Assembly: GCA_945921355.1 (NCBI GenBank)
Contig: CAMEKM010000003.1
Coordinates: 38,451-102,450, forward strand
DNA from: an uncultured Bacteroidales bacterium
GTDB lineage: Bacteria > Bacteroidota > Bacteroidia > Bacteroidales > Paludibacteraceae
DNA length: 64,000 bases
Direction: 5' to 3'
Positions 1 through 64,000 of this stretch are shown here, in pieces. The position numbers and the translations under genes were made by a program. Position 1 is the first letter of the stretch. Every line of letters starts with the position of its first letter. Below the pieces are notes generated by a model. The model saw only the letters and a list, made by a program, of their open reading frames with translations, searched no databases and was not told the DNA's origin.

Positions 1-1
1 C

Positions 2-55
2 CTCTCCTCATATGTTTCGGGACAAGTAATTTCCGTAAATGGTGCTATGGGATAA
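2..55 (+). CDS. C-terminal end of a short-chain dehydrogenase/reductase (partial, runs off the window start)
   Basis: Reading from base 2 gives LSSYVSGQVISVNGAMG followed by TAA at 53-55. A tail of the form YVSGQ-V-x-V-N/D-G is typical of FabG-like 3-oxoacyl-ACP reductases and related NAD(P)-dependent SDRs. Only the last 17 residues are present, so substrate cannot be assigned. It ends 40 bp before the TviB-type dehydrogenase on the same strand and may belong to the same transcript. Two complete SDRs of the same superfamily occur in the polysaccharide locus further on. Confidence 0.7.
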   Translation, partial: LSSYVSGQVISVNGAMG

Positions 56-95
56 TAATCGCATAAATAGAACATAAATTAAAAATAATAGCAAT

Positions 96-1391
96 ATGAA
101 ATTAAATGACAGAGTAATTGCAGTCATAGGACTGGGTTATGTAGGATTGCCATTGGCAATTGAGTATGGAAAGAAATACCGCGTGATTGGTTTTGACATC
201 TATCAAGCTCGCGTAGATGAATTGAATCGTGGGGAAGACCACACTTTAGAGGCAGACTTGGTGGGTATGAAGCAGGCTCGTGATGCGTATGAGAGTACGA
301 AGAAGATTGGTTTGACCTTTACATGCAATATAGAGGATTTGAAGCAAGTAAACACTTACATTGTGACCGTGCCTACCCCAATCGACCGCTTTAACAACCC
401 TGACTTAACTCCGCTGTTGAAAGCAAGCGAAACAATTGGCAAGACATTGAACAAAGGTGATTTAGTGATTTATGAATCAACCGTTTACCCAGGTTGTACG
501 GAAGAAGATTGCGTGCCTGTCTTGGAGAAGTTTAGCGGTTTGAAGTTCAACGAGGACTTCTTCTGCGGTTACTCGCCAGAGCGTATCAATCCAGGTGACA
601 AAGTAAATACATTGACTAAGATTAAGAAGATTACTTCGGGTTCAACTCCAGAGATAGCAGACTTGGTGGATGCACTGTACAACTCCATTTTGGAGAACGG
701 TACCCACAAGGCTCCAAACATGAAGGTGGCAGAGGCAGCGAAGGCTGTGGAGAATAGCCAACGAGATGTAAATATCTCATTTATGAACGAATTGGCTTTG
801 ATTTGCGACCGCGTAGGAATTGATACCAACGATGTCATCGAAGCAGCAGGTAGCAAGTGGAACTTCTTGAAATATCGTCCAGGTTTAGTAGGCGGACACT
901 GCATATCTGTGGATCCATACTACTTGGCACACAAAGCAAAATCGCTGGGTTATGACCCGCAAGTAATCTTATCAGGTCGTGCAGTGAACAACTCCATCGC
1001 CAAGTTTATCGCAGATAAAGTGCTTAAATTGATGATTCAAAAAGACCACAAAATTAAAGATTCGAATGTATTGATTCTAGGTGTAACCTTCAAAGAGAAC
1101 TGCCCAGACTGCCGCAACACCAAAGTGGTGGATATTGTAGAAGAATTGGAAGATTTTGGCTGTTGCGTGGACATCTATGATCCATGGGCAAGTGCAGAGG
1201 TTGTGCAACATGAGTATGGCAAAGAGCTGATTGCAGCTGTTGATCCAGATAAAGAGTATGCAGCGGTTATAGCATGTGTGAGCCATAACCAATTCAAGAC
1301 ATTCGACTTTAAGAAATACAAAGAAATGAATGCCGTAATCTTTGATGTGAAAGATTTTGTGGATCGCACATTGGTAGATGGAAGATTGTAA
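96..1391 (+). CDS. tviB: Nucleotide-sugar 6-dehydrogenase, TviB/WbpO type
   Basis: Cytosolic NAD-dependent UDP-N-acetylhexosamine 6-dehydrogenase, which oxidises UDP-GlcNAc or UDP-GalNAc twice at C6 to the uronic acid used in capsule or O-antigen. The 431 residues show an N-terminal Rossmann GLGYVG at 12-17, the STVYPGCTEE stretch, and the catalytic motif GGHCISVDPYYL with the nucleophile Cys269. The extended N-terminal region (about residues 50-75) and the GHCISVDP form point to the TviB/WbpO branch rather than to UDP-glucose dehydrogenase. It is followed by ugd after a gap holding a 20-22 bp repeat. No promoter is visible in the 40 bp upstream, so it is probably transcribed with the preceding SDR. 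Whether the substrate is GlcNAc or GalNAc cannot be settled from sequence. Confidence 0.9.
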   Translation: MKLNDRVIAVIGLGYVGLPLAIEYGKKYRVIGFDIYQARVDELNRGEDHTLEADLVGMKQARDAYESTKKIGLTFTCNIEDLKQVNTYIVTVPTPIDRFNNPDLTPLLKASETIGKTLNKGDLVIYESTVYPGCTEEDCVPVLEKFSGLKFNEDFFCGYSPERINPGDKVNTLTKIKKITSGSTPEIADLVDALYNSILENGTHKAPNMKVAEAAKAVENSQRDVNISFMNELALICDRVGIDTNDVIEAAGSKWNFLKYRPGLVGGHCISVDPYYLAHKAKSLGYDPQVILSGRAVNNSIAKFIADKVLKLMIQKDHKIKDSNVLILGVTFKENCPDCRNTKVVDIVEELEDFGCCVDIYDPWASAEVVQHEYGKELIAAVDPDKEYAAVIACVSHNQFKTFDFKKYKEMNAVIFDVKDFVDRTLVDGRL

Positions 1392-1394
1392 GCA

Positions 1395-1460
1395 GCAGAG
1401 CTGCGAAAGTGGCAAACGGCAGTTTGCGTAAATGGCAGCAAGCTGCGAGAATGGCTAAAT
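1395..1460. repeat. Imperfect 20-23 bp tandem repeat, three copies
   Basis: Three units share the pattern GCA-n(2-3)-CTGCG-n4-TGGC (second unit TTGCG) and lie directly behind the tviB stop codon. The rest of the gap to ugd (1461-1546) has no recognisable gene. It contains the word GTGAAGCGTAGC, similar to words in the composite array at 43287-43358. Confidence 0.7.
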
Positions 1461-1546
1461 CGAAAATGGATCACATACGGCTCACGTGAAGCGTAGCAAA
1501 ACCACTTTCGTGAGTGAAACGAACAATAAACATAAACAACGTAAAT

Positions 1547-2785
1547 ATGATAATTGCAGTAGCAGGAACGGGATATGTCGGCTTGTCGATAGCAACACTA
1601 TTGGCACAACATCATAGAGTGTTGGCAGTGGATATTGTGTCCGAAAAGGTGGAGATGATTAATCGTCGCCAATCGCCTATTCAAGACGAATATATCGAGA
1701 AGTATTTCGCAGAAAAGCAATTAGACTTGACTGCCACCTTAGATGCAGAAATGGCATACAAGGAGGCAGAAATAGTGGTGATTGCTGCACCTACGAACTA
1801 CGACAGTCAGAAAAACTATTTCGATACTTCGGCTGTGGAATCGGTAATCGAAGTGGTATTGCGTGTGAATCCGCAAGCAATCATGGTAATAAAATCTACC
1901 ATACCAGTTGGTTACACCGAATCGGTACGCAAAAAATTTGGCACAGAAAATATTCTCTTCTCACCGGAATTCTTACGTGAATCGAAGGCATTATACGACA
2001 ATCTATACCCATCTCGAATCATTGTGGGAACAGATGTGAATAATCCACGATTGGTGGAAGCAGCCAAACAATTTGCTGACCTGCTACAAGAAGGTGCCAT
2101 CAAAGAGCATATAGATACCTTGTTTATGGGTTTTACTGAAGCAGAGGCGGTGAAGTTGTTTGCCAATACGTACTTAGCTTTGCGTGTGAGTTACTTCAAT
2201 GAGTTGGATACCTATGCCGAGATGAAAGGTCTTGATACGCAATCAATTATTAACGGCGTGTGTCTTGACCCACGTATCGGAACACACTACAATAATCCAT
2301 CGTTTGGTTATGGCGGATATTGTTTGCCCAAAGACACCAAGCAGTTGTTGGCGAATTATCAAGATGTACCTGAGAACTTGATTGAGGCGATTGTGGAAAG
2401 TAATCGTACACGTAAGGATTTCATAGCAGACCGTGTGTTGGCAAAAGCAGGATATTATGACTATTACAACAATGGTCAATACAATGCACAAGAAGAACAT
2501 ACTTGCGTGATTGGCGTATACCGCTTGACAATGAAATCGAATTCGGACAATTTCCGTCAGTCAAGTATCCAAGGCATTATGAAACGCGTGAAGGCTAAGG
2601 GCGCACAAGTGATTATTTACGAACCTACTTTACCCGATGGTTCAACATTTTTTGGTTCATTAGTAGTCAACAACTTAGAGCACTTCAAAGCGCAATCACA
2701 GGCGATTATTGCCAACCGCTATGATACTTGTTTAGAAGACGTGAAAGAAAAAGTATATACAAGAGATATATTTAGAAGAGATTAA
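1547..2785 (+). CDS. ugd: UDP-glucose 6-dehydrogenase
   Basis: Converts UDP-glucose to UDP-glucuronate for surface polysaccharides. I place the start at ATG 1547, just before the Rossmann stretch [12 protein letters not shown], giving 412 residues; a GTG at 1514 would add eleven unsupported residues. The catalytic motif [16 protein letters not shown] carries Cys259, matching the short Gram-negative Ugd class. KSTIPVGYT and [11 protein letters not shown] are also characteristic. It is read from the same strand as tviB, and the UbiA-type gene starts one base after its stop. The pairing of two different UDP-sugar dehydrogenases suggests two uronic acids in the surface glycans. Confidence 0.93.
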
Positions 2786-2786
2786 T

Positions 2787-3806
2787 ATGTCACCTATCTG
2801 GTTATGGATTAAGAATGCACGTAGCATTGCATTGCCTCAATCTGCTTTACCATGTTTGACGGCAGTGGTATTGTGCATAGGTCAAGCAGGATTCGTATGG
2901 TGGTTATCCATACCCGTGGTACTTGGTATTTGTGCTGCTCACCTCGGCATGAATCTTGCAGATGACTATTTCGACTATAAACATAACTCGCGTACACGCG
3001 CGGATATTAGCAGTACGAGTGTACGTGCACGAATGGAAAAGTGCCACTATTTGGGCGAGGGCAAAGCCACCATTAATCAACTCGGTTGGGCAATAGTATG
3101 CTTTCTTACATTTGCAGCTCTAATGGGAGCTATTGCTTTTATAGCGCAATGGCTGATGCATGGTTGGCAAGCAGCAATGGGTATAGTGATTTATGCGCTG
3201 TTAGGACTATTTGTAGGCATCAACTACTCAGGTAAACCCCTCGAATTAGGGTATCACGGATTAGGCGAATTAGTAATTGGTCTAATGTTCGGTCCGCTGA
3301 ACATGTTGGGTGTACAAGCCGCATTAACAGGTAATCCATTTTCATGGGCAATGCTATGTATGAGCATCGGTATTGGATGTATGGTAACGAATATCGTGTA
3401 TGTGCATTCGGTAATGGAAACAAATGCTGATGCAGAATTAGGCAAGATGACTTTTGCACGCTTACTCAAGAGCAAAGCTACCATGATTATCTTTATTGGA
3501 ATCTTTGCTATTATGCCCTTCGTTATGTTGGGTTTAGGTATAGCGTTGAGTTGGTGGAGTCCATGGTATCTCCTAACTATAGCTACTTTGCCTATGTCCA
3601 TATTCTTAATCCACTCTACCCGATTGTTTGTTTATGGTCTGCCACGCAACGATACACCACATTGGTGGATGGGACCAATGGGTGATTGGGAAGGATATAA
3701 GCAAGCTGGCATTGATTGGTTTCTATATCGTTGGCTTCTCGCTCGCAATATCTGTACCTTCTTTTGCTTGATACTGATAATAGTACATATCATATTACAA
3801 TTATAA
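2787..3806 (+). CDS. UbiA-superfamily prenyltransferase (MenA-like)
   Basis: Integral membrane prenyltransferase of 339 residues with about eight or nine hydrophobic segments. The first Mg-diphosphate motif is NLADDYFDYKHN, with N56, D59/D60 and D63 fitting NxxDxxxD. A second, less canonical acidic stretch METNADAELGK lies near residue 213. The segment NYSGKPLELGYHGLGELV resembles MenA (1,4-dihydroxy-2-naphthoate polyprenyltransferase). It starts one base after ugd and is immediately followed by a radical SAM gene. The second motif departs from standard MenA, so a lipid or quinone substrate other than DHNA is possible. I am sure of the superfamily but not of the substrate. Confidence 0.8.
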   Translation: MSPIWLWIKNARSIALPQSALPCLTAVVLCIGQAGFVWWLSIPVVLGICAAHLGMNLADDYFDYKHNSRTRADISSTSVRARMEKCHYLGEGKATINQLGWAIVCFLTFAALMGAIAFIAQWLMHGWQAAMGIVIYALLGLFVGINYSGKPLELGYHGLGELVIGLMFGPLNMLGVQAALTGNPFSWAMLCMSIGIGCMVTNIVYVHSVMETNADAELGKMTFARLLKSKATMIIFIGIFAIMPFVMLGLGIALSWWSPWYLLTIATLPMSIFLIHSTRLFVYGLPRNDTPHWWMGPMGDWEGYKQAGIDWFLYRWLLARNICTFFCLILIIVHIILQL

Positions 3807-3814
3807 ACTATACT

Positions 3815-4732
3815 ATGCTACACTACACCAAACAACTTATTTATTTAGCACAATGGTTTGCACGTGCGCGTTTTTTTGGTCGTCGTGCACCTTTGCAGAC
3901 AGTATTATTCATTACCGATAAATGCAACTTACGTTGCAAACATTGCTCCGTATATGGTAGTGCAGGTGACAAGCAACGCTTGTTTGAGGATATTGTAGCC
4001 GATATGCGCTATTCTTATGAACTTGGCTCACGTTTTATCGACCTTGAGGGCGGCGAGCCCACGCTATGGAAAGAAAATGGTCGCACTATCAATGACCTAA
4101 TTGACAAAGCATTGGAGATCGGTTTTTTCTCTATCACCATCACTACCAATGCGCAGCAAGACTTCTCTTGGATACATCCACAATCCATATGGGTGAGTAT
4201 GGATGGTATTGGCGGATACCACGACCGCATTCGAGGCGAAGGCTCATTCGCACGCTTAGAAGAAAATATCCGCAAGTCAAGATTCAAGCACATCTGCGTA
4301 AATATGGTGGTCAATGCACTCAACTATGAGTCGCTTGAGGCTGCAATGGAGTATGCAAAGAACAACCCTGCCATCGAACAAATATCTATCAACTTCCATA
4401 CCCCATACCCAGGAACTGAGTATCTGATGCTACCACCAGAAAAAAAAGCCGAACTGATAGACAAAATACTTGCATATAAAAAGAAGGGGTATCCAATCAT
4501 GAACTCTCGTTCAGGGTTAAAACTTATGAAACGCAATGCATTAGGGAAGATTAAGTTGGGTGAAGAATGTTTTGTTACGAACTTTATCTATACTGATGGT
4601 AGCCGTGGTTTATGTTTAGGCTATGGTACAGATCAATGTCGTGTCTGCGGATTCTGTATGGCTGGCGAGATGGCCAGTGTGTTCCATTTTCGCCTCGACA
4701 CCATTCTCTCAGGATTCAAATTGAGAATGTAA
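3815..4732 (+). CDS. Radical SAM protein with C-terminal cysteine cluster
   Basis: Radical S-adenosylmethionine enzyme of 305 residues. The [4Fe-4S] motif CNLRCKHC (Cys37, Cys41, Cys44) is followed by the SAM-binding GGEP at 79-82. A second set of cysteines near the C-terminus (GEEC, GLCLG, QCRVCGFC) could ligate an auxiliary cluster, as in SPASM/twitch proteins. The start at ATG 3815 lies 8 bp behind the UbiA stop; a longer reading would overlap that gene. The tight coupling to a prenyltransferase suggests a shared lipid or quinone modification, which is inference. No specific subfamily is recognised. Confidence 0.8.
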   Translation: MLHYTKQLIYLAQWFARARFFGRRAPLQTVLFITDKCNLRCKHCSVYGSAGDKQRLFEDIVADMRYSYELGSRFIDLEGGEPTLWKENGRTINDLIDKALEIGFFSITITTNAQQDFSWIHPQSIWVSMDGIGGYHDRIRGEGSFARLEENIRKSRFKHICVNMVVNALNYESLEAAMEYAKNNPAIEQISINFHTPYPGTEYLMLPPEKKAELIDKILAYKKKGYPIMNSRSGLKLMKRNALGKIKLGEECFVTNFIYTDGSRGLCLGYGTDQCRVCGFCMAGEMASVFHFRLDTILSGFKLRM

Positions 4733-4829
4733 CATGTAATTCCTCAAACATAGAATTATTTGGCATAGTTTTTGTCACATAATTATATGAGATTATCCAT
4801 TCAATTATAACCAATAAAAACAAACAATT

Positions 4830-5351
4830 ATGATTTCAAAAAAATTAGAAGGGGCTATAAATGCCCAGATTAATGCTGAAATGTGGTCAGCATATTTATA
4901 CTTGAGTATGTCAGCATACTGCCAAGACGCAGGATTGCCTGGTATGGCAAACTGGTTTGCTATCCAATTCAAAGAGGAGCAAGACCATGCTATGATTCTG
5001 CTGAATTACCTGCAAAGTCGTGGTGGACGCGTATTACTCGCTCCTATCGCTGAAGTTCCTACCGAGTGGGCTAGTCCTTTGGCAGCATTTGAGAACACCC
5101 TTGAGCACGAAGGTAAAGTGACAGCACTCATCAATAACCTGATGGCACTTGCTGTGGAGGAGAAAGATTTCGCATTGCAAAGTCGTCTCAATTGGTTCGT
5201 AGATGAACAAGTGGAAGAAGAAGAAAACGCAACAGACTTGGTACACAAACTCCGACTTATTGGCGACAATGGGTATGGTTTGTACCAAATTGACCAAGAA
5301 TTGGCCGCACGCGTTTATACACAAGCTAGTCCATTGGCGACAGCTGAGTAA
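4830..5351 (+). CDS. ftnA: Ferritin (non-haem, FtnA type)
   Basis: Cytosolic iron-storage protein of 173 residues forming a four-helix bundle. Ferroxidase ligands are visible as Glu17, Glu50 and His53, with Glu94 and Gln127 in DEQVEEE, the FtnA arrangement. No haem-binding methionine like that of bacterioferritin was looked for or is claimed. The 97-bp gap upstream is AT-rich and no good TAnnTTTG box was found there. A lipoprotein gene follows after 7 bp, so the two may be co-transcribed. Confidence 0.95.
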   Translation: MISKKLEGAINAQINAEMWSAYLYLSMSAYCQDAGLPGMANWFAIQFKEEQDHAMILLNYLQSRGGRVLLAPIAEVPTEWASPLAAFENTLEHEGKVTALINNLMALAVEEKDFALQSRLNWFVDEQVEEEENATDLVHKLRLIGDNGYGLYQIDQELAARVYTQASPLATAE

Positions 5352-5358
5352 TTTGATT

Positions 5359-6138
5359 ATGAATATGAAAAAGATTTTTGTTGCGCTATTAGCATTGGGT
5401 TGCTTGGTAGCTTGTACGCCAAAGAAAACGGCATACGAACAATATACCGAATTATACAATGATTTGAAAGCACAATTGGAAACCGTAGAAGACCGTGCTG
5501 CGAAAGACTCACTCATTGAGGAATTTGTTGTACAAGGTTATACCCTCATCATGGAGAACGTAGAGGACGTGACCAGTGACTCTATCGTATTGGCACATTT
5601 CTACATGCTCAGCCCAGAGCAAAAAGCAGAGTTGTTTGCAGCAATTCCAGCAGAGCGTTTGGAAATGCCAACCTTGCAGCCTATCCATCAAGAATACCTA
5701 ATCGAGTTGAAGACTTCTGCAGGTAATCCTTACATAGAAATCGCTTCGCTCAAGGCAGATGGTACTGTATTGGCACTGAGCGAGTTGGTAGGAAAAACCG
5801 ACTATGTATTGGTGGACTTTTGGGCTTCGTGGTGTGGTCCATGCCGCCGATTAATGCCCGTATTGAAGGAGTTGTATGAGTCCTATCACCCATCTGGTAA
5901 GTTGGAGATTTTGGGCGTGAGTTGCGACCGCGATGAGGCAGAATGGCTCAAAGCCATTGAGGAAGATGAGTTGCCATGGTTGCATATCCGCGATCAACGC
6001 ACAGAACCATACAACCCATGCGACTTGTACGGCATATCAGCTATCCCAACTACTATACTCATTAACAAAGAGGGCGTAATCGTAGGGCGTAATCTTAACG
6101 AAGCTGAAATAGAAGGTATATTGGCAGGAGTACAATAA
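5359..6138 (+). CDS. Thioredoxin-fold lipoprotein (TlpA/ResA-like)
   Basis: Predicted periplasm-facing lipoprotein of 259 residues. The signal peptide ends in a lipobox LVAC with Cys19, so I start at ATG 5359 rather than at upstream in-frame codons inside ferritin. A helical, charged segment (about 25-115) precedes a thioredoxin domain with WASWCGPC (CGPC at 159-162) and the cis-proline region AIPTTILI. This architecture is common in Bacteroidales, where such proteins reduce or isomerise exported disulfides. It ends at a bidirectional terminator. Confidence 0.88.
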   Translation: MNMKKIFVALLALGCLVACTPKKTAYEQYTELYNDLKAQLETVEDRAAKDSLIEEFVVQGYTLIMENVEDVTSDSIVLAHFYMLSPEQKAELFAAIPAERLEMPTLQPIHQEYLIELKTSAGNPYIEIASLKADGTVLALSELVGKTDYVLVDFWASWCGPCRRLMPVLKELYESYHPSGKLEILGVSCDRDEAEWLKAIEEDELPWLHIRDQRTEPYNPCDLYGISAIPTTILINKEGVIVGRNLNEAEIEGILAGVQ

Positions 6139-6150
6139 TTTTGTAACTTC

Positions 6151-6194
6151 ATAACATAATAAGAGGATTGCATGCAATCCTCTTATTATGTTAT
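6151..6194. terminator. Perfect palindromic bidirectional terminator
   Basis: Two 22-nt arms, ATAACATAATAAGAGGATTG plus CA and its exact reverse complement, abut with no unpaired centre. It lies between the stop codons of the lipoprotein (plus) and ftsY (minus), two bases from the latter, and would serve both strands. Confidence 0.85.
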
Positions 6195-6195
6195 A

Positions 6196-7158
6196 TTAGT
6201 CGTTTTTCACTCCCAGCAGAGATCTCACAAACTCTTCGCGATTGAAAACTTGCAAATCAGTCATTTGCTCTCCCAGACCAATATAACGAACTGGTATCTT
6301 AAACTGATCACTTATGCCGATCACTACTCCACCCTTTGCCGTTCCATCTAATTTAGTGATAGCTAAGGAACTTACTTGAGTAGCTTTGGTAAATTGCTTC
6401 GCTTGTTCAAAAGCATTCTGCCCCGTACTTCCATCCAAAACAAGCATTACATCATGTGGTGCATTAGGTATTATTTTCTGCATCACATTTTTGATCTTGG
6501 TCAACTCATTCATTAAGTTGATCTTATTATGCAAGCGTCCTGCTGTATCAATCAACACTACATCCGCATCATTTGCCTTCGCACTCGAAATCGTATCAAA
6601 TGCTACACTCGCTGGATCAGAACCTTGTTGCTGTTTTACCACAGGAACTCCTACTCGCTCTCCCCATATACACAGTTGCTCCACAGCTGCCGCACGAAAA
6701 GTATCTGCTGCTCCTAAATACACTTTTTTGCCCGCCTGCTTGTATTGGTAAGCCAATTTACCAATGGTAGTAGTTTTACCTACTCCATTAACTCCCACAA
6801 CCATAATAACATACGGTTTGCATGGTAATGGATCGGCGAAATCCATTATTTGCGTACTATTGTTTTCAGCCAGCAACGATGCGACTTCGTCCACCAAAAT
6901 GGCATTAAGTTCCTTTGTTCCGATATACTTATCACGCTTTACACGTTCCTGAATACGTTCAATAATGCGCAATGTGGTTTCCACACCTACATCAGATGTG
7001 ATAAGGGCTTCTTCTAAGTTGTCCAACACATCATCGTCCACCGTTGATTTGCCAGCAATTGCATGACTAATCTTGCTGAGTACAGATTCTTTCGTCTTTT
7101 CAAGACCTTTATCTAATGTTTCCTTCTTTTCTTTTCCAAATAATCCGAAAAATGCCAT
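6196..7158 (-). CDS. ftsY: Signal recognition particle receptor FtsY
   Basis: SRP-receptor GTPase that docks SRP-ribosome complexes at the inner membrane. At 320 residues it is the short NG-only form without a long acidic A domain. The four-helix N domain (about 1-100) is followed by the G1 loop GVNGVGKTT near 122-130, DTAGR at 204-208, the TKLDGTAKGG guanine/closing-loop stretch and a C-terminal GLGEQMTDL. Its start lies 11 bp behind the stop of the wbpM-like gene with no separate promoter visible, making it the last cistron of the glycan operon. It ends at the shared palindromic terminator. Confidence 0.97.
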   Translation of the reverse strand: MAFFGLFGKEKKETLDKGLEKTKESVLSKISHAIAGKSTVDDDVLDNLEEALITSDVGVETTLRIIERIQERVKRDKYIGTKELNAILVDEVASLLAENNSTQIMDFADPLPCKPYVIMVVGVNGVGKTTTIGKLAYQYKQAGKKVYLGAADTFRAAAVEQLCIWGERVGVPVVKQQQGSDPASVAFDTISSAKANDADVVLIDTAGRLHNKINLMNELTKIKNVMQKIIPNAPHDVMLVLDGSTGQNAFEQAKQFTKATQVSSLAITKLDGTAKGGVVIGISDQFKIPVRYIGLGEQMTDLQVFNREEFVRSLLGVKND

Positions 7159-7169
7159 AACTATCCGTT

Positions 7170-9131
7170 TTAATCATCTAATTCTTCATATACAGAGTTC
7201 TTGCTCTTAAATTCAGGTACAATTTGCTTCATCAACTTCACTGTAGGAAATACTTTGCCATCTTGCGCCAACTTAATCAATGATTCGATTTGCTCTGCCA
7301 CTTCCTGATAATCATACTCTCGTACTTTCGCAACAAGAATTTTCTTATGCTTTGTTGGAATAGTTGTTTCTTTCTGATTCAGCAATTCTTCATATAACTT
7401 TTCACCAGGACGCAAGCCCGTATATGTGATTTCGATGTCCTTACCAGGCTCAAAACCAGCTAAACGAATCATATTCTTTGCTAAATCTGCAATCTTAACT
7501 GGTTGCCCCATATCGAAACAGAAAATTTCACCGCCATTACCCAAGGTTGCTGCTTCTAACACTAAGCAACTTGCCTCTGGTATTGTCATAAAATAGCGAA
7601 TAATGTCAGGATGAGTTACAGTTACAGGTCCACCCGAAGCAATCTGTTTCTTGAAATAAGGTACCACCGAACCATTACTACCTAACACATTGCCAAAACG
7701 TGTGGTAATAAATTTTGTACAATCTGCATCATCTTTTGCCTTTTGCAAGAATAGTGATTGAACATAAATCTCTGCGATGCGCTTCGATGCTCCCATCACG
7801 TTTGTTGGATTCACTGCTTTATCAGTAGATACCATTACAAAACGTTTCGCTTTGTATTTAATTGCCATATCTGCGACATTCTTAGAGCCTTGCACGTTAG
7901 CTAATATCGCTTGCGCCGGGAAATCCTCCATCAATGGCACATGCTTATAAGCTGCTGCATGAAACACAACATGAGGATGATACTCCTCAAAGACCTCTTC
8001 TACCATATCCACATTTCTCACATCCGCAATTACTGGTACAAATTGCTGATTAGGAAACTCTTTGCGCAAATCAACAGTCAAATCATGCAGAGGTGACTCT
8101 GCCATTTCGAATAGAACGATTGTCTGTGGTTTGAATGCTGCCACTTGGCGTACAATTTCGCTACCAATACTACCCGCAGCACCCGTTACCATCACCGTTT
8201 GGTCCTTCAAGATGGTTACTACATTGTCCGTATCAATATCAATAACAGGACGTTCCAACAAATCTTCTACCCGAATAGACTCTATACGCCCCACAACGCG
8301 TTCTGTATCATCAAGAGACTGATTGTTGATTATATCAAAATCAGTAAAATGAGGAGTAGTTAGAATTTGAATTTTATTATCTATAAAAATTTTCAAATCC
8401 TTCATTGGATTAATTTCTTTCATCTTGATTGGAGAAACAATCACATATTTAATATGATTTTTCTTCATCATATCAATCATATCTTGACTCAGTTTATACA
8501 CTTTCAATGTGAGCAAACTATGATGAGCATCATCATTTTGGTCAGCAATAAAACCTACAGGACGATATTTACTATCCATATTTGACTGTAGCATTTTTGC
8601 GATAGATAACCCTGCCGATTTTGTGCCATATATCAACACTTTTTCTACACCTCTCGATGTATGTGAAATATGTTCGAAAACGGTTTTAATAGTCACTCGC
8701 CAACCAAACAACAACGTTATTGCGACAAAGATATATATAACTAAAATGGACGTTAAGAATGGTGGATTAGAAATATCCGTACTATATTTGATAGTTAGAT
8801 TGACTATCAACAAGACAATCCCCGTCACACCTACTGAACATGCAACCTTTAATGTATCAACAAAAGTAGAATAGCGCAAGATACCTGAATATGTATGAAA
8901 CGCCCAAAAAGATAGTGTCTGCAAACCAACCACAGCCATAGCTTGTTCCCACAATGGCAAACGCATAGTTAAGTCATAGGTTAATAATTCACTACCAATC
9001 AAATAACTTACTACAAAAGCAATCAACACGATTAATAAGTCCAATAACAGCACTCCCCAACGAGGAAGATACCCTATGTTGATCCAATGTGAAAACATAT
9101 CAGTTTTTAATATTTCCAGATTTCGTTTCAT
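7170..9131 (-). CDS. wbpM: UDP-GlcNAc 4,6-dehydratase, membrane-bound WbpM/PglF type
   Basis: Inner-membrane enzyme that makes UDP-4-keto-6-deoxy-GlcNAc, the precursor of QuiNAc4N/bacillosamine-type sugars. The 653 residues start with four membrane segments (about 27-46, 65-85, 98-112, 127-147) and a first nucleotide-binding fold. The catalytic Rossmann domain begins at GAAGSIG (317-323). The usual YxxxK is replaced by MxxxK in NVMGASKR, preceded by STDKAVNPT, as in WbpM and FlaA1. Neighbouring aminotransferase, acyltransferase and phosphoglycosyl transferase genes form a Pgl-like set. It is expected to feed the priming sugar. Confidence 0.92.
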   Translation of the reverse strand: MKRNLEILKTDMFSHWINIGYLPRWGVLLLDLLIVLIAFVVSYLIGSELLTYDLTMRLPLWEQAMAVVGLQTLSFWAFHTYSGILRYSTFVDTLKVACSVGVTGIVLLIVNLTIKYSTDISNPPFLTSILVIYIFVAITLLFGWRVTIKTVFEHISHTSRGVEKVLIYGTKSAGLSIAKMLQSNMDSKYRPVGFIADQNDDAHHSLLTLKVYKLSQDMIDMMKKNHIKYVIVSPIKMKEINPMKDLKIFIDNKIQILTTPHFTDFDIINNQSLDDTERVVGRIESIRVEDLLERPVIDIDTDNVVTILKDQTVMVTGAAGSIGSEIVRQVAAFKPQTIVLFEMAESPLHDLTVDLRKEFPNQQFVPVIADVRNVDMVEEVFEEYHPHVVFHAAAYKHVPLMEDFPAQAILANVQGSKNVADMAIKYKAKRFVMVSTDKAVNPTNVMGASKRIAEIYVQSLFLQKAKDDADCTKFITTRFGNVLGSNGSVVPYFKKQIASGGPVTVTHPDIIRYFMTIPEASCLVLEAATLGNGGEIFCFDMGQPVKIADLAKNMIRLAGFEPGKDIEITYTGLRPGEKLYEELLNQKETTIPTKHKKILVAKVREYDYQEVAEQIESLIKLAQDGKVFPTVKLMKQIVPEFKSKNSVYEELDD

Positions 9132-9184
9132 AATCTCAGTATTTATGTATTTGACACACTCTCTCCAAAAAGGCTGAAGAATCT

Positions 9185-10459
9185 TTATCGAATAATTGCA
9201 GATTTGATAGTCTCTACAATGTAGCGAACATCTTCATCCGATACGTATGGTCCAGCAGGCAAGCACATTCCCACTTTAAATATTGCTTCGCTTATTCCAT
9301 TCACATATGCTGGTGCATTCTTATAGACTGGTTGCTTGTGCATTGGCTTCCAAACTGGGCGTGCCTCAATCTTTGCATTGAGCATATATACGCGCAGGGC
9401 TTCTACGTTATCATTTGGCTGACAATCAGTTACTGCGGTATCTACAGCGTGAATTACACCCGCTGCACCACCTACGGCTGTTTTGATAACTTCTTTATAA
9501 GCATTCTCTTGGCCTTTGATGCGCAAAGTAGGGTCTAATTCGATAGTACATAACCAGTAGTTGGAATCATAGTTCTCTGATGGTGCTTTATGTACTGTAA
9601 CTCCCTCTACATCAGCGAGTAATTCTTCATAAAGTGCTTGCACATGCTTGTGATGAGCAATGTGATCGTTTGCGATAGTCATTTGTCCATGACCAATGCC
9701 CGCACAAATATTAGACATGCGATAGTTATAACCTACCTCCTCATGTTGGTAGTATGGATATGCTTCGCGTGCTTGAGTGGCATACCACATTACTTTATTC
9801 TTCAGTTCAGCATTTTCGCAGACTAATGCACCGCCTCCAGATGTGGTAATCATCTTATTGCCATTGAAGGAAAGCACACCAAACTTGCCAAAAGTACCCA
9901 ATACTTGTCCCTTGAACTTAGAGCCAAAGCCTTCAGCTGCATCTTCAATCACTGGAATGTCGTATTTCTTTGCTACTGCCATGATGCGCTCGCAATCATA
10001 TGGCATACCATATAAGGCCACAGGTACGATTGCTTTTGGTTTCTTGCCTGTTTTCTCGATACGATCTAAGATGGCTTTCTCCAACAGCTCTGGGTCCATA
10101 TTCCACGTATCTGGTTCAGAATCAATAAATACGGGTGTTGCACCAAGATATGTAATCGGATGGGACGAAGCACAGAATGTGAACGATTGCACACATACCT
10201 CATCACCTGCTTTCACACCGCAAGCAATCAAAGCTAAATGTACAGCAGCAGTACCAGCAGAGAGTGCTACGACCTCTTTTTCTTGACCTTGTTGGTCTTT
10301 ACCAACGAATTGCTTGAGATCATCCTCAAAAGCATTTACATTTGGTCCCAAAGGCACTACCCAATTGGTGTCAAATGCCTCTTTGATATATTTCTGCTCT
10401 AATCCCTCGTCTGACATATGTGCCAAACAAAGGTAAATCATTTTTCGTTCGTTACTCAT
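9185..10459 (-). CDS. pglE: DegT/DnrJ/EryC1 family nucleotide-sugar aminotransferase (PglE-like)
   Basis: PLP-dependent aminotransferase of 424 residues that would aminate C4 of the 4-keto sugar made by the WbpM-type dehydratase. The cofactor lysine is Lys202 in SFNGNKMITTSGGG, and VIEDAAEGFGS holds the PLP-pairing Asp. Length is slightly above the usual 370-390. It sits between the pglC-like and wbpM-like genes on the same strand, 53 bp before wbpM. Amination at C3 is an alternative for this family, but the dehydratase and the PglC partner favour C4. Confidence 0.88.
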   Translation of the reverse strand: MSNERKMIYLCLAHMSDEGLEQKYIKEAFDTNWVVPLGPNVNAFEDDLKQFVGKDQQGQEKEVVALSAGTAAVHLALIACGVKAGDEVCVQSFTFCASSHPITYLGATPVFIDSEPDTWNMDPELLEKAILDRIEKTGKKPKAIVPVALYGMPYDCERIMAVAKKYDIPVIEDAAEGFGSKFKGQVLGTFGKFGVLSFNGNKMITTSGGGALVCENAELKNKVMWYATQAREAYPYYQHEEVGYNYRMSNICAGIGHGQMTIANDHIAHHKHVQALYEELLADVEGVTVHKAPSENYDSNYWLCTIELDPTLRIKGQENAYKEVIKTAVGGAAGVIHAVDTAVTDCQPNDNVEALRVYMLNAKIEARPVWKPMHKQPVYKNAPAYVNGISEAIFKVGMCLPAGPYVSDEDVRYIVETIKSAIIR

Positions 10460-10504
10460 AGTTAATTCTTTAATTTTAGTATACCTATCTATAATTAAAA
10501 TCTA

Positions 10505-11113
10505 TTAGTTTGTCCCATCAAAAGTAGGTGCAGTCGCTTGTCCTTCTGTAGAAATGTCTTTGCGATGTAGCACATTATTAATGGTCATGAAAATAATTTT
10601 CAAATCCAATGCAAAAGATACGTGATCCACATACCACACATCATATTCAAATTTCTTGGTATGAGTGATGGTATTGCGTCCATTAACTTGTGCCCAACCC
10701 GTTATACCTGGACGTACCTCATGACGTCGCATCTGTGTAGGGGTGTAAAGTGGAAGATACTTGACGAGTAGTGGGCGGGGGCCAATAAGAGCCATATCCC
10801 CTTTGAGTACATTGAATAGTTGTGGCAACTCATCCAATGATGTAGAACGAACAATGCGACCAACTTTGGTAAGGCGTTGTGCATCAGGTAATAGTTTGCC
10901 ATCAACATCTCGCTCATCGGTCATGGTTTTGAATTTGATTACGCGAAATACCTTGGCATCTTTACCTGGTCGCTCTTGTGTAAAAAAAGCCCCTGCTCCT
11001 TTGTTGGCAAAATATAACCAGATTGTAATAACCACTAATATGGGTGATAGGCATAATAATGCTATCAATGCTATACAGAAATCAATTAATCGTTTGAAGA
11101 AATGTTTATACAT
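10505..11113 (-). CDS. pglC: Phosphoglycosyl transferase, PglC/WcaJ small-domain type
   Basis: Monotopic membrane enzyme that moves a sugar-1-phosphate from UDP-sugar to undecaprenyl phosphate, starting repeat-unit assembly. The 202 residues show the N-terminal re-entrant helix (about 10-33), the FRVIKFKTM stretch and the catalytic Asp94-Glu95 in TSLDELPQL, then GPRPL. It has the minimal catalytic domain, without the long N-terminal membrane region of WcaJ. Its start overlaps the preceding acyltransferase by 8 bp. Given the neighbours, the substrate is probably a UDP-4-acylamino-6-deoxy-GlcNAc. Confidence 0.92.
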   Translation of the reverse strand: MYKHFFKRLIDFCIALIALLCLSPILVVITIWLYFANKGAGAFFTQERPGKDAKVFRVIKFKTMTDERDVDGKLLPDAQRLTKVGRIVRSTSLDELPQLFNVLKGDMALIGPRPLLVKYLPLYTPTQMRRHEVRPGITGWAQVNGRNTITHTKKFEYDVWYVDHVSFALDLKIIFMTINNVLHRKDISTEGQATAPTFDGTN

Positions 11114-11525
11114 CTTGTATTTTTCCGTTGTAAACTCGAATGTTTGTTTTTATTACTTTTGCAGGATTACCTACGGCAATGCAATTGTCAGGAATATTTT
11201 TAGTGACTACAGAACCACTACCAATAACCACTTCATTGCCAATTTTTACTCCTGGCATAATAATGGCATTAACTCCAATGACGCAATCTTTACCGATATA
11301 CGTATCCACTCGCAAACTGCGACAATGGTCATGCGCCATGACAAAAGCGCCGTTTAATACCCATGTCCTGTCTCCAATATGTACACCTTGGGGATTAACG
11401 CTTTTGTCTAGATGTGCTTTGTGTGCTATACGAATTCCCGCACCTAAATCCATTTTGTACACTTTACGCAGAAAAGCTGGGTAGGCATTGGTGACAATTG
11501 TCCATATCTTGCTTCGTAGGCTCAT
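11106..11525 (-). CDS. Hexapeptide-repeat acyltransferase
   Basis: Small cytosolic acyltransferase of 139 residues with left-handed beta-helix hexads such as IGKDCV, IGVNAI, IGNEVV and a terminal AVGNPAKVIK. It resembles WcaF/maltose-acetyltransferase-type O-acetyltransferases. It lies 4 bp behind the KAS III-like gene and overlaps pglC, so it is a genuine member of the operon. It may O-acetylate a sugar or move the acyl chain made by the neighbouring enzymes. The PglD-like protein at 16087-16716 is a second candidate for that step. Confidence 0.8.
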   Translation of the reverse strand: MSLRSKIWTIVTNAYPAFLRKVYKMDLGAGIRIAHKAHLDKSVNPQGVHIGDRTWVLNGAFVMAHDHCRSLRVDTYIGKDCVIGVNAIIMPGVKIGNEVVIGSGSVVTKNIPDNCIAVGNPAKVIKTNIRVYNGKIQDV

Positions 11526-11529
11526 AACA

Positions 11530-12594
11530 TTATATTTCTATCAATTCAGGAATGATGACGTTATTTGCTGTTATGAGCATAGTTCCCCAGCTGAGCCCAA
11601 GCCCAAAAGAAGAGCATAACATCTTGATAGGTTGATTGTTACGCATTGGTTCTGCAATACGAGTAACCATCAAAGATGGAATACTTGCTCCTCCAAGATT
11701 ACCGAATTCCTCCAAATCGTATGGCACTTTTTCTGTTGGGAGTTTGAGTTTCTTGACTACTCGATCAACAATCAACTTGTTGGCTTGATGAATCAAGAAA
11801 TAGTCAATGTCGGTATTGACATCAATATTGTAGTCATCTATCATTTGTTGGATTGACTTTGGCGGACGTGAGATGGCGAAAGTCAATACGGACATTCCAT
11901 CAATCAATGTGTCTTTTGGAGCACGGATAATGCCATTGCCAAAATCCTCTTGGATAAATGATTCTGGTGTAATGCGATTGCGGAAACCTCCATGAGGGGT
12001 CATTAGCGACTTGTGTCCACTACCCAGTGTTTGGAAATCGATTATAATATCTTCTGCAGATGTGTCGTACTCCAAAGCAATAGCTGTACCACAATCACCG
12101 AAGAGTGGAACACGACTTTTATCTTGTTGCGACCCCATACGTAAGGCGGTATCTCCTACAAGTAATAGTGCACGATGAATATTGCCAGATGAAAGCATGT
12201 TGCCAGCCACATTGATGGCATATAATGTACCACAACATCCCATAGGCAAGTCAATGCAGAAGCAGTTGGTGGATAACCCTAAGCGGTCTTGCAAGAGACA
12301 TGAGGTAGGTGGTGTGGGATAATAATCGCCTGTAACCGATTCAAAGACAAGCATATCAATGCTGTCTTTTTCCCAGCCCATATCTGCTAACAGTTTTTCT
12401 GCTGCGGCTTGGCACATGTCCGATGCGCACAGGGTCTCGGGTCCAATTCGGCGCTCTCTAATGCCTACGGTATTGTCAAATACAGTAGCTTCTTCTGGTG
12501 TAAATAATGGAATGTCTGCTGTCTTGACAATATGTTTTGGCATACAAGCACTCACACCAGCCAATCGTACATTTTTAATAGTCCAACGAGCCAT
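11530..12594 (-). CDS. 3-oxoacyl-ACP synthase III-like ketosynthase
   Basis: Condensing enzyme of the FabH fold, 354 residues. The Cys-His-Asn triad can be read as Cys120 (PMGCCGTLYA), His269 (LIHQANK) and Asn299 (EFGNLGGAS). It would extend an acyl-CoA or acyl-ACP by a malonyl-ACP-derived C2 unit. It differs from housekeeping FabH in length and in the PMGCCG active-site sequence, where the canonical residue after cysteine is Ser. It is followed upstream by an ACP and ligase, so a dedicated function in making a sugar-bound acyl group is inferred. Confidence 0.85.
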   Translation of the reverse strand: MARWTIKNVRLAGVSACMPKHIVKTADIPLFTPEEATVFDNTVGIRERRIGPETLCASDMCQAAAEKLLADMGWEKDSIDMLVFESVTGDYYPTPPTSCLLQDRLGLSTNCFCIDLPMGCCGTLYAINVAGNMLSSGNIHRALLLVGDTALRMGSQQDKSRVPLFGDCGTAIALEYDTSAEDIIIDFQTLGSGHKSLMTPHGGFRNRITPESFIQEDFGNGIIRAPKDTLIDGMSVLTFAISRPPKSIQQMIDDYNIDVNTDIDYFLIHQANKLIVDRVVKKLKLPTEKVPYDLEEFGNLGGASIPSLMVTRIAEPMRNNQPIKMLCSSFGLGLSWGTMLITANNVIIPELIEI

Positions 12595-12609
12595 ATTGGG
12601 GTAAAAGTA

Positions 12610-12849
12610 TTAAAGTTCTATTCCGTTTTTAATAAGAATCTCTTTGCCTGCATTGTAACTGGTGCAAGCCATAATGTCCTCAGGATCAAGCATGAGGTCA
12701 AAGGTTTCTTCGAGCAAGGAGATAATGTTCAGTTGGTGAACAGAATCCCATTCGCTAACAGTATCTTTGCTGTAGTTGTCACCTAATTGCTGAGGTGTTA
12801 CACCGAATACTTCGGTAAAAATAGCGTTGAATTTCTCTAAGTTTGTCAT
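12610..12849 (-). CDS. Acyl carrier protein (first of two in the locus)
   Basis: Acidic 79-residue carrier protein. The phosphopantetheine serine is Ser36 in SEWDSVHQLNIISLLEE, with the usual DS core. The C-terminal helix ends in KNGIEL. It lies 15 bp ahead of the ketosynthase start and probably presents the growing acyl chain to that enzyme and to the two ketoreductases. The 114-bp gap between it and the ligase gene (12850-12963) holds no recognised gene. Confidence 0.88.
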   Translation of the reverse strand: MTNLEKFNAIFTEVFGVTPQQLGDNYSKDTVSEWDSVHQLNIISLLEETFDLMLDPEDIMACTSYNAGKEILIKNGIEL

Positions 12850-12963
12850 ATGATTTAGTTATTTATATCGTATAAATGTGCCACAGATGTGTTCTTATGA
12901 ACCCGTCAATAACCCGTAATCAGCAGCCAATTTGCGGTCAAGTGATGGAGGGTGTGGTGGCAA

Positions 12964-14361
12964 TTAATTTATAGGTAGTTTACTATATAGTTTTTTTCCT
13001 GCTTCGTTTTTGGGTATTTCATCAATGACACGAATCTGGAATGAAGTGGCAACAATATGTGTTTTTTGCACGAGTGTGTCTTTGACATCATTTTGTTTGT
13101 CTGCATTAGTAATATAGACGAGCATTTTTTCATCCGTACCTACGCAAGCACACTCAATCCCGCAGTCTGTTTGTACGATTTGTTCGCATTCATCTAGTCC
13201 GACACGCATGCCAAAGAGTTTGAGGAATCGTCCCATGCGACCAACGATGTAGTAACAACCATCTTCGTCAAAGTAAGCAAGATCGCCTGTTCGAATATAT
13301 CCATCGCGTTCGTCTCCTAACGCCAGATCCGCTTGCTCGCGAGCATATCCCATTGTAACATTTTTGCCACGATAGCACATCTCGCCTTCGGTATGAGGCG
13401 TAGTGATAGGGTTACCGTCCGTGTCAATAAGTGATAATTCGCCATTAGGAACTGCAATGCCGATACTTCCAACCTTCTCTAGTGCCCATTTCGCAGGAAG
13501 ATACGCCATGCGTGCGGTGCATTCAGATTGACCATAGGTGGCTATCCAACGTTTGCCATTGTCGCGACAATACTCTGCAAACTTAATATTGAGATCAGCT
13601 GGCATTTTTCCTCCACCTTGTGTAAGTAGCTCCAAATGAGGGAGGTCCATGCGGAAGAAACGCATAAGATTGAGAATCTGAAAACTATATGGAACACCAG
13701 TAAAGGATGTGGCTTGTTGTTCTTTGAGGAACTTCCAGAAATTAGGGTCTGTCATACTCAATCCTGTGATGAGAATGGTTGCTCCTACTCGTAAGTGACT
13801 GAAGACCATAGATAATCCCATGGTGTAGTAGAGTGGCAAAACCATTAGCGGGCGATCCGTTCCTTTTAAATCGAAGAATGTGGAGATGTTGAGTCCAGCC
13901 GCCTCGATATTGTCGTATTTATGACGAACGAGTTTAGGGCTACCTGTGCTACCTGATGTGGGAAGTAGGTGGGATAGTTCGCTATGAAGAGTTGGCGTAG
14001 TGTCAGATATTTTGGCAAGTGTGTAATCGTATTGACAATCAACGACTTCGCCTTGCACTGCAAAATGATTAGGTGCGCAGATATATGTGGGTTGATAGGT
14101 GTGGAGCAATTGCTGGTATAGTGTGTCTTCCGTCTTGACATTGAGGATAAGTGGTACCAACTGGCGACTATCTAACATGCTCATTACCCATGCAATTCCA
14201 CCTACGTTGTTCTCCACAAGAAGAAAACATAACGAGCGTGTAGGGATGAGTAATGTAATATGCTTTGAGAGTTGGCTAATTTCTGCATAGCGCAACTCTG
14301 CCCCACTGGAGTCAATGGCGACAATGCGTTGTGGGTCAATATGTTGTAAATCTAAAATCAT
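12964..14361 (-). CDS. AMP-dependent acyl ligase loading an ACP or CoA
   Basis: Adenylate-forming ligase of 465 residues. The ATP-binding A3 loop PTSGSTGSPK is at 134-143, YGQSECTARMAY is the A5-like stretch and YIRTGDLAYFDEDG the A7 stretch. The C-terminal subdomain ends in NEAGKKLYSKL with the catalytic lysine in the expected place. It probably activates a short carboxylic acid and loads one of the neighbouring carrier proteins. Its start overlaps the stop of the upstream ketoreductase as TAATG, implying translational coupling. The exact substrate cannot be read from sequence. Confidence 0.85.
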   Translation of the reverse strand: MILDLQHIDPQRIVAIDSSGAELRYAEISQLSKHITLLIPTRSLCFLLVENNVGGIAWVMSMLDSRQLVPLILNVKTEDTLYQQLLHTYQPTYICAPNHFAVQGEVVDCQYDYTLAKISDTTPTLHSELSHLLPTSGSTGSPKLVRHKYDNIEAAGLNISTFFDLKGTDRPLMVLPLYYTMGLSMVFSHLRVGATILITGLSMTDPNFWKFLKEQQATSFTGVPYSFQILNLMRFFRMDLPHLELLTQGGGKMPADLNIKFAEYCRDNGKRWIATYGQSECTARMAYLPAKWALEKVGSIGIAVPNGELSLIDTDGNPITTPHTEGEMCYRGKNVTMGYAREQADLALGDERDGYIRTGDLAYFDEDGCYYIVGRMGRFLKLFGMRVGLDECEQIVQTDCGIECACVGTDEKMLVYITNADKQNDVKDTLVQKTHIVATSFQIRVIDEIPKNEAGKKLYSKLPIN

Positions 14362-15089
14362 TATATGGAAGCGCAGCCATCTACGCCAAGAATTTGTCCA
14401 GAAATATAGTTTGCTCTATCGGAAGCAAGGAACGCGCATGCGTGTGCGATGTCTTCTGGTGTGCCTAATCTACCTAAAGCGATGCGTCCGATGCGAGCAT
14501 CAATCTTTTCGCCATCGCTCTCATAGAGTTCGGCGAAGCGTTCAGTTTTGACGATGCCAGGTGCTACTGCATTAACGCGGATGCCCTGTGCTGCAAGTTC
14601 TTTAGCTGCGGATTTGGTCATTGAGATGATAGCACCTTTTGTTGCAGAATATGCTACTTGACCAGGTGATCCGAGTACCGCAGTCACGGAGGCAATGTTG
14701 ACAATAGAGCCTCCACCGCATCGCGCCATGAGACGACTAACCAACTGAAGCAATTCCATCGCAGCAATAACATTCACGAGGAACATGCGTTCTGTCTCCT
14801 CGCGGGTAATCATGCCTATCTTACGATTGTAAACGATACCCGCATTGTTAACGAGGCAGTCAATGCGTCCTTCGGTTTTGAAGATTTGCATAAAAGCAGT
14901 CTTTACGCTAGTAGCATCGGTGATGTCTAGCACAACAGGATGAATATGCTCGTTGTTAGCAGTGAAGTCTTGTCTATCGCACGCATATACAATGGCTCCG
15001 TCAACAGCAAACTGCTCAGCAATTTGTCGTCCGATTCCTTGTGCAGCACCTGTGATGATGCACACTTTATTTTCAAGTAGTTGGCTCAT
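14361..15089 (-). CDS. 3-oxoacyl-ACP reductase-like SDR (first)
   Basis: NAD(P)H-dependent ketoreductase of 242 residues with TGAAQGIG at 13-20, NNAG near 81-84 and the Ser134-Tyr147-Lys151 triad (YSATK). It is close to FabG in length and in its C-terminal YISGQILGVDG. It is separated by 2 bp from the second reductase and overlaps the ligase start. It probably reduces a beta-keto group on the ACP-bound chain. Confidence 0.86.
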   Translation of the reverse strand: MSQLLENKVCIITGAAQGIGRQIAEQFAVDGAIVYACDRQDFTANNEHIHPVVLDITDATSVKTAFMQIFKTEGRIDCLVNNAGIVYNRKIGMITREETERMFLVNVIAAMELLQLVSRLMARCGGGSIVNIASVTAVLGSPGQVAYSATKGAIISMTKSAAKELAAQGIRVNAVAPGIVKTERFAELYESDGEKIDARIGRIALGRLGTPEDIAHACAFLASDRANYISGQILGVDGCASI

Positions 15090-15091
15090 GA

Positions 15092-15838
15092 TTATGATAA
15101 TGTAAGTCCTCCGTCAAGTTTGATCTCTGTACCAGTAGTCCATGCAGATGCATCAGACAGCAAGTAAATAGTAGCATATGCTACTTCTTCTGGTTTGCCG
15201 TATCGCTTGATTGGATATTGAGCTAAATTAGCATTTTTTTGTTCTTCACTAATAGGAATGTTACTCAGTGCTTCTGTCTCGATCATTGCAGGATTGACGC
15301 TATTGAAACGAATGTTTTTGCTGGCAAGTTCGAGAGCTGCTGAACGCATAAAAGCATCTAGACCACTTTTAGTAACTGCGTAGAGCGCATTAGCCGTAGA
15401 AACGCGATATACTCCAGCTGCAGATGAGATGAATACAACGGAAGAATTCTTTGCTAATTTCTTTCGTTTTAATAGTTGCTTTGTCAATAGAATAGGAGCG
15501 TGTAGGTTGATTTGCTCAAACTCATTGATTTTGGCTTTGGTGATAGCTTGAATGGGGACTAGCCCTAAAATACCAGCACTATGCACACATCCCGTGAGGG
15601 TAGGCAGTTGCTCAACTATAGTAATAATATCTTCTTCAATTGTAATGTCAGCCACAATATATTTGTGTTGCCCCTCTTTTAATTGAGACAACGTCTCTTG
15701 CAATCTACTTTCATTACGTCCTGTAAGAATAATATCGGCTCCTAGTTTACTACATTCTATAGCAATAGTGCGACCGATGCCAGAAGAGGCACCAGTGACA
15801 AGAATTGTTTTACCTATTAGTGCAAAAGGATTATGCAT
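15092..15838 (-). CDS. 3-oxoacyl-ACP reductase-like SDR (second)
   Basis: Second ketoreductase, 248 residues, with TGASSGIG at 15-22 and Tyr153-Lys157 in YAVTK. The NNAG motif is degenerate (HSAG at 86-89), unlike its neighbour, so it is not a recent duplicate. Two distinct reductases next to one ketosynthase would fit two reductions on one chain. Its start overlaps the stop of the second ACP as TAATG. Confidence 0.84.
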   Translation of the reverse strand: MHNPFALIGKTILVTGASSGIGRTIAIECSKLGADIILTGRNESRLQETLSQLKEGQHKYIVADITIEEDIITIVEQLPTLTGCVHSAGILGLVPIQAITKAKINEFEQINLHAPILLTKQLLKRKKLAKNSSVVFISSAAGVYRVSTANALYAVTKSGLDAFMRSAALELASKNIRFNSVNPAMIETEALSNIPISEEQKNANLAQYPIKRYGKPEEVAYATIYLLSDASAWTTGTEIKLDGGLTLS

Positions 15839-16065
15839 TATTGTTTGCTTGCTACAAGATCAAAGAGCTCCTGAATGGTATTAGTTTTGCGCATTTCTTC
15901 AGGAGGAAGAACAATACCATACTCTTCATCAACCATGGTAATTACCAATAATGCCACCAAAGATGTCCATCCTTCCACTTTGCGGAAGTTAGTTTCTGGT
16001 GTCAGTTCTACGTTTAGTTCATCAAATTGATCAGCTACGTTTTGAATAAAAAGTTGAATATCCAT
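15838..16065 (-). CDS. Acyl carrier protein (second), with TSL instead of DSL
   Basis: Carrier protein of 75 residues. The predicted phosphopantetheine serine is Ser35 in VEGWTSLVALLVITMVD; the Asp normally before it is Thr. The surrounding helix and the final LFDLVASKQ support the ACP assignment. The missing Asp may change recognition by phosphopantetheinyl transferase or by partner enzymes. It sits 21 bp behind the PglD-like gene. Confidence 0.82.
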   Translation of the reverse strand: MDIQLFIQNVADQFDELNVELTPETNFRKVEGWTSLVALLVITMVDEEYGIVLPPEEMRKTNTIQELFDLVASKQ

Positions 16066-16086
16066 AATTTTTTGTATTAAAAGTGA

Positions 16087-16716
16087 TTACATTAATTTCT
16101 TTGCGGGGTTCCCCATAACTGTGGTTCCTTCTTTTACCCGACGAATAACAAAACTGCATGCGGCTACTCGTGAGTGGCTTTCTATTGTTACATTGTGGCT
16201 AATCATTGCGGAAGTGTGGATATCAGTTCCATCTTGCACAATTGTTCCGCCAACAAGCGTTACATGCGTATCGATTCTATTCCAGTTTCCTATAACAGAA
16301 TCATGCCCTACTACAGTGTATGATTGAATGAGATTATATTTGCCAACTTTTGCATCTGCCCCAATAGATGTGAATGCACCAACGATGGTGCCTTCTCCAA
16401 TCTGTACATTAGTTCCCAGACGTGCAGTAGCATGAATCATTGTAAGGAATTTTCCACCTCTAACTACAATCTCTTCCATGCATTTTTGTCTACTAGTTCC
16501 TCCTATGGAACAAACAAATACTTCGTCTTCTTGTGGTTGGTAGCCTTGTATAGGAGCAATTATAGGAGGATAATTAGCAAAATTATCTAGTGCTGCTACG
16601 TTGTCATCAATAAATCCACGGATGTCGTATTGTGTGCCATACCCAATACTTTCTCTTGCCATGTCATACATGGTTCTTCCCATGCCTCCTGCGCCTATAA
16701 TAATCAAATGTTTCAT
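16087..16716 (-). CDS. pglD: Sugar N-acyltransferase, PglD/NeuD type
   Basis: Left-handed beta-helix acyltransferase of 209 residues, starting at ATG 16716 with the Rossmann-like MKHLIIIGAGGMG that binds the UDP-sugar. A longer reading would overlap the promoter at 16737-16768. Hexads such as IGEGTIVGAFTSIGADA and the terminal VMGNPAKKLM are visible. In PglD the acyl donor is acetyl-CoA. Here the adjacent ACP/ketosynthase/reductase genes suggest that an unusual acyl chain may be used on the C4 amino group. This is the first gene behind the internal promoter. Confidence 0.87.
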   Translation of the reverse strand: MKHLIIIGAGGMGRTMYDMARESIGYGTQYDIRGFIDDNVAALDNFANYPPIIAPIQGYQPQEDEVFVCSIGGTSRQKCMEEIVVRGGKFLTMIHATARLGTNVQIGEGTIVGAFTSIGADAKVGKYNLIQSYTVVGHDSVIGNWNRIDTHVTLVGGTIVQDGTDIHTSAMISHNVTIESHSRVAACSFVIRRVKEGTTVMGNPAKKLM

Positions 16717-16736
16717 ACTTATGTGTATAAAGTCTG

Positions 16737-16768
16737 CAAAGTTACAACTTTTTTTTGAATTGTGCAAG
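16737..16768 (-). promoter_or_regulatory. Internal promoter of the glycan locus
   Basis: On the minus strand CTTG (16768-16765) and TAACTTTG (16744-16737) are separated by 20 bp, matching the Bacteroidetes -33/-7 pair. It lies between the pyruvyltransferase and the pglD-like gene and would drive pglD to ftsY separately. Confidence 0.7.
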
Positions 16769-16773
16769 AAAAA

Positions 16774-17874
16774 TCACTTTGTCAAAGCAGAAAGTAGCAA
16801 ATTTTCTGATTTAGATTTTATTTTATTGTAAAGAGGACGAATATCGGCATAGTTTATTTCGTTAACAGACTTGGGATGAGTTTGATAGTGTTCAGATAGA
16901 TTCATATGCTGTAGTAATGTTTGAACACGATCAGCATTTTTGCTCAGTCCAACTGTAATGAATTGTTTCTCAAAGATAGTTGCAAATGCGGTGCCGTGGA
17001 AGGAGGTTGCTACAACGAATTCAGCATCTCGAATAGCATGCAAGAAATCAATAGGAGATGCATTAGAGATGTGATTTTTTCTAGGTAATGTATGCACTTG
17101 TGCATTCATAATTAGCAAATCACAGTTCATAGATTTAGCTTTCTCTGCAGCAAAAGCCATAGCTTCTTTAGATTGTATAAGTTCGTAGTAAAGTACATAC
17201 TGCTGCTGATGGTACCGTGATTGAGGTAAGAGCTTACTCCACTGCTCTCGTGTGAGTAAGAGAGTAGGATCCAAGACCACATCGGCATCGTAGTTGAGAC
17301 TATTAATGAGCTCTTTAAGACTATTTTCACGAACTAAGATTGTATCGAATGCTTTAAGATATTGTTGGAATAATAGTCGGTCCTGATCATTTAAGGATAT
17401 AATACCCATACTTGCGGCATAGGTAATACAACGAGTTGTTTTGGGGACGTTCTGACAAAAGAACATTGGATCAAATCCAACATATTTGCCTTCGTATTCT
17501 TGTGTTCGCCAAACTTGATCACTACCCACAATAATATAGTCATACAACCCACTCTCAATTTGGGAATGAGGAGATGTATATTTAATTTGTGATTTCAATT
17601 CAAGAAAGTTGGAGGCAAATTGGTTGAATTTTTGCATTCGTATATATCGCCGAATAATCGTTAAGCAATCCGAGATAAAATTTATTATCTTATTGATACA
17701 ACCTGTACCATGTATTGATTTGATTAACACGTACTGTTGTTGATGACTAATGGGCCAATAGTCAATAAATTCGACAGAATGCCCCTGCTCACGCAAAAAG
17801 GTAAGTAGCGCATATGCTTGCAGCATCGCGCCATAATTATGTGCTCGATGATATGTTAGAATTCCTATTTTCAT
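16774..17874 (-). CDS. Polysaccharide pyruvyl transferase family protein
   Basis: Member of the PF04230-type family (366 residues), which adds pyruvate ketals or acts as a glycosyltransferase-like enzyme on surface polysaccharides. The N-terminus ILTYHRAHNYGAMLQAYAL, the mid-protein YIIVGSDQVWR and the later VVATSFHGTAFA are characteristic. Its start overlaps the wzy stop as ATGA. It is the last gene before the internal promoter. Pyruvylation of the repeat unit is the simplest reading. Confidence 0.88.
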   Translation of the reverse strand: MKIGILTYHRAHNYGAMLQAYALLTFLREQGHSVEFIDYWPISHQQQYVLIKSIHGTGCINKIINFISDCLTIIRRYIRMQKFNQFASNFLELKSQIKYTSPHSQIESGLYDYIIVGSDQVWRTQEYEGKYVGFDPMFFCQNVPKTTRCITYAASMGIISLNDQDRLLFQQYLKAFDTILVRENSLKELINSLNYDADVVLDPTLLLTREQWSKLLPQSRYHQQQYVLYYELIQSKEAMAFAAEKAKSMNCDLLIMNAQVHTLPRKNHISNASPIDFLHAIRDAEFVVATSFHGTAFATIFEKQFITVGLSKNADRVQTLLQHMNLSEHYQTHPKSVNEINYADIRPLYNKIKSKSENLLLSALTK

Positions 17875-19076
17875 GGTTGTTCTATTCTTTTTCTTTCTTG
17901 TTCACTCCATCCTACTAGAGTTCCAATACTAATCATAACTAGTACGCAGGTATGACTAAGAATAATGATTGATACTACACTCAAAACGGCAAAGATTGTT
18001 AGGATGGCTGCTAATGCAGGCGCATACGTGTTTTTTTGACGAATTGCTGTAATAGTATATAGTGTGGTAGAACCGAAAAATAAAACGTAGAAGATAAAGT
18101 TGAAAATACCATAATTATATATAATTTCCAAGAAGTCATTATGGGCGGTCAAGTTTTCCCAACTATATTTTGTGGTGGACAGATGTCCGTTACCAAAGAT
18201 CCAAAATTCAAAATCTTGCATGCTCAGTCGTTGAATAAGACCATTCCAGATATCTAATCGTCCTGAACCTGTTTCATCATCCCTATCGGAAAGGCGCTCA
18301 ATGATATTATCTCCTAAGTACTTGATAAGTACATAGAATAGAATTACTAGTACAACCAAAGTGATAAATAGTATGATGGCTGTTTTGAGTCCTTTTTTTG
18401 AGATAAATTGCGATGCTAACAGATATGCGAATAATCCTAAAACGAGAGCAATTAATCCTCCACGTTTGATGGAACTAACAATAATTACAGATACAATCAG
18501 AATGCTAATAACTCGTAACCAACGCTTATCGCATGCTAACATGATAGGTAATAAATACAAAGCATAATATGCTACTCCAAAGTGACCTCTCTCGCCGAGT
18601 ATATTGTATGTCGAATAGATAGAAAAATAGGAATATAGACATGCCAATATTGTTAACATGATGATTACAAAGGTGTCATTTTTCTTTTCATACTGGAATG
18701 CAATGTTGTAGCTGCCCAAGAGTGATAGGAGTGGGGCTATAAATATCAATACATTAGCAATTAATTGTTTGATATTACCAGTATGTGTGACAAATAAGGA
18801 TATACAAGTACCTATTATAAAAATAGTAAACCATTGAAAAAGTTTAGGTGTATTATGTATGGTATGATTGATGTGTTTTTCGCTGAAATACCACCACGCA
18901 CATATAAACCAGACCGCGCAAAAGATTAATCTGATATAGTGAGCATATTGCAGTTCCACTTGCATGGTGTTGTCATCGTTCACAATCATATACATCGTGA
19001 CCATGATATTCACAAAAAATGCAAACATCATATAGGCTTTTTGTAGTGTCTCTTTTGCTATTGTACCATTTCTCAT
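17871..19076 (-). CDS. O-antigen ligase/polymerase family membrane protein (Wzy-like)
   Basis: Integral membrane protein of 401 residues with about ten hydrophobic segments. A large periplasmic loop contains GSGRLDIWNGLIQRL and LTAHNDFLEIIYNYG, a pattern of the Wzy_C/WaaL family (R...HN.xLE). In a locus with a flippase and a PglC-type initiator it is most likely the repeat-unit polymerase. A ligase role cannot be excluded. Confidence 0.82.
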   Translation of the reverse strand: MRNGTIAKETLQKAYMMFAFFVNIMVTMYMIVNDDNTMQVELQYAHYIRLIFCAVWFICAWWYFSEKHINHTIHNTPKLFQWFTIFIIGTCISLFVTHTGNIKQLIANVLIFIAPLLSLLGSYNIAFQYEKKNDTFVIIMLTILACLYSYFSIYSTYNILGERGHFGVAYYALYLLPIMLACDKRWLRVISILIVSVIIVSSIKRGGLIALVLGLFAYLLASQFISKKGLKTAIILFITLVVLVILFYVLIKYLGDNIIERLSDRDDETGSGRLDIWNGLIQRLSMQDFEFWIFGNGHLSTTKYSWENLTAHNDFLEIIYNYGIFNFIFYVLFFGSTTLYTITAIRQKNTYAPALAAILTIFAVLSVVSIIILSHTCVLVMISIGTLVGWSEQERKRIEQP

Positions 19077-19098
19077 TGTATAATGTTATTTGTAATTA

Positions 19099-20442
19099 TT
19101 ATTTAAATCTATTAAAAATACCGACTATTAGGTCTTTCCAACCTAGTATGAAACTATATGTCTGTGTGTAAAAATACGAACGATATGTAGGGATGAATAA
19201 ATGCGAAAAGTAGCCGGTACATATTGCAGTAATCACACTAGCTATCGCAACACCAGTTACTCCATATCGTGGGATTAGCAATAAATTTAGCCCTATACAT
19301 ACGACACAACCTATAATATTGCGAATGACCACATATTTTTGTTTCTTCTCAATAACAATCAATGCTCCTGTGATTTGTGCACTAGCATATCCAATTGTCT
19401 TAAAAATCATTATCTGTAGCAATGTGATCGCTGCGGCGTATTCTGTGCCAAAGGTGTATTCAATTAATGGGCGTGAAATGAGACAAATCACAATGCAGAT
19501 AATGATTGTACCCCATATGGTGATATTCATAAAGGATGCCGATTTTTTCTGGTAATCTTTGAGGTCATTGTGGTATGCTTTTACCAAAACAGGAGTGATT
19601 GTTTGCGCTAAAATAGTGGGGATAAATAGGCATATTTCCGCGAATTTCCCTGCTACTGAGTAGTATCCTACAGCTGTCTTGTCAATCATATTGCCAAGCA
19701 TAACTTGATCAATTTTTTGATATATTACAACCGCCGCTCCGCTGAGCAATAATGGAAATGATTGCTTGATTAGGTATAGGGCTGTCGCTTTGTCAAAGGT
19801 CCAATTGCGAATATTATCAATCTTACTTTTGTATGAAACGATATACCCACTGGCGAGCAAAATAGTGTCAAATAATGTTGATAATATAAACCAGAAAAGG
19901 TCAGCTTGTATGAGTAGTAATGCCACTTTTATACCTGCACCTACTATAGTTCTTGTAATTTCTGTTTTGACAATGTACTCATTCCATACAATAGATGTGA
20001 AATAATTTCGTATTACGCCAAAACTATTCATAATCATGGATAAAGAGTACATAATAATCATCCATCTAGTAAATGTGTCTGCTTCAAATATCCATACACT
20101 GACCACAACCAATAGTATGGTAATAATGGCAAATAGTATTTTCAGAAGAAAGGCAGTACCTATGAGTTTGTTCTTTTCTTCGTTTCTATGTGCTTCTTCT
20201 CTAATCTCAATAGAGTCTAGACCAAAAGAGGCAAATACTTGAAACACTGCGATATAACTAAATACATAATTCATTAGTCCATATTGCTCTGGACCTAAAT
20301 AGCGAGCTACGAATATACCGACTAACAAGCTACCCAATAGGGTCACAATTTTGCCAACAACTGCCCACACCAAATTCTTAACAACTTTTTGTTGAGTTGT
20401 TGAAATATTGAAACGAGAAATTATTTTATTGATTAAACTCAT
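19099..20442 (-). CDS. Oligosaccharide flippase (Wzx-like)
   Basis: MATE/MOP-superfamily exporter of 447 residues with 12 or more membrane segments. The start NLVWAVVGKIVTLLGSLLVG and ARYLGPEQYGLMNY are typical of Wzx proteins that flip undecaprenyl-diphosphate-linked repeat units to the periplasmic face. It lies between wzy and the GT2 gene. Confidence 0.9.
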   Translation of the reverse strand: MSLINKIISRFNISTTQQKVVKNLVWAVVGKIVTLLGSLLVGIFVARYLGPEQYGLMNYVFSYIAVFQVFASFGLDSIEIREEAHRNEEKNKLIGTAFLLKILFAIITILLVVVSVWIFEADTFTRWMIIMYSLSMIMNSFGVIRNYFTSIVWNEYIVKTEITRTIVGAGIKVALLLIQADLFWFILSTLFDTILLASGYIVSYKSKIDNIRNWTFDKATALYLIKQSFPLLLSGAAVVIYQKIDQVMLGNMIDKTAVGYYSVAGKFAEICLFIPTILAQTITPVLVKAYHNDLKDYQKKSASFMNITIWGTIIICIVICLISRPLIEYTFGTEYAAAITLLQIMIFKTIGYASAQITGALIVIEKKQKYVVIRNIIGCVVCIGLNLLLIPRYGVTGVAIASVITAICTGYFSHLFIPTYRSYFYTQTYSFILGWKDLIVGIFNRFK

Positions 20443-20458
20443 TGTGTGTGTTCTTATA

Positions 20459-21436
20459 TTAATGCTTTAATATTTTCATGACCAATGCTAGCATTTTGTA
20501 ACCCCAAGCAATAGGCATAAATCTAAGATATGAAACATGCAATTTATGCTTAATGCCTATGTCCTCTTGGCTCAATTTAGTCAATAATTTTTTTACGCGA
20601 CTATCAGATAGTACTTTATTGATTGTTTGGATGGTCTTAGTATCTGTGAGTTTGTTTCTAAGGTACTTATTGTAGGTGAATGATGTGATGATTTTGAATT
20701 CTGTGAGCAAAAACGATGATGAAGTTGCCCAAGGCAATCGTATGGTGCTAAAATGATCTAGAATATTCAACACCGACAAATCCGCGGCATAGTTAGGATG
20801 ATGAGTGGCACTAGTTTCACGCATTACATAATAATAAAAGCCCGCTTTGATGACAGCCACTTTATTTGCGTGCTCCAGAAATGAAACAGTAAAGTCGTAA
20901 ACTTCACCAGACTTGATGTTTGGATTAAAGCGCAGCTGGTTATTGCGGATAATGGAGGTATTATAAATCAACTTGGGAGCAGTTGGGAAAATATCACACA
21001 TCGCGTATAGCTGATCAATGGTGTACATCCCAGTCTCTAATGAATGTGGCTCTGTATGCGTGGCTTCTATTTGATTTTCAATAATACATGGTGCGATCAA
21101 CGCATCTGCATCTTGCAAACCTTGTGTTATAATATCGATACAATTGGTATGGAGATAATCATCGCCATCAAGACACAATATATAGTCGCCATGTGCAATC
21201 TCTATGCCTGCATTACGCGCGGCAGATACACCCTTGTTAACTTGGGTGATACCTATAGCACGTCTATCATTGCGTACAAAAGTGTCAATGATAGTGCCAG
21301 TAGAGTCTGTAGAACCATCATCAATAAAGATAAATTCACAGTCATCAGCATTTCGCAATTGAGATAGGCTATGGATGGTCTTTGGCAAATATGCCTCAAC
21401 ATTATAACAAGGTATTATGATAGATAAAGATATCAT
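20459..21436 (-). CDS. Glycosyltransferase family 2
   Basis: GT-A fold transferase of 325 residues with SIIIPCYNVEAYL at the N-terminus, IDDGSTDSTG near 37-46 and the metal-binding LCLDGDDYL. It adds one sugar to the lipid-linked repeat unit on the cytosolic face. The C-terminal half is less conserved and gives no acceptor information. Confidence 0.9.
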   Translation of the reverse strand: MISLSIIIPCYNVEAYLPKTIHSLSQLRNADDCEFIFIDDGSTDSTGTIIDTFVRNDRRAIGITQVNKGVSAARNAGIEIAHGDYILCLDGDDYLHTNCIDIITQGLQDADALIAPCIIENQIEATHTEPHSLETGMYTIDQLYAMCDIFPTAPKLIYNTSIIRNNQLRFNPNIKSGEVYDFTVSFLEHANKVAVIKAGFYYYVMRETSATHHPNYAADLSVLNILDHFSTIRLPWATSSSFLLTEFKIITSFTYNKYLRNKLTDTKTIQTINKVLSDSRVKKLLTKLSQEDIGIKHKLHVSYLRFMPIAWGYKMLALVMKILKH

Positions 21437-21440
21437 AGAA

Positions 21441-22649
21441 TCATTTACGATTGTTGGTAATTATTTCTTCAAAAAATTGTTGAATATGTTGTGCTTGTTT
21501 GATATTGCTTTTGTTCTCCAATACAAATTTTTGTGCAGTCATTCCTTTCAGTTGCAGTTCATCGCTTGGGAGCGAAAGAGTTTCTAATAATTTATCTCTA
21601 AAACCTTGTTCACTTTCTTCTTCAAATGTAAATAAATGCGAGTAGTATTCTTCGGGTATTCCGCATAATTTAGTGGTTAATACGGGAGTACCAGATAGCA
21701 TGTATTCTGTCGTTTTGGATGGGAAGGAATATTTTACAAGTTCTTGATTAGACAGGCGTGGATTAACTAATAATGAGGCTTGTTGTTCAGCTTTGATGAT
21801 CTCCTCGTTGCTTACCACTCCCTTGTATTTTATTCTAGCATCTTGTTCTTGATATGCCAGCAATTGCTTGACGAATTTGCCATCCCCATATATATGCAAC
21901 TCAACATCCTTTAGCGGAAGTTCCATAAATGCTTTGAGCAAGGTATCAAAACCATACTCTGCTTCTATTGCACCTGCATACATGACAATACGGGATGTAT
22001 TGGTTGGCAATATTGGCTGAGATTTGAACTTGTGATCCACCGACCCCTCCATCACAATATAGGGTTTTTGCAGTGGATTATATTTGTCGTTCATATATTT
22101 GGTCAAAAACACAAATCCGTCATATTGCTTAATGCTATTTCGCTGGCTACGCACACGCATCTTAAAAAAAATGTTCCACCACCATTTACTGGTGTCTTTT
22201 GCTATTGTCACAGGAGGAGCAATCATGTCGGTGAGCATCATGCATGTAGGTATGTTTAGCAATTTCGCTGCTGCCACACTACCTTTACTGCTGCTGTTGG
22301 CAAAGATATCGCATAATATGATTTTGTCACCTTTTGTTTTTAATGCCCATTTTATCGTATAAATAAATGATGATAGGATGTAAAAAAGTTGGCACACAAT
22401 AGGCACTTGTATAATGGGTAAATAGGTATATTGTATATTCTCAAAGCATTCTTTGTGATGATGCGAGAATATGGCCTGTTCTATAATAATGTTACTTAGT
22501 ACATTTACCTTGCTATTATTATGCACAAATCCTTCTAAAATAAGACGAGAAAACTTAACAATCTGAATGCCAGGATTCTTGCCCGTTTTTTGTATGATTG
22601 TATTTATTGTATGACTAGGGCAACATTTACCCACAAAAAGTATATGCAT
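21441..22649 (-). CDS. Glycosyltransferase family 4 (first)
   Basis: GT-B fold transferase of 402 residues. The N-terminus ILFVGKCCPS is a Rossmann-type beginning; MYAGAIEAEYGFDTLLKAF and YMLSGTPVLTTKLCGIPEE are the retaining GT4 donor-site stretches. It is likely a FucNAc or rhamnose transferase of this locus; which one cannot be decided here. Confidence 0.87.
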   Translation of the reverse strand: MHILFVGKCCPSHTINTIIQKTGKNPGIQIVKFSRLILEGFVHNNSKVNVLSNIIIEQAIFSHHHKECFENIQYTYLPIIQVPIVCQLFYILSSFIYTIKWALKTKGDKIILCDIFANSSSKGSVAAAKLLNIPTCMMLTDMIAPPVTIAKDTSKWWWNIFFKMRVRSQRNSIKQYDGFVFLTKYMNDKYNPLQKPYIVMEGSVDHKFKSQPILPTNTSRIVMYAGAIEAEYGFDTLLKAFMELPLKDVELHIYGDGKFVKQLLAYQEQDARIKYKGVVSNEEIIKAEQQASLLVNPRLSNQELVKYSFPSKTTEYMLSGTPVLTTKLCGIPEEYYSHLFTFEEESEQGFRDKLLETLSLPSDELQLKGMTAQKFVLENKSNIKQAQHIQQFFEEIITNNRK

Positions 22650-22680
22650 ATAATAATTTTTCTCTATATATGTTACACAA

Positions 22681-23898
22681 CTATTCTTCCATCAATTGTT
22701 GATATATTCGTATATAATTTTCTGCCATGACCTCTTTTGCGTATATAGCGCATGCTGAGTCGGAAATCTCTTGACGCTGAAATTGTATATCCAAAAATTT
22801 TTCCACGGTTGATTGCAGTGCATCCATGTCTCCATGTTCCACAAATTCGCTATAGTTACTCAGCGAGATTTGCTCTGGTGCTCCAGCCTGAAATCCTACT
22901 ATAGGGGTCCCGCATGATAGACTCTCGGCACATACCATTGAGAACGTTTCTTTTTTGCTAGTCAAAACGGTGATGTCTGCAGCAGAATATAGTTGTGACA
23001 AACGGGTACTATCCTCCACCGACCCTAATACGATCATATTGTCTGGCACTTGAGGTGCTGGGCCAAAGGTAGGACCAGCCACAACAAATTTAACATGAGG
23101 CATCTTCTTTGCCAACTCAATCACATAAATTCCACCCTTGAGATTCAATGGATTACCTGTGAAGTTGGGCGTGACATGAAATACCATTTTCTCATTATCG
23201 GATATCCCCAATTGATGACGAATATCAGTTTTGCTCCAGTAATGAAAAACCTCTGTATCTAATCCATTATAGACTACTTCGTGTTTCTTACCAGACAAGA
23301 TTGGTGATTGTGAAGCACGGTCTTTCAACCATGGTGATACGGATACTACAACCAAGTTCTTGTCAAAACCTTGGAATGCTTTTTTCATCCTACGCCATGA
23401 ATAAGCTGTGGCATCTATCCCCAGTGAACGCGTTTCTTGTTTCAACCTTGGACATTTTCCACAACCCGTTTTCCAACGCTCACACTCCAATGCATGACCA
23501 CAGTTGGCGGTGTACATGAATTCTGCATGTAATGTCAGAACCGTCTTGATTTTGTGTTTGTTGAAGTAGGTAATCAGTTTATATATGTTTACAAATGCAT
23601 TGTTGATACATTGTAGATGAACAATATCTGGTTTCTCTTCTTGGATAATGCGTATTAGTTTGCGAGTAGAATAGATATGTCCACCATACATGATGCCAGA
23701 TATGCGTGCCCATGCTCGATTGATACGACTCAAGCGTTCGGTACATATTTTATATATACCATTTCCGTCTATCAATGGACCACGACCATAGCAGACGATA
23801 GACTGATGTTGTTTTTGCAAGAGTACAGTATGTATATCATGTGTGATTTTACCTGTACTCCATAGAGGATAAACGCTATTGACTTGTAATACTTTCAT
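22681..23898 (-). CDS. Glycosyltransferase family 4 (second)
   Basis: GT-B transferase of about 405 residues. I choose ATG 23898 (MKVLQVNSVYP), which overlaps the preceding stop as TAATG; an upstream codon would add five residues. HLQCINNAFVNIYKL, LTLHAEFMYTANCGHALEC (a cysteine-containing stretch of the family) and AESLSCGTPIVGFQAGAPE are visible. It resembles WcaC/WbaZ-type colanic or O-antigen glycosyltransferases. Confidence 0.87.
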   Translation of the reverse strand: MKVLQVNSVYPLWSTGKITHDIHTVLLQKQHQSIVCYGRGPLIDGNGIYKICTERLSRINRAWARISGIMYGGHIYSTRKLIRIIQEEKPDIVHLQCINNAFVNIYKLITYFNKHKIKTVLTLHAEFMYTANCGHALECERWKTGCGKCPRLKQETRSLGIDATAYSWRRMKKAFQGFDKNLVVVSVSPWLKDRASQSPILSGKKHEVVYNGLDTEVFHYWSKTDIRHQLGISDNEKMVFHVTPNFTGNPLNLKGGIYVIELAKKMPHVKFVVAGPTFGPAPQVPDNMIVLGSVEDSTRLSQLYSAADITVLTSKKETFSMVCAESLSCGTPIVGFQAGAPEQISLSNYSEFVEHGDMDALQSTVEKFLDIQFQRQEISDSACAIYAKEVMAENYIRIYQQLMEE

Positions 23899-25091
23899 TA
23901 TTCTTTTCTCCAAACCATCTTGTTCACAATGCCTGTGTATGATTGGATTATTTTTACTACTTTGGTGCTTACATTCTCATCGGTATATACAGGCACAGGA
24001 GTTCCATAATCTCCATTATTTACTAACTCTACGGCTGTATCAACCGCTTGCAATAGGCTCTTCTCATCAATACCCGCTATGATAAAACCAGCTTTGTCCA
24101 GCGACTCTGGACGCTCCGTACTGGTGCGAATACATATAGCTGGGAATGGATGACCAACACTCGTAAAGAAACTACTCTCTTCAGGTAGTGTGCCAGAATC
24201 TGATACCACTGCAAAAGCATTCATTTGCAAGCAGTTGTAATCATGGAATCCCAATGGCTCGTGTTGAATCACACGCTTATCCAATTCAAATCCGCTGGCG
24301 TCCAATCGCTTGCGTGAGCGAGGGTGGCAGCTATACAAAATAGGCATGTCGTATTTCTCCGCCATTTTGTTAATCGCATTGAAGAGCGAATTGAAATTCT
24401 TCTCCGTATCAATATTCTCCTCTCTATGAGCAGAAAGCAAAATGTATTTTCCTTTCTCTAATCCCAATCGTTGATGAATGTCACTTGCCTCTATCTCTGT
24501 CAAGTTCTCATGTAATACTTCTGCCATAGGCGAACCTGTTACATAAGTACGCTCTTTTGGCAATCCGCAGTCCGCAAGGTATCTACGTGCGTGCTCTGAA
24601 TAAGCCAAGTTGACATCGGAAATGATATCCACAATACGGCGATTGGTTTCCTCTGGCAGACATTCGTCCTTGCAGCGGTTACCAGCTTCCATGTGGAAAA
24701 TAGGAATATGCAATCGTTTTGCGCCAATCACACTCAAGCATGAGTTGGTGTCTCCCAAAACCAATACGGCATCTGGCTTGATAGCCACCATCAATTTATA
24801 TGAAGCAGCAATAATATTACCCATTGTCGAACCCAAATCATCGCCCACAGCATCCATATACACCTCTGGTTCTGCCAATTTGAGATCATGGAAGAAGATA
24901 CCATTGAGGGTATAATCATAATTTTGACCCGTATGTGCCAAAATAGTGTCAAAATATTTACGACATTTGTTGATTACCGCTGCCAATCGAATAATCTCTG
25001 GACGTGTGCCTACGATAATCAATAATTTCAATTTGCCATTGTTGGCAAAAGAGACATTGCTATAATCTGTTCTTAATTCCATAATCTTCAA
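23898..25091 (-). CDS. wbjD: UDP-N-acetylglucosamine 2-epimerase family, L-FucNAc pathway (FnlC/WbjD/CapG)
   Basis: Non-hydrolysing 2-epimerase of 397 residues that would complete UDP-L-FucNAc by inverting C2 of UDP-N-acetyl-L-pneumosamine. GTRPEIIRLA, HTGQNYD, FHMEAGNRC, EETNRRIVD and SDSGTLPEESSF are signature stretches. The two preceding genes encode the other FucNAc enzymes in order, which distinguishes it from WecB. Confidence 0.93.
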   Translation of the reverse strand: MKIMELRTDYSNVSFANNGKLKLLIIVGTRPEIIRLAAVINKCRKYFDTILAHTGQNYDYTLNGIFFHDLKLAEPEVYMDAVGDDLGSTMGNIIAASYKLMVAIKPDAVLVLGDTNSCLSVIGAKRLHIPIFHMEAGNRCKDECLPEETNRRIVDIISDVNLAYSEHARRYLADCGLPKERTYVTGSPMAEVLHENLTEIEASDIHQRLGLEKGKYILLSAHREENIDTEKNFNSLFNAINKMAEKYDMPILYSCHPRSRKRLDASGFELDKRVIQHEPLGFHDYNCLQMNAFAVVSDSGTLPEESSFFTSVGHPFPAICIRTSTERPESLDKAGFIIAGIDEKSLLQAVDTAVELVNNGDYGTPVPVYTDENVSTKVVKIIQSYTGIVNKMVWRKE

Positions 25092-25094
25092 TTT

Positions 25095-26294
25095 TTATAC
25101 GGGTAAAAAGAATGTATCAGGTTTGTTGGGATTAAAAATCTCATTGCAGTACATCACGGTCACCAAATCATGCGTATCAGAGAGATTGATAATGTTATGC
25201 GTGTAACCTGGCAGCATATGGATACATTGAATATCCTCCCCAGTTACCTCAAACTCAATCACTTCTTCTGAGTCAATACGGCGTTGTTGAATCAATCCGT
25301 GTCCACTCACCACGATAAAGAACTCCCATTTGGTATTGTGCCAATGTTGTCCTTTGGTGATGCCAGGCTTAGAGATATTTATACTCACTTGACCACAATT
25401 CAGCGTATGTACCAACTCCGTAAACGAACCACGTTGATCAATATTCATCTTTAGTGGGAATGCTACTTTCTCTTTTGGCAAGTAACTCAAATAGGTAGAG
25501 TATAATTTCTTTGCCAATGAGTTTTCTGGTATCTCAGGAATAGTCAAAGTTTTGGGTTGCTCAGCAAAAGCATATATCCAATCTACAATCTCGCCCAATG
25601 TAGTCTTGTGTGTGATAGGACAGTAGCAGTAGCGACCAACCTCTGTAGGAATTGTCTCCACGCCTTCAAACTCACAGCGATGTTCATTACCAACTAATGC
25701 ACCCATCATTTCATCCACCAAATCATCAATATAGAGCAATTCCATCTCTACACTACGATCATTCACTTGTATGGGCAAATCATTGGCGATATTGTGGCAG
25801 AAAGTGGCTATCGCAGAATTGTAATTGGGTCTGCACCATTTGCCAAAGAGATTTGGAAAACGATATACCAATACCTTTGCGCCAGTTTCTTTTGCATATT
25901 CAAACATCAATTCCTCTCCTGCTTTTTTACTTTTGCCATATTCGCTATTGCCAAAGCGTCCAGCCAAAGTGGCTTGAATAGAACTGGAAATCATTACAGG
26001 ACAAGCATTCTTGTATTTCTTCAGCATGTCCAGCAAGGTAGAGGCAAAACCAAAGTTGCCCTGCATAAACTCTTCTTGGTTCTGTGGACGATTCACTCCT
26101 GCCAAATTGAATACAAAATCGCATGATTGGCAATAGCTATCCAACTGCTCCAAAGAACAGTCAATATCATATTCAAAAACTTCGGAAATAGTCAGATCTC
26201 CGTAGCTTTTGTTCTTGCCTTCGCGTATATTATTCAGTTGCGCACAAAGATTCTTTCCTACGAATCCTTTGGCGCCGGTAACTAATATCTTCAT
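25095..26294 (-). CDS. wbjC: UDP-L-FucNAc pathway reductase/epimerase (CapF/WbjC/FnlB)
   Basis: Bifunctional protein of 399 residues: an N-terminal SDR domain (TGAKGFVGKNL at 6-16, YGKSKKAGE) and a C-terminal cupin domain with metal-ligand motif QHWHNTKWEFF. In CapF the cupin epimerises C3 and the SDR reduces C4 of the UDP-sugar intermediate. Length and domain order match CapF. It lies 2 bp behind wbjB and 3 bp ahead of wbjD. Confidence 0.94.
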   Translation of the reverse strand: MKILVTGAKGFVGKNLCAQLNNIREGKNKSYGDLTISEVFEYDIDCSLEQLDSYCQSCDFVFNLAGVNRPQNQEEFMQGNFGFASTLLDMLKKYKNACPVMISSSIQATLAGRFGNSEYGKSKKAGEELMFEYAKETGAKVLVYRFPNLFGKWCRPNYNSAIATFCHNIANDLPIQVNDRSVEMELLYIDDLVDEMMGALVGNEHRCEFEGVETIPTEVGRYCYCPITHKTTLGEIVDWIYAFAEQPKTLTIPEIPENSLAKKLYSTYLSYLPKEKVAFPLKMNIDQRGSFTELVHTLNCGQVSINISKPGITKGQHWHNTKWEFFIVVSGHGLIQQRRIDSEEVIEFEVTGEDIQCIHMLPGYTHNIINLSDTHDLVTVMYCNEIFNPNKPDTFFLPV

Positions 26295-26296
26295 AA

Positions 26297-27346
26297 TTAT
26301 TTTGCGATGTTAGCAATACCATTAAGTTCGTTTTGAATATATTCCAACGCAGCTATCTTTGCTTTTGTCTCCTCTACCGTCAAGCGAGTAGTATTATCCG
26401 AATTGAATTCAGTCAAGGTCACTCGTTTCTCGTCGCCTTCCGTAAAGAACTTATCGTAGTTCAATGTACGATTGTCTGCTGGCACACGATAGAAATTACC
26501 CAAATCGATAGCTTTTGCACACTCTTCGTTGGTCAACAAAGTCTCATACATCTTTTCACCATGACGAATACCAATCACTTTGATATCCTCTTTCTTTCCG
26601 CCAAACAACTCGCATACAGCTTCTGCTTGCGTTTGAATGGTGCATGCAGGTGCTTTTTGTACCAAAATATCACCATTCTCGCCGTGCTCAAATGCAAATA
26701 ATACTAAATCTACTGCCTCCTCCAACGACATGATAAACCGTGTCATTTTTGGCTCAGTCAATGTAATAGGATTGCCATGACGAATTTGGTCAATCCACAA
26801 TGGAATTACACTACCGCGTGAACACATCACATTGCCGTAGCGTGTACAGCAAATCTTCGTATTGCGAGAATAGCGGCTCTTTGCTACCGCAATCTTTTCT
26901 TCCATTGCTTTACTAGTTCCCATTGCATTGATAGGATAAGCCGCTTTGTCGGTGGACAAACAAATGACACTTTCTACACCAGCTTCAATCGCTGCTGTCA
27001 ATACATTATCTGTGCCGATAATATTCGTTTTCACAGCTTCCATTGGGAAGAACTCGCACGAAGGCACTTGCTTCAATGCCGCTGCGTGGAAGATATAATC
27101 AGTTCCTGGCATTGCCGCACGACAGCTTTCCAAGGAACGCACATCACCAATGTAAAATTTAATCTTATGGGCTACATCTGGATATTTTGCTTGATATTCA
27201 TGACGCATATCATCTTGCTTTTTCTCATCACGAGAAAAAATACGAATTTCTGCAATATCTGTGCGCAAAAAACGGTTCAATACTGCATTTCCAAACGAAC
27301 CGGTACCTCCGGTAATCATCAACGTTTTTCCGTTAAAAATTGACAT
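26297..27346 (-). CDS. wbjB: UDP-GlcNAc 4,6-dehydratase/5-epimerase (CapE/WbjB/FnlA)
   Basis: First enzyme of UDP-L-FucNAc synthesis, 349 residues. GGTGSFGNAVL (13-23) binds NADP, and the catalytic MxxxK appears in PINAMGTSKAMEE after STDKAAYP, as in CapE and PseB. KQVPSCEFFPMEAVKTN is also typical. PseB is a close relative, but the CapF and CapG partners settle the pathway. Confidence 0.93.
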   Translation of the reverse strand: MSIFNGKTLMITGGTGSFGNAVLNRFLRTDIAEIRIFSRDEKKQDDMRHEYQAKYPDVAHKIKFYIGDVRSLESCRAAMPGTDYIFHAAALKQVPSCEFFPMEAVKTNIIGTDNVLTAAIEAGVESVICLSTDKAAYPINAMGTSKAMEEKIAVAKSRYSRNTKICCTRYGNVMCSRGSVIPLWIDQIRHGNPITLTEPKMTRFIMSLEEAVDLVLFAFEHGENGDILVQKAPACTIQTQAEAVCELFGGKKEDIKVIGIRHGEKMYETLLTNEECAKAIDLGNFYRVPADNRTLNYDKFFTEGDEKRVTLTEFNSDNTTRLTVEETKAKIAALEYIQNELNGIANIAK

Positions 27347-27362
27347 ATCAATTATAGTTTTA

Positions 27363-28256
27363 TTAATTCGTTATATTTAAATTTCCTAAACAAACTTTCA
27401 ACGACTCCGTCCAATAAGGCACCTTCACGCCAAAAGTTGCTTTAATTTTCGTTTTATCTAATACTGAATACGCAGGGCGTTTCACTGGCGAAGGGAACTC
27501 GTCGCTGTGGCATGGCTGAATATCACACTCTGTATGTCCTGCATACTCTGCAATCATCTTCGTGAAGTCAAACCAACTGCAAACGCCCTCATTGCTATAG
27601 TGATATACACCGTCATTACCCTCGTATTTGCGCTCACTAACAATCTCATAAATCGCTGCCGCCAAGTCATATGCATAGGTTGGTGTACCCACTTGATCAA
27701 ACACTACTTTCAATTGTGGCTTGCTCGCTGTTAAAGCCAACATGGTCTTCACAAAATTCTTTCCAAACTCGCTGTATAGCCACGCTGTGCGGATAATAAT
27801 GTGCTTGCAACCAGACGCCAAGATATTATTCTCTCCTTGCAGTTTCGTTTTACCATATACTCCCGTTGGTGTTCCTTTTTGGTCTTCTTTACAAGGGGTG
27901 TTGTACGGGTCGCCGCCGAACACGTAATCGGTGGATACATGCACGAGCAATCCATCCACCTCCTTCATCGCTATTGCCAGATTCTCAACGGCTTTCGCAT
28001 TCAGCAATTCGCAAAATGTTTCATCCGTCTCTGCCTTATCCACATTGGTATATGCAGCACAATTGATAATGCACTTTACATCATTCTCTTGCACCATCTT
28101 GCGCACCGCCTCTATCGACGTAATATCCAGCAGAGTAGTTTCCATTCCTTCTACTTCCACCACGTCGGTATATATATAGGTGTCGCGACTATTTTTAGCC
28201 ACAATACGAATCTCATTACCGAGTTGCCCGTTTGCACCAGTTACTAATATATTCAT
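27363..28256 (-). CDS. rmlD: dTDP-4-dehydrorhamnose reductase
   Basis: Final enzyme of dTDP-L-rhamnose synthesis, 297 residues. ILVTGANGQLG at the N-terminus, VSTDYVFGG, and the YxxxK in GVYGKTKLQGE are characteristic. It follows rmlC by 6 bp. Confidence 0.95.
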   Translation of the reverse strand: MNILVTGANGQLGNEIRIVAKNSRDTYIYTDVVEVEGMETTLLDITSIEAVRKMVQENDVKCIINCAAYTNVDKAETDETFCELLNAKAVENLAIAMKEVDGLLVHVSTDYVFGGDPYNTPCKEDQKGTPTGVYGKTKLQGENNILASGCKHIIIRTAWLYSEFGKNFVKTMLALTASKPQLKVVFDQVGTPTYAYDLAAAIYEIVSERKYEGNDGVYHYSNEGVCSWFDFTKMIAEYAGHTECDIQPCHSDEFPSPVKRPAYSVLDKTKIKATFGVKVPYWTESLKVCLGNLNITN

Positions 28257-28262
28257 ATTTTT

Positions 28263-28853
28263 TTAGTCCTGATTCTTGGTTCCTTGTTCTTGATTCCAAA
28301 CAAATGGCGAATCAAATTCAGCCAACTTGGGATGTTTTGTGTCCTTCTCACTCAATAATGCCTCTTCCATTGTCAATCCCCAATCAATACCAAGCGACTC
28401 ATCCAATATCGAAATGCCTCCATCTGCCTCTGGATGATAGAAATTATCGCACTTATATTGGAATACCGCACTTTCGCTCAATACCGCAAATCCATGCGCA
28501 AAACCTTGAGGGATAAAGAATTGACGATGATTCTCCTCCGTCAGCAATACCGCTACATGTTGCCCATAAGTAGGACTACCTTTGCGAATGTCCACGGCCA
28601 CGTCAATCACTTTTCCTTTCACACAACGTACCAATTTGCTTTGCGCATAAGGTGGACGTTGGAAGTGCAAACCGCGCATCACGCCACGCTTCGACATGCT
28701 CTCGTTGTCTTGCACAAAATGTATATCCCCTACTTTCTCTTTGAACTCTCTTTCCGAAAAGCTTTCAAAGAAATACCCGCGAGCATCGCCAAACACCTTT
28801 GGTTCAATGATATACACGCCTTCTATCGATGTCTTTACAACTTCCATAATCAA
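28263..28853 (-). CDS. rmlC: dTDP-4-dehydrorhamnose 3,5-epimerase with repeat-encoded tail
   Basis: Cupin epimerase of 196 residues. [11 protein letters not shown] contains the catalytic His, and [19 protein letters not shown] and [10 protein letters not shown] are signature stretches. The last residues ([10 protein letters not shown]) are encoded by a 7-bp repeat array at 28271-28298 and look like an added tail. The start overlaps rmlA's stop as ATGA. Confidence 0.95.
28271..28298. repeat. Heptad array in the 3' end of rmlC
   Basis: Four 7-bp units, plus strand GATTCTT, GGTTCCT, TGTTCTT, GATTCCA. Confidence 0.65.
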
Positions 28854-29755
28854 TCCAAATTCGCCTTACCCGTTTCTTTTACTTCGTCAATCACTTTCAG
28901 CAGATACTGTCCATACTGGTTCTTCAACATAGGCTTTGCCAACTCACGCATACGCTCCTCTGTGATCCATCCTTGACGGTATGCAATACCCTCCAAGCAT
29001 GCTACTTTCAAGCCCTGACGCTTCTCCAACACCTCAATATAGGTACTTGCCTCCGACAATGAATCATGTGTGCCAGTATCCAACCACGCAAAGCCACGAC
29101 CTAACGTTTGCACTTTCAACTCGCCATCCTTCAAAAACTCCTGATTCACAGTCGTAATCTCATACTCTCCGCGAGCAGATGGCTTAATGTTTGCTGCCAC
29201 ATCCACCACTTTGTTAGGATAGAAATACAATCCCACTACCGCATAATTACTCTTTGGATTTTGGGGTTTCTCCTCAATACTCAAGCAGTTGCCCTCCTTA
29301 TCAAACTCAGCCACACCATAACGCTCTGGATCGCTTACCCAATAACCGAATACGGTTGCTTTTTTCTCCTCATCTGCTGTACGGACAGCATCACGAAGCA
29401 TTTGCGTGAAGCCCGAACCGTGGAAGATATTATCGCCCAAAACCAAGCATGCACTATCATCACCAATGAACTCACGTCCAATGGTAAATGCTTGCGCCAA
29501 ACCGTCTGGCGAAGGTTGCTCAGCATAAGTGAAGTTCACACCATAGTCACTGCCATCGCCCAGCAAACGCTTAAATCCTGGCAAATCGTATGGCGTTGAG
29601 ATAATCAATATATCGCGAATACCTGCCAACATCAGCACGCTGATAGGGTAATAAACCATTGGTTTGTCATAAATAGGCATCAATTGTTTACTGATTCCTT
29701 TGGTGATTGGATACAAACGTGTTCCCGAACCTCCTGCTAATACAATTCCCTTCAT
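28850..29755 (-). CDS. rmlA: Glucose-1-phosphate thymidylyltransferase
   Basis: Makes dTDP-glucose, the entry to dTDP-L-rhamnose. The 301 residues carry [18 protein letters not shown] with the nucleotidyl-transfer loop, [10 protein letters not shown] and [11 protein letters not shown]. It is the first gene behind the locus promoter. The dTDP-glucose dehydratase gene rmlB, expected in the pathway, is not found in the window. Confidence 0.96.
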
Positions 29756-29806
29756 AAAATTAAAATTTTCTACGTTCCGCTATTGAGACAGAATTTAAAA
29801 AGTTTG

Positions 29807-29838
29807 CAAAGATACGACTTTTTTTCGACTTATGCAAA
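29807..29838 (-). promoter_or_regulatory. Main promoter of the polysaccharide locus
   Basis: Minus-strand TTTG (29838-29835) and TATCTTTG (29814-29807) with a 20-bp spacer, giving a leader of roughly 45-50 nt before rmlA. No NusG/UpxY-like gene lies in this leader. Confidence 0.85.
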
Positions 29839-30022
29839 TTTTTAAGAAAAATAAAAGTCATTTTTTATTTCAAAACGATTATTACCCCCCACCCGAGCCA
29901 TAACCAGCTCATTATAAGTAACTTATGTACATTGATAATATTTTTTCCTCCAACTACCATCTCAAAAATATATTTTCCCATCATTTTACCCCATTGATAT
30001 TCCCCATCAATCACTTGTTAAT
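29839..30022. other. AT-rich intergenic stretch without a gene
   Basis: No ORF or RNA signature is visible. A small inverted repeat ATTGAT-n7-ATCAAT lies near 29993-30011. Confidence 0.5.
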
Positions 30023-30088
30023 TACGTATGATATACGTAGGATATACGTAACATATACGTAAGATAGACGTATTATAAACGTATAATA
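30023..30088. repeat. Six-copy 11-bp tandem array centred on TACGTA
   Basis: Units begin at 30023, 30034, 30045, 30056, 30067 and 30078 with the form TACGTAnnATA. The first four have the self-complementary TACGTA, the last two GACGTA and AACGTA. The period is about one helical turn, placing all cores on one DNA face. It lies between divergent rmlA and prmA promoters, so a regulator or architectural binding array is plausible. Confidence 0.8.
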
Positions 30089-30101
30089 TAGCAGTCTATC
30101 T
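30062..30101. repeat. Nested inverted repeat overlapping the end of the 11-bp array
   Basis: Outer arms AGATAGAC (30062-30069) and GTCTATCT (30094-30101) flank inner arms TATTATA (30071-30077) and TATAATA (30082-30088) with an AACG loop. Confidence 0.65.
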
Positions 30102-30166
30102 CGAAGCTATGCCGAAGCAAAAAACAAGTAATCTCACAAAGAAACAGAACTTCCCGCTTCTTTTCA

Positions 30167-30198
30167 TTTGCACAATTGCATTATTTTTTGTACCTTTG
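30167..30198 (+). promoter_or_regulatory. prmA promoter
   Basis: TTTG (30167-30170) and TACCTTTG (30191-30198) with a 20-bp spacer, 21 bp before the prmA start. Confidence 0.85.
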
Positions 30199-30219
30199 CG
30201 GAAAATTTTGCCTTGAAAT

Positions 30220-30996
30220 ATGCAGTACTCCGTTGTACATCTGACATATCAATTCGAAGAACCCTGGCAACAAGACGTGTTTGAGCAGGCAATGTGCGAT
30301 ATTGGTTTTGAAGTTTTCGACCAATCCAATGCCTATATTCAAACCAGTATATTGAGCGCCAACAAAGCCCTATTGAACACCTTAATTGCGGACACAGAGG
30401 GGGTCGAAATGCTTGGTATTGAAGAATGTGAAGACATCAATTGGAATGCTGCTTGGGAAGCAGAACATGAGGTCGAAGAACTACCTTTTGGTGTACGCAT
30501 TACGCCCCATTGTGCTTTTGGCGCAGGTCATCATGAAACAACCAGTATGATGATAGAAGCATTGCTGGAAGCTGCTGAAAACTCTCGACTGGATCGAAAC
30601 GCGTTGGTATTAGACATGGGTTGCGGCACGGGTGTGTTGGGCATCATGGCAAAGAAATGTGGCGCAGCACATGTGGTTGCTGTGGATATAGATGACAAGA
30701 GTGTCACCAACACGTTGGAGAATGCCGCAGCGAATCATGTAAAACTGGATGTGCGATTAGGCGACACCCCTCCCGCAGGAGAATATCATTTCATCCTTGC
30801 CAATATCCATCGAAATATTCTAGTTGCACAAATACCTTTGTATGCCCAATATCTAAAACATGGCGGAGAAGTTTGGTTGAGCGGTTTCTACGCAGACGAT
30901 ATCCCATACCTAATGGAAGCGGCAGAAGCAGTGGGACTACAGCATGTTGAGACACGAAGCAAGAACGAATGGCAATGGATAAGATTGAAGAAATGA
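30220..30996 (+). CDS. prmA: Ribosomal protein L11 methyltransferase
   Basis: SAM-dependent methyltransferase of 258 residues acting on ribosomal protein L11. VLDMGCGTGVLGIMAKKCGA is the SAM-binding motif I, VDIDDKSV motif II, and FILANIHRNIL corresponds to the NPPY-like catalytic region of PrmA. FGAGHHETTSMM is also diagnostic. It ends in an ATGA overlap with mnmE. Confidence 0.93.
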   Translation: MQYSVVHLTYQFEEPWQQDVFEQAMCDIGFEVFDQSNAYIQTSILSANKALLNTLIADTEGVEMLGIEECEDINWNAAWEAEHEVEELPFGVRITPHCAFGAGHHETTSMMIEALLEAAENSRLDRNALVLDMGCGTGVLGIMAKKCGAAHVVAVDIDDKSVTNTLENAAANHVKLDVRLGDTPPAGEYHFILANIHRNILVAQIPLYAQYLKHGGEVWLSGFYADDIPYLMEAAEAVGLQHVETRSKNEWQWIRLKK

Positions 30997-32354
30997 ACAC
31001 AATTTGCGCCATATCAACCCCTTACGGTAGCGGAGGGATAGCCGTTGTACGTGTGAGCGGTGAGTCTGCAATACAGATTGTGGACACATTGTTTCGTGGG
31101 CGGAAGTCGCTGACGGAGGCGAAAGCATATACCGTGCATTACGGAGAGATTGTGAAAGGTGAAAACGGAAAGGTGAAAGGTGAAAAGTATGAGGTACTCG
31201 ACCAAGTACTTGCAAGTGTCTTTCGTGCGCCACATTCGTTCACGGGCGAAGATGTAGTGGAGATTGCCTGCCACGGCAGCATGTATATCCAGCAAACGCT
31301 GCTGCAATGGCTCATTGATGCGGGTTGCCAAATGGCAAAAGCAGGCGAATTTACGCAGCGCGCTTTTCTCAATGGCAAGATGGATCTCACCGAAGCCGAA
31401 GCCGTAGCCGACTTGATTGCCGCACAAACCAAAGCCGAAAAAGACTTGGCGCTCAGCCAGTTGCGTGGTGGAATATCCAACGAGTTGGCAGCATTGCGCG
31501 AACGACTACTGACCTTCACTTCGCTCATTGAGCTGGAGTTGGATTTTGCCGATCACGAGGAATTGGAATTTGCCGACCGCACACAACTCAATGCTCTCGC
31601 CAACGAAATTGACAGCACTATCGGTGCGCTCGTTTCCTCATTCAAGACGGGCAACGCCATCAAACAAGGTATTCCTGTGGCAATTATCGGCGCGCCCAAT
31701 GTAGGCAAATCTACCCTACTCAATACCCTGCTTGGCGAAGAGCGCGCCATCGTAAGTGACATACAAGGTACTACACGCGACACGGTGGAGGATACGTTGG
31801 TAATAGGCGGTATGCTATTCCGTTTTATTGACACCGCGGGCATGCGCGTGACGAATGACACAATAGAAAATTTAGGAATTGAGCGCAGTCGCCAAGCTGC
31901 ACAACGAGCTGCAATAATCATCCATTTGCAAGACCCGACACAAGACGCGAGCGACATACTATCCTCGCTCCCCGATATACAAGAAAAGAAGATTATTCAC
32001 GTCTTCAACAAGGCTGATATCCTACCTTCGTTCACTCCGCCAGAAAATGCTATTTATATCTCCGCGAAGAATGGCGACGTGGGTAGTATAAAAGAGCAGC
32101 TCATATTATTCGCAAAAGAGCAATTCAACACAAGAAATGCCGTAACTATCAGCAATACACGGCATTACGAAGCATTAGTGCGTGCACAAGAAGCCATACA
32201 CCGCGTACAAGAAGGATTGAGCATGCAAATCAGCGGCGAGTTCCTTAGCATGGATTTGCAAGACTGCCTTACTGCACTTGGCGAAATAACAGGACAAATC
32301 ACCTCACAAGAGGTACTAAATAATATCTTTAGTAAATTCTGTATCGGAAAATGA
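30993..32354 (+). CDS. mnmE: tRNA uridine-5-carboxymethylaminomethyl GTPase MnmE
   Basis: tRNA wobble-uridine modification GTPase, partner of MnmG. I start at ATG 30993, the base overlap with prmA's stop, giving 453 residues beginning MNTICAISTPYGSGGIAVVR. The N-terminal folate-binding domain is followed by the G domain (GAPNVGKSTLLN, DTAGMR) and the C-terminal CIGK with the essential Cys. A 7-bp repeat array at 31152-31186 codes for an extra VKGENGKVKGEK stretch in the N-terminal domain. Confidence 0.96.
   Translation: MNTICAISTPYGSGGIAVVRVSGESAIQIVDTLFRGRKSLTEAKAYTVHYGEIVKGENGKVKGEKYEVLDQVLASVFRAPHSFTGEDVVEIACHGSMYIQQTLLQWLIDAGCQMAKAGEFTQRAFLNGKMDLTEAEAVADLIAAQTKAEKDLALSQLRGGISNELAALRERLLTFTSLIELELDFADHEELEFADRTQLNALANEIDSTIGALVSSFKTGNAIKQGIPVAIIGAPNVGKSTLLNTLLGEERAIVSDIQGTTRDTVEDTLVIGGMLFRFIDTAGMRVTNDTIENLGIERSRQAAQRAAIIIHLQDPTQDASDILSSLPDIQEKKIIHVFNKADILPSFTPPENAIYISAKNGDVGSIKEQLILFAKEQFNTRNAVTISNTRHYEALVRAQEAIHRVQEGLSMQISGEFLSMDLQDCLTALGEITGQITSQEVLNNIFSKFCIGK
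31152..31186. repeat. Heptad array inside mnmE
   Basis: Five 7-bp units: GTGAAAG, GTGAAAA, CGGAAAG, GTGAAAG, GTGAAAA. Confidence 0.8.
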
Positions 32355-32539
32355 GAACAAAAATCAATTTAATATTAGGGGCATTGATTGCCCTATTGAG
32401 TGGGTGCAAAAGCCCCAAAGATATACCTTTGCAAAGCGAGAAGATTATGGTATTGTATGGTCCGCCTGCGTATTTTCAGCAGCAAGCACAACCCAACGAC
32501 ACAACACCAAATAACATAGAACAAACTCAAAATTCATAA
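32351..32539 (+). CDS. Small lipoprotein of unknown function
   Basis: A 62-residue protein with a hydrophobic signal segment and lipobox LLSGC. The mature part has a short stretch MVLYGPPAYFQQQ and a Gln/Asn/Thr-rich tail. Its start overlaps the mnmE stop as ATGA, so it is probably translated. Its stop codon lies in a 7-bp repeat array that also contains the yicC start. No family is recognised. Confidence 0.65.
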   Translation: MRTKINLILGALIALLSGCKSPKDIPLQSEKIMVLYGPPAYFQQQAQPNDTTPNNIEQTQNS

Positions 32540-32558
32540 TTCTTAATTCATAATTATG
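32524..32558. repeat. Heptad array bridging the lipoprotein stop and the yicC start
   Basis: Five 7-bp units: AACTCAA, AATTCAT, AATTCTT, AATTCAT, AATTATG. The lipoprotein stop TAA (32537-32539) and the yicC ATG (32556-32558) both lie inside. Confidence 0.85.
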
Positions 32559-33458
32559 ATTTACTCAATGACCGGCTATGGTAAAGCCGAGAACCAAGTA
32601 GCCAACAACAAAAAGATAGTAGTAGAAATACGCAGTCTAAATTCCAAATCAATGGATTTGAGTGTGCGTATAGCCCCACAATTGCGCAGCAAGGAGTTGG
32701 ACATCCGCACACTGATTGCGCAACGTCTGGAACGCGGCAAAATTGATTTGAGCATTTATTACCAAGATGCAGTGCAAGGCGAAGAGGCAAGCAATTTTGC
32801 TCCTATCAACCGCGAGGCGTTTGCCTATTATTATAAGGAACTAACCGCCCTGCAAAAGGAATTGGGTTGGGCTAACAACCAAGATATTGTATCGGCTATC
32901 TTACGTATGCCTGATGTGACCAAGCTACAAGATCAGAGCGACATTACCGAGGAAGAATGGGGCATCGTGTTGCAAACCATAGATGTTGCTGTTGCCCAAT
33001 TCAATGCTTTCCGCGAACAAGAGGGTGCATCGCTCTACCAGATGTTCAGCGAGAAACTGGATGCTATCGCAGGGCTGTTGGCTGAGGTAGAACCTTACGA
33101 GCAAAGCCGTGTAGAGAAGATCAAAACACGCATCGAGGCGAACTTGGAGCAATTGTCTGCTGCAACGCAGCAAGCTATCGACCGCAATCGCTTGGAGCAA
33201 GAGATGATATTCTACCTCGAGAAGCTGGACATCACTGAGGAGAAAGTGCGCCTTACCAACCACCTCAAGTATTTCCGCGAGACGATGGATAACGAGGGCT
33301 CTGGTGTAGGCAAAAAACTCGGTTTCATTGCTCAAGAGATGGGACGTGAGATCAACACCCTTGGCAGCAAGAGCAACCAAAGCGAAATGCAGATTATCGT
33401 GGTAAAGATGAAGGATATTCTTGAGCAAATCAAAGAGCAAGTACTGAATGTATTGTAA
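32556..33458 (+). CDS. yicC: YicC/YloC-family endoribonuclease
   Basis: A 300-residue cytosolic protein of the YicC family, implicated in RNA decay. The N-terminus MIYSMTGYGKAE, the internal EIRSLNSKSMDLSVR and the C-terminal GREINTLGSKSNQ are family signatures. The start codon is the final part of a 7-bp repeat array, so its ribosome-binding region is made of repeat. The usual partner gmk is not next to it. Confidence 0.93.
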   Translation: MIYSMTGYGKAENQVANNKKIVVEIRSLNSKSMDLSVRIAPQLRSKELDIRTLIAQRLERGKIDLSIYYQDAVQGEEASNFAPINREAFAYYYKELTALQKELGWANNQDIVSAILRMPDVTKLQDQSDITEEEWGIVLQTIDVAVAQFNAFREQEGASLYQMFSEKLDAIAGLLAEVEPYEQSRVEKIKTRIEANLEQLSAATQQAIDRNRLEQEMIFYLEKLDITEEKVRLTNHLKYFRETMDNEGSGVGKKLGFIAQEMGREINTLGSKSNQSEMQIIVVKMKDILEQIKEQVLNVL

Positions 33459-33477
33459 GAGTGATTGGTGATAAGAT

Positions 33478-35292
33478 ATGATTTCCGTTGAACATCTCAG
33501 CATAGAATTCTCTTCACGTCCGATATTGGACGATATCACCTTCCTAATCAACCCGCGCGACCGCGTAGCGTTGGTGGGCAAGAATGGTGCAGGCAAGACC
33601 ACCCTACTCCGTCTATTAGCAGGCGAGGAAACACCCACATCGGGCCGTATCAGCAAGATGGGCGATATCACTATAGGTTACTTGCCACAGGTGATGATGC
33701 ACGTGGACGGAAAGACGCTGCGAGAGGATGTGATGTCAGTTTACAGTTCACAATTGACAACTGACATCGGCGGAGAGGCACGATTTATTGCTGAAATGGA
33801 CCGCACCATCATCGGTTTGGGCTTCGAACGCAAGGACTTCGACCGCCCATGTTCCGAGTTCTCTGGCGGATGGCGCATGCGTATTGAGTTGGCAAAGATT
33901 CTGCTGCAACACCCTGATTTACTACTCCTTGATGAACCGACCAACCACCTTGATATAGAGTCCATTCAATGGTTGGAGGAGTTTCTCAAAACAAATGGTA
34001 GTGCATTGGTATTAGTTAGTCACGACCGCGCATTCCTTGACAATGTAACCACACGCACAATAGAGATTACACTCGGGCGCATCTACGACTACAACGTGCC
34101 ATACACCCAATTCAAAGTGCTACGTCAAGAGCGCCACGAGCAACAAGTACGCGCCTATCAGAATCAACAGAAGATGATTCAAGAAACGGAAGAGTTCATC
34201 GAACGTTTTCGCTATAAGGCCACCAAAGCGGTGCAAGTGCAATCGCGTATCAAGCAACTGGAGAAATTGGAGCGTTTGGAAGTAGATATAGAGGACAACT
34301 CACGATTAAGTTTGCGTTTTCCACCAGCCCCTCGCAGTGGAGATTTTCCGCTAATCGTAGAGGACTTGCGTAAGGATTTTGGCGAACATATGGTATTTCA
34401 AAATGCTACCTTCACCATCCGACGTGGCGAGAAGGTGGCGTTTGTGGGTAAGAACGGCGAAGGCAAAACCACCCTCGTGCGTTGTATCATGGGGCAGTTG
34501 GATTACATGGGTACACTGAAAATTGGGCATAATGTCAAGATTGGCTATTTTGCACAAAACCAAGCTGCGCTATTGGATGGCGAACTGACTGTTTTCCAAA
34601 CTATTGACAACGTTGCCGTGGGCGACATCCGCACACAAATACGCAATATATTAGGTGCATTCATGTTTGGTGGCGAAGCATCGGAAAAGAAAGTGAAAGT
34701 GCTTTCGGGCGGTGAGCGTAGTCGTTTAGCAATGATTCGCCTGCTATTAGAGCCTTGTAACCTGCTTATTCTTGACGAGCCCACCAACCACCTTGACATG
34801 CAATCAAAAGACGTATTGAAAGCCGCATTAAAGGAGTTTAATGGTACCGTGATATGTGTGAGCCACGACCGCGATTTCTTGGATGGATTGGTAGAAAAAG
34901 TGTATGAGTTTGGCGGTGGCAAAGTGAAAGAACACTTAGGCGGCATATACGATTTCCTGCGCAGCAAGCGGATTGATTCGTTACAGGAATTGGAGAGGAA
35001 GACCGATGAGGCGATGAGGCGAAAAGGCGATGAGGCGAAAGGCGAGAGTTCTTCTGCGAAGGTGGATTATGCAGCGCAGAAGGCAGCTGCAGCAGCGCGC
35101 CGAAAAAAAGAGAAGCAAATTGCTGATATCGAAGCTGCCATTGCTAAATTAGAGCAAGAGCAACAAGAGATAGAGACGTTACTCGCAGATGTAGCACACC
35201 AAACAACCGAAAATTTCCAACGCTACGACCACATCAAACGCGAAATGGAACAACGTCTCTATGAATGGGAAATACTCAGCGAAGAAGAATAG
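33478..35292 (+). CDS. ABC-F family ATPase
   Basis: Soluble twin ABC ATPase of 604 residues, probably acting on ribosomes. Walker A loops GKNGAGKTTLLR and GKNGEGKTTLVR, signatures EFSGGWRMR and VLSGGERSR, and Walker B LLLLDEPTNHLD and LLILDEPTNHLD are present. The coiled-coil-like C-terminal region (about 500-600) resembles YdiF/Uup. Two repeat arrays lie in it: 7-bp units at 33735-33767 and 8-bp units at 35004-35047 coding for TDEAMRRKGDEAKGE. Confidence 0.93.
   Translation: MISVEHLSIEFSSRPILDDITFLINPRDRVALVGKNGAGKTTLLRLLAGEETPTSGRISKMGDITIGYLPQVMMHVDGKTLREDVMSVYSSQLTTDIGGEARFIAEMDRTIIGLGFERKDFDRPCSEFSGGWRMRIELAKILLQHPDLLLLDEPTNHLDIESIQWLEEFLKTNGSALVLVSHDRAFLDNVTTRTIEITLGRIYDYNVPYTQFKVLRQERHEQQVRAYQNQQKMIQETEEFIERFRYKATKAVQVQSRIKQLEKLERLEVDIEDNSRLSLRFPPAPRSGDFPLIVEDLRKDFGEHMVFQNATFTIRRGEKVAFVGKNGEGKTTLVRCIMGQLDYMGTLKIGHNVKIGYFAQNQAALLDGELTVFQTIDNVAVGDIRTQIRNILGAFMFGGEASEKKVKVLSGGERSRLAMIRLLLEPCNLLILDEPTNHLDMQSKDVLKAALKEFNGTVICVSHDRDFLDGLVEKVYEFGGGKVKEHLGGIYDFLRSKRIDSLQELERKTDEAMRRKGDEAKGESSSAKVDYAAQKAAAAARRKKEKQIADIEAAIAKLEQEQQEIETLLADVAHQTTENFQRYDHIKREMEQRLYEWEILSEEE
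33735..33767. repeat. Heptad array inside the ABC-F gene
   Basis: 7-bp units GTCAGTT, TACAGTT, CACAATT, GACAACT and a partial GACATC. Confidence 0.7.
35004..35047. repeat. Octad array inside the ABC-F gene
   Basis: 8-bp units CGATGAGG, CGATGAGG, CGAAAAGG, CGATGAGG, then CGAAAGG and CGAGAG. Confidence 0.8.
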
Positions 35293-35295
35293 AAG

Positions 35296-35323
35296 AAAAA
35301 AAGCAGCCACAAGCTGCTTTTTT
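35296..35323 (+). terminator. Intrinsic terminator after the ABC-F gene
   Basis: Stem GCAGC-CACAA-GCTGC with a run of A before and T after (AAAAAAAGCAGC / GCTGCTTTTTT). Confidence 0.85.
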
Positions 35324-35342
35324 CTATAAAATCACTTTTATA

Positions 35343-35374
35343 TTTGTATATTTGAAAAAAAAGCAGTAACTTTG
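35343..35374 (+). promoter_or_regulatory. pheT promoter
   Basis: TTTG (35343-35346) and TAACTTTG (35367-35374), spacer 20 bp, 46 bp ahead of the pheT ATG. Confidence 0.8.
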
Positions 35375-35420
35375 TGCGCTAAATTAATTATAAATAATTA
35401 AATTGCAAAATTGAACAATT

Positions 35421-37937
35421 ATGAATATATCGTACAACTGGTTGAAACGCTACATCGCGCTCACAGACAGCGCTGAGCAAGTAGCACAAATCTTGACTTC
35501 CATCGGATTGGAAGTAGGCAAAGTAGAGCAAGTACAAACCATTAAAGGCGGATTGGAAGGTCTCGTGGTAGGAGAAGTCCTCACCTGCGTGGATCACCCC
35601 AACTCTGACCACCTACATATCACTACCACACGCGTAGCACCCGATGCAGAGCCATTGCAAATCGTTTGCGGTGCGCCTAATGTAGCAGCAGGTCAAAAGG
35701 TGATTGTAGCTACCGTAGGCACCGTGCTCTACGACGGCGATGAGAAGTTCACCATCAAACGTGGCAAGATCCGTGGCGAGGAGTCACTCGGTATGATCTG
35801 TGCCGAAGATGAGATTGGCGTAGGTACCAGTCACGACGGTATCATGGTACTGCCAGCCGACACACCAGTAGGTATGCCTGCTAAGGAGTATTTCGGCGTA
35901 GAAGACGATACCCTTATCGAGGTGGACATCACCCCTAACCGCGCAGACGGCGCAAGTCACTATGGCGTAGCCCGCGACCTATACGCATATTATCAGGCGA
36001 AAGGTATCGATATCCAACTCACCAAACCATCGGTAGAAGCATTCCAAGTACAAAGCCATGCCTTGCCTATCGAGGTAGTAGTGGAGAACGCCACAGCGTG
36101 CCCACGCTACACGGGCGTGAGTATCAAAGGCGTGACGATCAAGGAGTCGCCCGATTGGCTCAAGAAAGCCCTCAACACCATCGGTATTCGCCCAATCAAC
36201 AACGTGGTGGACGTGACCAACTTCGTGCTCCACGAGATGGGGCAAGCACTCCACTCCTTCGACGCCGACAAGATTAAAGGCAATAAGGTCATCGTGAAGA
36301 ACGCTACCGAAGGTCAGAAATTCGTGACCCTCGATGGCGTAGAGCGTACACTCTCAGCAGCAGACTTGATGATTTGCAACGCAGAGGAGCCAATGTGTAT
36401 TGCAGGTGTGTTCGGTGGACAAGACTCTGGTATCAGCGAAACAACGACCAATGTCTTCTTGGAGAGCGCGTACTTCGACCCTGTGAGCATTCGCAAGACC
36501 GCACGCCGTCATCAACTATCTACCGATGCCAGCTTCCGCTATGAGCGCGGTTGTGATCCAAATAATACACTCTATGTACTCAAACGTTGCGCATTGCTCA
36601 TCCAAGAGGTAGCAGGCGGAGAAATTGCAATGGAGATAGTAGATGAGGTTAAAGGGAAAAGGTTAGAGGTTAAAGACGAGAAATACTTTGCACCATTCCC
36701 AGTAGAGTTCAACATCGACCGTGCACATGCCTTGATTGGTAAAGAATTGGGCGAAGAGTTGATTGAACGTATTCTCCGCGCAATGGAGGTAGAGATTTAC
36801 AGCAAAGACGGCAAAATATGGCAGTTAGGCGTACCTCGCTACCGCGTGGATGTACAACGCGAATGCGACGTGGTGGAGGATATCCTCCGCATCTACGGCT
36901 ACAACAACGTGGAGTTTCCTGAGAAACTGAACACATCGCTCAGTTACAACCCAAAGCCCAACCCAGTAGCCCTGCAAATACGCATTTCCGAGCAACTGAC
37001 TGCTCAAGGATTCAATGAGATATTGAACAACTCGCTCACCAAAGTTTCGTACTACGAGCCATTGAATCAACTCAGTTTGGCTACCTGCGTGAAGATTATG
37101 AACCCACTCAGCCAGGACTTAGGTGTGATGCGTCAGACCTTGCTGTTTGGTGGTTTGGAAAGTATCCAACGCAATGCCAACCGCAAGAACGCCGACCTAA
37201 AGTTCTACGAGTTTGGCAACTGCTATCACTACAATGCGCAGAAGATTGCTGACCGCCAAGCCAAAGACCCACATTGGGTATATGACCCACTCTACGCCTA
37301 TAGCGAAGAGCCACACTTGGCATTGTGGTTGACAGGTAACAAATCAACACAATCATGGGTGCACAAAGAGGAGAAGACCAGCTTCTACACCCTGCATGCA
37401 TATGTGAACAATGTGCTCCGTCGTCTGGGCGTGAACGTACAACTCCTAACCTCTGAACCCCTGAACTCTGAACTTTGTTCAGATGGCATGGTAATCAAAG
37501 CACCTAACGGCAAGCAGATAGGATATATGGGTATCGTAAATGGCAAATTGCTCAAGGCATTCGACATTGACAATCCTGTCTATTACGCCGATCTCGATTG
37601 GAACATGCTGCTCAAGCTCAACAAGCAATACAAACCAGTAATCAACGACTTGCCTAAGTTCCCAGAGGTGAAACGCGACTTCGCGTTGTTGGTGGACAAG
37701 TCGGTGAAGTTCGCTGATTTAGCAAAAGCCGCATTGGCAGCAGAGAAGAAGCTATTGAAGGCAGTCAATCTCTTCGATGTGTACGAAGGCAAGAATCTCG
37801 AAGCAGGCAAGAAGAGTTATGCACTATCATTCATCTTGCAAGACACAGAGAACACCCTCAAGGATAAGCAAATCGAGGCCATCATGGCGAAACTGCAAAA
37901 GGTATTCGAAGACAAATTCGACGCAAAACTTCGTTGA
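35421..37937 (+). CDS. pheT: Phenylalanyl-tRNA synthetase beta subunit
   Basis: The 838-residue beta chain of the alpha2beta2 enzyme. MNISYNWLKRYI starts the N-terminal domain, followed by a tRNA-binding EMAP-like domain (about 40-150), the B3/B4 editing domain, B5, the catalytic-like core, and the C-terminal ferredoxin-fold anticodon domain (FPEVKRDFALLVDK and onwards). Two 7-bp repeat arrays, at 36648-36675 and 37446-37474, fall at domain linkers or loops and encode VKGKRLEVKDEK and LLTSEPLNSELC. pheS is not in the window. Confidence 0.97.
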   Translation: MNISYNWLKRYIALTDSAEQVAQILTSIGLEVGKVEQVQTIKGGLEGLVVGEVLTCVDHPNSDHLHITTTRVAPDAEPLQIVCGAPNVAAGQKVIVATVGTVLYDGDEKFTIKRGKIRGEESLGMICAEDEIGVGTSHDGIMVLPADTPVGMPAKEYFGVEDDTLIEVDITPNRADGASHYGVARDLYAYYQAKGIDIQLTKPSVEAFQVQSHALPIEVVVENATACPRYTGVSIKGVTIKESPDWLKKALNTIGIRPINNVVDVTNFVLHEMGQALHSFDADKIKGNKVIVKNATEGQKFVTLDGVERTLSAADLMICNAEEPMCIAGVFGGQDSGISETTTNVFLESAYFDPVSIRKTARRHQLSTDASFRYERGCDPNNTLYVLKRCALLIQEVAGGEIAMEIVDEVKGKRLEVKDEKYFAPFPVEFNIDRAHALIGKELGEELIERILRAMEVEIYSKDGKIWQLGVPRYRVDVQRECDVVEDILRIYGYNNVEFPEKLNTSLSYNPKPNPVALQIRISEQLTAQGFNEILNNSLTKVSYYEPLNQLSLATCVKIMNPLSQDLGVMRQTLLFGGLESIQRNANRKNADLKFYEFGNCYHYNAQKIADRQAKDPHWVYDPLYAYSEEPHLALWLTGNKSTQSWVHKEEKTSFYTLHAYVNNVLRRLGVNVQLLTSEPLNSELCSDGMVIKAPNGKQIGYMGIVNGKLLKAFDIDNPVYYADLDWNMLLKLNKQYKPVINDLPKFPEVKRDFALLVDKSVKFADLAKAALAAEKKLLKAVNLFDVYEGKNLEAGKKSYALSFILQDTENTLKDKQIEAIMAKLQKVFEDKFDAKLR
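36648..36675. repeat. Heptad array inside pheT (first)
   Basis: 7-bp units GTTAAAG, GGAAAAG, GTTAGAG, GTTAAAG. Confidence 0.8.
37446..37474. repeat. Heptad array inside pheT (second)
   Basis: 7-bp units CTAACCT, CTGAACC, then a one-base slip, CTGAACT, CTGAACT. Confidence 0.75.
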
Positions 37938-38050
37938 TGACTTACGAGGAATACATACAAGAACAGCAAACTGCATTTGCAGAAGAACAGTCGGATGAGA
38001 AATGCTTTGTTGAGAATCAAGTCGAAGGCGTATTTGTACGTGGACATTAG
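37937..38050 (+). CDS. Tiny ORF of unknown function behind pheT
   Basis: A 37-residue reading (starts MTYEEYIQEQQTAFAEEQ) whose ATG overlaps the pheT stop as TGATG. It is acidic, with a QVEGVFVRGH ending, and its stop overlaps the next tiny ORF as TAGTG. No family is recognised. It could be a real small protein or a remnant of a longer gene. Confidence 0.4.
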   Translation: MTYEEYIQEQQTAFAEEQSDEKCFVENQVEGVFVRGH

Positions 38051-38163
38051 TGAAAACCCTTTTTAACATAGCAGTACTGGCTTCGGGCACTGGCACTACG
38101 CTGCAAGCAGAAGAGAAAAAACTCTTACCACGCATTATTGGAGAATTATCAATCAATCTATAA
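38050..38163 (+). pseudogene. Possible purN remnant (both ends fused)
   Basis: A GTG-initiated 37-residue reading. Its beginning FNIAVLASGTGTTLQA resembles the N-terminal strand and phosphate loop of phosphoribosylglycinamide formyltransferase (IAVLASGxGTNLQ). Its end EEKKLLPRIIGEL resembles that enzyme's C-terminal helix. The whole central catalytic part would be missing. The assignment rests on two short motif resemblances and is tentative. Confidence 0.4.
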
Positions 38164-38173
38164 ACAGAATACT

Positions 38174-38620
38174 ATGCTAACTATCGGAAACAAAATGCCT
38201 GCGTTTAGCGTGGCAGACCACAACGGCAATACCGTGACCCATGAGCAACTCTTGGGCAAAAAGACAGTCATCTATTTCTATCCAAAAGACAGCACCCCAG
38301 GTTGCACCGCCGAGGCATGCAATCTGCGCGATAACTACGAGCGCTTTCTCGCGGAAGGATATCAAGTGTATGGTGTGAGCAAGGATAGTCAGAAATCGCA
38401 CCAAAACTTCATTGCAAAATACGAGTTGCCATTCCCATTGCTCTCCGACCCAAGTACCGAGATGCTGCAAGCCTTCGGCGCATGGGGCGAGAAGAAAATG
38501 TGCGGCAAGACATGCGTTGGGACACTGCGCAAGACCTTTGTCTTTGACGAGCAAGGCATATTGGTGCAATTGATAGAAAAAGTCGATACTAAAAATCATG
38601 CAGAGCAGATTTTGGTTTAA
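38174..38620 (+). CDS. bcp: Thiol peroxidase Bcp (peroxiredoxin Q)
   Basis: Thioredoxin-dependent peroxiredoxin of 148 residues. PKDSTPGCTAEACNLRD carries the peroxidatic Cys and a resolving Cys five residues later, the Bcp arrangement. I start at ATG 38174 (MLTIGNKMPAF); longer readings would overlap the tiny ORF upstream. The stop codon lies in a 7-bp repeat array. Confidence 0.94.
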   Translation: MLTIGNKMPAFSVADHNGNTVTHEQLLGKKTVIYFYPKDSTPGCTAEACNLRDNYERFLAEGYQVYGVSKDSQKSHQNFIAKYELPFPLLSDPSTEMLQAFGAWGEKKMCGKTCVGTLRKTFVFDEQGILVQLIEKVDTKNHAEQILV

Positions 38621-38656
38621 CGTTTAAGGTTTAAGGATTAAGGTTTAAAGTTTAAA
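38615..38656. repeat. Heptad array at the bcp stop codon
   Basis: Six 7-bp units: GTTTAAC, GTTTAAG, GTTTAAG, GATTAAG, GTTTAAA, GTTTAAA. The bcp stop (38618-38620) is part of the first unit. Confidence 0.85.
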
Positions 38657-38666
38657 GGCAAGGAAT

Positions 38667-39539
38667 ATGGATACAAAAGAATTGCAAAAACTCATCGCCA
38701 TTTGGTTTGAGGAAGATATCCGCGATGGCGATCACACATCGCTGAGTTGCATACCAGCAACCGAGATGGGTTGCCAACAACTGATTGTGAAAGAGGAAGG
38801 CATCATCGCAGGTATCGAAGTTGCCAAAGAGATTATCGCCTACTTCGACCCAGAGTGTAAGGTGGAGCAATTCATTGAAGATGGTACACATGTCAAACCT
38901 GGCGATATTGCTTTTCGTGTATATGGCAAAGAGCTTAGCCTATTGCAAATCGAGCGCACCATGCTCAATGTGATGCAACGTATGTCAGGCGTAGCTACCA
39001 CAGCACACAAATACCAAAGTCTGATTGAAGACACTGGTTGCCACGTTTTGGACACCCGCAAGACTACCCCAGGTTTGCGCTACTTGGAGAAAGAGGCAGT
39101 GCTGATTGGTGGCGGTATGAACCACCGTATTGGATTGTTTGATATGATCCTGCTCAAAGATAATCACGTGGATTTCTCAGGCGGTATCACCGCAGCACTC
39201 ACGCGCGCAAGGAACTATTGCGAAGAGAAGGGTAAAGACCTGCGCATCGAGATTGAGACGCGCAACGAGGAGGAGATACGCGAAGCATTAGCGACCAATA
39301 TCCCTGACCGTATCATGCTGGACAATTTCTCACCAGAGCGCACCAAAGGTGCTGTGGAGATTATCCGCACATGGGAGAAGGAGCATGGCAAACATATTGA
39401 GATCGAGTCAAGCGGCGGTATCACCATTGACACCATCCGCAGTTATGCCGAGACAGGTGTTGACTTCGTAAGCGTAGGTGCCCTGACCCACTCGATTAAG
39501 AGTCTGGATATGTCGTTTAAAGCGGTGAAGGGAGTTTAG
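38667..39539 (+). CDS. nadC: Nicotinate-nucleotide pyrophosphorylase (carboxylating)
   Basis: Quinolinate phosphoribosyltransferase of 290 residues in NAD synthesis. ERTMLNVMQRMSGVAT, LDTRKTTPGLR, GGGMNHRIGLFDMILLKDNH and ESSGGI are signature stretches. Preceded and followed by 7-bp repeat arrays; its own stop lies in the downstream one. nadA and nadB are not in the window. Confidence 0.96.
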   Translation: MDTKELQKLIAIWFEEDIRDGDHTSLSCIPATEMGCQQLIVKEEGIIAGIEVAKEIIAYFDPECKVEQFIEDGTHVKPGDIAFRVYGKELSLLQIERTMLNVMQRMSGVATTAHKYQSLIEDTGCHVLDTRKTTPGLRYLEKEAVLIGGGMNHRIGLFDMILLKDNHVDFSGGITAALTRARNYCEEKGKDLRIEIETRNEEEIREALATNIPDRIMLDNFSPERTKGAVEIIRTWEKEHGKHIEIESSGGITIDTIRSYAETGVDFVSVGALTHSIKSLDMSFKAVKGV

Positions 39540-39554
39540 TGTTTAGGGTTTAGA
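39534..39554. repeat. Heptad array at the nadC stop codon
   Basis: Three 7-bp units GTTTAGT, GTTTAGG, GTTTAGA; the nadC TAG (39537-39539) is in the first. Confidence 0.8.
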
Positions 39555-39558
39555 GAAC

Positions 39559-41352
39559 ATGAGTATCATTGAAAGACTTACAGCGCTACGAGCGCTGATG
39601 AAAAAAAAGGGTGTGAGTGCATGTATCGTACCTGGTACTGACCCACATGCCAGCGAATATATGGCGGAGCACTGGACCGAGATGTCGTGGATCACGGGCT
39701 TTCTCGGCGAGACAGGCACCGCAGTGATTACCTTGGACAAAGCATTGCTTTGGACAGATAGCCGCTACTACCTGCAAGCAGAATCTGAGTTGCAAGGCAC
39801 TACCGTGGAACTGATGCGCGAGAGCGATATCGACTGCCCTACCATCCCTGAATGGCTATGTAAAAACGTTCAAGGAGCAGTGGCTGTCAATCCTGAAATG
39901 TACAGCGTAAACGGCTATCGCGCCTTGAAAGCCACATTAGAGGAAGGCGGTCTGTCGCTCGTATCAATCGACTTGATTTCGCCATTATGGACAGAAGGTC
40001 GTCCTGCTATCCCTACCTCATTGCTTTATGAGTATGAGGAGAAATACACGGGCGAGAGCGTGGCGAGTAAGTTGGCACGTGTGCGCAAGGCATTAGAGGA
40101 GCGCCATTGTCAGGCATTGATCATCTCTGCGCTGGACGAGATTGGTTGGCTGCTGAATATCCGTGGCAAAGATGTGGATTATACCCCATGCCTTATCAGT
40201 TATGTGGTCGTAGAGATGGATAAATGCACCATCTTCGTAGCACCCAACAAACTGGATGATGCTGCACGCGCATACCTCCAACGCATTGATGTATGCGTAC
40301 AGGATTATGAGCAAGTATTTGATTATCTGAAAGCTATCAACGCCTCAGCAGTCATGTATGACGGCAACAAGGTGAACGAAGCCCTCTTTGAGAGTATCAA
40401 CAGCCAACTATCAACTGTCAACTGTTCTCCAAGTCCTGTACTGAAGATGCAGAGCGTGAAGAACGACACCGAACTCGCAGGCGAACGCATCGCTATGCAC
40501 AAGGATGCGGTGGCGCTGACACGTTTCTTCTATTGGCTGGAGAAGGAGGCCCTCAAGACTCCTCAAACAGAAATCACACTCGCAGCCAAACTTGGCGAGT
40601 TCCGTGCGATGGGTAAGAACTACACCGACGATAGTTTCTGCACCATCGCGGGATGGAAAGGCAACGGTGCAATCGTGCACTATCATGCTACGCCAGAAGA
40701 ATGTGCGAAGATAGAAGGCGATGGCGTACTGCTATTGGATTCCGGAGGGCAATACTTCGATGGTACTACCGACATCACTCGCACCGTATGGGTGGGCAAT
40801 CCTGATACAATCCCTGCGGCTGTGAAACGCGACTATACCCTCGTACTCAAAGGACATATCGCACTGGCTCGTGCGCGTTTTCCAAAGGGCACTCGCGGTA
40901 ATCAATTGGACGTATTGGCACGCCAGTTCTTATGGGCAGAAGGTATGACCTATGGTCATGGTACTGGTCACGGTGTGGGACACTTCATGGGTTGCCACGA
41001 GGGGCCACAAAATATCCGTACCGACAACAATCCTAACCCATTGCAAGTAGGTAATATCTGCTCCGATGAGCCAGGTATCTACAGAACCAACGAGTATGGC
41101 ATCCGCATTGAGAACCTCATCACTGTGCGCGAAGCAAAGGATTTGGGTGCGCATACCACTGGCGAGACCTTCCTTGAGTTCGAGACGCTAACCTTGTGCT
41201 ACTATGACACTCGTATGATGGACCTCAGCCGCATGACCGCAGAGGAAATCCAATGGGTCAACGACTACCACGCATGGGTATATGCCGAAGTGGCGCCATT
41301 GCTCTCTGAGGAAGAAGCCGCTTGGCTGAAAGAAAAATGCAAAGCATTATAA
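39559..41352 (+). CDS. pepP: Xaa-Pro aminopeptidase (M24B)
   Basis: Metallo-aminopeptidase of 597 residues that removes an N-terminal residue before proline. Two creatinase-like N-terminal domains precede the pita-bread catalytic domain. Metal ligands are visible in LLLDSGGQYFDGTTDITRT (two Asp), GHGTGHGVGHFMG (His) and SDEPGIYR with RIENL (two Glu). The length fits the long, three-domain form. A 7-bp repeat array at 40398-40425 encodes an INSQLSTVNC stretch between domains. Confidence 0.94.
   Translation: MSIIERLTALRALMKKKGVSACIVPGTDPHASEYMAEHWTEMSWITGFLGETGTAVITLDKALLWTDSRYYLQAESELQGTTVELMRESDIDCPTIPEWLCKNVQGAVAVNPEMYSVNGYRALKATLEEGGLSLVSIDLISPLWTEGRPAIPTSLLYEYEEKYTGESVASKLARVRKALEERHCQALIISALDEIGWLLNIRGKDVDYTPCLISYVVVEMDKCTIFVAPNKLDDAARAYLQRIDVCVQDYEQVFDYLKAINASAVMYDGNKVNEALFESINSQLSTVNCSPSPVLKMQSVKNDTELAGERIAMHKDAVALTRFFYWLEKEALKTPQTEITLAAKLGEFRAMGKNYTDDSFCTIAGWKGNGAIVHYHATPEECAKIEGDGVLLLDSGGQYFDGTTDITRTVWVGNPDTIPAAVKRDYTLVLKGHIALARARFPKGTRGNQLDVLARQFLWAEGMTYGHGTGHGVGHFMGCHEGPQNIRTDNNPNPLQVGNICSDEPGIYRTNEYGIRIENLITVREAKDLGAHTTGETFLEFETLTLCYYDTRMMDLSRMTAEEIQWVNDYHAWVYAEVAPLLSEEEAAWLKEKCKAL
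40398..40425. repeat. Heptad array inside pepP
   Basis: 7-bp units CAACAGC, CAACTAT, CAACTGT, CAACTGT. Confidence 0.8.
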
Positions 41353-41388
41353 TATTATAATCACTTACATAAAGAACAACAATAAGCA

Positions 41389-43287
41389 ATGAAGAAAACA
41401 ACAATCATTAATTTCGTAGAGAAATATACACACGAATATAGCGAACTCACTTTCCTTCGCGAGAAGGTAAATGGTATTTGGACAGAAACATCTTTTCGCG
41501 AGACACGCGAAGAGGCTCATCGCATCGGTGCAGGATTACACCAGTTAGGTTTGAAAAAAGGCGATAAAGTATCCCTACTCTCGCAAGGACGCAACCTATG
41601 GATTACCAGCGAGTTGGGTATCTTATATGCGGGTGGAGTGAACGTGCCATTGAGCATCAAACTCACCGAATCAACCGACCTATTGTTCCGCATTCAGCAC
41701 TCCGATTCGCGCTATGTAATCGTGAGCGAACAGCAGTTGCCTAAGATTCGCAGCATTATTGCCGAATGTCCCAAAGTGGAGAAGATTATTGTGCTTGACC
41801 CATTGTCCTCCTATGAGTCTAATGAGATGCCTATCAGCGAGGTGATCGCTATGGGCGAGGCATACTTGAAGGAACATAGTGAGGAGTTTAAGGCTCTTTA
41901 CGAGTCGGTTCAGCCAGACGATTACGCAAATATCAGCTATACTTCAGGTACTACTGCCGATCCTAAGGGTATTTTGCTCACCCACCGCAACTATACGGCG
42001 AATGTGGAGCAAGGTAGTAGCGTGATCTCATGCGACAAAGGCGATGTGATGCTCATTATACTGCCTCTTGACCACTGCTTCGCACACGTGGCAGGTTTCT
42101 ACACGATGATGTACTACGGAGGTAGTATTGCCACAGTTCCGATAGGCAAGACCGCTATCGCAACGCTGAAGAACATCCCTATTGCCATCAAAGAGGTGCG
42201 CCCTATGGTGATGCTCTCTGTACCTGCATTGGCGCGTAACTTCCGCAAGAGCATTGAAACAAGCATCAAAGCGAAAGGCAAAACCGTAGAACGCCTCTAT
42301 GAGTTTGCACTCAACAATGCTATTAAATATAATAAGGAATATTGGAATCGTGGCGGTCTTCAAGCTTGGCGTGCACCATTGGTAAAACTGTTCGACAAAA
42401 TCATCTTCAAGGCTGTACGTGAAGGTTTTGGTGGCAGAATGAAGTTCTTTGTAGGTGGTGGAGCATTGCTCGACATCGAGTTGCAACGCTACTTCTGCGC
42501 CGTAGGTATGCCAATGTTCCAAGGTTATGGACTGAGCGAGGCAACACCAATCATCTGTGCCAACTCTATGGGTCATGCTATCTTCGGTTCGAGTGGTAGA
42601 ATCGTTTCTCCACTCGACCTCAAGATTTGCGACGAAGATGGCAACGAAGTGCCTCATGGTCAGAAAGGCGAGATTGTTATCAAAGGCGAGAACGTGATGG
42701 CGGGCTATTGGAAGAACCCTGAATCCACAGCCAAGACCATAGTAGATGGCTGGTTGCATACTGGCGACATGGGTTATGTCACCGACAAGCACCCTGGTTA
42801 TTTGTGGGTAGTAGGACGCTTCAAATCCCTACTTATCAGTGCTGATGGCGAGAAATACAGTCCAGAGGGCTTTGAGGATAGCCTTACCGATGGTAGCAAG
42901 TATATCGAACAAGTGATTTTGCACAACAACCAAGACCCTTACACCATGGTGCTCATCGTGCCTAACAAAGATGCGCTCAAAGAGCATGTCAAGACCTTAG
43001 GCTTAGACCCTGCAACCGAAGAAGGCAAGAAGGCTATGCTTCAGAAGATTCAAGATGAGGTGAACGAGTACCGCAATGGTAAGTTTGCGGGTATGTTCCC
43101 CGAGCAGTGGCTTCCAAAGGCGATAGCCGTATTGCCAGAGGCCTTCACCGAGCAGAATCACATGGTGAACTCCACCATGAAGATTGTACGTGGTAAGGTA
43201 GAGGAATACTATGCCGACCGCATTGAGTATGCCTACACGGCTGAGGGTAAGGAGTTGATGAACGAGAAGAATATGGCTTCGCTGTAG
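41389..43287 (+). CDS. Long-chain acyl-CoA synthetase-like AMP ligase
   Basis: Adenylate-forming enzyme of 632 residues. SYTSGTTADPKGI is the ATP loop, GYGLSEATPIIC the A5 stretch, and WLHTGDMGYV the A7 stretch. The overall length and the VGRFKSLLISADGEKYSP region match fatty-acyl-CoA synthetases of the FadD/LACS type. It may activate fatty acids for lipid turnover. It is unrelated in detail to the shorter ligase of the polysaccharide locus. Confidence 0.9.
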   Translation: MKKTTIINFVEKYTHEYSELTFLREKVNGIWTETSFRETREEAHRIGAGLHQLGLKKGDKVSLLSQGRNLWITSELGILYAGGVNVPLSIKLTESTDLLFRIQHSDSRYVIVSEQQLPKIRSIIAECPKVEKIIVLDPLSSYESNEMPISEVIAMGEAYLKEHSEEFKALYESVQPDDYANISYTSGTTADPKGILLTHRNYTANVEQGSSVISCDKGDVMLIILPLDHCFAHVAGFYTMMYYGGSIATVPIGKTAIATLKNIPIAIKEVRPMVMLSVPALARNFRKSIETSIKAKGKTVERLYEFALNNAIKYNKEYWNRGGLQAWRAPLVKLFDKIIFKAVREGFGGRMKFFVGGGALLDIELQRYFCAVGMPMFQGYGLSEATPIICANSMGHAIFGSSGRIVSPLDLKICDEDGNEVPHGQKGEIVIKGENVMAGYWKNPESTAKTIVDGWLHTGDMGYVTDKHPGYLWVVGRFKSLLISADGEKYSPEGFEDSLTDGSKYIEQVILHNNQDPYTMVLIVPNKDALKEHVKTLGLDPATEEGKKAMLQKIQDEVNEYRNGKFAGMFPEQWLPKAIAVLPEAFTEQNHMVNSTMKIVRGKVEEYYADRIEYAYTAEGKELMNEKNMASL

Positions 43288-43358
43288 TTTAGTGTTTAGT
43301 GAACGCTGCGCTACTGTTTAGTGTTGAGTGAACGCTGCGCTACGGTTTAGAGTTTAGG
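43287..43358. repeat. Composite heptad array with 15-bp inserts
   Basis: Order: two GTTTAGT units, GAACGCTGCGCTACT, GTTTAGT and GTTGAGT, GAACGCTGCGCTACG, GTTTAGA and GTTTAGG. The result is a 29-bp higher-order period (14 bp of heptads plus a 15-bp insert). It runs from the last base of the acyl-CoA ligase stop to 3 bp before the NhaC-type start. Confidence 0.85.
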
Positions 43359-43360
43359 GC

Positions 43361-44545
43361 ATGTTACTCATTTTCATCACCATATCCATCATCGCTATTC
43401 TCCTGTCAAGGGGCATGACATTGCGTGAGCGCATTGCCGTGTTTAGTCGTGGTGCGGGTCATCAGGACTTGTTGCTGATGGTGTGGATCTTTGTATTGGC
43501 AGGTGCTTTCGCCTCATCGGCAAGAGCGATGGGTGCTGTAGATGCTACTGTCCATCTTACTCTGCAACTGCTGCCTACCCAGTTCTTAGTACCTGGTTTA
43601 TTTATCTCGGCGTGCGTGGTGTCGCTTTGTATGGGTACCAGTGTTGGCACTATCGTCGCACTGATGCCTATTGCAGCGTCCTTGGCTGACAAGACAGAGC
43701 TCTCGCTACCGCTGATGGCTGCTGCTATTGTGGGAGGAGCATTCTTTGGCGATAATCTGAGTTTCATATCCGATACGACTATCGTCGCCACTCAGTCGCA
43801 AGGGTGCAAGATGAGCGACAAGTTCCGCTATAATTTCTTCTTGGTCTTGCCTGCAGCGCTCATCGTATGCGTCATCTATTTCTTCTTAGGTGACACTACC
43901 CTACCCACTGCTTCTGATGCCCTACCCTCTACACCATACGCCATGCTCTACAAGACGATTCCCTACATAGCCGTATTGCTCAGTGCTGCTTTGGGCATGA
44001 ACGTTATGCTCGTCTTGCTCTTGGGTATTGGGCTCACAGGTATCGTGGGCATTGCTGATGGTAGTTCTACTTTTATGGAGTGGACAGGCAGCCTGACCTC
44101 GGGTATTATGGGTATGAGCGAACTGATCTTGATTTCAATGATGGCAGGTGGCATTTTCGCATTGATTACCAAGCAAGGTGCTATGGAGCGATTTATTCAT
44201 GTGATACAACGTAAGATTCGCACCAAGAAAGGTGCAGAACTAAGTATCTGTCTGTTGGTTGGTTGCGTGAATGTGCTTACTGCTAATAATACAGTGGCTA
44301 TTTTGAGTGTAGGTGATGTAGCCAAGCAACTTGCCAAACATTATGGTGTTGATGCGCGCCGCAGTGCTTCGCTGTTGGATACAACATCGTGCGCCGTACA
44401 GGGCTTGTTGCCCTATGGTGCACAACTGCTGATGGCAAGTTCGCTTGCGGGTATCTCTGCCCTAAGTATCATCCCTTATCTCTATTATCCGATGTTCATC
44501 GGACTCATCGCGCTGCTCAGTATCCTCATGCCAAGCAGAAAGTGA
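43361..44545 (+). CDS. NhaC-family sodium/proton antiporter
   Basis: Inner-membrane transporter of 394 residues with about ten or more hydrophobic segments. GTSVGTIVALMPIA and GGAFFGDNLSFISDTTI are typical of NhaC/ArsB-like antiporters. It would exchange Na+ (or organic anions) for protons. The start follows the composite repeat array with no clear promoter, so read-through from the ligase gene is likely. Confidence 0.87.
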   Translation: MLLIFITISIIAILLSRGMTLRERIAVFSRGAGHQDLLLMVWIFVLAGAFASSARAMGAVDATVHLTLQLLPTQFLVPGLFISACVVSLCMGTSVGTIVALMPIAASLADKTELSLPLMAAAIVGGAFFGDNLSFISDTTIVATQSQGCKMSDKFRYNFFLVLPAALIVCVIYFFLGDTTLPTASDALPSTPYAMLYKTIPYIAVLLSAALGMNVMLVLLLGIGLTGIVGIADGSSTFMEWTGSLTSGIMGMSELILISMMAGGIFALITKQGAMERFIHVIQRKIRTKKGAELSICLLVGCVNVLTANNTVAILSVGDVAKQLAKHYGVDARRSASLLDTTSCAVQGLLPYGAQLLMASSLAGISALSIIPYLYYPMFIGLIALLSILMPSRK

Positions 44546-44658
44546 GACACATTAGCTTATTTTATTGTTCGCTTTGGGTAGTTGGGTATTGAATATTTCA
44601 TTATATCTGTCATTTTGACTATAAATTTTGCGATTAGTGCAGTTTTAGTGAAAAAGAT

Positions 44659-44688
44659 TTTGCGTTATCAAAAAAAACAGTATCTTTG
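44659..44688 (+). promoter_or_regulatory. Promoter in front of the first broken DUF4143 gene
   Basis: TTTG (44659-44662) and TATCTTTG (44681-44688), spacer 18 bp, slightly short of the usual 20. Confidence 0.6.
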
Positions 44689-44694
44689 CAGCGG

Positions 44695-44753
44695 ATTTTG
44701 ATTGAAAATCGGAAGTACAACTTCATATTTTGATTGAAAATCGGAAGTACAAC
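44695..44753. repeat. 27-bp direct repeat, two copies with 32-bp period
   Basis: ATTTTGATTGAAAATCGGAA plus GTACAAC occurs at 44695-44721 and again at 44727-44753. Each copy can encode LIENRKYN, which resembles the N-terminus of DUF4143-type ATPases. Confidence 0.85.
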
Positions 44754-45008
44754 CATATATTTCAGGGATCCGAGGTGGACGCTGTGATTACTAATCATGC
44801 AGGTGCCCCCATATTAGCAATAGAAATCAAGTCAGCACAAGAAATCATGCGTAAGCATTTGAAGGGATTGCATGCTTTCCATCAAGAGTATTCTGACTGT
44901 CCTTTGCTGTGCGTCAGTCTGGATAAGTTTAATCGCGTAAGTGAAGGTGTACGAATTGTGTACATCAACGATTTCTTAAAACATTTGTGGGCAGATAAAC
45001 TTTTCTAA
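44698..45008 (+). pseudogene. Remnant of a DUF4143-type AAA ATPase (N- and C-terminal pieces)
   Basis: The only open reading (TTG 44730, 92 residues) joins LIENRKYN, typical of the beginning of these ATPases, to SEVDAVITNHAGAPILAIEIKSAQ, the PD-(D/E)XK-like end of DUF4143. The whole ATPase core, with Walker A and B, is absent. The beginning is duplicated by the 27-bp repeat and out of frame in the first copy. An intact-looking promoter stands just upstream. I read it as a gene collapsed by internal deletion. Confidence 0.7.
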
Positions 45009-45254
45009 CACCAAGTGTTGTTCACTACAAATTTCGTACCACAATAGATAGAACTATTCAATCACTTTTTCTAATTCCCTGCTGGTTTCGGGATCACCGT
45101 AGGAGATTCTAGGACATCGGTGGGCTTTCGGTGGCAAGTTTTAATCAAACTGCAAGTTCTCTTCGGGCTACGCGACCACTTCGCGACCACTGTAGCACAT
45201 CTGTGGCTTCTTTGTGTCCTATCTGTGGGCTAAATGTGGTTGCTGTATGTATAA
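45009..45254. other. Intergenic stretch with degenerate words, no gene
   Basis: No coding or RNA signature. Near 45170-45240 loosely repeated words occur (GCGACCACTTCGCGACCACT; ATCTGTGG twice). Confidence 0.5.
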
Positions 45255-46247
45255 TTACTCGAATAGATTCAAATAATTGATATGTCCATGTAGTGGGTCA
45301 CGATTATCGTTTTCACCTGTATTGATAACCTGTGTAACAACTGTTTCGTGTGGAAATAGCGTTCGGAAGTATTGCAAATTCTTATAGAAATCGGTATGGA
45401 TATTAGCAGATAACTTTATCTCGTATGCTGAGAGGTTAATGCCATCTTCCTGAATCAAATCCACTTCGTGCTGACCTTTATCACGATAGAAATAGATATT
45501 ACTATCCTGTCCTTGATTGCATTGCTGTTTCAAAAATTCACATACCACCATATTCTCAAATATCTGTCCTCGCAATGGGTGTGTTTCTACTTGTTGAGCA
45601 GTCTTTATGCCTAACAAAAAACATACGAGCCCTACATCGTAGAAGTATATTTTTGGAGTTTTAATGAGGCGTTTATTGATGTTTCGATAAAATGGTTGCA
45701 GCCTAAATGCGATATACGATGCTTCCAACACATTCATCCATTCCTGTATTGTGGGTATGGATACTCCGAGTTCGTTTGACATACTCTGTGCATTAAACTC
45801 CGTGCCGATTCGCGAAGCACACATGATGACAAAGCGGCGGAACTCTGAGAGATGGCGTATCTTCAGCACTTGCTGAATATCGCGCTGAATATATGTAGAA
45901 AAATATTGGCGATAGATGTCTTGTGGTGGAATATTGTGTGCCCACACAGCAGGATAGAATCCGCGCAAAAGCATCTCGTATAACTCTACAGAACGGTCTT
46001 CTTTCGTTAGCTCGTTGATAGCGAATGGCAGCAATGTAAGCATAGCTGTTCTTCCTGCTAATGATTGAGTAATCTTTTGCATGAGTAGAAAGTTGTTGCT
46101 GCCTGTAAGTACGAAGTGTGCATCGCTGTATTCATCTACAATCACTTGCACCACAGAGAAAATCTCTGGCATATTTTGCACCTCATCTATAATCAGTCCT
46201 TTGCGATATTTCTGTAATTGGACAAATCTAAAGTAGTACTTAATTTT
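45255..46247 (-). pseudogene. N-terminally truncated AAA ATPase with DUF4143 domain
   Basis: About 330 residues remain. Near the start is Walker B in GLIIDEVQNMPEIFS, followed by the sensor-like FVLTGSNNFLLM, a winged-helix segment and the C-terminal HEVDLIQEDGINLSAYEIKLSA nuclease-like motif. The usual N-terminal 40-60 residues with Walker A are missing; the reading frame instead runs back into a promoter box at 46252-46259. No ATG is suitably placed, so the exact 5' boundary is unclear. Families of this kind often accompany DUF4143 domains as accessory or defence-like ATPases of unknown role. Confidence 0.7.
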
Positions 46248-46251
46248 CGGA

Positions 46252-46283
46252 CAAAGGTACAATAATTATCTGATATACACAAG
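46252..46283 (-). promoter_or_regulatory. Promoter fused to the truncated ATPase
   Basis: Minus-strand CTTG (46283-46280) and TACCTTTG (46259-46252), spacer 20 bp. It lies only a few bases before the truncated coding region. Confidence 0.65.
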
Positions 46284-46332
46284 TATATGCTACAAAAAAA
46301 GTATATTTTTTGTACTTTTTTGTTCAAAAAGC

Positions 46333-46446
46333 ATGAAATTTGGCGGAATAAGTGCTTTAGTCATAGACGAAATTTGGCTGACAGTGCCCTTCGAAATCAC
46401 TTCATTACCACTGCGAGGTTCAGGAGTGGTTGTTCGGAGGAATTAA
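46333..46446 (+). CDS. Small ORF of doubtful status
   Basis: A 37-residue ATG-initiated reading (MKFGGISALVIDEIWLTVPF at its start, ending RGSGVVVRRN). No promoter, ribosome-binding site or family is evident. It may be a fragment of a lost gene. Confidence 0.2.
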   Translation: MKFGGISALVIDEIWLTVPFEITSLPLRGSGVVVRRN

Positions 46447-46474
46447 CCTAGAATAACGGCATTTAGAGAATCAT

Positions 46475-48361
46475 CTATAGGTAGTATGCTGCTATATTCG
46501 TACTATCTGTGTCTGCACAATAATGTCTAAAATAGTCACTACGAATCATTAAATCTGATAAACGATATGCTTCTTGTTCAGTAATTGGTCTATTATTTCG
46601 AGCTACAGAATCTAATAGATTTACGCCAAAACCCTTCCAATAGTAGTCTTCTGCTCCGATTAGGTGGATGATAGTGGGAAAAATATCCATTTGATAGCAT
46701 GTATCAGTAACATGTATATTTCCTTGAATATTAGGAGAGTAGATGATTAACGGAGTGAAGGTTTTGCCTGCTTGGAAGTTAATATCATTTGCTTGAGCAT
46801 ATTCTGTCATGTCAGAGAAAGTATTAGCATCACGGAAGATAGTATGATCTCCAGTAATAACTATCGTTGTGTTGTTTGCCAAAGGACTATTCAATATACT
46901 ATCAACTAAAATACCTATACATGAATCCGTATAATGAAGGCAATTGAGATATGCAGACATAATTTGTGGCATAGTCTCAATTTCATGCATAGTATGCTCT
47001 ACTCCATACATAAATGGGACATGTGAGGTAATTGTTATACCAAGTACACAAAAGGAAGGACCACTTTCAAAAGAATAGTCTAATACATTATTTATTACAT
47101 CCACATCCCGCCATACTTCACCTATTTCAGGTTCTATTAATTGAAGAAATTCATAACTTTGGGTCATTTGGGTTTGCTCCCATGCCCCTTTACTTGGATT
47201 TATAATGGCAGAATTAGAATACATATGAGCGAAATTAGGATAAACGTTTTTTCCATATAACTTACATGTTGCTCCACTTGTAATCGGCAAAAGTCCTGTA
47301 ACCCCTATCATTTGTCCATCAGCTGAATTGCCATGTCGAACTTGTGATATAATTTTATCCGCATATAGTACTTGATTGGATTGAGCGAAGCGGTGCAAAT
47401 TAGGCATCATCATTTTATTCTCAATCAGCTCTAAGGCCCATGATTCTAAACTCTCAACAAGAATGTATATGATATTAGATTGTTCTATCTGTTTAGTTGT
47501 ATCATGATTGATAGACTTGATATAGTTCTTAATATCAGCCTCTATTTCTTGAGATATTTTTATTGTATTATTTTTCTCCATATTATGTATTTGGTACAAT
47601 AACATTGCAGGGAAATAGGAAATTATCGAATTATTATTAATATAGCCTTTTACCCACCAATCTCCTTTTTCTAGCCATGCTCCTCCTATTATTACATCTT
47701 TATAGAAATTGCCAAAAGGAAAACAATATTGATATTGTATTCGCGTTGTCTGCTCCACCAATTGTCCTTTATTAGGTTTACCAAACTTATCATAATTTAT
47801 TTTTTGATACAAAAAATTTGTTAGAGATGCCCACAAAAATGCAAACATTATCATTAAGACAGTTATGATTGTATATCTTTTTGTTGTGGAAAAAATTTTA
47901 GTTAAGCAAAAAATGGCAATATAGATTCCAGTTATAAACAAAAACATCATAATGTCCCATCCCATATACGCTTGCAAAGAACTCCAGAAGCCATCCATAT
48001 TACTTGCCATAAATATCATATCAAACGTTAGGAAAAATCCATTCGCTTTGAAATAAAATAAATTGGCAATGCACCATATATCTAATAATAAATTTATAAC
48101 AATGGTCCAATATTGGCGTTTTGTGATAAAAACAAAAGCAGATAAAAATAAAACAGGAACAAGTTTTCCGCTCCAAAATGCGAAGAACGCAAGAGGCGCT
48201 TTCCATAATGATGAAAATAGTATGGAATGCATTGTCGTCCAATGAAATACCATCGTCTTGATAAACAAGGTCAAGGAAAATAGGATGAATAGCAGCCACT
48301 TAGTGCGATTGCCATAAGTTAGCCAAGAACGTAAATTCGATAGAGCGGATGTGGTTTGCAT
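46475..48361 (-). CDS. LTA synthase-like membrane sulfatase/phosphoglycerol transferase
   Basis: Membrane enzyme of 628 residues with about five N-terminal membrane segments (within 20-180) and a periplasmic alkaline-phosphatase-superfamily domain from about residue 290. Metal and catalytic sites are suggested by YILVESLESWALE, by the Thr-containing SGATCKLYGKN and by ITGDHTIF. Family members transfer phosphoglycerol or phosphoethanolamine to surface glycans or lipids. The gene stands alone on its strand, just downstream of the ncRNA terminator, with no clear promoter of its own. Confidence 0.87.
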   Translation of the reverse strand: MQTTSALSNLRSWLTYGNRTKWLLFILFSLTLFIKTMVFHWTTMHSILFSSLWKAPLAFFAFWSGKLVPVLFLSAFVFITKRQYWTIVINLLLDIWCIANLFYFKANGFFLTFDMIFMASNMDGFWSSLQAYMGWDIMMFLFITGIYIAIFCLTKIFSTTKRYTIITVLMIMFAFLWASLTNFLYQKINYDKFGKPNKGQLVEQTTRIQYQYCFPFGNFYKDVIIGGAWLEKGDWWVKGYINNNSIISYFPAMLLYQIHNMEKNNTIKISQEIEADIKNYIKSINHDTTKQIEQSNIIYILVESLESWALELIENKMMMPNLHRFAQSNQVLYADKIISQVRHGNSADGQMIGVTGLLPITSGATCKLYGKNVYPNFAHMYSNSAIINPSKGAWEQTQMTQSYEFLQLIEPEIGEVWRDVDVINNVLDYSFESGPSFCVLGITITSHVPFMYGVEHTMHEIETMPQIMSAYLNCLHYTDSCIGILVDSILNSPLANNTTIVITGDHTIFRDANTFSDMTEYAQANDINFQAGKTFTPLIIYSPNIQGNIHVTDTCYQMDIFPTIIHLIGAEDYYWKGFGVNLLDSVARNNRPITEQEAYRLSDLMIRSDYFRHYCADTDSTNIAAYYL

Positions 48362-48395
48362 ATCAATTTTGTGTTAATGTTTCACAACATGACAC

Positions 48396-48429
48396 AAAAA
48401 AAGCGGGACTGCACTGTTGCTGTTCCGCT
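48396..48429 (-). terminator. Intrinsic terminator of the ncRNA
   Basis: On the minus strand AGCGG (48429-48425) pairs with CCGCT (48406-48402), followed by seven T residues (48402-48396). Confidence 0.75.
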
Positions 48430-48691
48430 ATCTGAGGCCCTGGAATTGCCTTTAACTCTGAACAAGCAACACCGAAGCCCACGCCGATATGTACGTATAT
48501 GCACACACCTCAAACAAGTGTGTACAACAAGGATATACATATCCCGAGGACATCAAAATGCTGCAATGTCTTGGAGTTATTTAGAATTTTCCAGGTTCCA
48601 GATAGCCAAGAGCATAGCGCGTTTTAACGCCTTTATTATGTCCTGTAACTACCCACCCGAAAGACATAATCCCAAGGCGTGGGCTAATTAC
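48396..48691 (-). ncRNA. Candidate structured non-coding RNA (about 295 nt)
   Basis: A strong promoter (48697-48728) starts a transcript without an ORF. Near its 5' end GCCCACGCC (48684-48676) can pair perfectly with GGCGTGGGC (48485-48477), closing a 208-nt domain that holds further stems such as ATTATGTC/GACATAAT. An intrinsic terminator ends it. The layout, a closed rod-like RNA with its own promoter, recalls 6S-like RNA and the Bacteroidales-1 RNA motif, but I cannot confirm either. It does not show the hallmarks of tmRNA, RNase P RNA or SRP RNA. Confidence 0.65.
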
Positions 48692-48696
48692 GGGTG

Positions 48697-48728
48697 CAAA
48701 GGTACAACAAAATTTGCAAGTGTGCAAA
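48697..48728 (-). promoter_or_regulatory. ncRNA promoter
   Basis: Minus-strand TTTG (48728-48725) and TACCTTTG (48704-48697) with a 20-bp spacer. Confidence 0.85.
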
Positions 48729-48743
48729 TTTTTAAGGGGAAAA

Positions 48744-48813
48744 GTGAAATGTGTAGGGTGTAAAGTGTAGCGTGTAGGGTGTAAAGTGTAGAGCGTAGCG
48801 TGTAGGGTGTAGA
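48744..48813. repeat. Ten-unit heptad array
   Basis: 7-bp units GTGAAAT, GTGTAGG, GTGTAAA, GTGTAGC, GTGTAGG, GTGTAAA, GTGTAGA, GCGTAGC, GTGTAGG, GTGTAGA. It is the longest such array in the window and lies just upstream of the ncRNA promoter. Confidence 0.9.
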
Positions 48814-49034
48814 GGCGGGGGATACTCGGCGAATGAACGCCGAGAGATAGGTAGCAAAGTACGGGGAAAGTATTGGATGATAATGGATTGGTATCGAAGT
48901 GGTAACGAGGTAGTTTCGAGAAAGAAAGCGGAAAGAAACTAAAAAAAAGCTTTGCAGGAGCCCTATAAACTGCCACTCCACATAGCCCAAATACATAGAA
49001 AACGAGCCTAAAAAATAAACTTTTTGCTCTTTTT
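48814..49034. other. Intergenic stretch without a gene
   Basis: No gene seen. A small hairpin CTCGGCG-n4-5-CGCCGAG lies near 48826-48844. Confidence 0.5.
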
Positions 49035-49066
49035 TTTGTGTTTATGCGTTTTTTTTTGTACCTTTG
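49035..49066 (+). promoter_or_regulatory. deoD promoter
   Basis: TTTG (49035-49038) and TACCTTTG (49059-49066), spacer 20 bp. Confidence 0.85.
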
Positions 49067-49084
49067 CCGCTGAAATTGTATATC

Positions 49085-49105
49085 ATTCATAATTTATAAA
49101 TTCAA
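49085..49105. repeat. Heptad array in the deoD leader
   Basis: 7-bp units ATTCATA, ATTTATA, AATTCAA, ending one base before the deoD ATG (49107). Confidence 0.65.
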
Positions 49106-49106
49106 A

Positions 49107-49817
49107 ATGACTATGAATACACCTACACCACACATCGGAGCACAGTACGGCGAAATAGCCGAGACCGTCATCATGGCAGGTGATCCACTGCGCGCAAAAA
49201 TGATGGCAGAGAAGTATCTGGACAACCCAGTACAATTCAATAATGTACGCGGTATGCTCGGTTTTACAGGCACCCACAACGGTAAACGCGTGAGCGTGAT
49301 GGGACACGGCATGGGAATACCATCCATCGGTATCTACAGCTACGAACTCTACAATTTCTATGGCGTGAAAACCATCATCCGAGTAGGTAGCGCAGGTAGC
49401 ATACATCCTGACCTGCACATCGGTAACCTCGTGATAGCACAAGGCGCATGCACCAACAGCAATTATGCTGCACAATACGAGTTGCCTGGCACCTATGCTC
49501 CTATCGCAGACTTCGACCTCTGCCGCCGTGCAGCAGAAGCATGCGAGCAATTTGGCTACAAGTACAAAGTGGGTAATGTGTTCTCATCCGACACTTTCTA
49601 TACCGAAAATGCCCACAACGACAAGTGGATGAACATGGGCGTATTAGCCGTTGAAATGGAAGCACCTGCGCTGTATATGAACGCAGCACGCAGCGGCAAC
49701 AAAGCACTCGTGATTTGCACCGTGTCCGACAATATCCTCACAGGCGAAGCGACTACAGCTGAAGAACGACAAAACAATTTCACCCACATGATGGATGTAG
49801 CGTTTAGTCTGGTATGA
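49107..49817 (+). CDS. deoD: Purine nucleoside phosphorylase
   Basis: Hexameric DeoD-type phosphorylase of 236 residues in purine salvage. IGAQYGEIAETVIMAGDPLR, the phosphate-binding RVGSAGSI, and VEMEAPALYMNA are signature stretches. ATG 49107 or 49113 could be the start. It overlaps the next gene as ATGA. Confidence 0.95.
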   Translation: MTMNTPTPHIGAQYGEIAETVIMAGDPLRAKMMAEKYLDNPVQFNNVRGMLGFTGTHNGKRVSVMGHGMGIPSIGIYSYELYNFYGVKTIIRVGSAGSIHPDLHIGNLVIAQGACTNSNYAAQYELPGTYAPIADFDLCRRAAEACEQFGYKYKVGNVFSSDTFYTENAHNDKWMNMGVLAVEMEAPALYMNAARSGNKALVICTVSDNILTGEATTAEERQNNFTHMMDVAFSLV

Positions 49818-50773
49818 GGTTATTAGCAATTATTGGACTATTGGCTATAGGCAATGGGATATGGGCTCAGCAACGTTGGACTGAGCCTATTCCATATGGT
49901 GATATGGACCAATGGCAAGTGCGTTATATCAAAGAGAGTAAACTGCTTGGCGGACAAACCAAGACACTCTATGCCATCGCTCCTACGGACACCGTGCGCG
50001 AGAACAAAGCATACGTATCAGCCGATGGTAATCCGTGGGGATGCAGTGCTACCTATGCCAAATTCATGGGCATTGAGACTGCTATGGAAGGCTCTGTGGT
50101 GCCCGAAAGACGCGGATATGGCTACTGCTGCCGAATGAGCAACGTGCTATCACATGTGAATATAGGCGACATCTACGCCATGGTATCAGGCACCATCTAC
50201 ATGGGGCAAGCACTCGAACCGCTCGGCATCACTGCCAAAAGCAAACCATACACCGCTATCGACTTTGGTACACCTTTGACCTCCCACCCTACGGCACTCA
50301 TGCTTGACTACAAAGCCAAAATAGCCGATGCCGACAGCCTCATCACAACCGAGAAAAACAAACCACAAGTAGTAGCTGGACACGACTGCGCAGTGATATT
50401 CATCTATCTACAATATCGCTGGGAAGATCCTGAGACTGGATGCATCTATGCAAGACGCGTGGGAACATCATACGAACGCATATGCAGCAGTGTTCATGAA
50501 TGGGTAAACAACCATGAAATACCCATCCGATGGGGCAACATCACACAGTCGCCCGACTACCAATCCTACGAAGGGCTCAACCAACGCGCTATGATGACGC
50601 GCAACTCCAAAGGCAAGATGGTGCGCATCGAAGAAGTGGGCTGGAGCCTTGATGAACCCACGCATATCGTGATGTATATCTCGTCCAGCGATGCAGGCGT
50701 ATTCCGAGCCTACGAGGGCAATACGCTTTGGGTGGACAACCTAAGATTTGTATATGAAAAAACAGAGCAATAG
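49814..50773 (+). CDS. Exported PCMD-type protein
   Basis: Secreted or periplasmic protein of 319 residues with a signal peptide ending near AQQ (residue 20). The C-terminal part, with VMYISSSDAGVFRAYEGNT and LWVDNLRFVY, matches the PCMD (putative carbohydrate metabolism domain) family common in Bacteroidetes. The N-terminal half has WTEPIPYGDMDQWQVRYI. Function is unknown. It is translationally coupled to deoD, an odd pairing for an exported protein. Its stop codon lies in the downstream terminator. Confidence 0.75.
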   Translation: MRLLAIIGLLAIGNGIWAQQRWTEPIPYGDMDQWQVRYIKESKLLGGQTKTLYAIAPTDTVRENKAYVSADGNPWGCSATYAKFMGIETAMEGSVVPERRGYGYCCRMSNVLSHVNIGDIYAMVSGTIYMGQALEPLGITAKSKPYTAIDFGTPLTSHPTALMLDYKAKIADADSLITTEKNKPQVVAGHDCAVIFIYLQYRWEDPETGCIYARRVGTSYERICSSVHEWVNNHEIPIRWGNITQSPDYQSYEGLNQRAMMTRNSKGKMVRIEEVGWSLDEPTHIVMYISSSDAGVFRAYEGNTLWVDNLRFVYEKTEQ

Positions 50774-50794
50774 AAACGGTCTATTGCTCTGTTT
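50760..50794. terminator. Bidirectional terminator between the PCMD gene and kdsB
   Basis: Arms AAACAGAGCAATAGA (50760-50774) and TCTATTGCTCTGTTT (50780-50794) with a 5-nt loop. Confidence 0.9.
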
Positions 50795-50806
50795 GCAAAT
50801 AATCTA

Positions 50807-51613
50807 TTATTCGGATTTCTGTAGATATTCGACTGCTCTCGCAAGGTCTTCGGGCGTGTCAATACCGATAGAGAAAGTTTGACATTCTGCCACCCGAATT
50901 ATCAGTCCGTGCTCTAACCAGCGCAACTGCTCCAAGCACTCCATCTGCTCCAATGGCGAAGGAGCCAACTGCGTGATGCGCATGAGCACATCTGCACGAT
51001 AAGCATACATACCGATATGGCGATAATAGCGACCACGTTGCAGCCACTCCGCCTGCTCCACTCCACGCAGATAAGGCACTACGCTACGCGAGAAATACAT
51101 TGCTCGACCAGTATCCTCCGTATCGCATTGCTTCGCCACTACTACCTTCACGTAGTTTGGATTGCTGAGTTCATCCCACGTGCTCTCCGCCGCAAAAGGA
51201 TGCACCAGCGTAGCAATATCGGTCTGCTCATTAGCAAAGCATGCCATCAATGAGCGAATCTGAGAAGGCTGAATAAAAGGCTCATCGCCCTGAATATTGA
51301 CTACAATAGTATCGTGGTGAGAGGTAAGAGGCGAAAGGTGAAAAGCAGGATCAGCACAATAGAGTTGATAGGCTTCGCAGATGCGGTCAGTACCACATTG
51401 ATGCTCCGCAGAAGTCATATACACTTGTCCACCAAACGAACGCACACACTGATAGATACGCTCATCATCCGTGGCAACAATCACAGTATCAAGCACTTTA
51501 CTCGCTTGCTCATATACACGCTGAATCATAGGCTTACCGCCTAAATCTGCCAATGGTTTTCCAGGGAACCTTGAGCTGGCATAGCGTGCAGGTATGATAC
51601 CAATGAATTGCAT
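50807..51613 (-). CDS. kdsB: 3-deoxy-manno-octulosonate cytidylyltransferase
   Basis: Activates Kdo as CMP-Kdo for LPS inner core or capsule, 268 residues. IPARYASSRFPGKPL at the N-terminus, QCGTDRICEAY and NIQGDEPFIQP are signatures. A 7-bp repeat array at 51316-51343 encodes an additional FHLSPLTSHHD loop just before the IQGDEP motif. It lies 17 bp behind wzc on the same strand and is the last gene of that operon. Confidence 0.95.
   Translation of the reverse strand: MQFIGIIPARYASSRFPGKPLADLGGKPMIQRVYEQASKVLDTVIVATDDERIYQCVRSFGGQVYMTSAEHQCGTDRICEAYQLYCADPAFHLSPLTSHHDTIVVNIQGDEPFIQPSQIRSLMACFANEQTDIATLVHPFAAESTWDELSNPNYVKVVVAKQCDTEDTGRAMYFSRSVVPYLRGVEQAEWLQRGRYYRHIGMYAYRADVLMRITQLAPSPLEQMECLEQLRWLEHGLIIRVAECQTFSIGIDTPEDLARAVEYLQKSE
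51316..51343. repeat. Heptad array inside kdsB
   Basis: Plus-strand 7-bp units GGTGAGA, GGTAAGA, GGCGAAA, GGTGAAA. Confidence 0.8.
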
Positions 51614-51630
51614 CTTATCAACAATGCTAT

Positions 51631-54087
51631 TTATGCCTCCTCTTCGTCATCAATATACTTATGCGTATGCTCGTCTTTGCGCTTGCTTACACGGGTTCGT
51701 ATATAGTCAATAGCTCCATACGAACGTTTGTTCTTTCCTTCGCCATAACCATAGCCGTAGCCATAGCCATAACCGTAGCCGTAATTGCCATAGGTGTAGC
51801 CATAGCCGCGTCCCGACTTCATGACAGGTATATCGGAAAGAATCAAATTGATCTTCTCTTTGTAGTTGATTGCCAAGGTCTCTAATGTCTGTTTTGCAAA
51901 CGACTTATTGGTTTCCATGCAACGCAATATGAACAAAGTCAAGTCGGTTTGCTCAATCAATGCCAACGCATCGGGCACGATACCCACAGGCGAAGAATCA
52001 AGTACAATATATACATAACGTTCACGCAAGATATTGAACAATTCTGTAAGCTTCTCGTTGCGAATCAATTCACCTGGATTAGGAGGAATAGTACCCACAG
52101 GGATTACGTCGAATCCTAATTTCTCGTTCTTGATAATAATATCATCGAGTTTGCAATCACCTATCAAATAGTTGGTTACACCTATTTCTGGTGCAGGCAA
52201 TCCCAACTTCTCATGCACGTTTGGCTTGCGGATATCCAAGTCCATCAGCAAGGTAGGATGCCCACTCATCGAATATAACGAAGCAAGGTTGGTGCTAATA
52301 AATGTCTTACCATCACCTGACTGTGTAGAGGTGACCGTAATCAGCATATTGGTCTTGCGAAGAAGCTTAAACTCAATTCGAGTACGTATCGTGCGTAGCA
52401 TCTCCGCATAACTCGAACGAGGATGCATACGTGCATAGGTTGGATTTTGCGATTTCACATGACGCAGACTACCCAGCAAATCAAAGTCGCTCAGTTTCTC
52501 AGCCTCTTTTGGTGTACGAATCTTATTATTGAGCAATTCAGATAGCACCAATAGCAACAATGGAATAATCAAACCGATAGCCATATAGGTCATCATGTTC
52601 TTGCGTTTCTCCTTGCTATTCATCGCATAGGTGGTACGCGCTTTGTCCATCACCTCACTATCAGGAGTATTACCAGCCTTCTGAATCTCAGCCTCTGCAC
52701 GTTTTTGGAGGAAGAAAGTGTAGTAGTTGTCATCAATGCGGTAGTTACGCTCGATAGCAACCATCTGCAACTCCTTCTCTGGCAACGACTGAATCTCACG
52801 CTCCACATCGCGCATACGGGCTTTCAAATCTTTCTTTTCGATATCCAACGAAGTACGCATCGAAGAAACTACTTCAGAGATGGCTAACTTGACATTGTTA
52901 ATATCGCTGGTATATTTGGCATAATACACGTTCTTTTCGCTCAAATCACCACGTTGGATATGCAAGTCATTGAGTTGTTGTACCAATTGCATCAGCATTG
53001 GCTCGTTTAACCCCAGCGATGCAGGAGCAACTACCGAACCTTGCTCAATCTTTTGATCCAAATAATTGGATAGGTAATCCAAATAGGTCTCTTTCAAACG
53101 CAATGCCATTTGTTGTTGGTCATATACGCTTGCTCTTTCCATCAATTCGCCAGCATAAGAACCTACGTCCACAAACTTATTTTCTTGGCGGAAACCTGTC
53201 ATAGCACTCTCGCTGACAGTCAAACTCTTTTGTAGCACCTCCAACTGTTGGTTGATAAATGCAATTGACTTATCAGCTACCATGTTCTTGCGCTCAACAT
53301 TCTGCAATAGGTAAATTTCACAAAGTTTATCAATAAAATCCCTATCACGAGCAGGCGTTTCACTCACCAATTGAATACCCAAGACCGTACTTTGTTCGGT
53401 CAAGAAATTTAATTGCAAGCGCGAAGAGAACTCTTCCGTCAGACTTCCTGTACTACGAAAACGGAAATAGATATGCTGCCCCTCACGCATCATCATATCG
53501 GTAGGCCATATGGTGGCCGTGAACAAGGATGTTTGCAGTTCTTTGCCATATTGTGTAGTATAAGAGAAGTCAAAGTCTTCCATAGTGGAAGTGACATGCA
53601 GCATTCCCCCATCCACTACTTCACACTTGAATAAATGCTCATATGCAGCTGGTTCCACACGCGAGTACTCCACTGCTATAGGCGTATTGTGGTAAATATT
53701 ACGAGTCTTGAATCTGCCTTGCGTGATATACTCCACATTCATAAATGGGAGCGAGTCCACTGTACGACGAATCAAGTCGTAACTACCCATAATAATCAAT
53801 TGGTTATTCACGTTCTTATAACCAGATTCTACACCGAAACCATGCATCAGCGATTGCGCACCATAACCGCTACCACCTGATTCTTGGATAATCATCGTAC
53901 CTGTAGTGAGATATTTCTCTATCACACTTTTATTTTTCAAATAAGCCAATGAGAAAGCGATAACACCTGCTATCACAAACAAATACCAATGACGAATTAT
54001 GCGGAGTACCCACTCCATGATATCAAAATTCGACTTCTCTTCCTCAAAAGGCATCACAACTTGAGGTTGTACTTCATTTTGTTGCAT
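51631..54087 (-). CDS. wzc: Polysaccharide co-polymerase/BY-kinase (Wzc type)
   Basis: Inner-membrane chain-length regulator and tyrosine autokinase of 818 residues. Two membrane segments (about 30-48 and 505-525) bracket a long periplasmic coiled-coil region. The cytosolic kinase has Walker A-prime TQSGDGKTFISTNLA near 590 and Walker B-like LLMDLDIRKPNVHEK. The C-terminus (about 758-786) has a striking GYGYGYGYGYGYGYG run followed by further tyrosines, the autophosphorylation cluster. Together with the two Wza-like lipoproteins it forms an export machine. Confidence 0.95.
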   Translation of the reverse strand: MQQNEVQPQVVMPFEEEKSNFDIMEWVLRIIRHWYLFVIAGVIAFSLAYLKNKSVIEKYLTTGTMIIQESGGSGYGAQSLMHGFGVESGYKNVNNQLIIMGSYDLIRRTVDSLPFMNVEYITQGRFKTRNIYHNTPIAVEYSRVEPAAYEHLFKCEVVDGGMLHVTSTMEDFDFSYTTQYGKELQTSLFTATIWPTDMMMREGQHIYFRFRSTGSLTEEFSSRLQLNFLTEQSTVLGIQLVSETPARDRDFIDKLCEIYLLQNVERKNMVADKSIAFINQQLEVLQKSLTVSESAMTGFRQENKFVDVGSYAGELMERASVYDQQQMALRLKETYLDYLSNYLDQKIEQGSVVAPASLGLNEPMLMQLVQQLNDLHIQRGDLSEKNVYYAKYTSDINNVKLAISEVVSSMRTSLDIEKKDLKARMRDVEREIQSLPEKELQMVAIERNYRIDDNYYTFFLQKRAEAEIQKAGNTPDSEVMDKARTTYAMNSKEKRKNMMTYMAIGLIIPLLLLVLSELLNNKIRTPKEAEKLSDFDLLGSLRHVKSQNPTYARMHPRSSYAEMLRTIRTRIEFKLLRKTNMLITVTSTQSGDGKTFISTNLASLYSMSGHPTLLMDLDIRKPNVHEKLGLPAPEIGVTNYLIGDCKLDDIIIKNEKLGFDVIPVGTIPPNPGELIRNEKLTELFNILRERYVYIVLDSSPVGIVPDALALIEQTDLTLFILRCMETNKSFAKQTLETLAINYKEKINLILSDIPVMKSGRGYGYTYGNYGYGYGYGYGYGYGEGKNKRSYGAIDYIRTRVSKRKDEHTHKYIDDEEEA

Positions 54088-54124
54088 ATTTGTATCTTTT
54101 TCGTAATATTTTCAACCATTCTTT

Positions 54125-54883
54125 TTACCACAAACCAGGAATATAGTTCAACACCGTTATCAGCAATGACACCGAACTCGTTATCAATGCAAGGAACGAA
54201 CTATAACTGCTTTGTTTATAGAAACTTCCGCTATCTCGGCTAACATATATCAAATCATTGGGATACACATAATAATACTCCGAATTAATAATCGAATTCG
54301 GACGAATATCAAACTCCAACACCTCTGGCTTGCCATTACCACGAGGACGAATAATACGCACATGGCGACGGTCACCAGAATTCATCAAATCACCCGACAT
54401 GGCCAATGCCTGGAAGATGGTCATACGCTCCTTATATATATTATATACTCCCGAACGAGCATCACCCATCACTGTGAAACGCTTATTATACAGTGCCAAT
54501 TTTACATCCGCATCTGGGATAATCTCGCGAAAAGCTTTGCGCAACGTATCTTGAGCTTCCAACTCGGTCAAGCCCACCAATTTCACTGGAGACAAAAAAG
54601 GAATATCCACTGTACCATCTGAATAAATACGGTACGAATTGGCATATTGCGAGTTCGTTGTTTCATTGCTCGACAAGGTCTTTGCCAATGTTTCATCCAT
54701 CGTTATCACACGATAAATAATCTCATCATTCACCTGCAAACGATACGGCTTATATGCCACCGAATCATATTGAGGCAGGTTGTCACGATCTTGAAGCAAA
54801 CCCACTTGGCGATAACCATAGCAACTGGTCAATAGCATTCCCAGAACGAATGCTACACCTATGTGTTTCATCATCAATCTCAT
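54125..54883 (-). CDS. Polysaccharide export lipoprotein (Wza-like, second)
   Basis: Outer-membrane export lipoprotein of 252 residues, with lipobox LLTSCY near residue 21. The poly_export-domain stretch YRLQVNDEIIYRV and a following SLBB domain (RFTVMGDARSGVYNIYKERM) are visible, and the C-terminal hydrophobic segment may span the outer membrane. The start overlaps the stop of the first wza-like gene as ATGA. It is shorter than E. coli Wza, as usual in Bacteroidota. Confidence 0.88.
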   Translation of the reverse strand: MRLMMKHIGVAFVLGMLLTSCYGYRQVGLLQDRDNLPQYDSVAYKPYRLQVNDEIIYRVITMDETLAKTLSSNETTNSQYANSYRIYSDGTVDIPFLSPVKLVGLTELEAQDTLRKAFREIIPDADVKLALYNKRFTVMGDARSGVYNIYKERMTIFQALAMSGDLMNSGDRRHVRIIRPRGNGKPEVLEFDIRPNSIINSEYYYVYPNDLIYVSRDSGSFYKQSSYSSFLALITSSVSLLITVLNYIPGLW

Positions 54884-55722
54884 TGCTCGCCTCCTTTCTC
54901 GACTGCATTTATGATTCGAGCCACCAGAGCATATACAAAACCGCCAAATGCTAAGGTAGTAGCCACTACGCTGACTGTGGTAGCCGCTGAATTGATACCA
55001 AAACTCTGTCCCTTAATCTTCTGGATATAAATCACATCGTTAGGCTCTATATAATAGTATTCGGAATTGATAATATCCTCCGACCGCAGGTCAAACGTCA
55101 TCACTTTGGTCTGTCCCTCTATCTCGCGAACGATACGCACTTTGCTACGATCACCAAAATCGCCTATATCACCAACCATCGCTAATGCTTCAAACACTGT
55201 CACTTTTTCTTTAGGCATTGACATTACGCCACTCCCCCTATCACTGATGACACTAAATGTTCGGCGAACGATATTCACTTCCACTGAAATCATTTGATAG
55301 TCGCCATACCCCTTCACATAAGCAGACAATTCCTTTTCAATCAGCAATTTTACTTCACGTGATGTCTTTCCACGAACTGGTATGTGCCCCAAAGTAGGAA
55401 AATCTATCGAGCCATCCTCTAACACCAAATACGTATATAAATCATACGACCCATTGGTGTTAAATCCATTGCGTATCTGCTGACGAATAGTACTGCTAGA
55501 GCGAGAAGGATTAAACATATTACTAATACGTTCATCCACCGAATACACATACACATACAATCGATCACCAATACGCATCTCATAGTCTTCATACGACAAC
55601 GTATCCGTATACTCTGGTATACCATTTTTACCTGCTTCTTGCATCAAGTTCACTTTCTTGCTCGTCACGCAGGACGCCATCAGCAAACTCAACATAAGTA
55701 CCAAATAGGCTCGCAACCTCAT
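54880..55722 (-). CDS. Polysaccharide export lipoprotein (Wza-like, first)
   Basis: Outer-membrane export lipoprotein of 280 residues with lipobox LMASC near residue 18. The poly_export stretch YEMRIGDRLYVYVYSVDE and the SLBB-like RTFSVISDRGSGVMSMPKE are present, with a C-terminal hydrophobic helix. Two non-identical Wza-like proteins in one operon may form a mixed channel or serve different polysaccharides. Confidence 0.88.
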   Translation of the reverse strand: MRLRAYLVLMLSLLMASCVTSKKVNLMQEAGKNGIPEYTDTLSYEDYEMRIGDRLYVYVYSVDERISNMFNPSRSSSTIRQQIRNGFNTNGSYDLYTYLVLEDGSIDFPTLGHIPVRGKTSREVKLLIEKELSAYVKGYGDYQMISVEVNIVRRTFSVISDRGSGVMSMPKEKVTVFEALAMVGDIGDFGDRSKVRIVREIEGQTKVMTFDLRSEDIINSEYYYIEPNDVIYIQKIKGQSFGINSAATTVSVVATTLAFGGFVYALVARIINAVEKGGEQ

Positions 55723-55732
55723 CTTACTTTTT

Positions 55733-55760
55733 AATTCAAAATTCTTAATTCACAATTACC
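55733..55760. repeat. Heptad array at the wbpB stop
   Basis: Plus-strand 7-bp units AATTCAA, AATTCTT, AATTCAC, AATTACC. The wbpB/wlbA stop codon lies inside. The words nearly match those at 32524-32558. Confidence 0.8.
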
Positions 55761-56742
55761 TCTTCTCATCCCAACCAAATGGGTGAGTTGCCAGCGGCAA
55801 CTTAGCCAAAGGATGGTAATCACCTACCAAACCAATTGGTGTAGCATGGCGAATATCACTCACAATCTCTATTGATGGACGTGCTTCTGAAATACGAAAT
55901 CCATTGCCTGACAAAATATGCTTATAACTTTCGGTATGCAACTCTGTAAAGCCCGCACTAAACTCAAACTCCTCACCATCAATGGACAAGGTACGATAAG
56001 TCTTTTTCTCGCCTTGCACTGCATTTGCGGGCAAACATTCCGCATTGATACTCAGGAAGTAGCGCACACGCGCATGCTCCAACTCCAAATATCCAGCCAC
56101 GCGGTCAAAAGACATCACATGCACCACATTCTTCTTCACCGCACCAAATATCCACTGCAACATATCATAGAAATGCACACCGATATTTGTTGCTATACCG
56201 CCTGCCTTATGAATATCGCCCTTCCAAGAACTATAATACCACTTTCCGCGGCTTGTGATATATGTCAAATCCACATCGTATATCTTGTCCTTTGGACCAT
56301 TCTTCACTTTCTCACGCAAAGCGGCAATCTTATCATGCAAACGCAATTGCAGAATCGTATATGCCTCACAACCAGTCTCTTGCTCCAATTCAACTAAGTT
56401 ATCAATATTGTATGGATTGAGCACCAAAGGCTTCTCACATATCACATTGCACCCCAATCGCAAGCCATAGCGAATAAACGCATCATGCGTATAGTTAGGC
56501 GTACAAATACTTACCCATGACAATGGATCATTCGTACGCATTTGCTTTGAGCAAAAGCGATCAAACTGCTCATTTTCAGTAAAAAAACTACACTCTGGAA
56601 AACTTGAATCCAATCTACCGACCGAATCAAACTTATCAAAAGCCACCAATAAATTATTGCCAGTATCTGCTATTGCCTTGATATGACGAGGTGCGATATA
56701 ACCAGCAGCACCAATCAATGCAAAGTTCAAAGATTTATTCAT
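55756..56742 (-). CDS. wbpB: Gfo/Idh/MocA oxidoreductase, WlbA/WbpB type
   Basis: NAD-dependent C3 dehydrogenase of UDP-GlcNAcA, 328 residues. ALIGAAGYIAPRHIKAIAD binds the cofactor, CEKPLVLNPYN holds the EKP motif, and GGIATNIGVHFYDML is the catalytic stretch. It would use the product of a TviB/WbpA-type enzyme such as that at 96-1391 in making 2,3-diamino uronic acids. No aminotransferase partner (WbpE) stands next to it. First gene of the wza-wzc-kdsB unit. Confidence 0.88.
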   Translation of the reverse strand: MNKSLNFALIGAAGYIAPRHIKAIADTGNNLLVAFDKFDSVGRLDSSFPECSFFTENEQFDRFCSKQMRTNDPLSWVSICTPNYTHDAFIRYGLRLGCNVICEKPLVLNPYNIDNLVELEQETGCEAYTILQLRLHDKIAALREKVKNGPKDKIYDVDLTYITSRGKWYYSSWKGDIHKAGGIATNIGVHFYDMLQWIFGAVKKNVVHVMSFDRVAGYLELEHARVRYFLSINAECLPANAVQGEKKTYRTLSIDGEEFEFSAGFTELHTESYKHILSGNGFRISEARPSIEIVSDIRHATPIGLVGDYHPLAKLPLATHPFGWDEKR

Positions 56743-56812
56743 ATTTAGTCACTTTTTTTTATAAAATTAAAATACTTCAGTACCTTGAAAGCAATTTTCC
56801 ACAATAAGTTTG

Positions 56813-56844
56813 CAAAGGTACTACTTTTTTTTCATATACACAAA
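56813..56844 (-). promoter_or_regulatory. Promoter of the wbpB-wza-wzc-kdsB operon
   Basis: Minus-strand TTTG (56844-56841) and TACCTTTG (56820-56813), spacer 20 bp. Confidence 0.85.
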
Positions 56845-56899
56845 CAAAAATAAAAATTCTTGAAATAAAACAACCACCCCCATCGCATTATCCTAAAGA

Positions 56900-56931
56900 T
56901 TTGCATATTTACAAAAAAATCATTACCTTTG
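56900..56931 (+). promoter_or_regulatory. Promoter of the 2-hydroxyacid dehydrogenase-pepT unit
   Basis: TTTG (56900-56903) and TACCTTTG (56924-56931), spacer 20 bp, 20 bp before the ATG at 56952. It excludes a start at 56901. Confidence 0.85.
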
Positions 56932-56951
56932 CACATTTGAAAAATACGGCT

Positions 56952-57869
56952 ATGCGAATTGCTTTTACCACATCATTACCTGCTGAAGGCTTTACTCGAC
57001 TAGAGCAGCATACGTTGTATGCGCCATTGGAGGAAGCGGAAGTGTTAGTCAGCACCTTTGACAAGCCCGTGACGCGCGAGATGATTATGTCTGCTCCTCA
57101 CTTACAATTAGTAACGAATTTCGGTGTAGGTTTCAATAATATCGACCTTGAGGCATGCCGCGAACGCGGTATTCGTGTAACCAATACCCCACAGCCCGTC
57201 ATTGAACCCACAGCCGAGTTGGCTTTTGCCCTCATGCACGATGTGGCAAGGCGTACAGCGGAGTTCGACCGCAAACTTAGAGCAGGCAAAGCAGAGCCCT
57301 TTGGTGTGATGAATAACCTTAGTCACTCGCTCTATGGCAAGACCTTGGGTATCATTGGTATGGGACGCATCGGACAGGCATTGGCACGCCGCGCCGTAGC
57401 CAGCGGTATGCGAATTGTTTACCATAATCGTCGTCCATTGGATGATGAGGCGATGAGGCGATTAGGCTACGAGGCAAGATACGTGAGCAAAGAGGAGTTG
57501 CTAATGGAGGCGGATTTTGTGAGTTTGCATTTGCCCTATACGCCCGAAGTAAAGCATATCATTGATGGAAAGGCACTCCGTATGATGAAGCCTACTGCCT
57601 ACCTCATCAACACCGCACGCGGCGCACATGTGGATGAGCAAGCATTGGTAAAGGCACTGAAAGAGGGTGAGATAGCGGGTGCTGCGATGGATGTATATGA
57701 GCACGAGCCGCAGATTACTCCAGAACTGCTTGAAATGGATAATGTGGTGCTCTCACCCCACACGGGAACAGGCACATGGGAAGGACGCATCGCCATGTGT
57801 AAGAATGTCTGCGACAATATCCTCGCATGGCAAAACAATGAAATTGATAAAATGAATATAGTACTATGA
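56952..57869 (+). CDS. D-2-hydroxyacid dehydrogenase (phosphoglycerate/glyoxylate reductase-like)
   Basis: NAD(P)-dependent dehydrogenase of 305 residues. [13 protein letters not shown] is the Rossmann motif; the catalytic Arg lies in [10 protein letters not shown], the Glu in YEHEPQ and the His in [11 protein letters not shown]. It lacks the C-terminal ACT domain of classical SerA. An 8-bp repeat array (57444-57467) encodes an extra DEAMRRLG in the cofactor domain. Overlaps pepT as ATGA. Confidence 0.88.
57444..57467. repeat. Octad array inside the 2-hydroxyacid dehydrogenase gene
   Basis: 8-bp units GATGAGGC, GATGAGGC, GATTAGGC. The words match those in the ABC-F gene at 35004-35047. Confidence 0.75.
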
Positions 57870-59077
57870 CACTAACAGACAGATTTCTAAAGTATGTGAG
57901 TTTCTGCACCACATCGGATGAAGAAACCAACATGACACCCTCCACTCCAGGGCAGATGGAGTTTGCGAAGTATCTCGCCAATGAACTCAAAGAGGTTGGC
58001 ATGCAAGAGGTGACACTCGACGACAATGGCTATGTGATGGCTACCCTACCCGCTAATGTAGAAGATAAGCCCGTTATTGGCTTTATTGCCCATATGGACA
58101 CCGCTCCTGATGCGAGTGGCAAGAACGTGAAAGCACGTATTGTCACTAACTACGACGGCAATGACATCGTGCTCAACGCAGAGAAGAACATCGTCTTCGA
58201 AGTAGCCAAATACCCTGAGATACTCGATTACAAAGGACAAGACATCATCGTCACCGACGGCACTACCCTGCTTGGCGCAGACGACAAAGCGGGCTTGGCA
58301 GAGATAGTTACCGCTTGCGAGTACCTGATTCAACACCCTGAGATAAAGCACGGCAAAATCCGAGTGGGCTTTACTCCTGACGAAGAAATCGGTCAAGGTG
58401 CGGATCACTTTGATGTCAAGAAATTCGGTTGTGACTTCGCCTATACGATGGACGGCGGCGCAGTAGGCGAGTTGGAGTATGAGAATTTCAACGCCGCTGG
58501 CTGCAAAGTGAAAGTGCATGGCGTGAACGTGCACCCTGGTTATGGCTATCACAAGATGATCAACTCTATGCGTATTGCTAATCAGTTTGCAAGCATGTTG
58601 CCTCGCTGGGAGACTCCAGAGCATACACAAGGATATGAAGGTTTCTATCACCTCATCGCTATGAACGGTAGCGTGGAGGAGACCACTTTGCAATATATCA
58701 TCCGCGACCACGACCGCGCACGCTTTGAGAGCCGCAAACGCGAGATGGAGCACTTGGCACGCAAGATTAACCAAGAGTATGGGGAAGGCACCGTGGAGGT
58801 AGAGATACGCGACCAATATTACAACATGCGCGAGAAAGTGGAACCCGTGATGCATATCGTGACACTCGTGGAAGAAGCGATGCAAGAGGTAGGCGTGACA
58901 CCCAAAGTGCAACCTATCCGTGGCGGAACAGACGGCGCACGCTTGTCGTTTGAGGGGCTACCCTGCCCTAACATCTTTGCTGGTGGTGTGAACTTCCACA
59001 GCCGATTTGAGTACTTGCCTATCCCATCCATGGAAAAGGCGATGCAGGTAATCTTGCAAATTGTACGCAAAGCGTAA
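57866..59077 (+). CDS. pepT: Peptidase T (tripeptidase)
   Basis: Zinc aminotripeptidase of 403 residues, M20 family. [37 protein letters not shown] and [11 protein letters not shown] hold the metal and catalytic ligands. Its stop lies in a long inverted repeat. Confidence 0.95.
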
Positions 59078-59087
59078 TTTGCAAGAT
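59051..59087. repeat. Inverted repeat over the pepT stop
   Basis: Perfect 12-bp arms ATCTTGCAAATT (59051-59062) and AATTTGCAAGAT (59076-59087) with inner ACGC/GCGT pairing. No T-run follows, so a terminator role is uncertain. Confidence 0.7.
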
Positions 59088-59088
59088 A

Positions 59089-59109
59089 GTTTAGTGATTA
59101 GAGTTTAGA
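59089..59109. repeat. Heptad array between pepT and gcvT
   Basis: 7-bp units GTTTAGT, GATTAGA, GTTTAGA. Confidence 0.75.
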
Positions 59110-59121
59110 GACAAGAAATAT

Positions 59122-60189
59122 ATGAAAACAACTCCATTTACAGACATCCATATCGCTCTGGGAGCGAAGATGGCAGATTTTGCGGGCTTTAATATGCCTA
59201 TCCAATACCCTACTGGTATCAACCAAGAACACATGATCGTGCGCGAAGGCGTGGGCGTGTTTGACGTAAGTCATATGGGCGAGTTTTGGGTAAAAGGCGA
59301 GAAAGCATTGGATTTTCTACAATACATCACCACCAACGACGTGAGCAAACTGGAGGCAGGCAAAGCACAATACACCTGCTTCCCCAACGGAAAAGGTGGT
59401 ATCGTGGATGACCTGATTATCTATAAATATTCAACTACCAAATACCTTCTCGTAGTCAATGCTGGCAATATTGACAAAGACTGGGCATGGGTGAACGAAC
59501 ACAACACCTTTGGTGTGCAGCTCGAGAACGCCAGCGATCGCTACGGACAATTGGCAGTGCAAGGACCTAAAGCCACAGAGATGTTGCAACTGCTTACGGA
59601 TGCCGATTTGAGCGCGATTCCTTATTACGCTTTCCGTGAGTGGTCATTCGCAGGCGTACAAGGCGTCATTCTCAGCAATACGGGCTATACCGGAGCAGGT
59701 GGATTTGAGTTATATTTCCCAAAAGAGCATAGCAAACAAATCTGGGACGCACTCTTCGAGGTGGGTAAAGACTTTGGTTTGGCACCTATCGGATTGGGCG
59801 CACGCGACAGTTTGCGTCTGGAGAAATGGTACTGCCTCTATGGTCATGATATTGATGACACCACCTCTCCACTGGAGGCTGGACTAGGCTGGATTACCAA
59901 GTTCGATGCGAAGGACTTTATCGACAAAGAGTATTTGCTCCAGCAGAAAGCCGAAGGCGTGAAGCGCAAATTGGTGCACTTTGAGTGCCAAGAGCGTGCT
60001 ATTCCACGTTGTGGCTATGAGCTTTGCGATGCCGAGGGCAATACGATTGGTAATGTCACCAGCGGCATCATGCTCCCTACTACTAAGGTGGGTATCGGTA
60101 TGGGATATGTGCAAACAGCATTTGCCAAGAAAGAGCATATTATCTACGTGAAGATTCGCGAGAAACTCATCCCTGCAAAGATTGTGTAA
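59122..60189 (+). CDS. gcvT: Glycine cleavage system T protein (aminomethyltransferase)
   Basis: Folate-dependent aminomethyltransferase of the glycine cleavage system, 355 residues. [40 protein letters not shown] and [13 protein letters not shown] are signatures. The other gcv genes are absent from the window. It ends at a bidirectional terminator. Confidence 0.95.
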
Positions 60190-60219
60190 TCTACTTACAC
60201 ACAATCCTTTATATGTAAT

Positions 60220-60255
60220 AAAAATGAGTGTGTCGAAATCGGCACACTCATTTTT
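60220..60255. terminator. Bidirectional terminator between gcvT and the amylase
   Basis: Sixteen-bp stem AAAAATGAGTGTGTCG / CGGCACACTCATTTTT with one G-U pair and an AAAT loop. Confidence 0.88.
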
Positions 60256-60270
60256 CGCTGATTTTTAAGT

Positions 60271-63200
60271 TCAACGAATCACTTTCTTCGTTACTCGTTG
60301 ACCATTCTTCTCCAATTGAATGAGGTACATGCCATCATTTAATCCATTCATATTCACTTGATTTACATTATATTGCACCGACACTGCTTGACCGCTCACA
60401 CTATAGATTGTCGCATTGTATGGAGGCAACATATCCATTGTATTTTCTGGTACAAACACATTCTCCACATCGGTATCAAATGCATAATGTGGACGCATCT
60501 TTGGCAATTCATGAGGAACACCTGTCAAAATCATCAAAGCGCCAGGAGCAAGCGTCACGGTTGTTTCTGTTTGCTCTATTTGCTCATAGTAGTTATACCA
60601 TTTGCCAGCTGGGATAGTAACTTCCTTCGCATCCGTTGCGCTGAAGTTACCTGCCACAAACACATGCTCTCCCCACTGAATGGTACGAACGATTTTTCCG
60701 CTACCTATATCTACCTTCGTTGGATTACCAGCGAATACTTCTGGCAAGAGACGTGTACGCAACTGAATCGCTTGTCCCACTTTATGGAATGCCTCTGTGC
60801 GCCAAGCACCCTCGCCTAACCATGTTTCGGTGCGGGCTTTCGCTTGCATTTTATAATTCTCGTTCGATACATTTTGCATACCATAAGGAGCATTTCCGCC
60901 GTCATCATTACCCCATTTGCCTTCTGCATTTTGCCATTTCGAATAATCGAATCCAAATTCCGCAAAATGATAGAACATTTGTGGTCCGTTCAGCAAAGTA
61001 AGGAATGCCATATTTAGAGGTACACGTGCTATACGAGCTTGATCGTTGGTCTTTAGGTCGCCCATACCGAACTGTTTTGCATGGAAGAACGAACGTTCCT
61101 CATCGTGGCTTTCGCAATAACTAACATATCCATCACGGTTAGCATTGGAGAAAGAGGAACCTGTTGAGCCTTTGGCAGAAGCATAATATGCTTCCACTGT
61201 ATTATCCCAGCATAGCATACCCTCTTTGATGAGCTCTTTGCGATCGTTGTCACAGTTATCGCCCCAGTGTTCCAAAATCATATAAGCATCAGGAGATACG
61301 GCCTTGACACCTTTCTCGTAATAATCTTTGATGTTGCGAACCGATGTTCCTCCCATCGCACCGCAAAGACCATGACTCAAGTCTAAACGGAAACCATCCA
61401 CCTTGTATTCGGTCAACCAATATTGCAACACACGAATAAACATCTGATGAGCAGGCTCAAAGTCATGATTCCAATCCTCATACACATTGTCGCCGTGAGG
61501 GGCTGTCACATTGAACCAAGGATTATACTTCAAATCATCACCATAAGGATAGAGTTTATTCATTGGGTTGAGACCTGTAGCGTGATTGAATACCATATCC
61601 AAGATGACTGCTATTCCTGTTGCGTGGCATGAATCGACAAATTCCTTGAACTGTTCGGGTGTGCCGTATGCTTTATCCAATGCAAAGTAGTGGTTAGGCG
61701 AATATCCCCAGTTGAGGTTGCCATCAAACTCACAAACTGGCATCAACTCTATGGCGTTTATACCCATATCTTTATAGTAGAACATACGATCCGTCATACC
61801 TTTGATATCACGTGTGACGGTATGGTCATACACCCACGCTTCATAGATAACAAGGTTATTTTTATCTGGACGTTTGAAGTTCAATGTAGCATCCGACCAT
61901 TGATATTTTGGTTTATCAGTTTCAATCACAGTCACATACCCATCACCTTGAGCAGGATAATCCATCAATGTAGGATCCACTTTCTTTGGCTCCCATTGAT
62001 CATCTTTGTGCAACACTTTCTCTGAATATAGATCAGAAATCTTCTTTACCACACCATCCGCACGAACTACCACATATTGCATCGCATATTCTTGTTGAGG
62101 GGTCAAACCACTAATTTCCAACCAGAAATAGTTGCCGTCTTGCTTCATTTGGTATTTATTCGATAGTTTCCAATCGTTGAAATCACCCACTACAAATACA
62201 TGTTGTGCAGATGCATATACCGTAGGCTGCATTTCTATCACAGTGTATTCTGCTTTCGAATCGCCCGACTGTGTAAATTCGAGTACTGCATCGCTTGTTA
62301 GCACAATATCTACGGTTTGGTTTTTATTACCATTCCAGTCGGTGCCATTGCGGAAGATGACATTGAGTTGCGTACAAGAATCGCTAACGATATACCACTC
62401 ACCATCTTGCTCTGGAATGACCACCTTGCTATCACCACCTTCTACCCATACCCATGCTGTAATTGAGTCCGTCCAATGAGCGGGCAATTTTGCTTTCAAG
62501 GTGATTGTTTTCATTTCGGTATTGACATGCTTGCTCGCAGCAAAAGTAGCCAATGTCACCTTAGTAGGGTCATTATCATCGTAGTAAATACCCATATCGA
62601 TTCCTTCTGGACGAGCTGCTTGCTCTGGAGCCGAAACCACACATGTTTGAATCGAAGTTGATTTCACCTCATTGCCCTTGGTGGCGGTAAATTCAAAACG
62701 ATAATCTCCAACAGTTTCCAAAGTATAATCAACCTTCAATTCTGTGCCTTCTCCGTTTGCAATTTCGGTACCATTCACAGTCAGCGACAAGGATGCCGAC
62801 TCTGTAGCAACACAGTGAAGAGTTAACTTATCATTCAATTTAGAAATTTCTGGTATAGCATTGGTAATTGATACAGCCAATCCCTTCTCTGCCAATTCAA
62901 CGAAAATATCAGTACCTTCGGCTGATTTACCTTCTTTAGAACCGCTCGGACCATCGTGGAATACGAATGCAAGCTTCTTAATCTCTGTAGTGGTTGGGCA
63001 GTTGTAGAACTCGTAGATATTAGGAATAACAAGTTTCCAGTTTGCACCATCCTTTGTTAGTTGGGTCTTAGCCGTATTCTTACGCCAATCTTCCACCACG
63101 TTTTTCCAGTCGCCATCGCCAGATGAAGCAGCGGTGATCAAACCTGTATGCGCGTAGCATTCGGTGGCACCTTCCATATCACCACTACCCTCATTGGGAT

Positions 63201-63318
63201 TATAGATAATCGAAATCTCGCCATCGTATCCTTGCTGTATGATACTGGGAACTGTTGTCACTTGTGCCATCACCATTGTTGTGAAGACAAGCAAAAGCAA
63301 TAAGGTCAATTTTCTCAT
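60271..63318 (-). CDS. Secreted GH13 alpha-amylase-like protein with T9SS sorting domain
   Basis: Exported protein of 1015 residues, started at ATG 63318 (MRKLTLLLLLVFTTMVMAQ, a signal peptide). N-terminal beta-rich carbohydrate-binding and Ig-like modules (about 20-470) precede a GH13 barrel. Its conserved regions are DMVFNHATG (near 570), GFRLDLSHG with the nucleophile Asp (near 640), ILEHWGD with the acid Glu (near 680) and ESHDEE (near 736). The C-terminus is a type IX secretion sorting domain (YSVSGQAV, GMYLIQLEKNGQRVTKKVIR). It degrades alpha-glucans at the surface or outside the cell. Substrate may be starch or glycogen. Confidence 0.92.
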   Translation of the reverse strand: MRKLTLLLLLVFTTMVMAQVTTVPSIIQQGYDGEISIIYNPNEGSGDMEGATECYAHTGLITAASSGDGDWKNVVEDWRKNTAKTQLTKDGANWKLVIPNIYEFYNCPTTTEIKKLAFVFHDGPSGSKEGKSAEGTDIFVELAEKGLAVSITNAIPEISKLNDKLTLHCVATESASLSLTVNGTEIANGEGTELKVDYTLETVGDYRFEFTATKGNEVKSTSIQTCVVSAPEQAARPEGIDMGIYYDDNDPTKVTLATFAASKHVNTEMKTITLKAKLPAHWTDSITAWVWVEGGDSKVVIPEQDGEWYIVSDSCTQLNVIFRNGTDWNGNKNQTVDIVLTSDAVLEFTQSGDSKAEYTVIEMQPTVYASAQHVFVVGDFNDWKLSNKYQMKQDGNYFWLEISGLTPQQEYAMQYVVVRADGVVKKISDLYSEKVLHKDDQWEPKKVDPTLMDYPAQGDGYVTVIETDKPKYQWSDATLNFKRPDKNNLVIYEAWVYDHTVTRDIKGMTDRMFYYKDMGINAIELMPVCEFDGNLNWGYSPNHYFALDKAYGTPEQFKEFVDSCHATGIAVILDMVFNHATGLNPMNKLYPYGDDLKYNPWFNVTAPHGDNVYEDWNHDFEPAHQMFIRVLQYWLTEYKVDGFRLDLSHGLCGAMGGTSVRNIKDYYEKGVKAVSPDAYMILEHWGDNCDNDRKELIKEGMLCWDNTVEAYYASAKGSTGSSFSNANRDGYVSYCESHDEERSFFHAKQFGMGDLKTNDQARIARVPLNMAFLTLLNGPQMFYHFAEFGFDYSKWQNAEGKWGNDDGGNAPYGMQNVSNENYKMQAKARTETWLGEGAWRTEAFHKVGQAIQLRTRLLPEVFAGNPTKVDIGSGKIVRTIQWGEHVFVAGNFSATDAKEVTIPAGKWYNYYEQIEQTETTVTLAPGALMILTGVPHELPKMRPHYAFDTDVENVFVPENTMDMLPPYNATIYSVSGQAVSVQYNVNQVNMNGLNDGMYLIQLEKNGQRVTKKVIR

Positions 63319-63358
63319 ATAATTTATGTAATTATTTATGAATACACATTTCAGCTCG

Positions 63359-63390
63359 CAAAAGTACAAAAAATTTATGAAATACGCAAC
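63359..63390 (-). promoter_or_regulatory. Amylase promoter
   Basis: Minus-strand GTTG (63390-63387) and TACTTTTG (63366-63359), spacer 20 bp, 40 bp before the ATG. Confidence 0.75.
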
Positions 63391-63415
63391 CTTCTCAGCG
63401 TTTTTTATACAAACT

Positions 63416-63447
63416 CTTGCATATTTGCAAAAAAACACCTACCTTTG
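63416..63447 (+). promoter_or_regulatory. mnmA promoter
   Basis: CTTG (63416-63419) and TACCTTTG (63440-63447), spacer 20 bp. Confidence 0.8.
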
Positions 63448-63455
63448 CACCGCAA

Positions 63456-63476
63456 ATTGTAAACTATCAATTGTCA
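63456..63476. repeat. Heptad array in the mnmA leader
   Basis: 7-bp units ATTGTAA, ACTATCA, ATTGTCA, ending 1 bp before the mnmA ATG; the words resemble those inside pepP. Confidence 0.65.
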
Positions 63477-63477
63477 A

Positions 63478-64000
63478 ATGAGCAAACGTGTACTTATTGG
63501 CATGTCGGGGGGAATTGACTCCACTGTGGCGGCTATCTTGCTTCTGGAGCAGGGATATGAATTGGTAGGTGCCACCTTCCGCACTTTCGACTCTATCAAA
63601 GAATCCTGTCTGGCTAAGGAGAAAGGTTGTTGTTCGGTAGAGAGCATCATGGAAGCCCAACGCATGGCTGCCACATTAGGTTTTGAACACCATATCTTGG
63701 ATTTTCGCAGCACCTTCCGCGAACATATCATAGATAACTTCGTGCACGAGTACGCATGCGGACGAACGCCCAACCCTTGTGTATTGTGCAACTCACACAT
63801 CAAATGGGGCAAACTCATCCAAGCAGCCGAACTATACAACTGCGACTATATCGCCACCGGACACTACGCACAGATCGCCGAACATCGAGGACATCTCTAC
63901 CTCAAAAACGCTGTGGATACGCACAAAGACCAAACATACTTCCTCTGGATGCTCACCGAAGACAACCTACGCAAAACCATCTTCCCCCTCGGTGGACTTA
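63478..64000 (+). CDS. mnmA: tRNA 2-thiouridylase MnmA (partial, runs off the window end)
   Basis: First 174 residues of the tRNA-specific 2-thiouridylase. VLIGMSGGIDSTVAA is the PP-loop, TPNPCVLCNSHIKWG holds the first active cysteine, and YIATGHYAQI and KDQTYFLWML are signatures. The usual PP-loop SGGVDS is SGGIDS here. It acts on the same wobble uridine as MnmE (30993-32354). Confidence 0.95.
   Translation, partial: MSKRVLIGMSGGIDSTVAAILLLEQGYELVGATFRTFDSIKESCLAKEKGCCSVESIMEAQRMAATLGFEHHILDFRSTFREHIIDNFVHEYACGRTPNPCVLCNSHIKWGKLIQAAELYNCDYIATGHYAQIAEHRGHLYLKNAVDTHKDQTYFLWMLTEDNLRKTIFPLGGL

Follow-up and report, generated by a model that had tools for sequence, protein, structure and literature searches.

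A two-module gene set in a likely surface-glycan operon of a Bacteroidales bacterium, predicted to build a short acyl group on two carrier proteins

Results

Seven acyl genes in a run of glycan genes

The DNA analysed here (the window, 64,000 nucleotides) comes from an uncultured Bacteroidales bacterium whose named kin have animal-gut sources. In a 23-gene run, likely a surface-glycan operon, Pfam and NCBIfam scans identified genes for L-rhamnose, L-FucNAc and a diamino sugar, and within this run sit seven acyl genes (Table 1). For the UDP-L-FucNAc set, the FnlA and WbcJ-type models rank top but stay below their cut-offs, while the wecB-type 2-epimerase is just above. The PglD/VioB-type transferase adjoins the 4-amino-sugar pathway. 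The small hexapeptide acetyltransferase, which probably serves O-acetylation, is outside the conserved core, with relative L051 having a glycosyltransferase gene at that spot.

Table 1. Features of the glycan gene run, with window coordinates
Feature	Coordinates	Strand	Basis of assignment
PglF-type UDP-GlcNAc 4,6-dehydratase	7170..9131	-	Polysacc_synt_2 + CoA_binding_3; NCBIfam matches below cut-off
PglE-type 4-aminotransferase	9185..10459	-	DegT/DnrJ/EryC1 292 bits; top NCBIfam LegC-family aminotransferase, below cut-off
PglC-type initiating sugar-phosphate transferase	10505..11113	-	Bac_transf 210 bits
Small hexapeptide acetyltransferase	11106..11525	-	Hexapep
KAS III-type ketosynthase (KS) of ligase-linked clade	11530..12594	-	ACP_syn_III + ACP_syn_III_C, both above cut-off
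ACP1, carrier protein of starter half	12610..12849	-	PP-binding E 0.0017
AMP-forming ligase, 465 aa	12964..14361	-	AMP-binding 131 bits
SdrB, SDR of starter half	14361..15089	-	Pfam; Asp38
SdrA, 3-ketoacyl-ACP reductase-like SDR	15092..15838	-	Pfam/NCBIfam; YxxxK site; GRN motif
ACP2, carrier protein of elongation/receiver half	15838..16065	-	PP-binding above cut-off; W-x-S serine
PglD/VioB-type sugar N-acyltransferase	16087..16716	-	PglD_N + Hexapep above cut-off
Polysaccharide pyruvyl transferase family protein	16774..17874	-	PF04230 122 bits
Wzy-like polymerase + Wzx-like flippase	17871..20442	-	Wzy_C; Polysacc_synt
Glycosyltransferases (three)	20459..23913	-	
FnlC, FnlB, FnlA-type genes (UDP-L-FucNAc set)	23898..27346	-	NCBIfam
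RmlD, RmlC, RmlA (dTDP-L-rhamnose set without RmlB)	27363..29755	-	all three above curated cut-off

The gene set described in an earlier, sequence-only reading is all in place at 11530-16716 on the minus strand: PglD, ACP2, SdrA, SdrB, the AMP-forming ligase, ACP1 and the KAS III-type enzyme, each without internal stops and, by alignment columns, with catalytic residues intact across the set. ACP, SDR and ligase genes are mutually adjacent. That several are joined by overlapping start/stop codons is true, on measurement, of two junctions only, ACP2/SdrA and SdrB/ligase, with a one-base overlap at each, the others being separated by gaps of 2 nt (SdrA–SdrB), 15 nt (ACP1–KS) and up to 114 nt (ligase–ACP1). 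Of 61 genus genomes, that of the window counted, 14 bear the ligase, and 9 of these 14 have the identical seven-gene order; pN/pS relative to L051 lies within 0.04-0.16 in every one of the seven, as under purifying selection. The arrangement is therefore beyond chance.

Properties of the individual proteins

PglD scores 149 bits with the NeuD/PglB/VioB family model, below the curated cut-off of 160.8; its closest solved chain is VioB (7txp, E 1.4e-22), and H138 is invariant in 46/46 rows (genome copies were kept in these rows and in the ligase, KS and SDR cofactor rows below, so that a few genomes count twice). For the carriers, the W-x-S serine is invariant in all 13 rows scanned (10 ACP1-type, 3 ACP2-type), 12 of which match PP-binding. 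ACP1 is weak on its own, having no Pfam match at E 0.001 and a PP-binding score of 19.0 bits where the cut-off is 20.8.

The ligase, predicted to load an acid onto ACP1, has K456 and four further motif residues that are present in 98/98 rows. Its predicted structure (mean pLDDT 88.6) has a clear adenylating-enzyme fold, but the fold says nothing on substrate, since the fold search does not separate benzoate, MenE, oxalate, DltA, PltF and further enzymes.

SdrA and SdrB are both classical SDRs (30% mutual identity), and SdrA occurs as two divergent alleles among relatives. We take the GRN motif of SdrA to denote an NADPH-type cofactor, and Asp at the position of SdrB Asp38 presumably favours NAD(H). 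Asp occupies this position in 27/38 ligase-adjacent SDR rows versus 15/89 other SDR rows, and the SDR of locus L093 has Ala-Arg, unlike the Asp of the window; given these last two findings, the case for SdrB from its cofactor is soft.

In the KS, C120, H269 and N299 are each present in 70/71 rows. A KS tree placed it in a clade of 27 rows, every one ligase-linked, and the starter/elongation label required 2 changes over 53 labelled rows, or 4 when the starter label was taken whole; this was a quick tree with a simple model, identical rows removed and 15/71 rows labelled 'other', and the rows of at most six loci were hand-labelled starter-linked because their KS touches the ligase. The KS rows of L111 and L113, though ligase-linked, fall beyond the 27-row clade, among long branches. 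Because the single KS is of the ligase-linked clade, one extension of a loaded starter is favoured, among the one or two rounds envisaged earlier, and repeated rounds from acetyl-CoA are less likely. A 481-residue protein (P0178) considered as a fused ketosynthase was rejected, because one of its own stretches occurs in it twice over, probably by an assembly fault.

Two modules that separate, combine and are replaced in relatives

The seven genes fall into a starter module (SdrB, ligase, ACP1) and an elongation/receiver module, and it is this modular split that is new. Relatives of the two halves were found singly, side by side, or with a replacement between flanks that are nearly identical. 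The SdrB-ligase-ACP1 trio occurs in three KS-free stretches, with PglD as its neighbour in L090 and L093 and a GNAT-family gene in L083; genome G082, which bears L083, gave no KAS III match at all. Conversely, ACP2, KS, reductase and PglD occur in ligase-free stretches in L039, L041, L045, L049 and L078. Both halves are present in locus L091 of the cultured Bacteroides timonensis, which has PglD, the two ACPs, the two SDRs, the ligase and two ketosynthases. Tallies on the named ligase loci are no census, as these loci are the best 80 of 587 matches, read with profiles built from loci found here.

SdrB relatives in L083, L090 and L093 (66-79% identity) thus stay with ligase and ACP1 without a KS in the stretch, so that the second SDR, previously read as another ketoreductase acting on the KS product, is unlikely to be one, and we dropped this role for SdrB. 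The count of three KS-free trios leaves out L068, L070 and L073, whose ligase-side SDRs we rejected as SdrB orthologues: given their low identity (41-44%) and differing cofactor motifs, these are analogous trios only. An SdrB-type gene is missing from two genus loci, L040 and L043, that do have ligase, ACP1 and KS; SdrB is therefore not always needed. Likewise, the PglD of L090 and L093 (61% and 56% identical to that of the window, respectively) must act without ACP2, so that a PglD is not strictly tied to ACP2.

L043 and L050 differ by the replacement of ~3 kb comprising the ligase, its ACP and its KS (ks-acp1-lig-oat in L043, sdrB-lig-acp1-ks in L050), while the flanks are ~95% identical: 95% over the 8.4 kb that end just beyond the stop of sdrA, and 94% over the 7.8 kb from pglC onward. 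Partial distance correlations were calculated over 24 loci with PglD, ACP1, ACP2, ligase and KS close together, after dropping L084, L085, L087 and L089 as genome copies. PglD co-varied with ACP2 (r 0.42; 0/999 permutations) and not with ACP1 (-0.10; 895/999), and the ligase with ACP1 (r 0.75; 0/999) and not with ACP2 (0.02; 415/999), although, with the members of each pair mostly neighbours, some or even all of this co-variation could come from linkage alone.

Discussion

Proposed pathway and product

We favour, with a probability of about 0.6, a reading in which the two modules would build a short, probably hydroxylated acyl group on two ACPs, likely to be placed on the C4 amine of a UDP-diamino sugar for a cell-surface polysaccharide. 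The earlier proposal of an ACP line for a C4 hydroxyacyl group fits the gene run and the precedents in PMC6519341 and PMC3927599, with the role of SdrB and the number of rounds changed. The flow through the enzymes, like the product, is one that we infer from sequence: SdrB would make or reduce a small acid, which the ligase would activate with ATP and load on ACP1; malonyl would be carried on ACP2, putatively supplied by housekeeping FabD; the ligase-linked KAS III would condense the ACP1-borne starter with malonyl-ACP2 in one extension; SdrA would reduce the 3-keto group to a 3-hydroxyl; and PglD would move the 3-hydroxyacyl group from ACP2 onto the sugar amine. A 3-hydroxybutyrate starter would yield 3,5-dihydroxyhexanoyl and a 4-hydroxybutyrate starter 3,6-dihydroxyhexanoyl. 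A C6-type dihydroxyacyl group would be the likeliest product, with 3,5-dihydroxyhexanoyl itself a doubtful assignment.

Comparison with known systems

The diamino-sugar pathway resembles PglF-PglE-PglD of Campylobacter jejuni, with the same order of functions. The donor of C. jejuni PglD is acetyl-CoA, and we know of no carrier-protein line in that system. C. jejuni PglD N-acetylates (as cited in PMC6519341).

Comparison with an O-antigen locus of known structure, as suggested in the sequence-only reading, gave its proposal a precedent. The solved O-antigen of Flavobacterium psychrophilum has the same three sugars, L-Rha, L-FucNAc and Qui2NAc4N, with 3,5-dihydroxyhexanoyl on N4, and its R1 pathway is likewise of Wzx/Wzy type with a PglD homologue, a dedicated ACP, ketosynthase and reductase (PMC6519341). 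There, however, the acyl group is credited to one ACP, two ketosynthases, one reductase and the PglD homologue (wfpC-G; predicted functions), and no ligase is named in the available part of that paper, whereas the window has two ACPs, one ligase-linked ketosynthase, two SDRs and a ligase. The Pseudomonas syringae viosamine island (vioS, vioR, acp, vioB) also combines a KAS III-type synthase, reductase, ACP and VioB-type transferase, and deletion of vioR leads to loss of the modified sugar; this island, however, serves to place 3-hydroxybutanoyl on a dTDP sugar for flagellin and has, in the portion of the account available, seven genes with one ACP, one reductase and no ligase (PMC3927599). The window shares with this wfp/vio type a dedicated ACP, a KAS III with intact Cys-His-Asn and a reductase, but its ligase and second ACP make it a variant and not a member of that ligase-free type. 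A search of open-access literature for such combined gene sets gave only PMC6519341, which had no AMP-dependent synthetase in its available part; restricted to open-access sources, this is weak evidence of novelty. The underlying chemistry is known already, and the two-module make-up is new.

Alternative readings

Two acyl groups could instead be made in parallel, one by ligase, ACP1 and SdrB for one amine or hydroxyl and the other by KS, SdrA, ACP2 and PglD for another. Relatives of each half do occur alone and each ACP goes with its own partner by distance, but both gene order and block replacement put the ligase-linked KS with ACP1 and not with ACP2, the window has no acp2-linked KS, and PglD is its single acyltransferase of that type aside from the small hexapeptide protein, all of which leaves this reading improbable. 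We hold it similarly improbable that the ligase supplies the extender, placing malonate on ACP1 as MatB would, with a KS primed by acetyl-CoA and plain 3-hydroxybutanoyl or 3,5-dihydroxyhexanoyl as product, even though MatB structures are among its Foldseek matches and both ligase-free relatives and the P. syringae island (PMC3927599) manage with ACP, KS and reductase.

Loading of an amino acid, to give an aminoacyl or acylated aminoacyl product, appears very unlikely. The amino-acid-loading enzymes DltA, PltF and HitB share the ligase fold at equal Z; yet at what we take to be the site of the amine-binding Asp in such enzymes the ligase has LPLYYTMG, which aligns to the PLFH stretch of feruloyl-CoA synthetase. 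In keeping with such a product, 4-amino sugars are known to bear N-acyl-alanyl groups (PMC3210612).

Finally, it is very unlikely that the genes serve to make a lipid, or to modify membrane fatty acids, and lie in a glycan run by chance; action on membrane fatty acids was one of the findings that, according to the sequence-only reading, would overturn it. The genes do resemble FabH, FabG, ACP and acyl-CoA ligase by family, and the KS is the sole KAS III match in its own genome (assembly 82% complete). But 36 of 61 genus genomes, many of them incomplete, and 14 of the 26 better ones have no KAS III (PF08541) match, so that membrane lipid in the genus seems not to depend on KAS III. The genome of the window also has, on a different contig, a FabF-type gene with another ACP close by, and pglC-, pglE-, pglF- or Wzx-like neighbours occur at 13/13 other ligase-bearing genus loci. 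The immediate KS neighbours are ACP1 and the hexapeptide acetyltransferase, and not YceD, which is the neighbour in relative L029.

Exchange of modules and related trios

The two-module reading extends, more tentatively, to a combinatorial mini polyketide system, in which a starter block (SdrB, ligase, ACP1 and its own KAS III clade) would dock on a receiver block (ACP2, reductase, PglD) with the chain passed from carrier to carrier, and in which the starter block and the substrate half of the reductase would be swapped as ready units, yielding new N-acyl groups, and possibly stereochemistry, by swaps alone. N-acyl groups accompany antigenic differences in F. psychrophilum (PMC6519341). If the reading is right, surface-sugar N-acyl groups in gut Bacteroidales would stem from small exchangeable assembly lines, block-of-genes exchange would let strains alter their surface, and the system would be a small, tractable two-carrier case of a ligase-loaded starter passed to KAS III. 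Natural experiments, with a module absent or replaced between near-identical flanks, offer testable pairs, each predicting that one block alters the acyl group and little else.

Gene kinds of the starter module occur in other glycan loci too. The Yersinia ruckeri O1 glycan probably has a 4-hydroxybutyryl group. This glycan includes a nonulosonic acid (PMC10174560), and the available open-access text searched for its acyl group did not yield one. In the serotype O1 locus, a phosphopantetheine protein, an AMP-dependent synthetase and a 3-oxoacyl-ACP reductase adjoin, a trio listed as common to O1 strains only, with no ketosynthase in the rows given (PMC5552943). An ACP-SDR-ligase trio is also found in a glycan island in the Aeromonas flagella glycosylation island group II, where ACP, 3-oxoacyl-ACP reductase, AMP-dependent synthetase, LuxE and LuxC are listed and no ketosynthase is named in the available part of the source (PMC7874193). 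The window, in contrast, has a ketosynthase and no LuxE: neither LuxE nor LuxC was matched by Pfam in 20 of the 23 run proteins, and the remaining three, NCBIfam-scanned, are rml proteins above the rml cut-offs. At L070, all five gene kinds are present as in Aeromonas group II.

Gene content and setting of the proposed acyl line

The sequence-only reading had proposed that this interval holds a gene set for acyl assembly, and family matches bear this out, with seven intact genes in the order pglD, acp2, sdrA, sdrB, lig, acp1, ksIII. They are embedded in a run of 23 genes on the same strand, from rmlA to pglF, which by strand and spacing would form a single operon. Before them lie rmlA, rmlC and rmlD (all three exceeding NCBIfam cut-offs), fnlA/B/C-type genes, three glycosyltransferases, Wzx- and Wzy-type genes and a gene of the pyruvyl transferase family, and after them a small hexapeptide acetyltransferase, pglC, pglE and pglF; no RmlB was found within the run. 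The sugars implied by family matches, and by pathways that we presume to operate here, would be L-rhamnose, L-FucNAc and 2-acetamido-4-amino-2,4,6-trideoxyhexose.

Positions of the features discussed (in the window unless stated otherwise)
Feature	Position	Strand
Run rmlA to pglF	29755 to 7170	minus
Seven genes, pglD to ksIII	11530-16716	minus
sdrA	15092-15838	minus
lig	12964-14361	minus
Hexapeptide acetyltransferase gene	11106-11525	minus
Stretch with ftsY, behind pglF	6196-7170	minus
Glycosyltransferase gene (in relative L051)	8042-9256	

ftsY, on the same strand, starts 11 bases beyond the pglF stop, and expression of the glycan run may therefore extend into an essential gene. L051, a close relative, likewise has a 320-aa frame close behind pglF, and there a glycosyltransferase gene takes the place of the hexapeptide acetyltransferase gene.

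The ketosynthase keeps Cys120, His269 and Asn299 (each present in 70 of 71 related rows), PglD His138 aligns with a histidine of VioB and of LpxA and is invariant (46/46), and ligase K456 and four other motif residues occur in 98 of 98 rows; we take the ketosynthase and PglD residues and the ligase lysine to be catalytic. ACP1, with a weak Pfam match (E 0.0017), and ACP2 both have the W-x-S serine, as do all 13 carrier rows scanned (three of them ACP2-type), 12 of which gave a PP-binding match. Relative to L051, pN/pS was 0.04-0.16 for each of the seven genes.

Over residues 1-118 the ligase is only 38-42% identical to those of loci L038, L050 and L077, versus 79-82% over residues 119-376, and 24-29 of these N-terminal residues have no counterpart there.

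The proposed acyl line looks accessory

The KAS III of the window is the sole PF08541 match in its own assembly (82% complete). Among 61 genomes of the genus such matches are present in 25 and absent from 36, and 14 of the 26 better-quality genomes have none. On another contig, the genome encodes one FabF-type protein (PF02801), about 1 kb from a better-scoring ACP, and it has one holo-ACP synthase domain match. Since KAS III is mostly absent from the genus and a separate FabF-type gene and ACP exist, the set looks like an accessory line and not a housekeeping one, and the genus seems to be without a housekeeping FabH. Two further FabH-like genes that were inspected, at L024 and L025, adjoin hexapeptide transferases, not YceD; that of relative L029 adjoins YceD.

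Putative starter and elongation modules

The complete gene order occurs in nine of the 14 ligase-bearing genomes among the 61 of the genus, the window included. Elsewhere we compared stretches of up to ~20 kb, mostly from metagenome assemblies, and within these the starter trio (SdrB, ligase, ACP1) occurs with no ketosynthase in L083 (79%, 49% and 56% identity to the window, respectively), L090 (73%, 66% and 59%) and L093 (66%, 64% and 62%). Directly ahead of it is PglD in L090 and L093, and a GNAT-family gene in L083, whose whole genome gave no KAS III match. Thirteen ketosynthase loci have no ligase in the examined stretch: PglD, ACP2 and an SDR are present at five (L039, L041, L045, L049, L078), and no PglD match was found in that stretch at the other eight. 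Further loci carry a ligase plus two ketosynthases (e.g. L043, L050, L091, L105, L157).

Among the best 80 of 587 ligase loci, a ketosynthase lies within 4 kb of the ligase in 13/15, 11/34 and 4/31 loci at ligase identities of ≥55%, 45-55% and 35-45%, and LuxE within 2.5 kb in 0/15, 16/34 and 21/31, respectively. Ketosynthase proximity falls and that of LuxE rises with ligase divergence, and hence the ligase family is broader than its partnership with the ketosynthase. At least five of the 28 ligase-plus-ketosynthase loci in these 80 are, by their record titles, outside Bacteroidales (L109, L111, L113, L117, L157).

In polysaccharide clusters at L070 and L073, an ACP-SDR-ligase trio is followed by LuxE (and at L070 there is also a LuxC-like gene), with no ketosynthase in the examined stretch, resembling the Aeromonas flagellar glycosylation set. 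An ACP-ligase pair, 22-32% identical to that of the window, recurs in a different cluster of large frames that is conserved within the phylum (L071, L072, L074, L075, L076).

A quick tree of 71 ketosynthase rows, including three housekeeping FabH, places that of the window in a supported clade whose 27 members are all ligase-linked. Starter-linked versus elongation-linked labels change twice over 53 labelled rows, 15 rows of unclear context being labelled 'other' and a few labelled starter-linked by hand because the ketosynthase touches the ligase. The starter label against every other row changes four times (shuffled mean 24.1), with near-copies among the rows inflating the clustering. The two ketosynthases of each of L043, L050, L091 and L105 fall in different clades. 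The L111 and L113 ketosynthases, also ligase-linked, stand apart among long branches; this, the rows of unclear context, the labelling by hand and the near-copies all count against a simple picture.

By partial distance correlation over the 24 loci with all parts (999 permutations), PglD is tied to ACP2 (0.42, 0/999) and not to ACP1 (−0.10, 895/999), and the ligase to ACP1 (0.75, 0/999) and not to ACP2 (0.02, 415/999). Neighbouring genes travel together, and linkage may therefore account for part or all of this co-variation. The arrangement in L090 and L093 suggests that PglD homologues are also able to function with ACP1 as the only carrier nearby.

A natural block replacement

The loci L043 and L050, which represent two species within the genus, share 95.0% identity across 8,436 bases ending five bases beyond the sdrA stop, and 94.3% across 7,814 bases beginning at the pglC start. 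Between these flanks L043 has ks-acp1-lig-oat (oat, a putative O-acetyltransferase gene) and L050 has sdrB-lig-acp1-ks of the window's type (79%, 63-68%, 63% and 73-74% identical to the window, respectively), and BLASTN aligns no part of one block with the other at E 1e-10. PglD, ACP2, the second ketosynthase and SdrA of L043 are 96-100% identical to those of L050. The pair is thus a natural replacement of a gene block.

Proposed route and product

In the route that we envisage, SdrB would supply or reduce a small acid, which the ligase would load onto ACP1; the ligase-linked ketosynthase would condense it with malonyl-ACP2, SdrA, with its NADPH-type motif, would generate the 3-hydroxyl, and PglD would transfer the acyl group from ACP2 to the amine. 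SdrB has Asp at a cofactor position where this residue usually favours NAD(H); Asp occurs there in 27/38 ligase-adjacent SDR rows versus 15/89 others, and is missing from the L093 SDR. The product is likely a 3-hydroxyacyl group with a further, starter-derived hydroxyl.

The F. psychrophilum report (PMC6519341) describes 3,5-dihydroxyhexanoyl on N4 of the same diamino sugar and gives a direct precedent for the idea of a dedicated acyl line; the same substituent is described for Vibrio cholerae O3. Work on P. syringae (PMC3927599) provides genetic support for a reductase of such a set, and Aeromonas (PMC7874193) and Y. ruckeri (PMC5552943) carry a ligase trio in glycan loci. The idea is therefore known already; in the open-access literature searched we found neither a ligase-loaded starter combined with a two-carrier KAS III line, nor the two-module build, nor the block replacement, and these may be new.

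SdrA falls into two allele classes (loci L032, L033, L034, L036, L077). That of the window is 41% identical to L032 over residues 47-206, while its neighbours ACP2 and SdrB are 100% and 93% identical, and L033 and L034 share 45% in SdrA and 94% in SdrB, possibly reflecting an exchange of specificity or stereochemistry.
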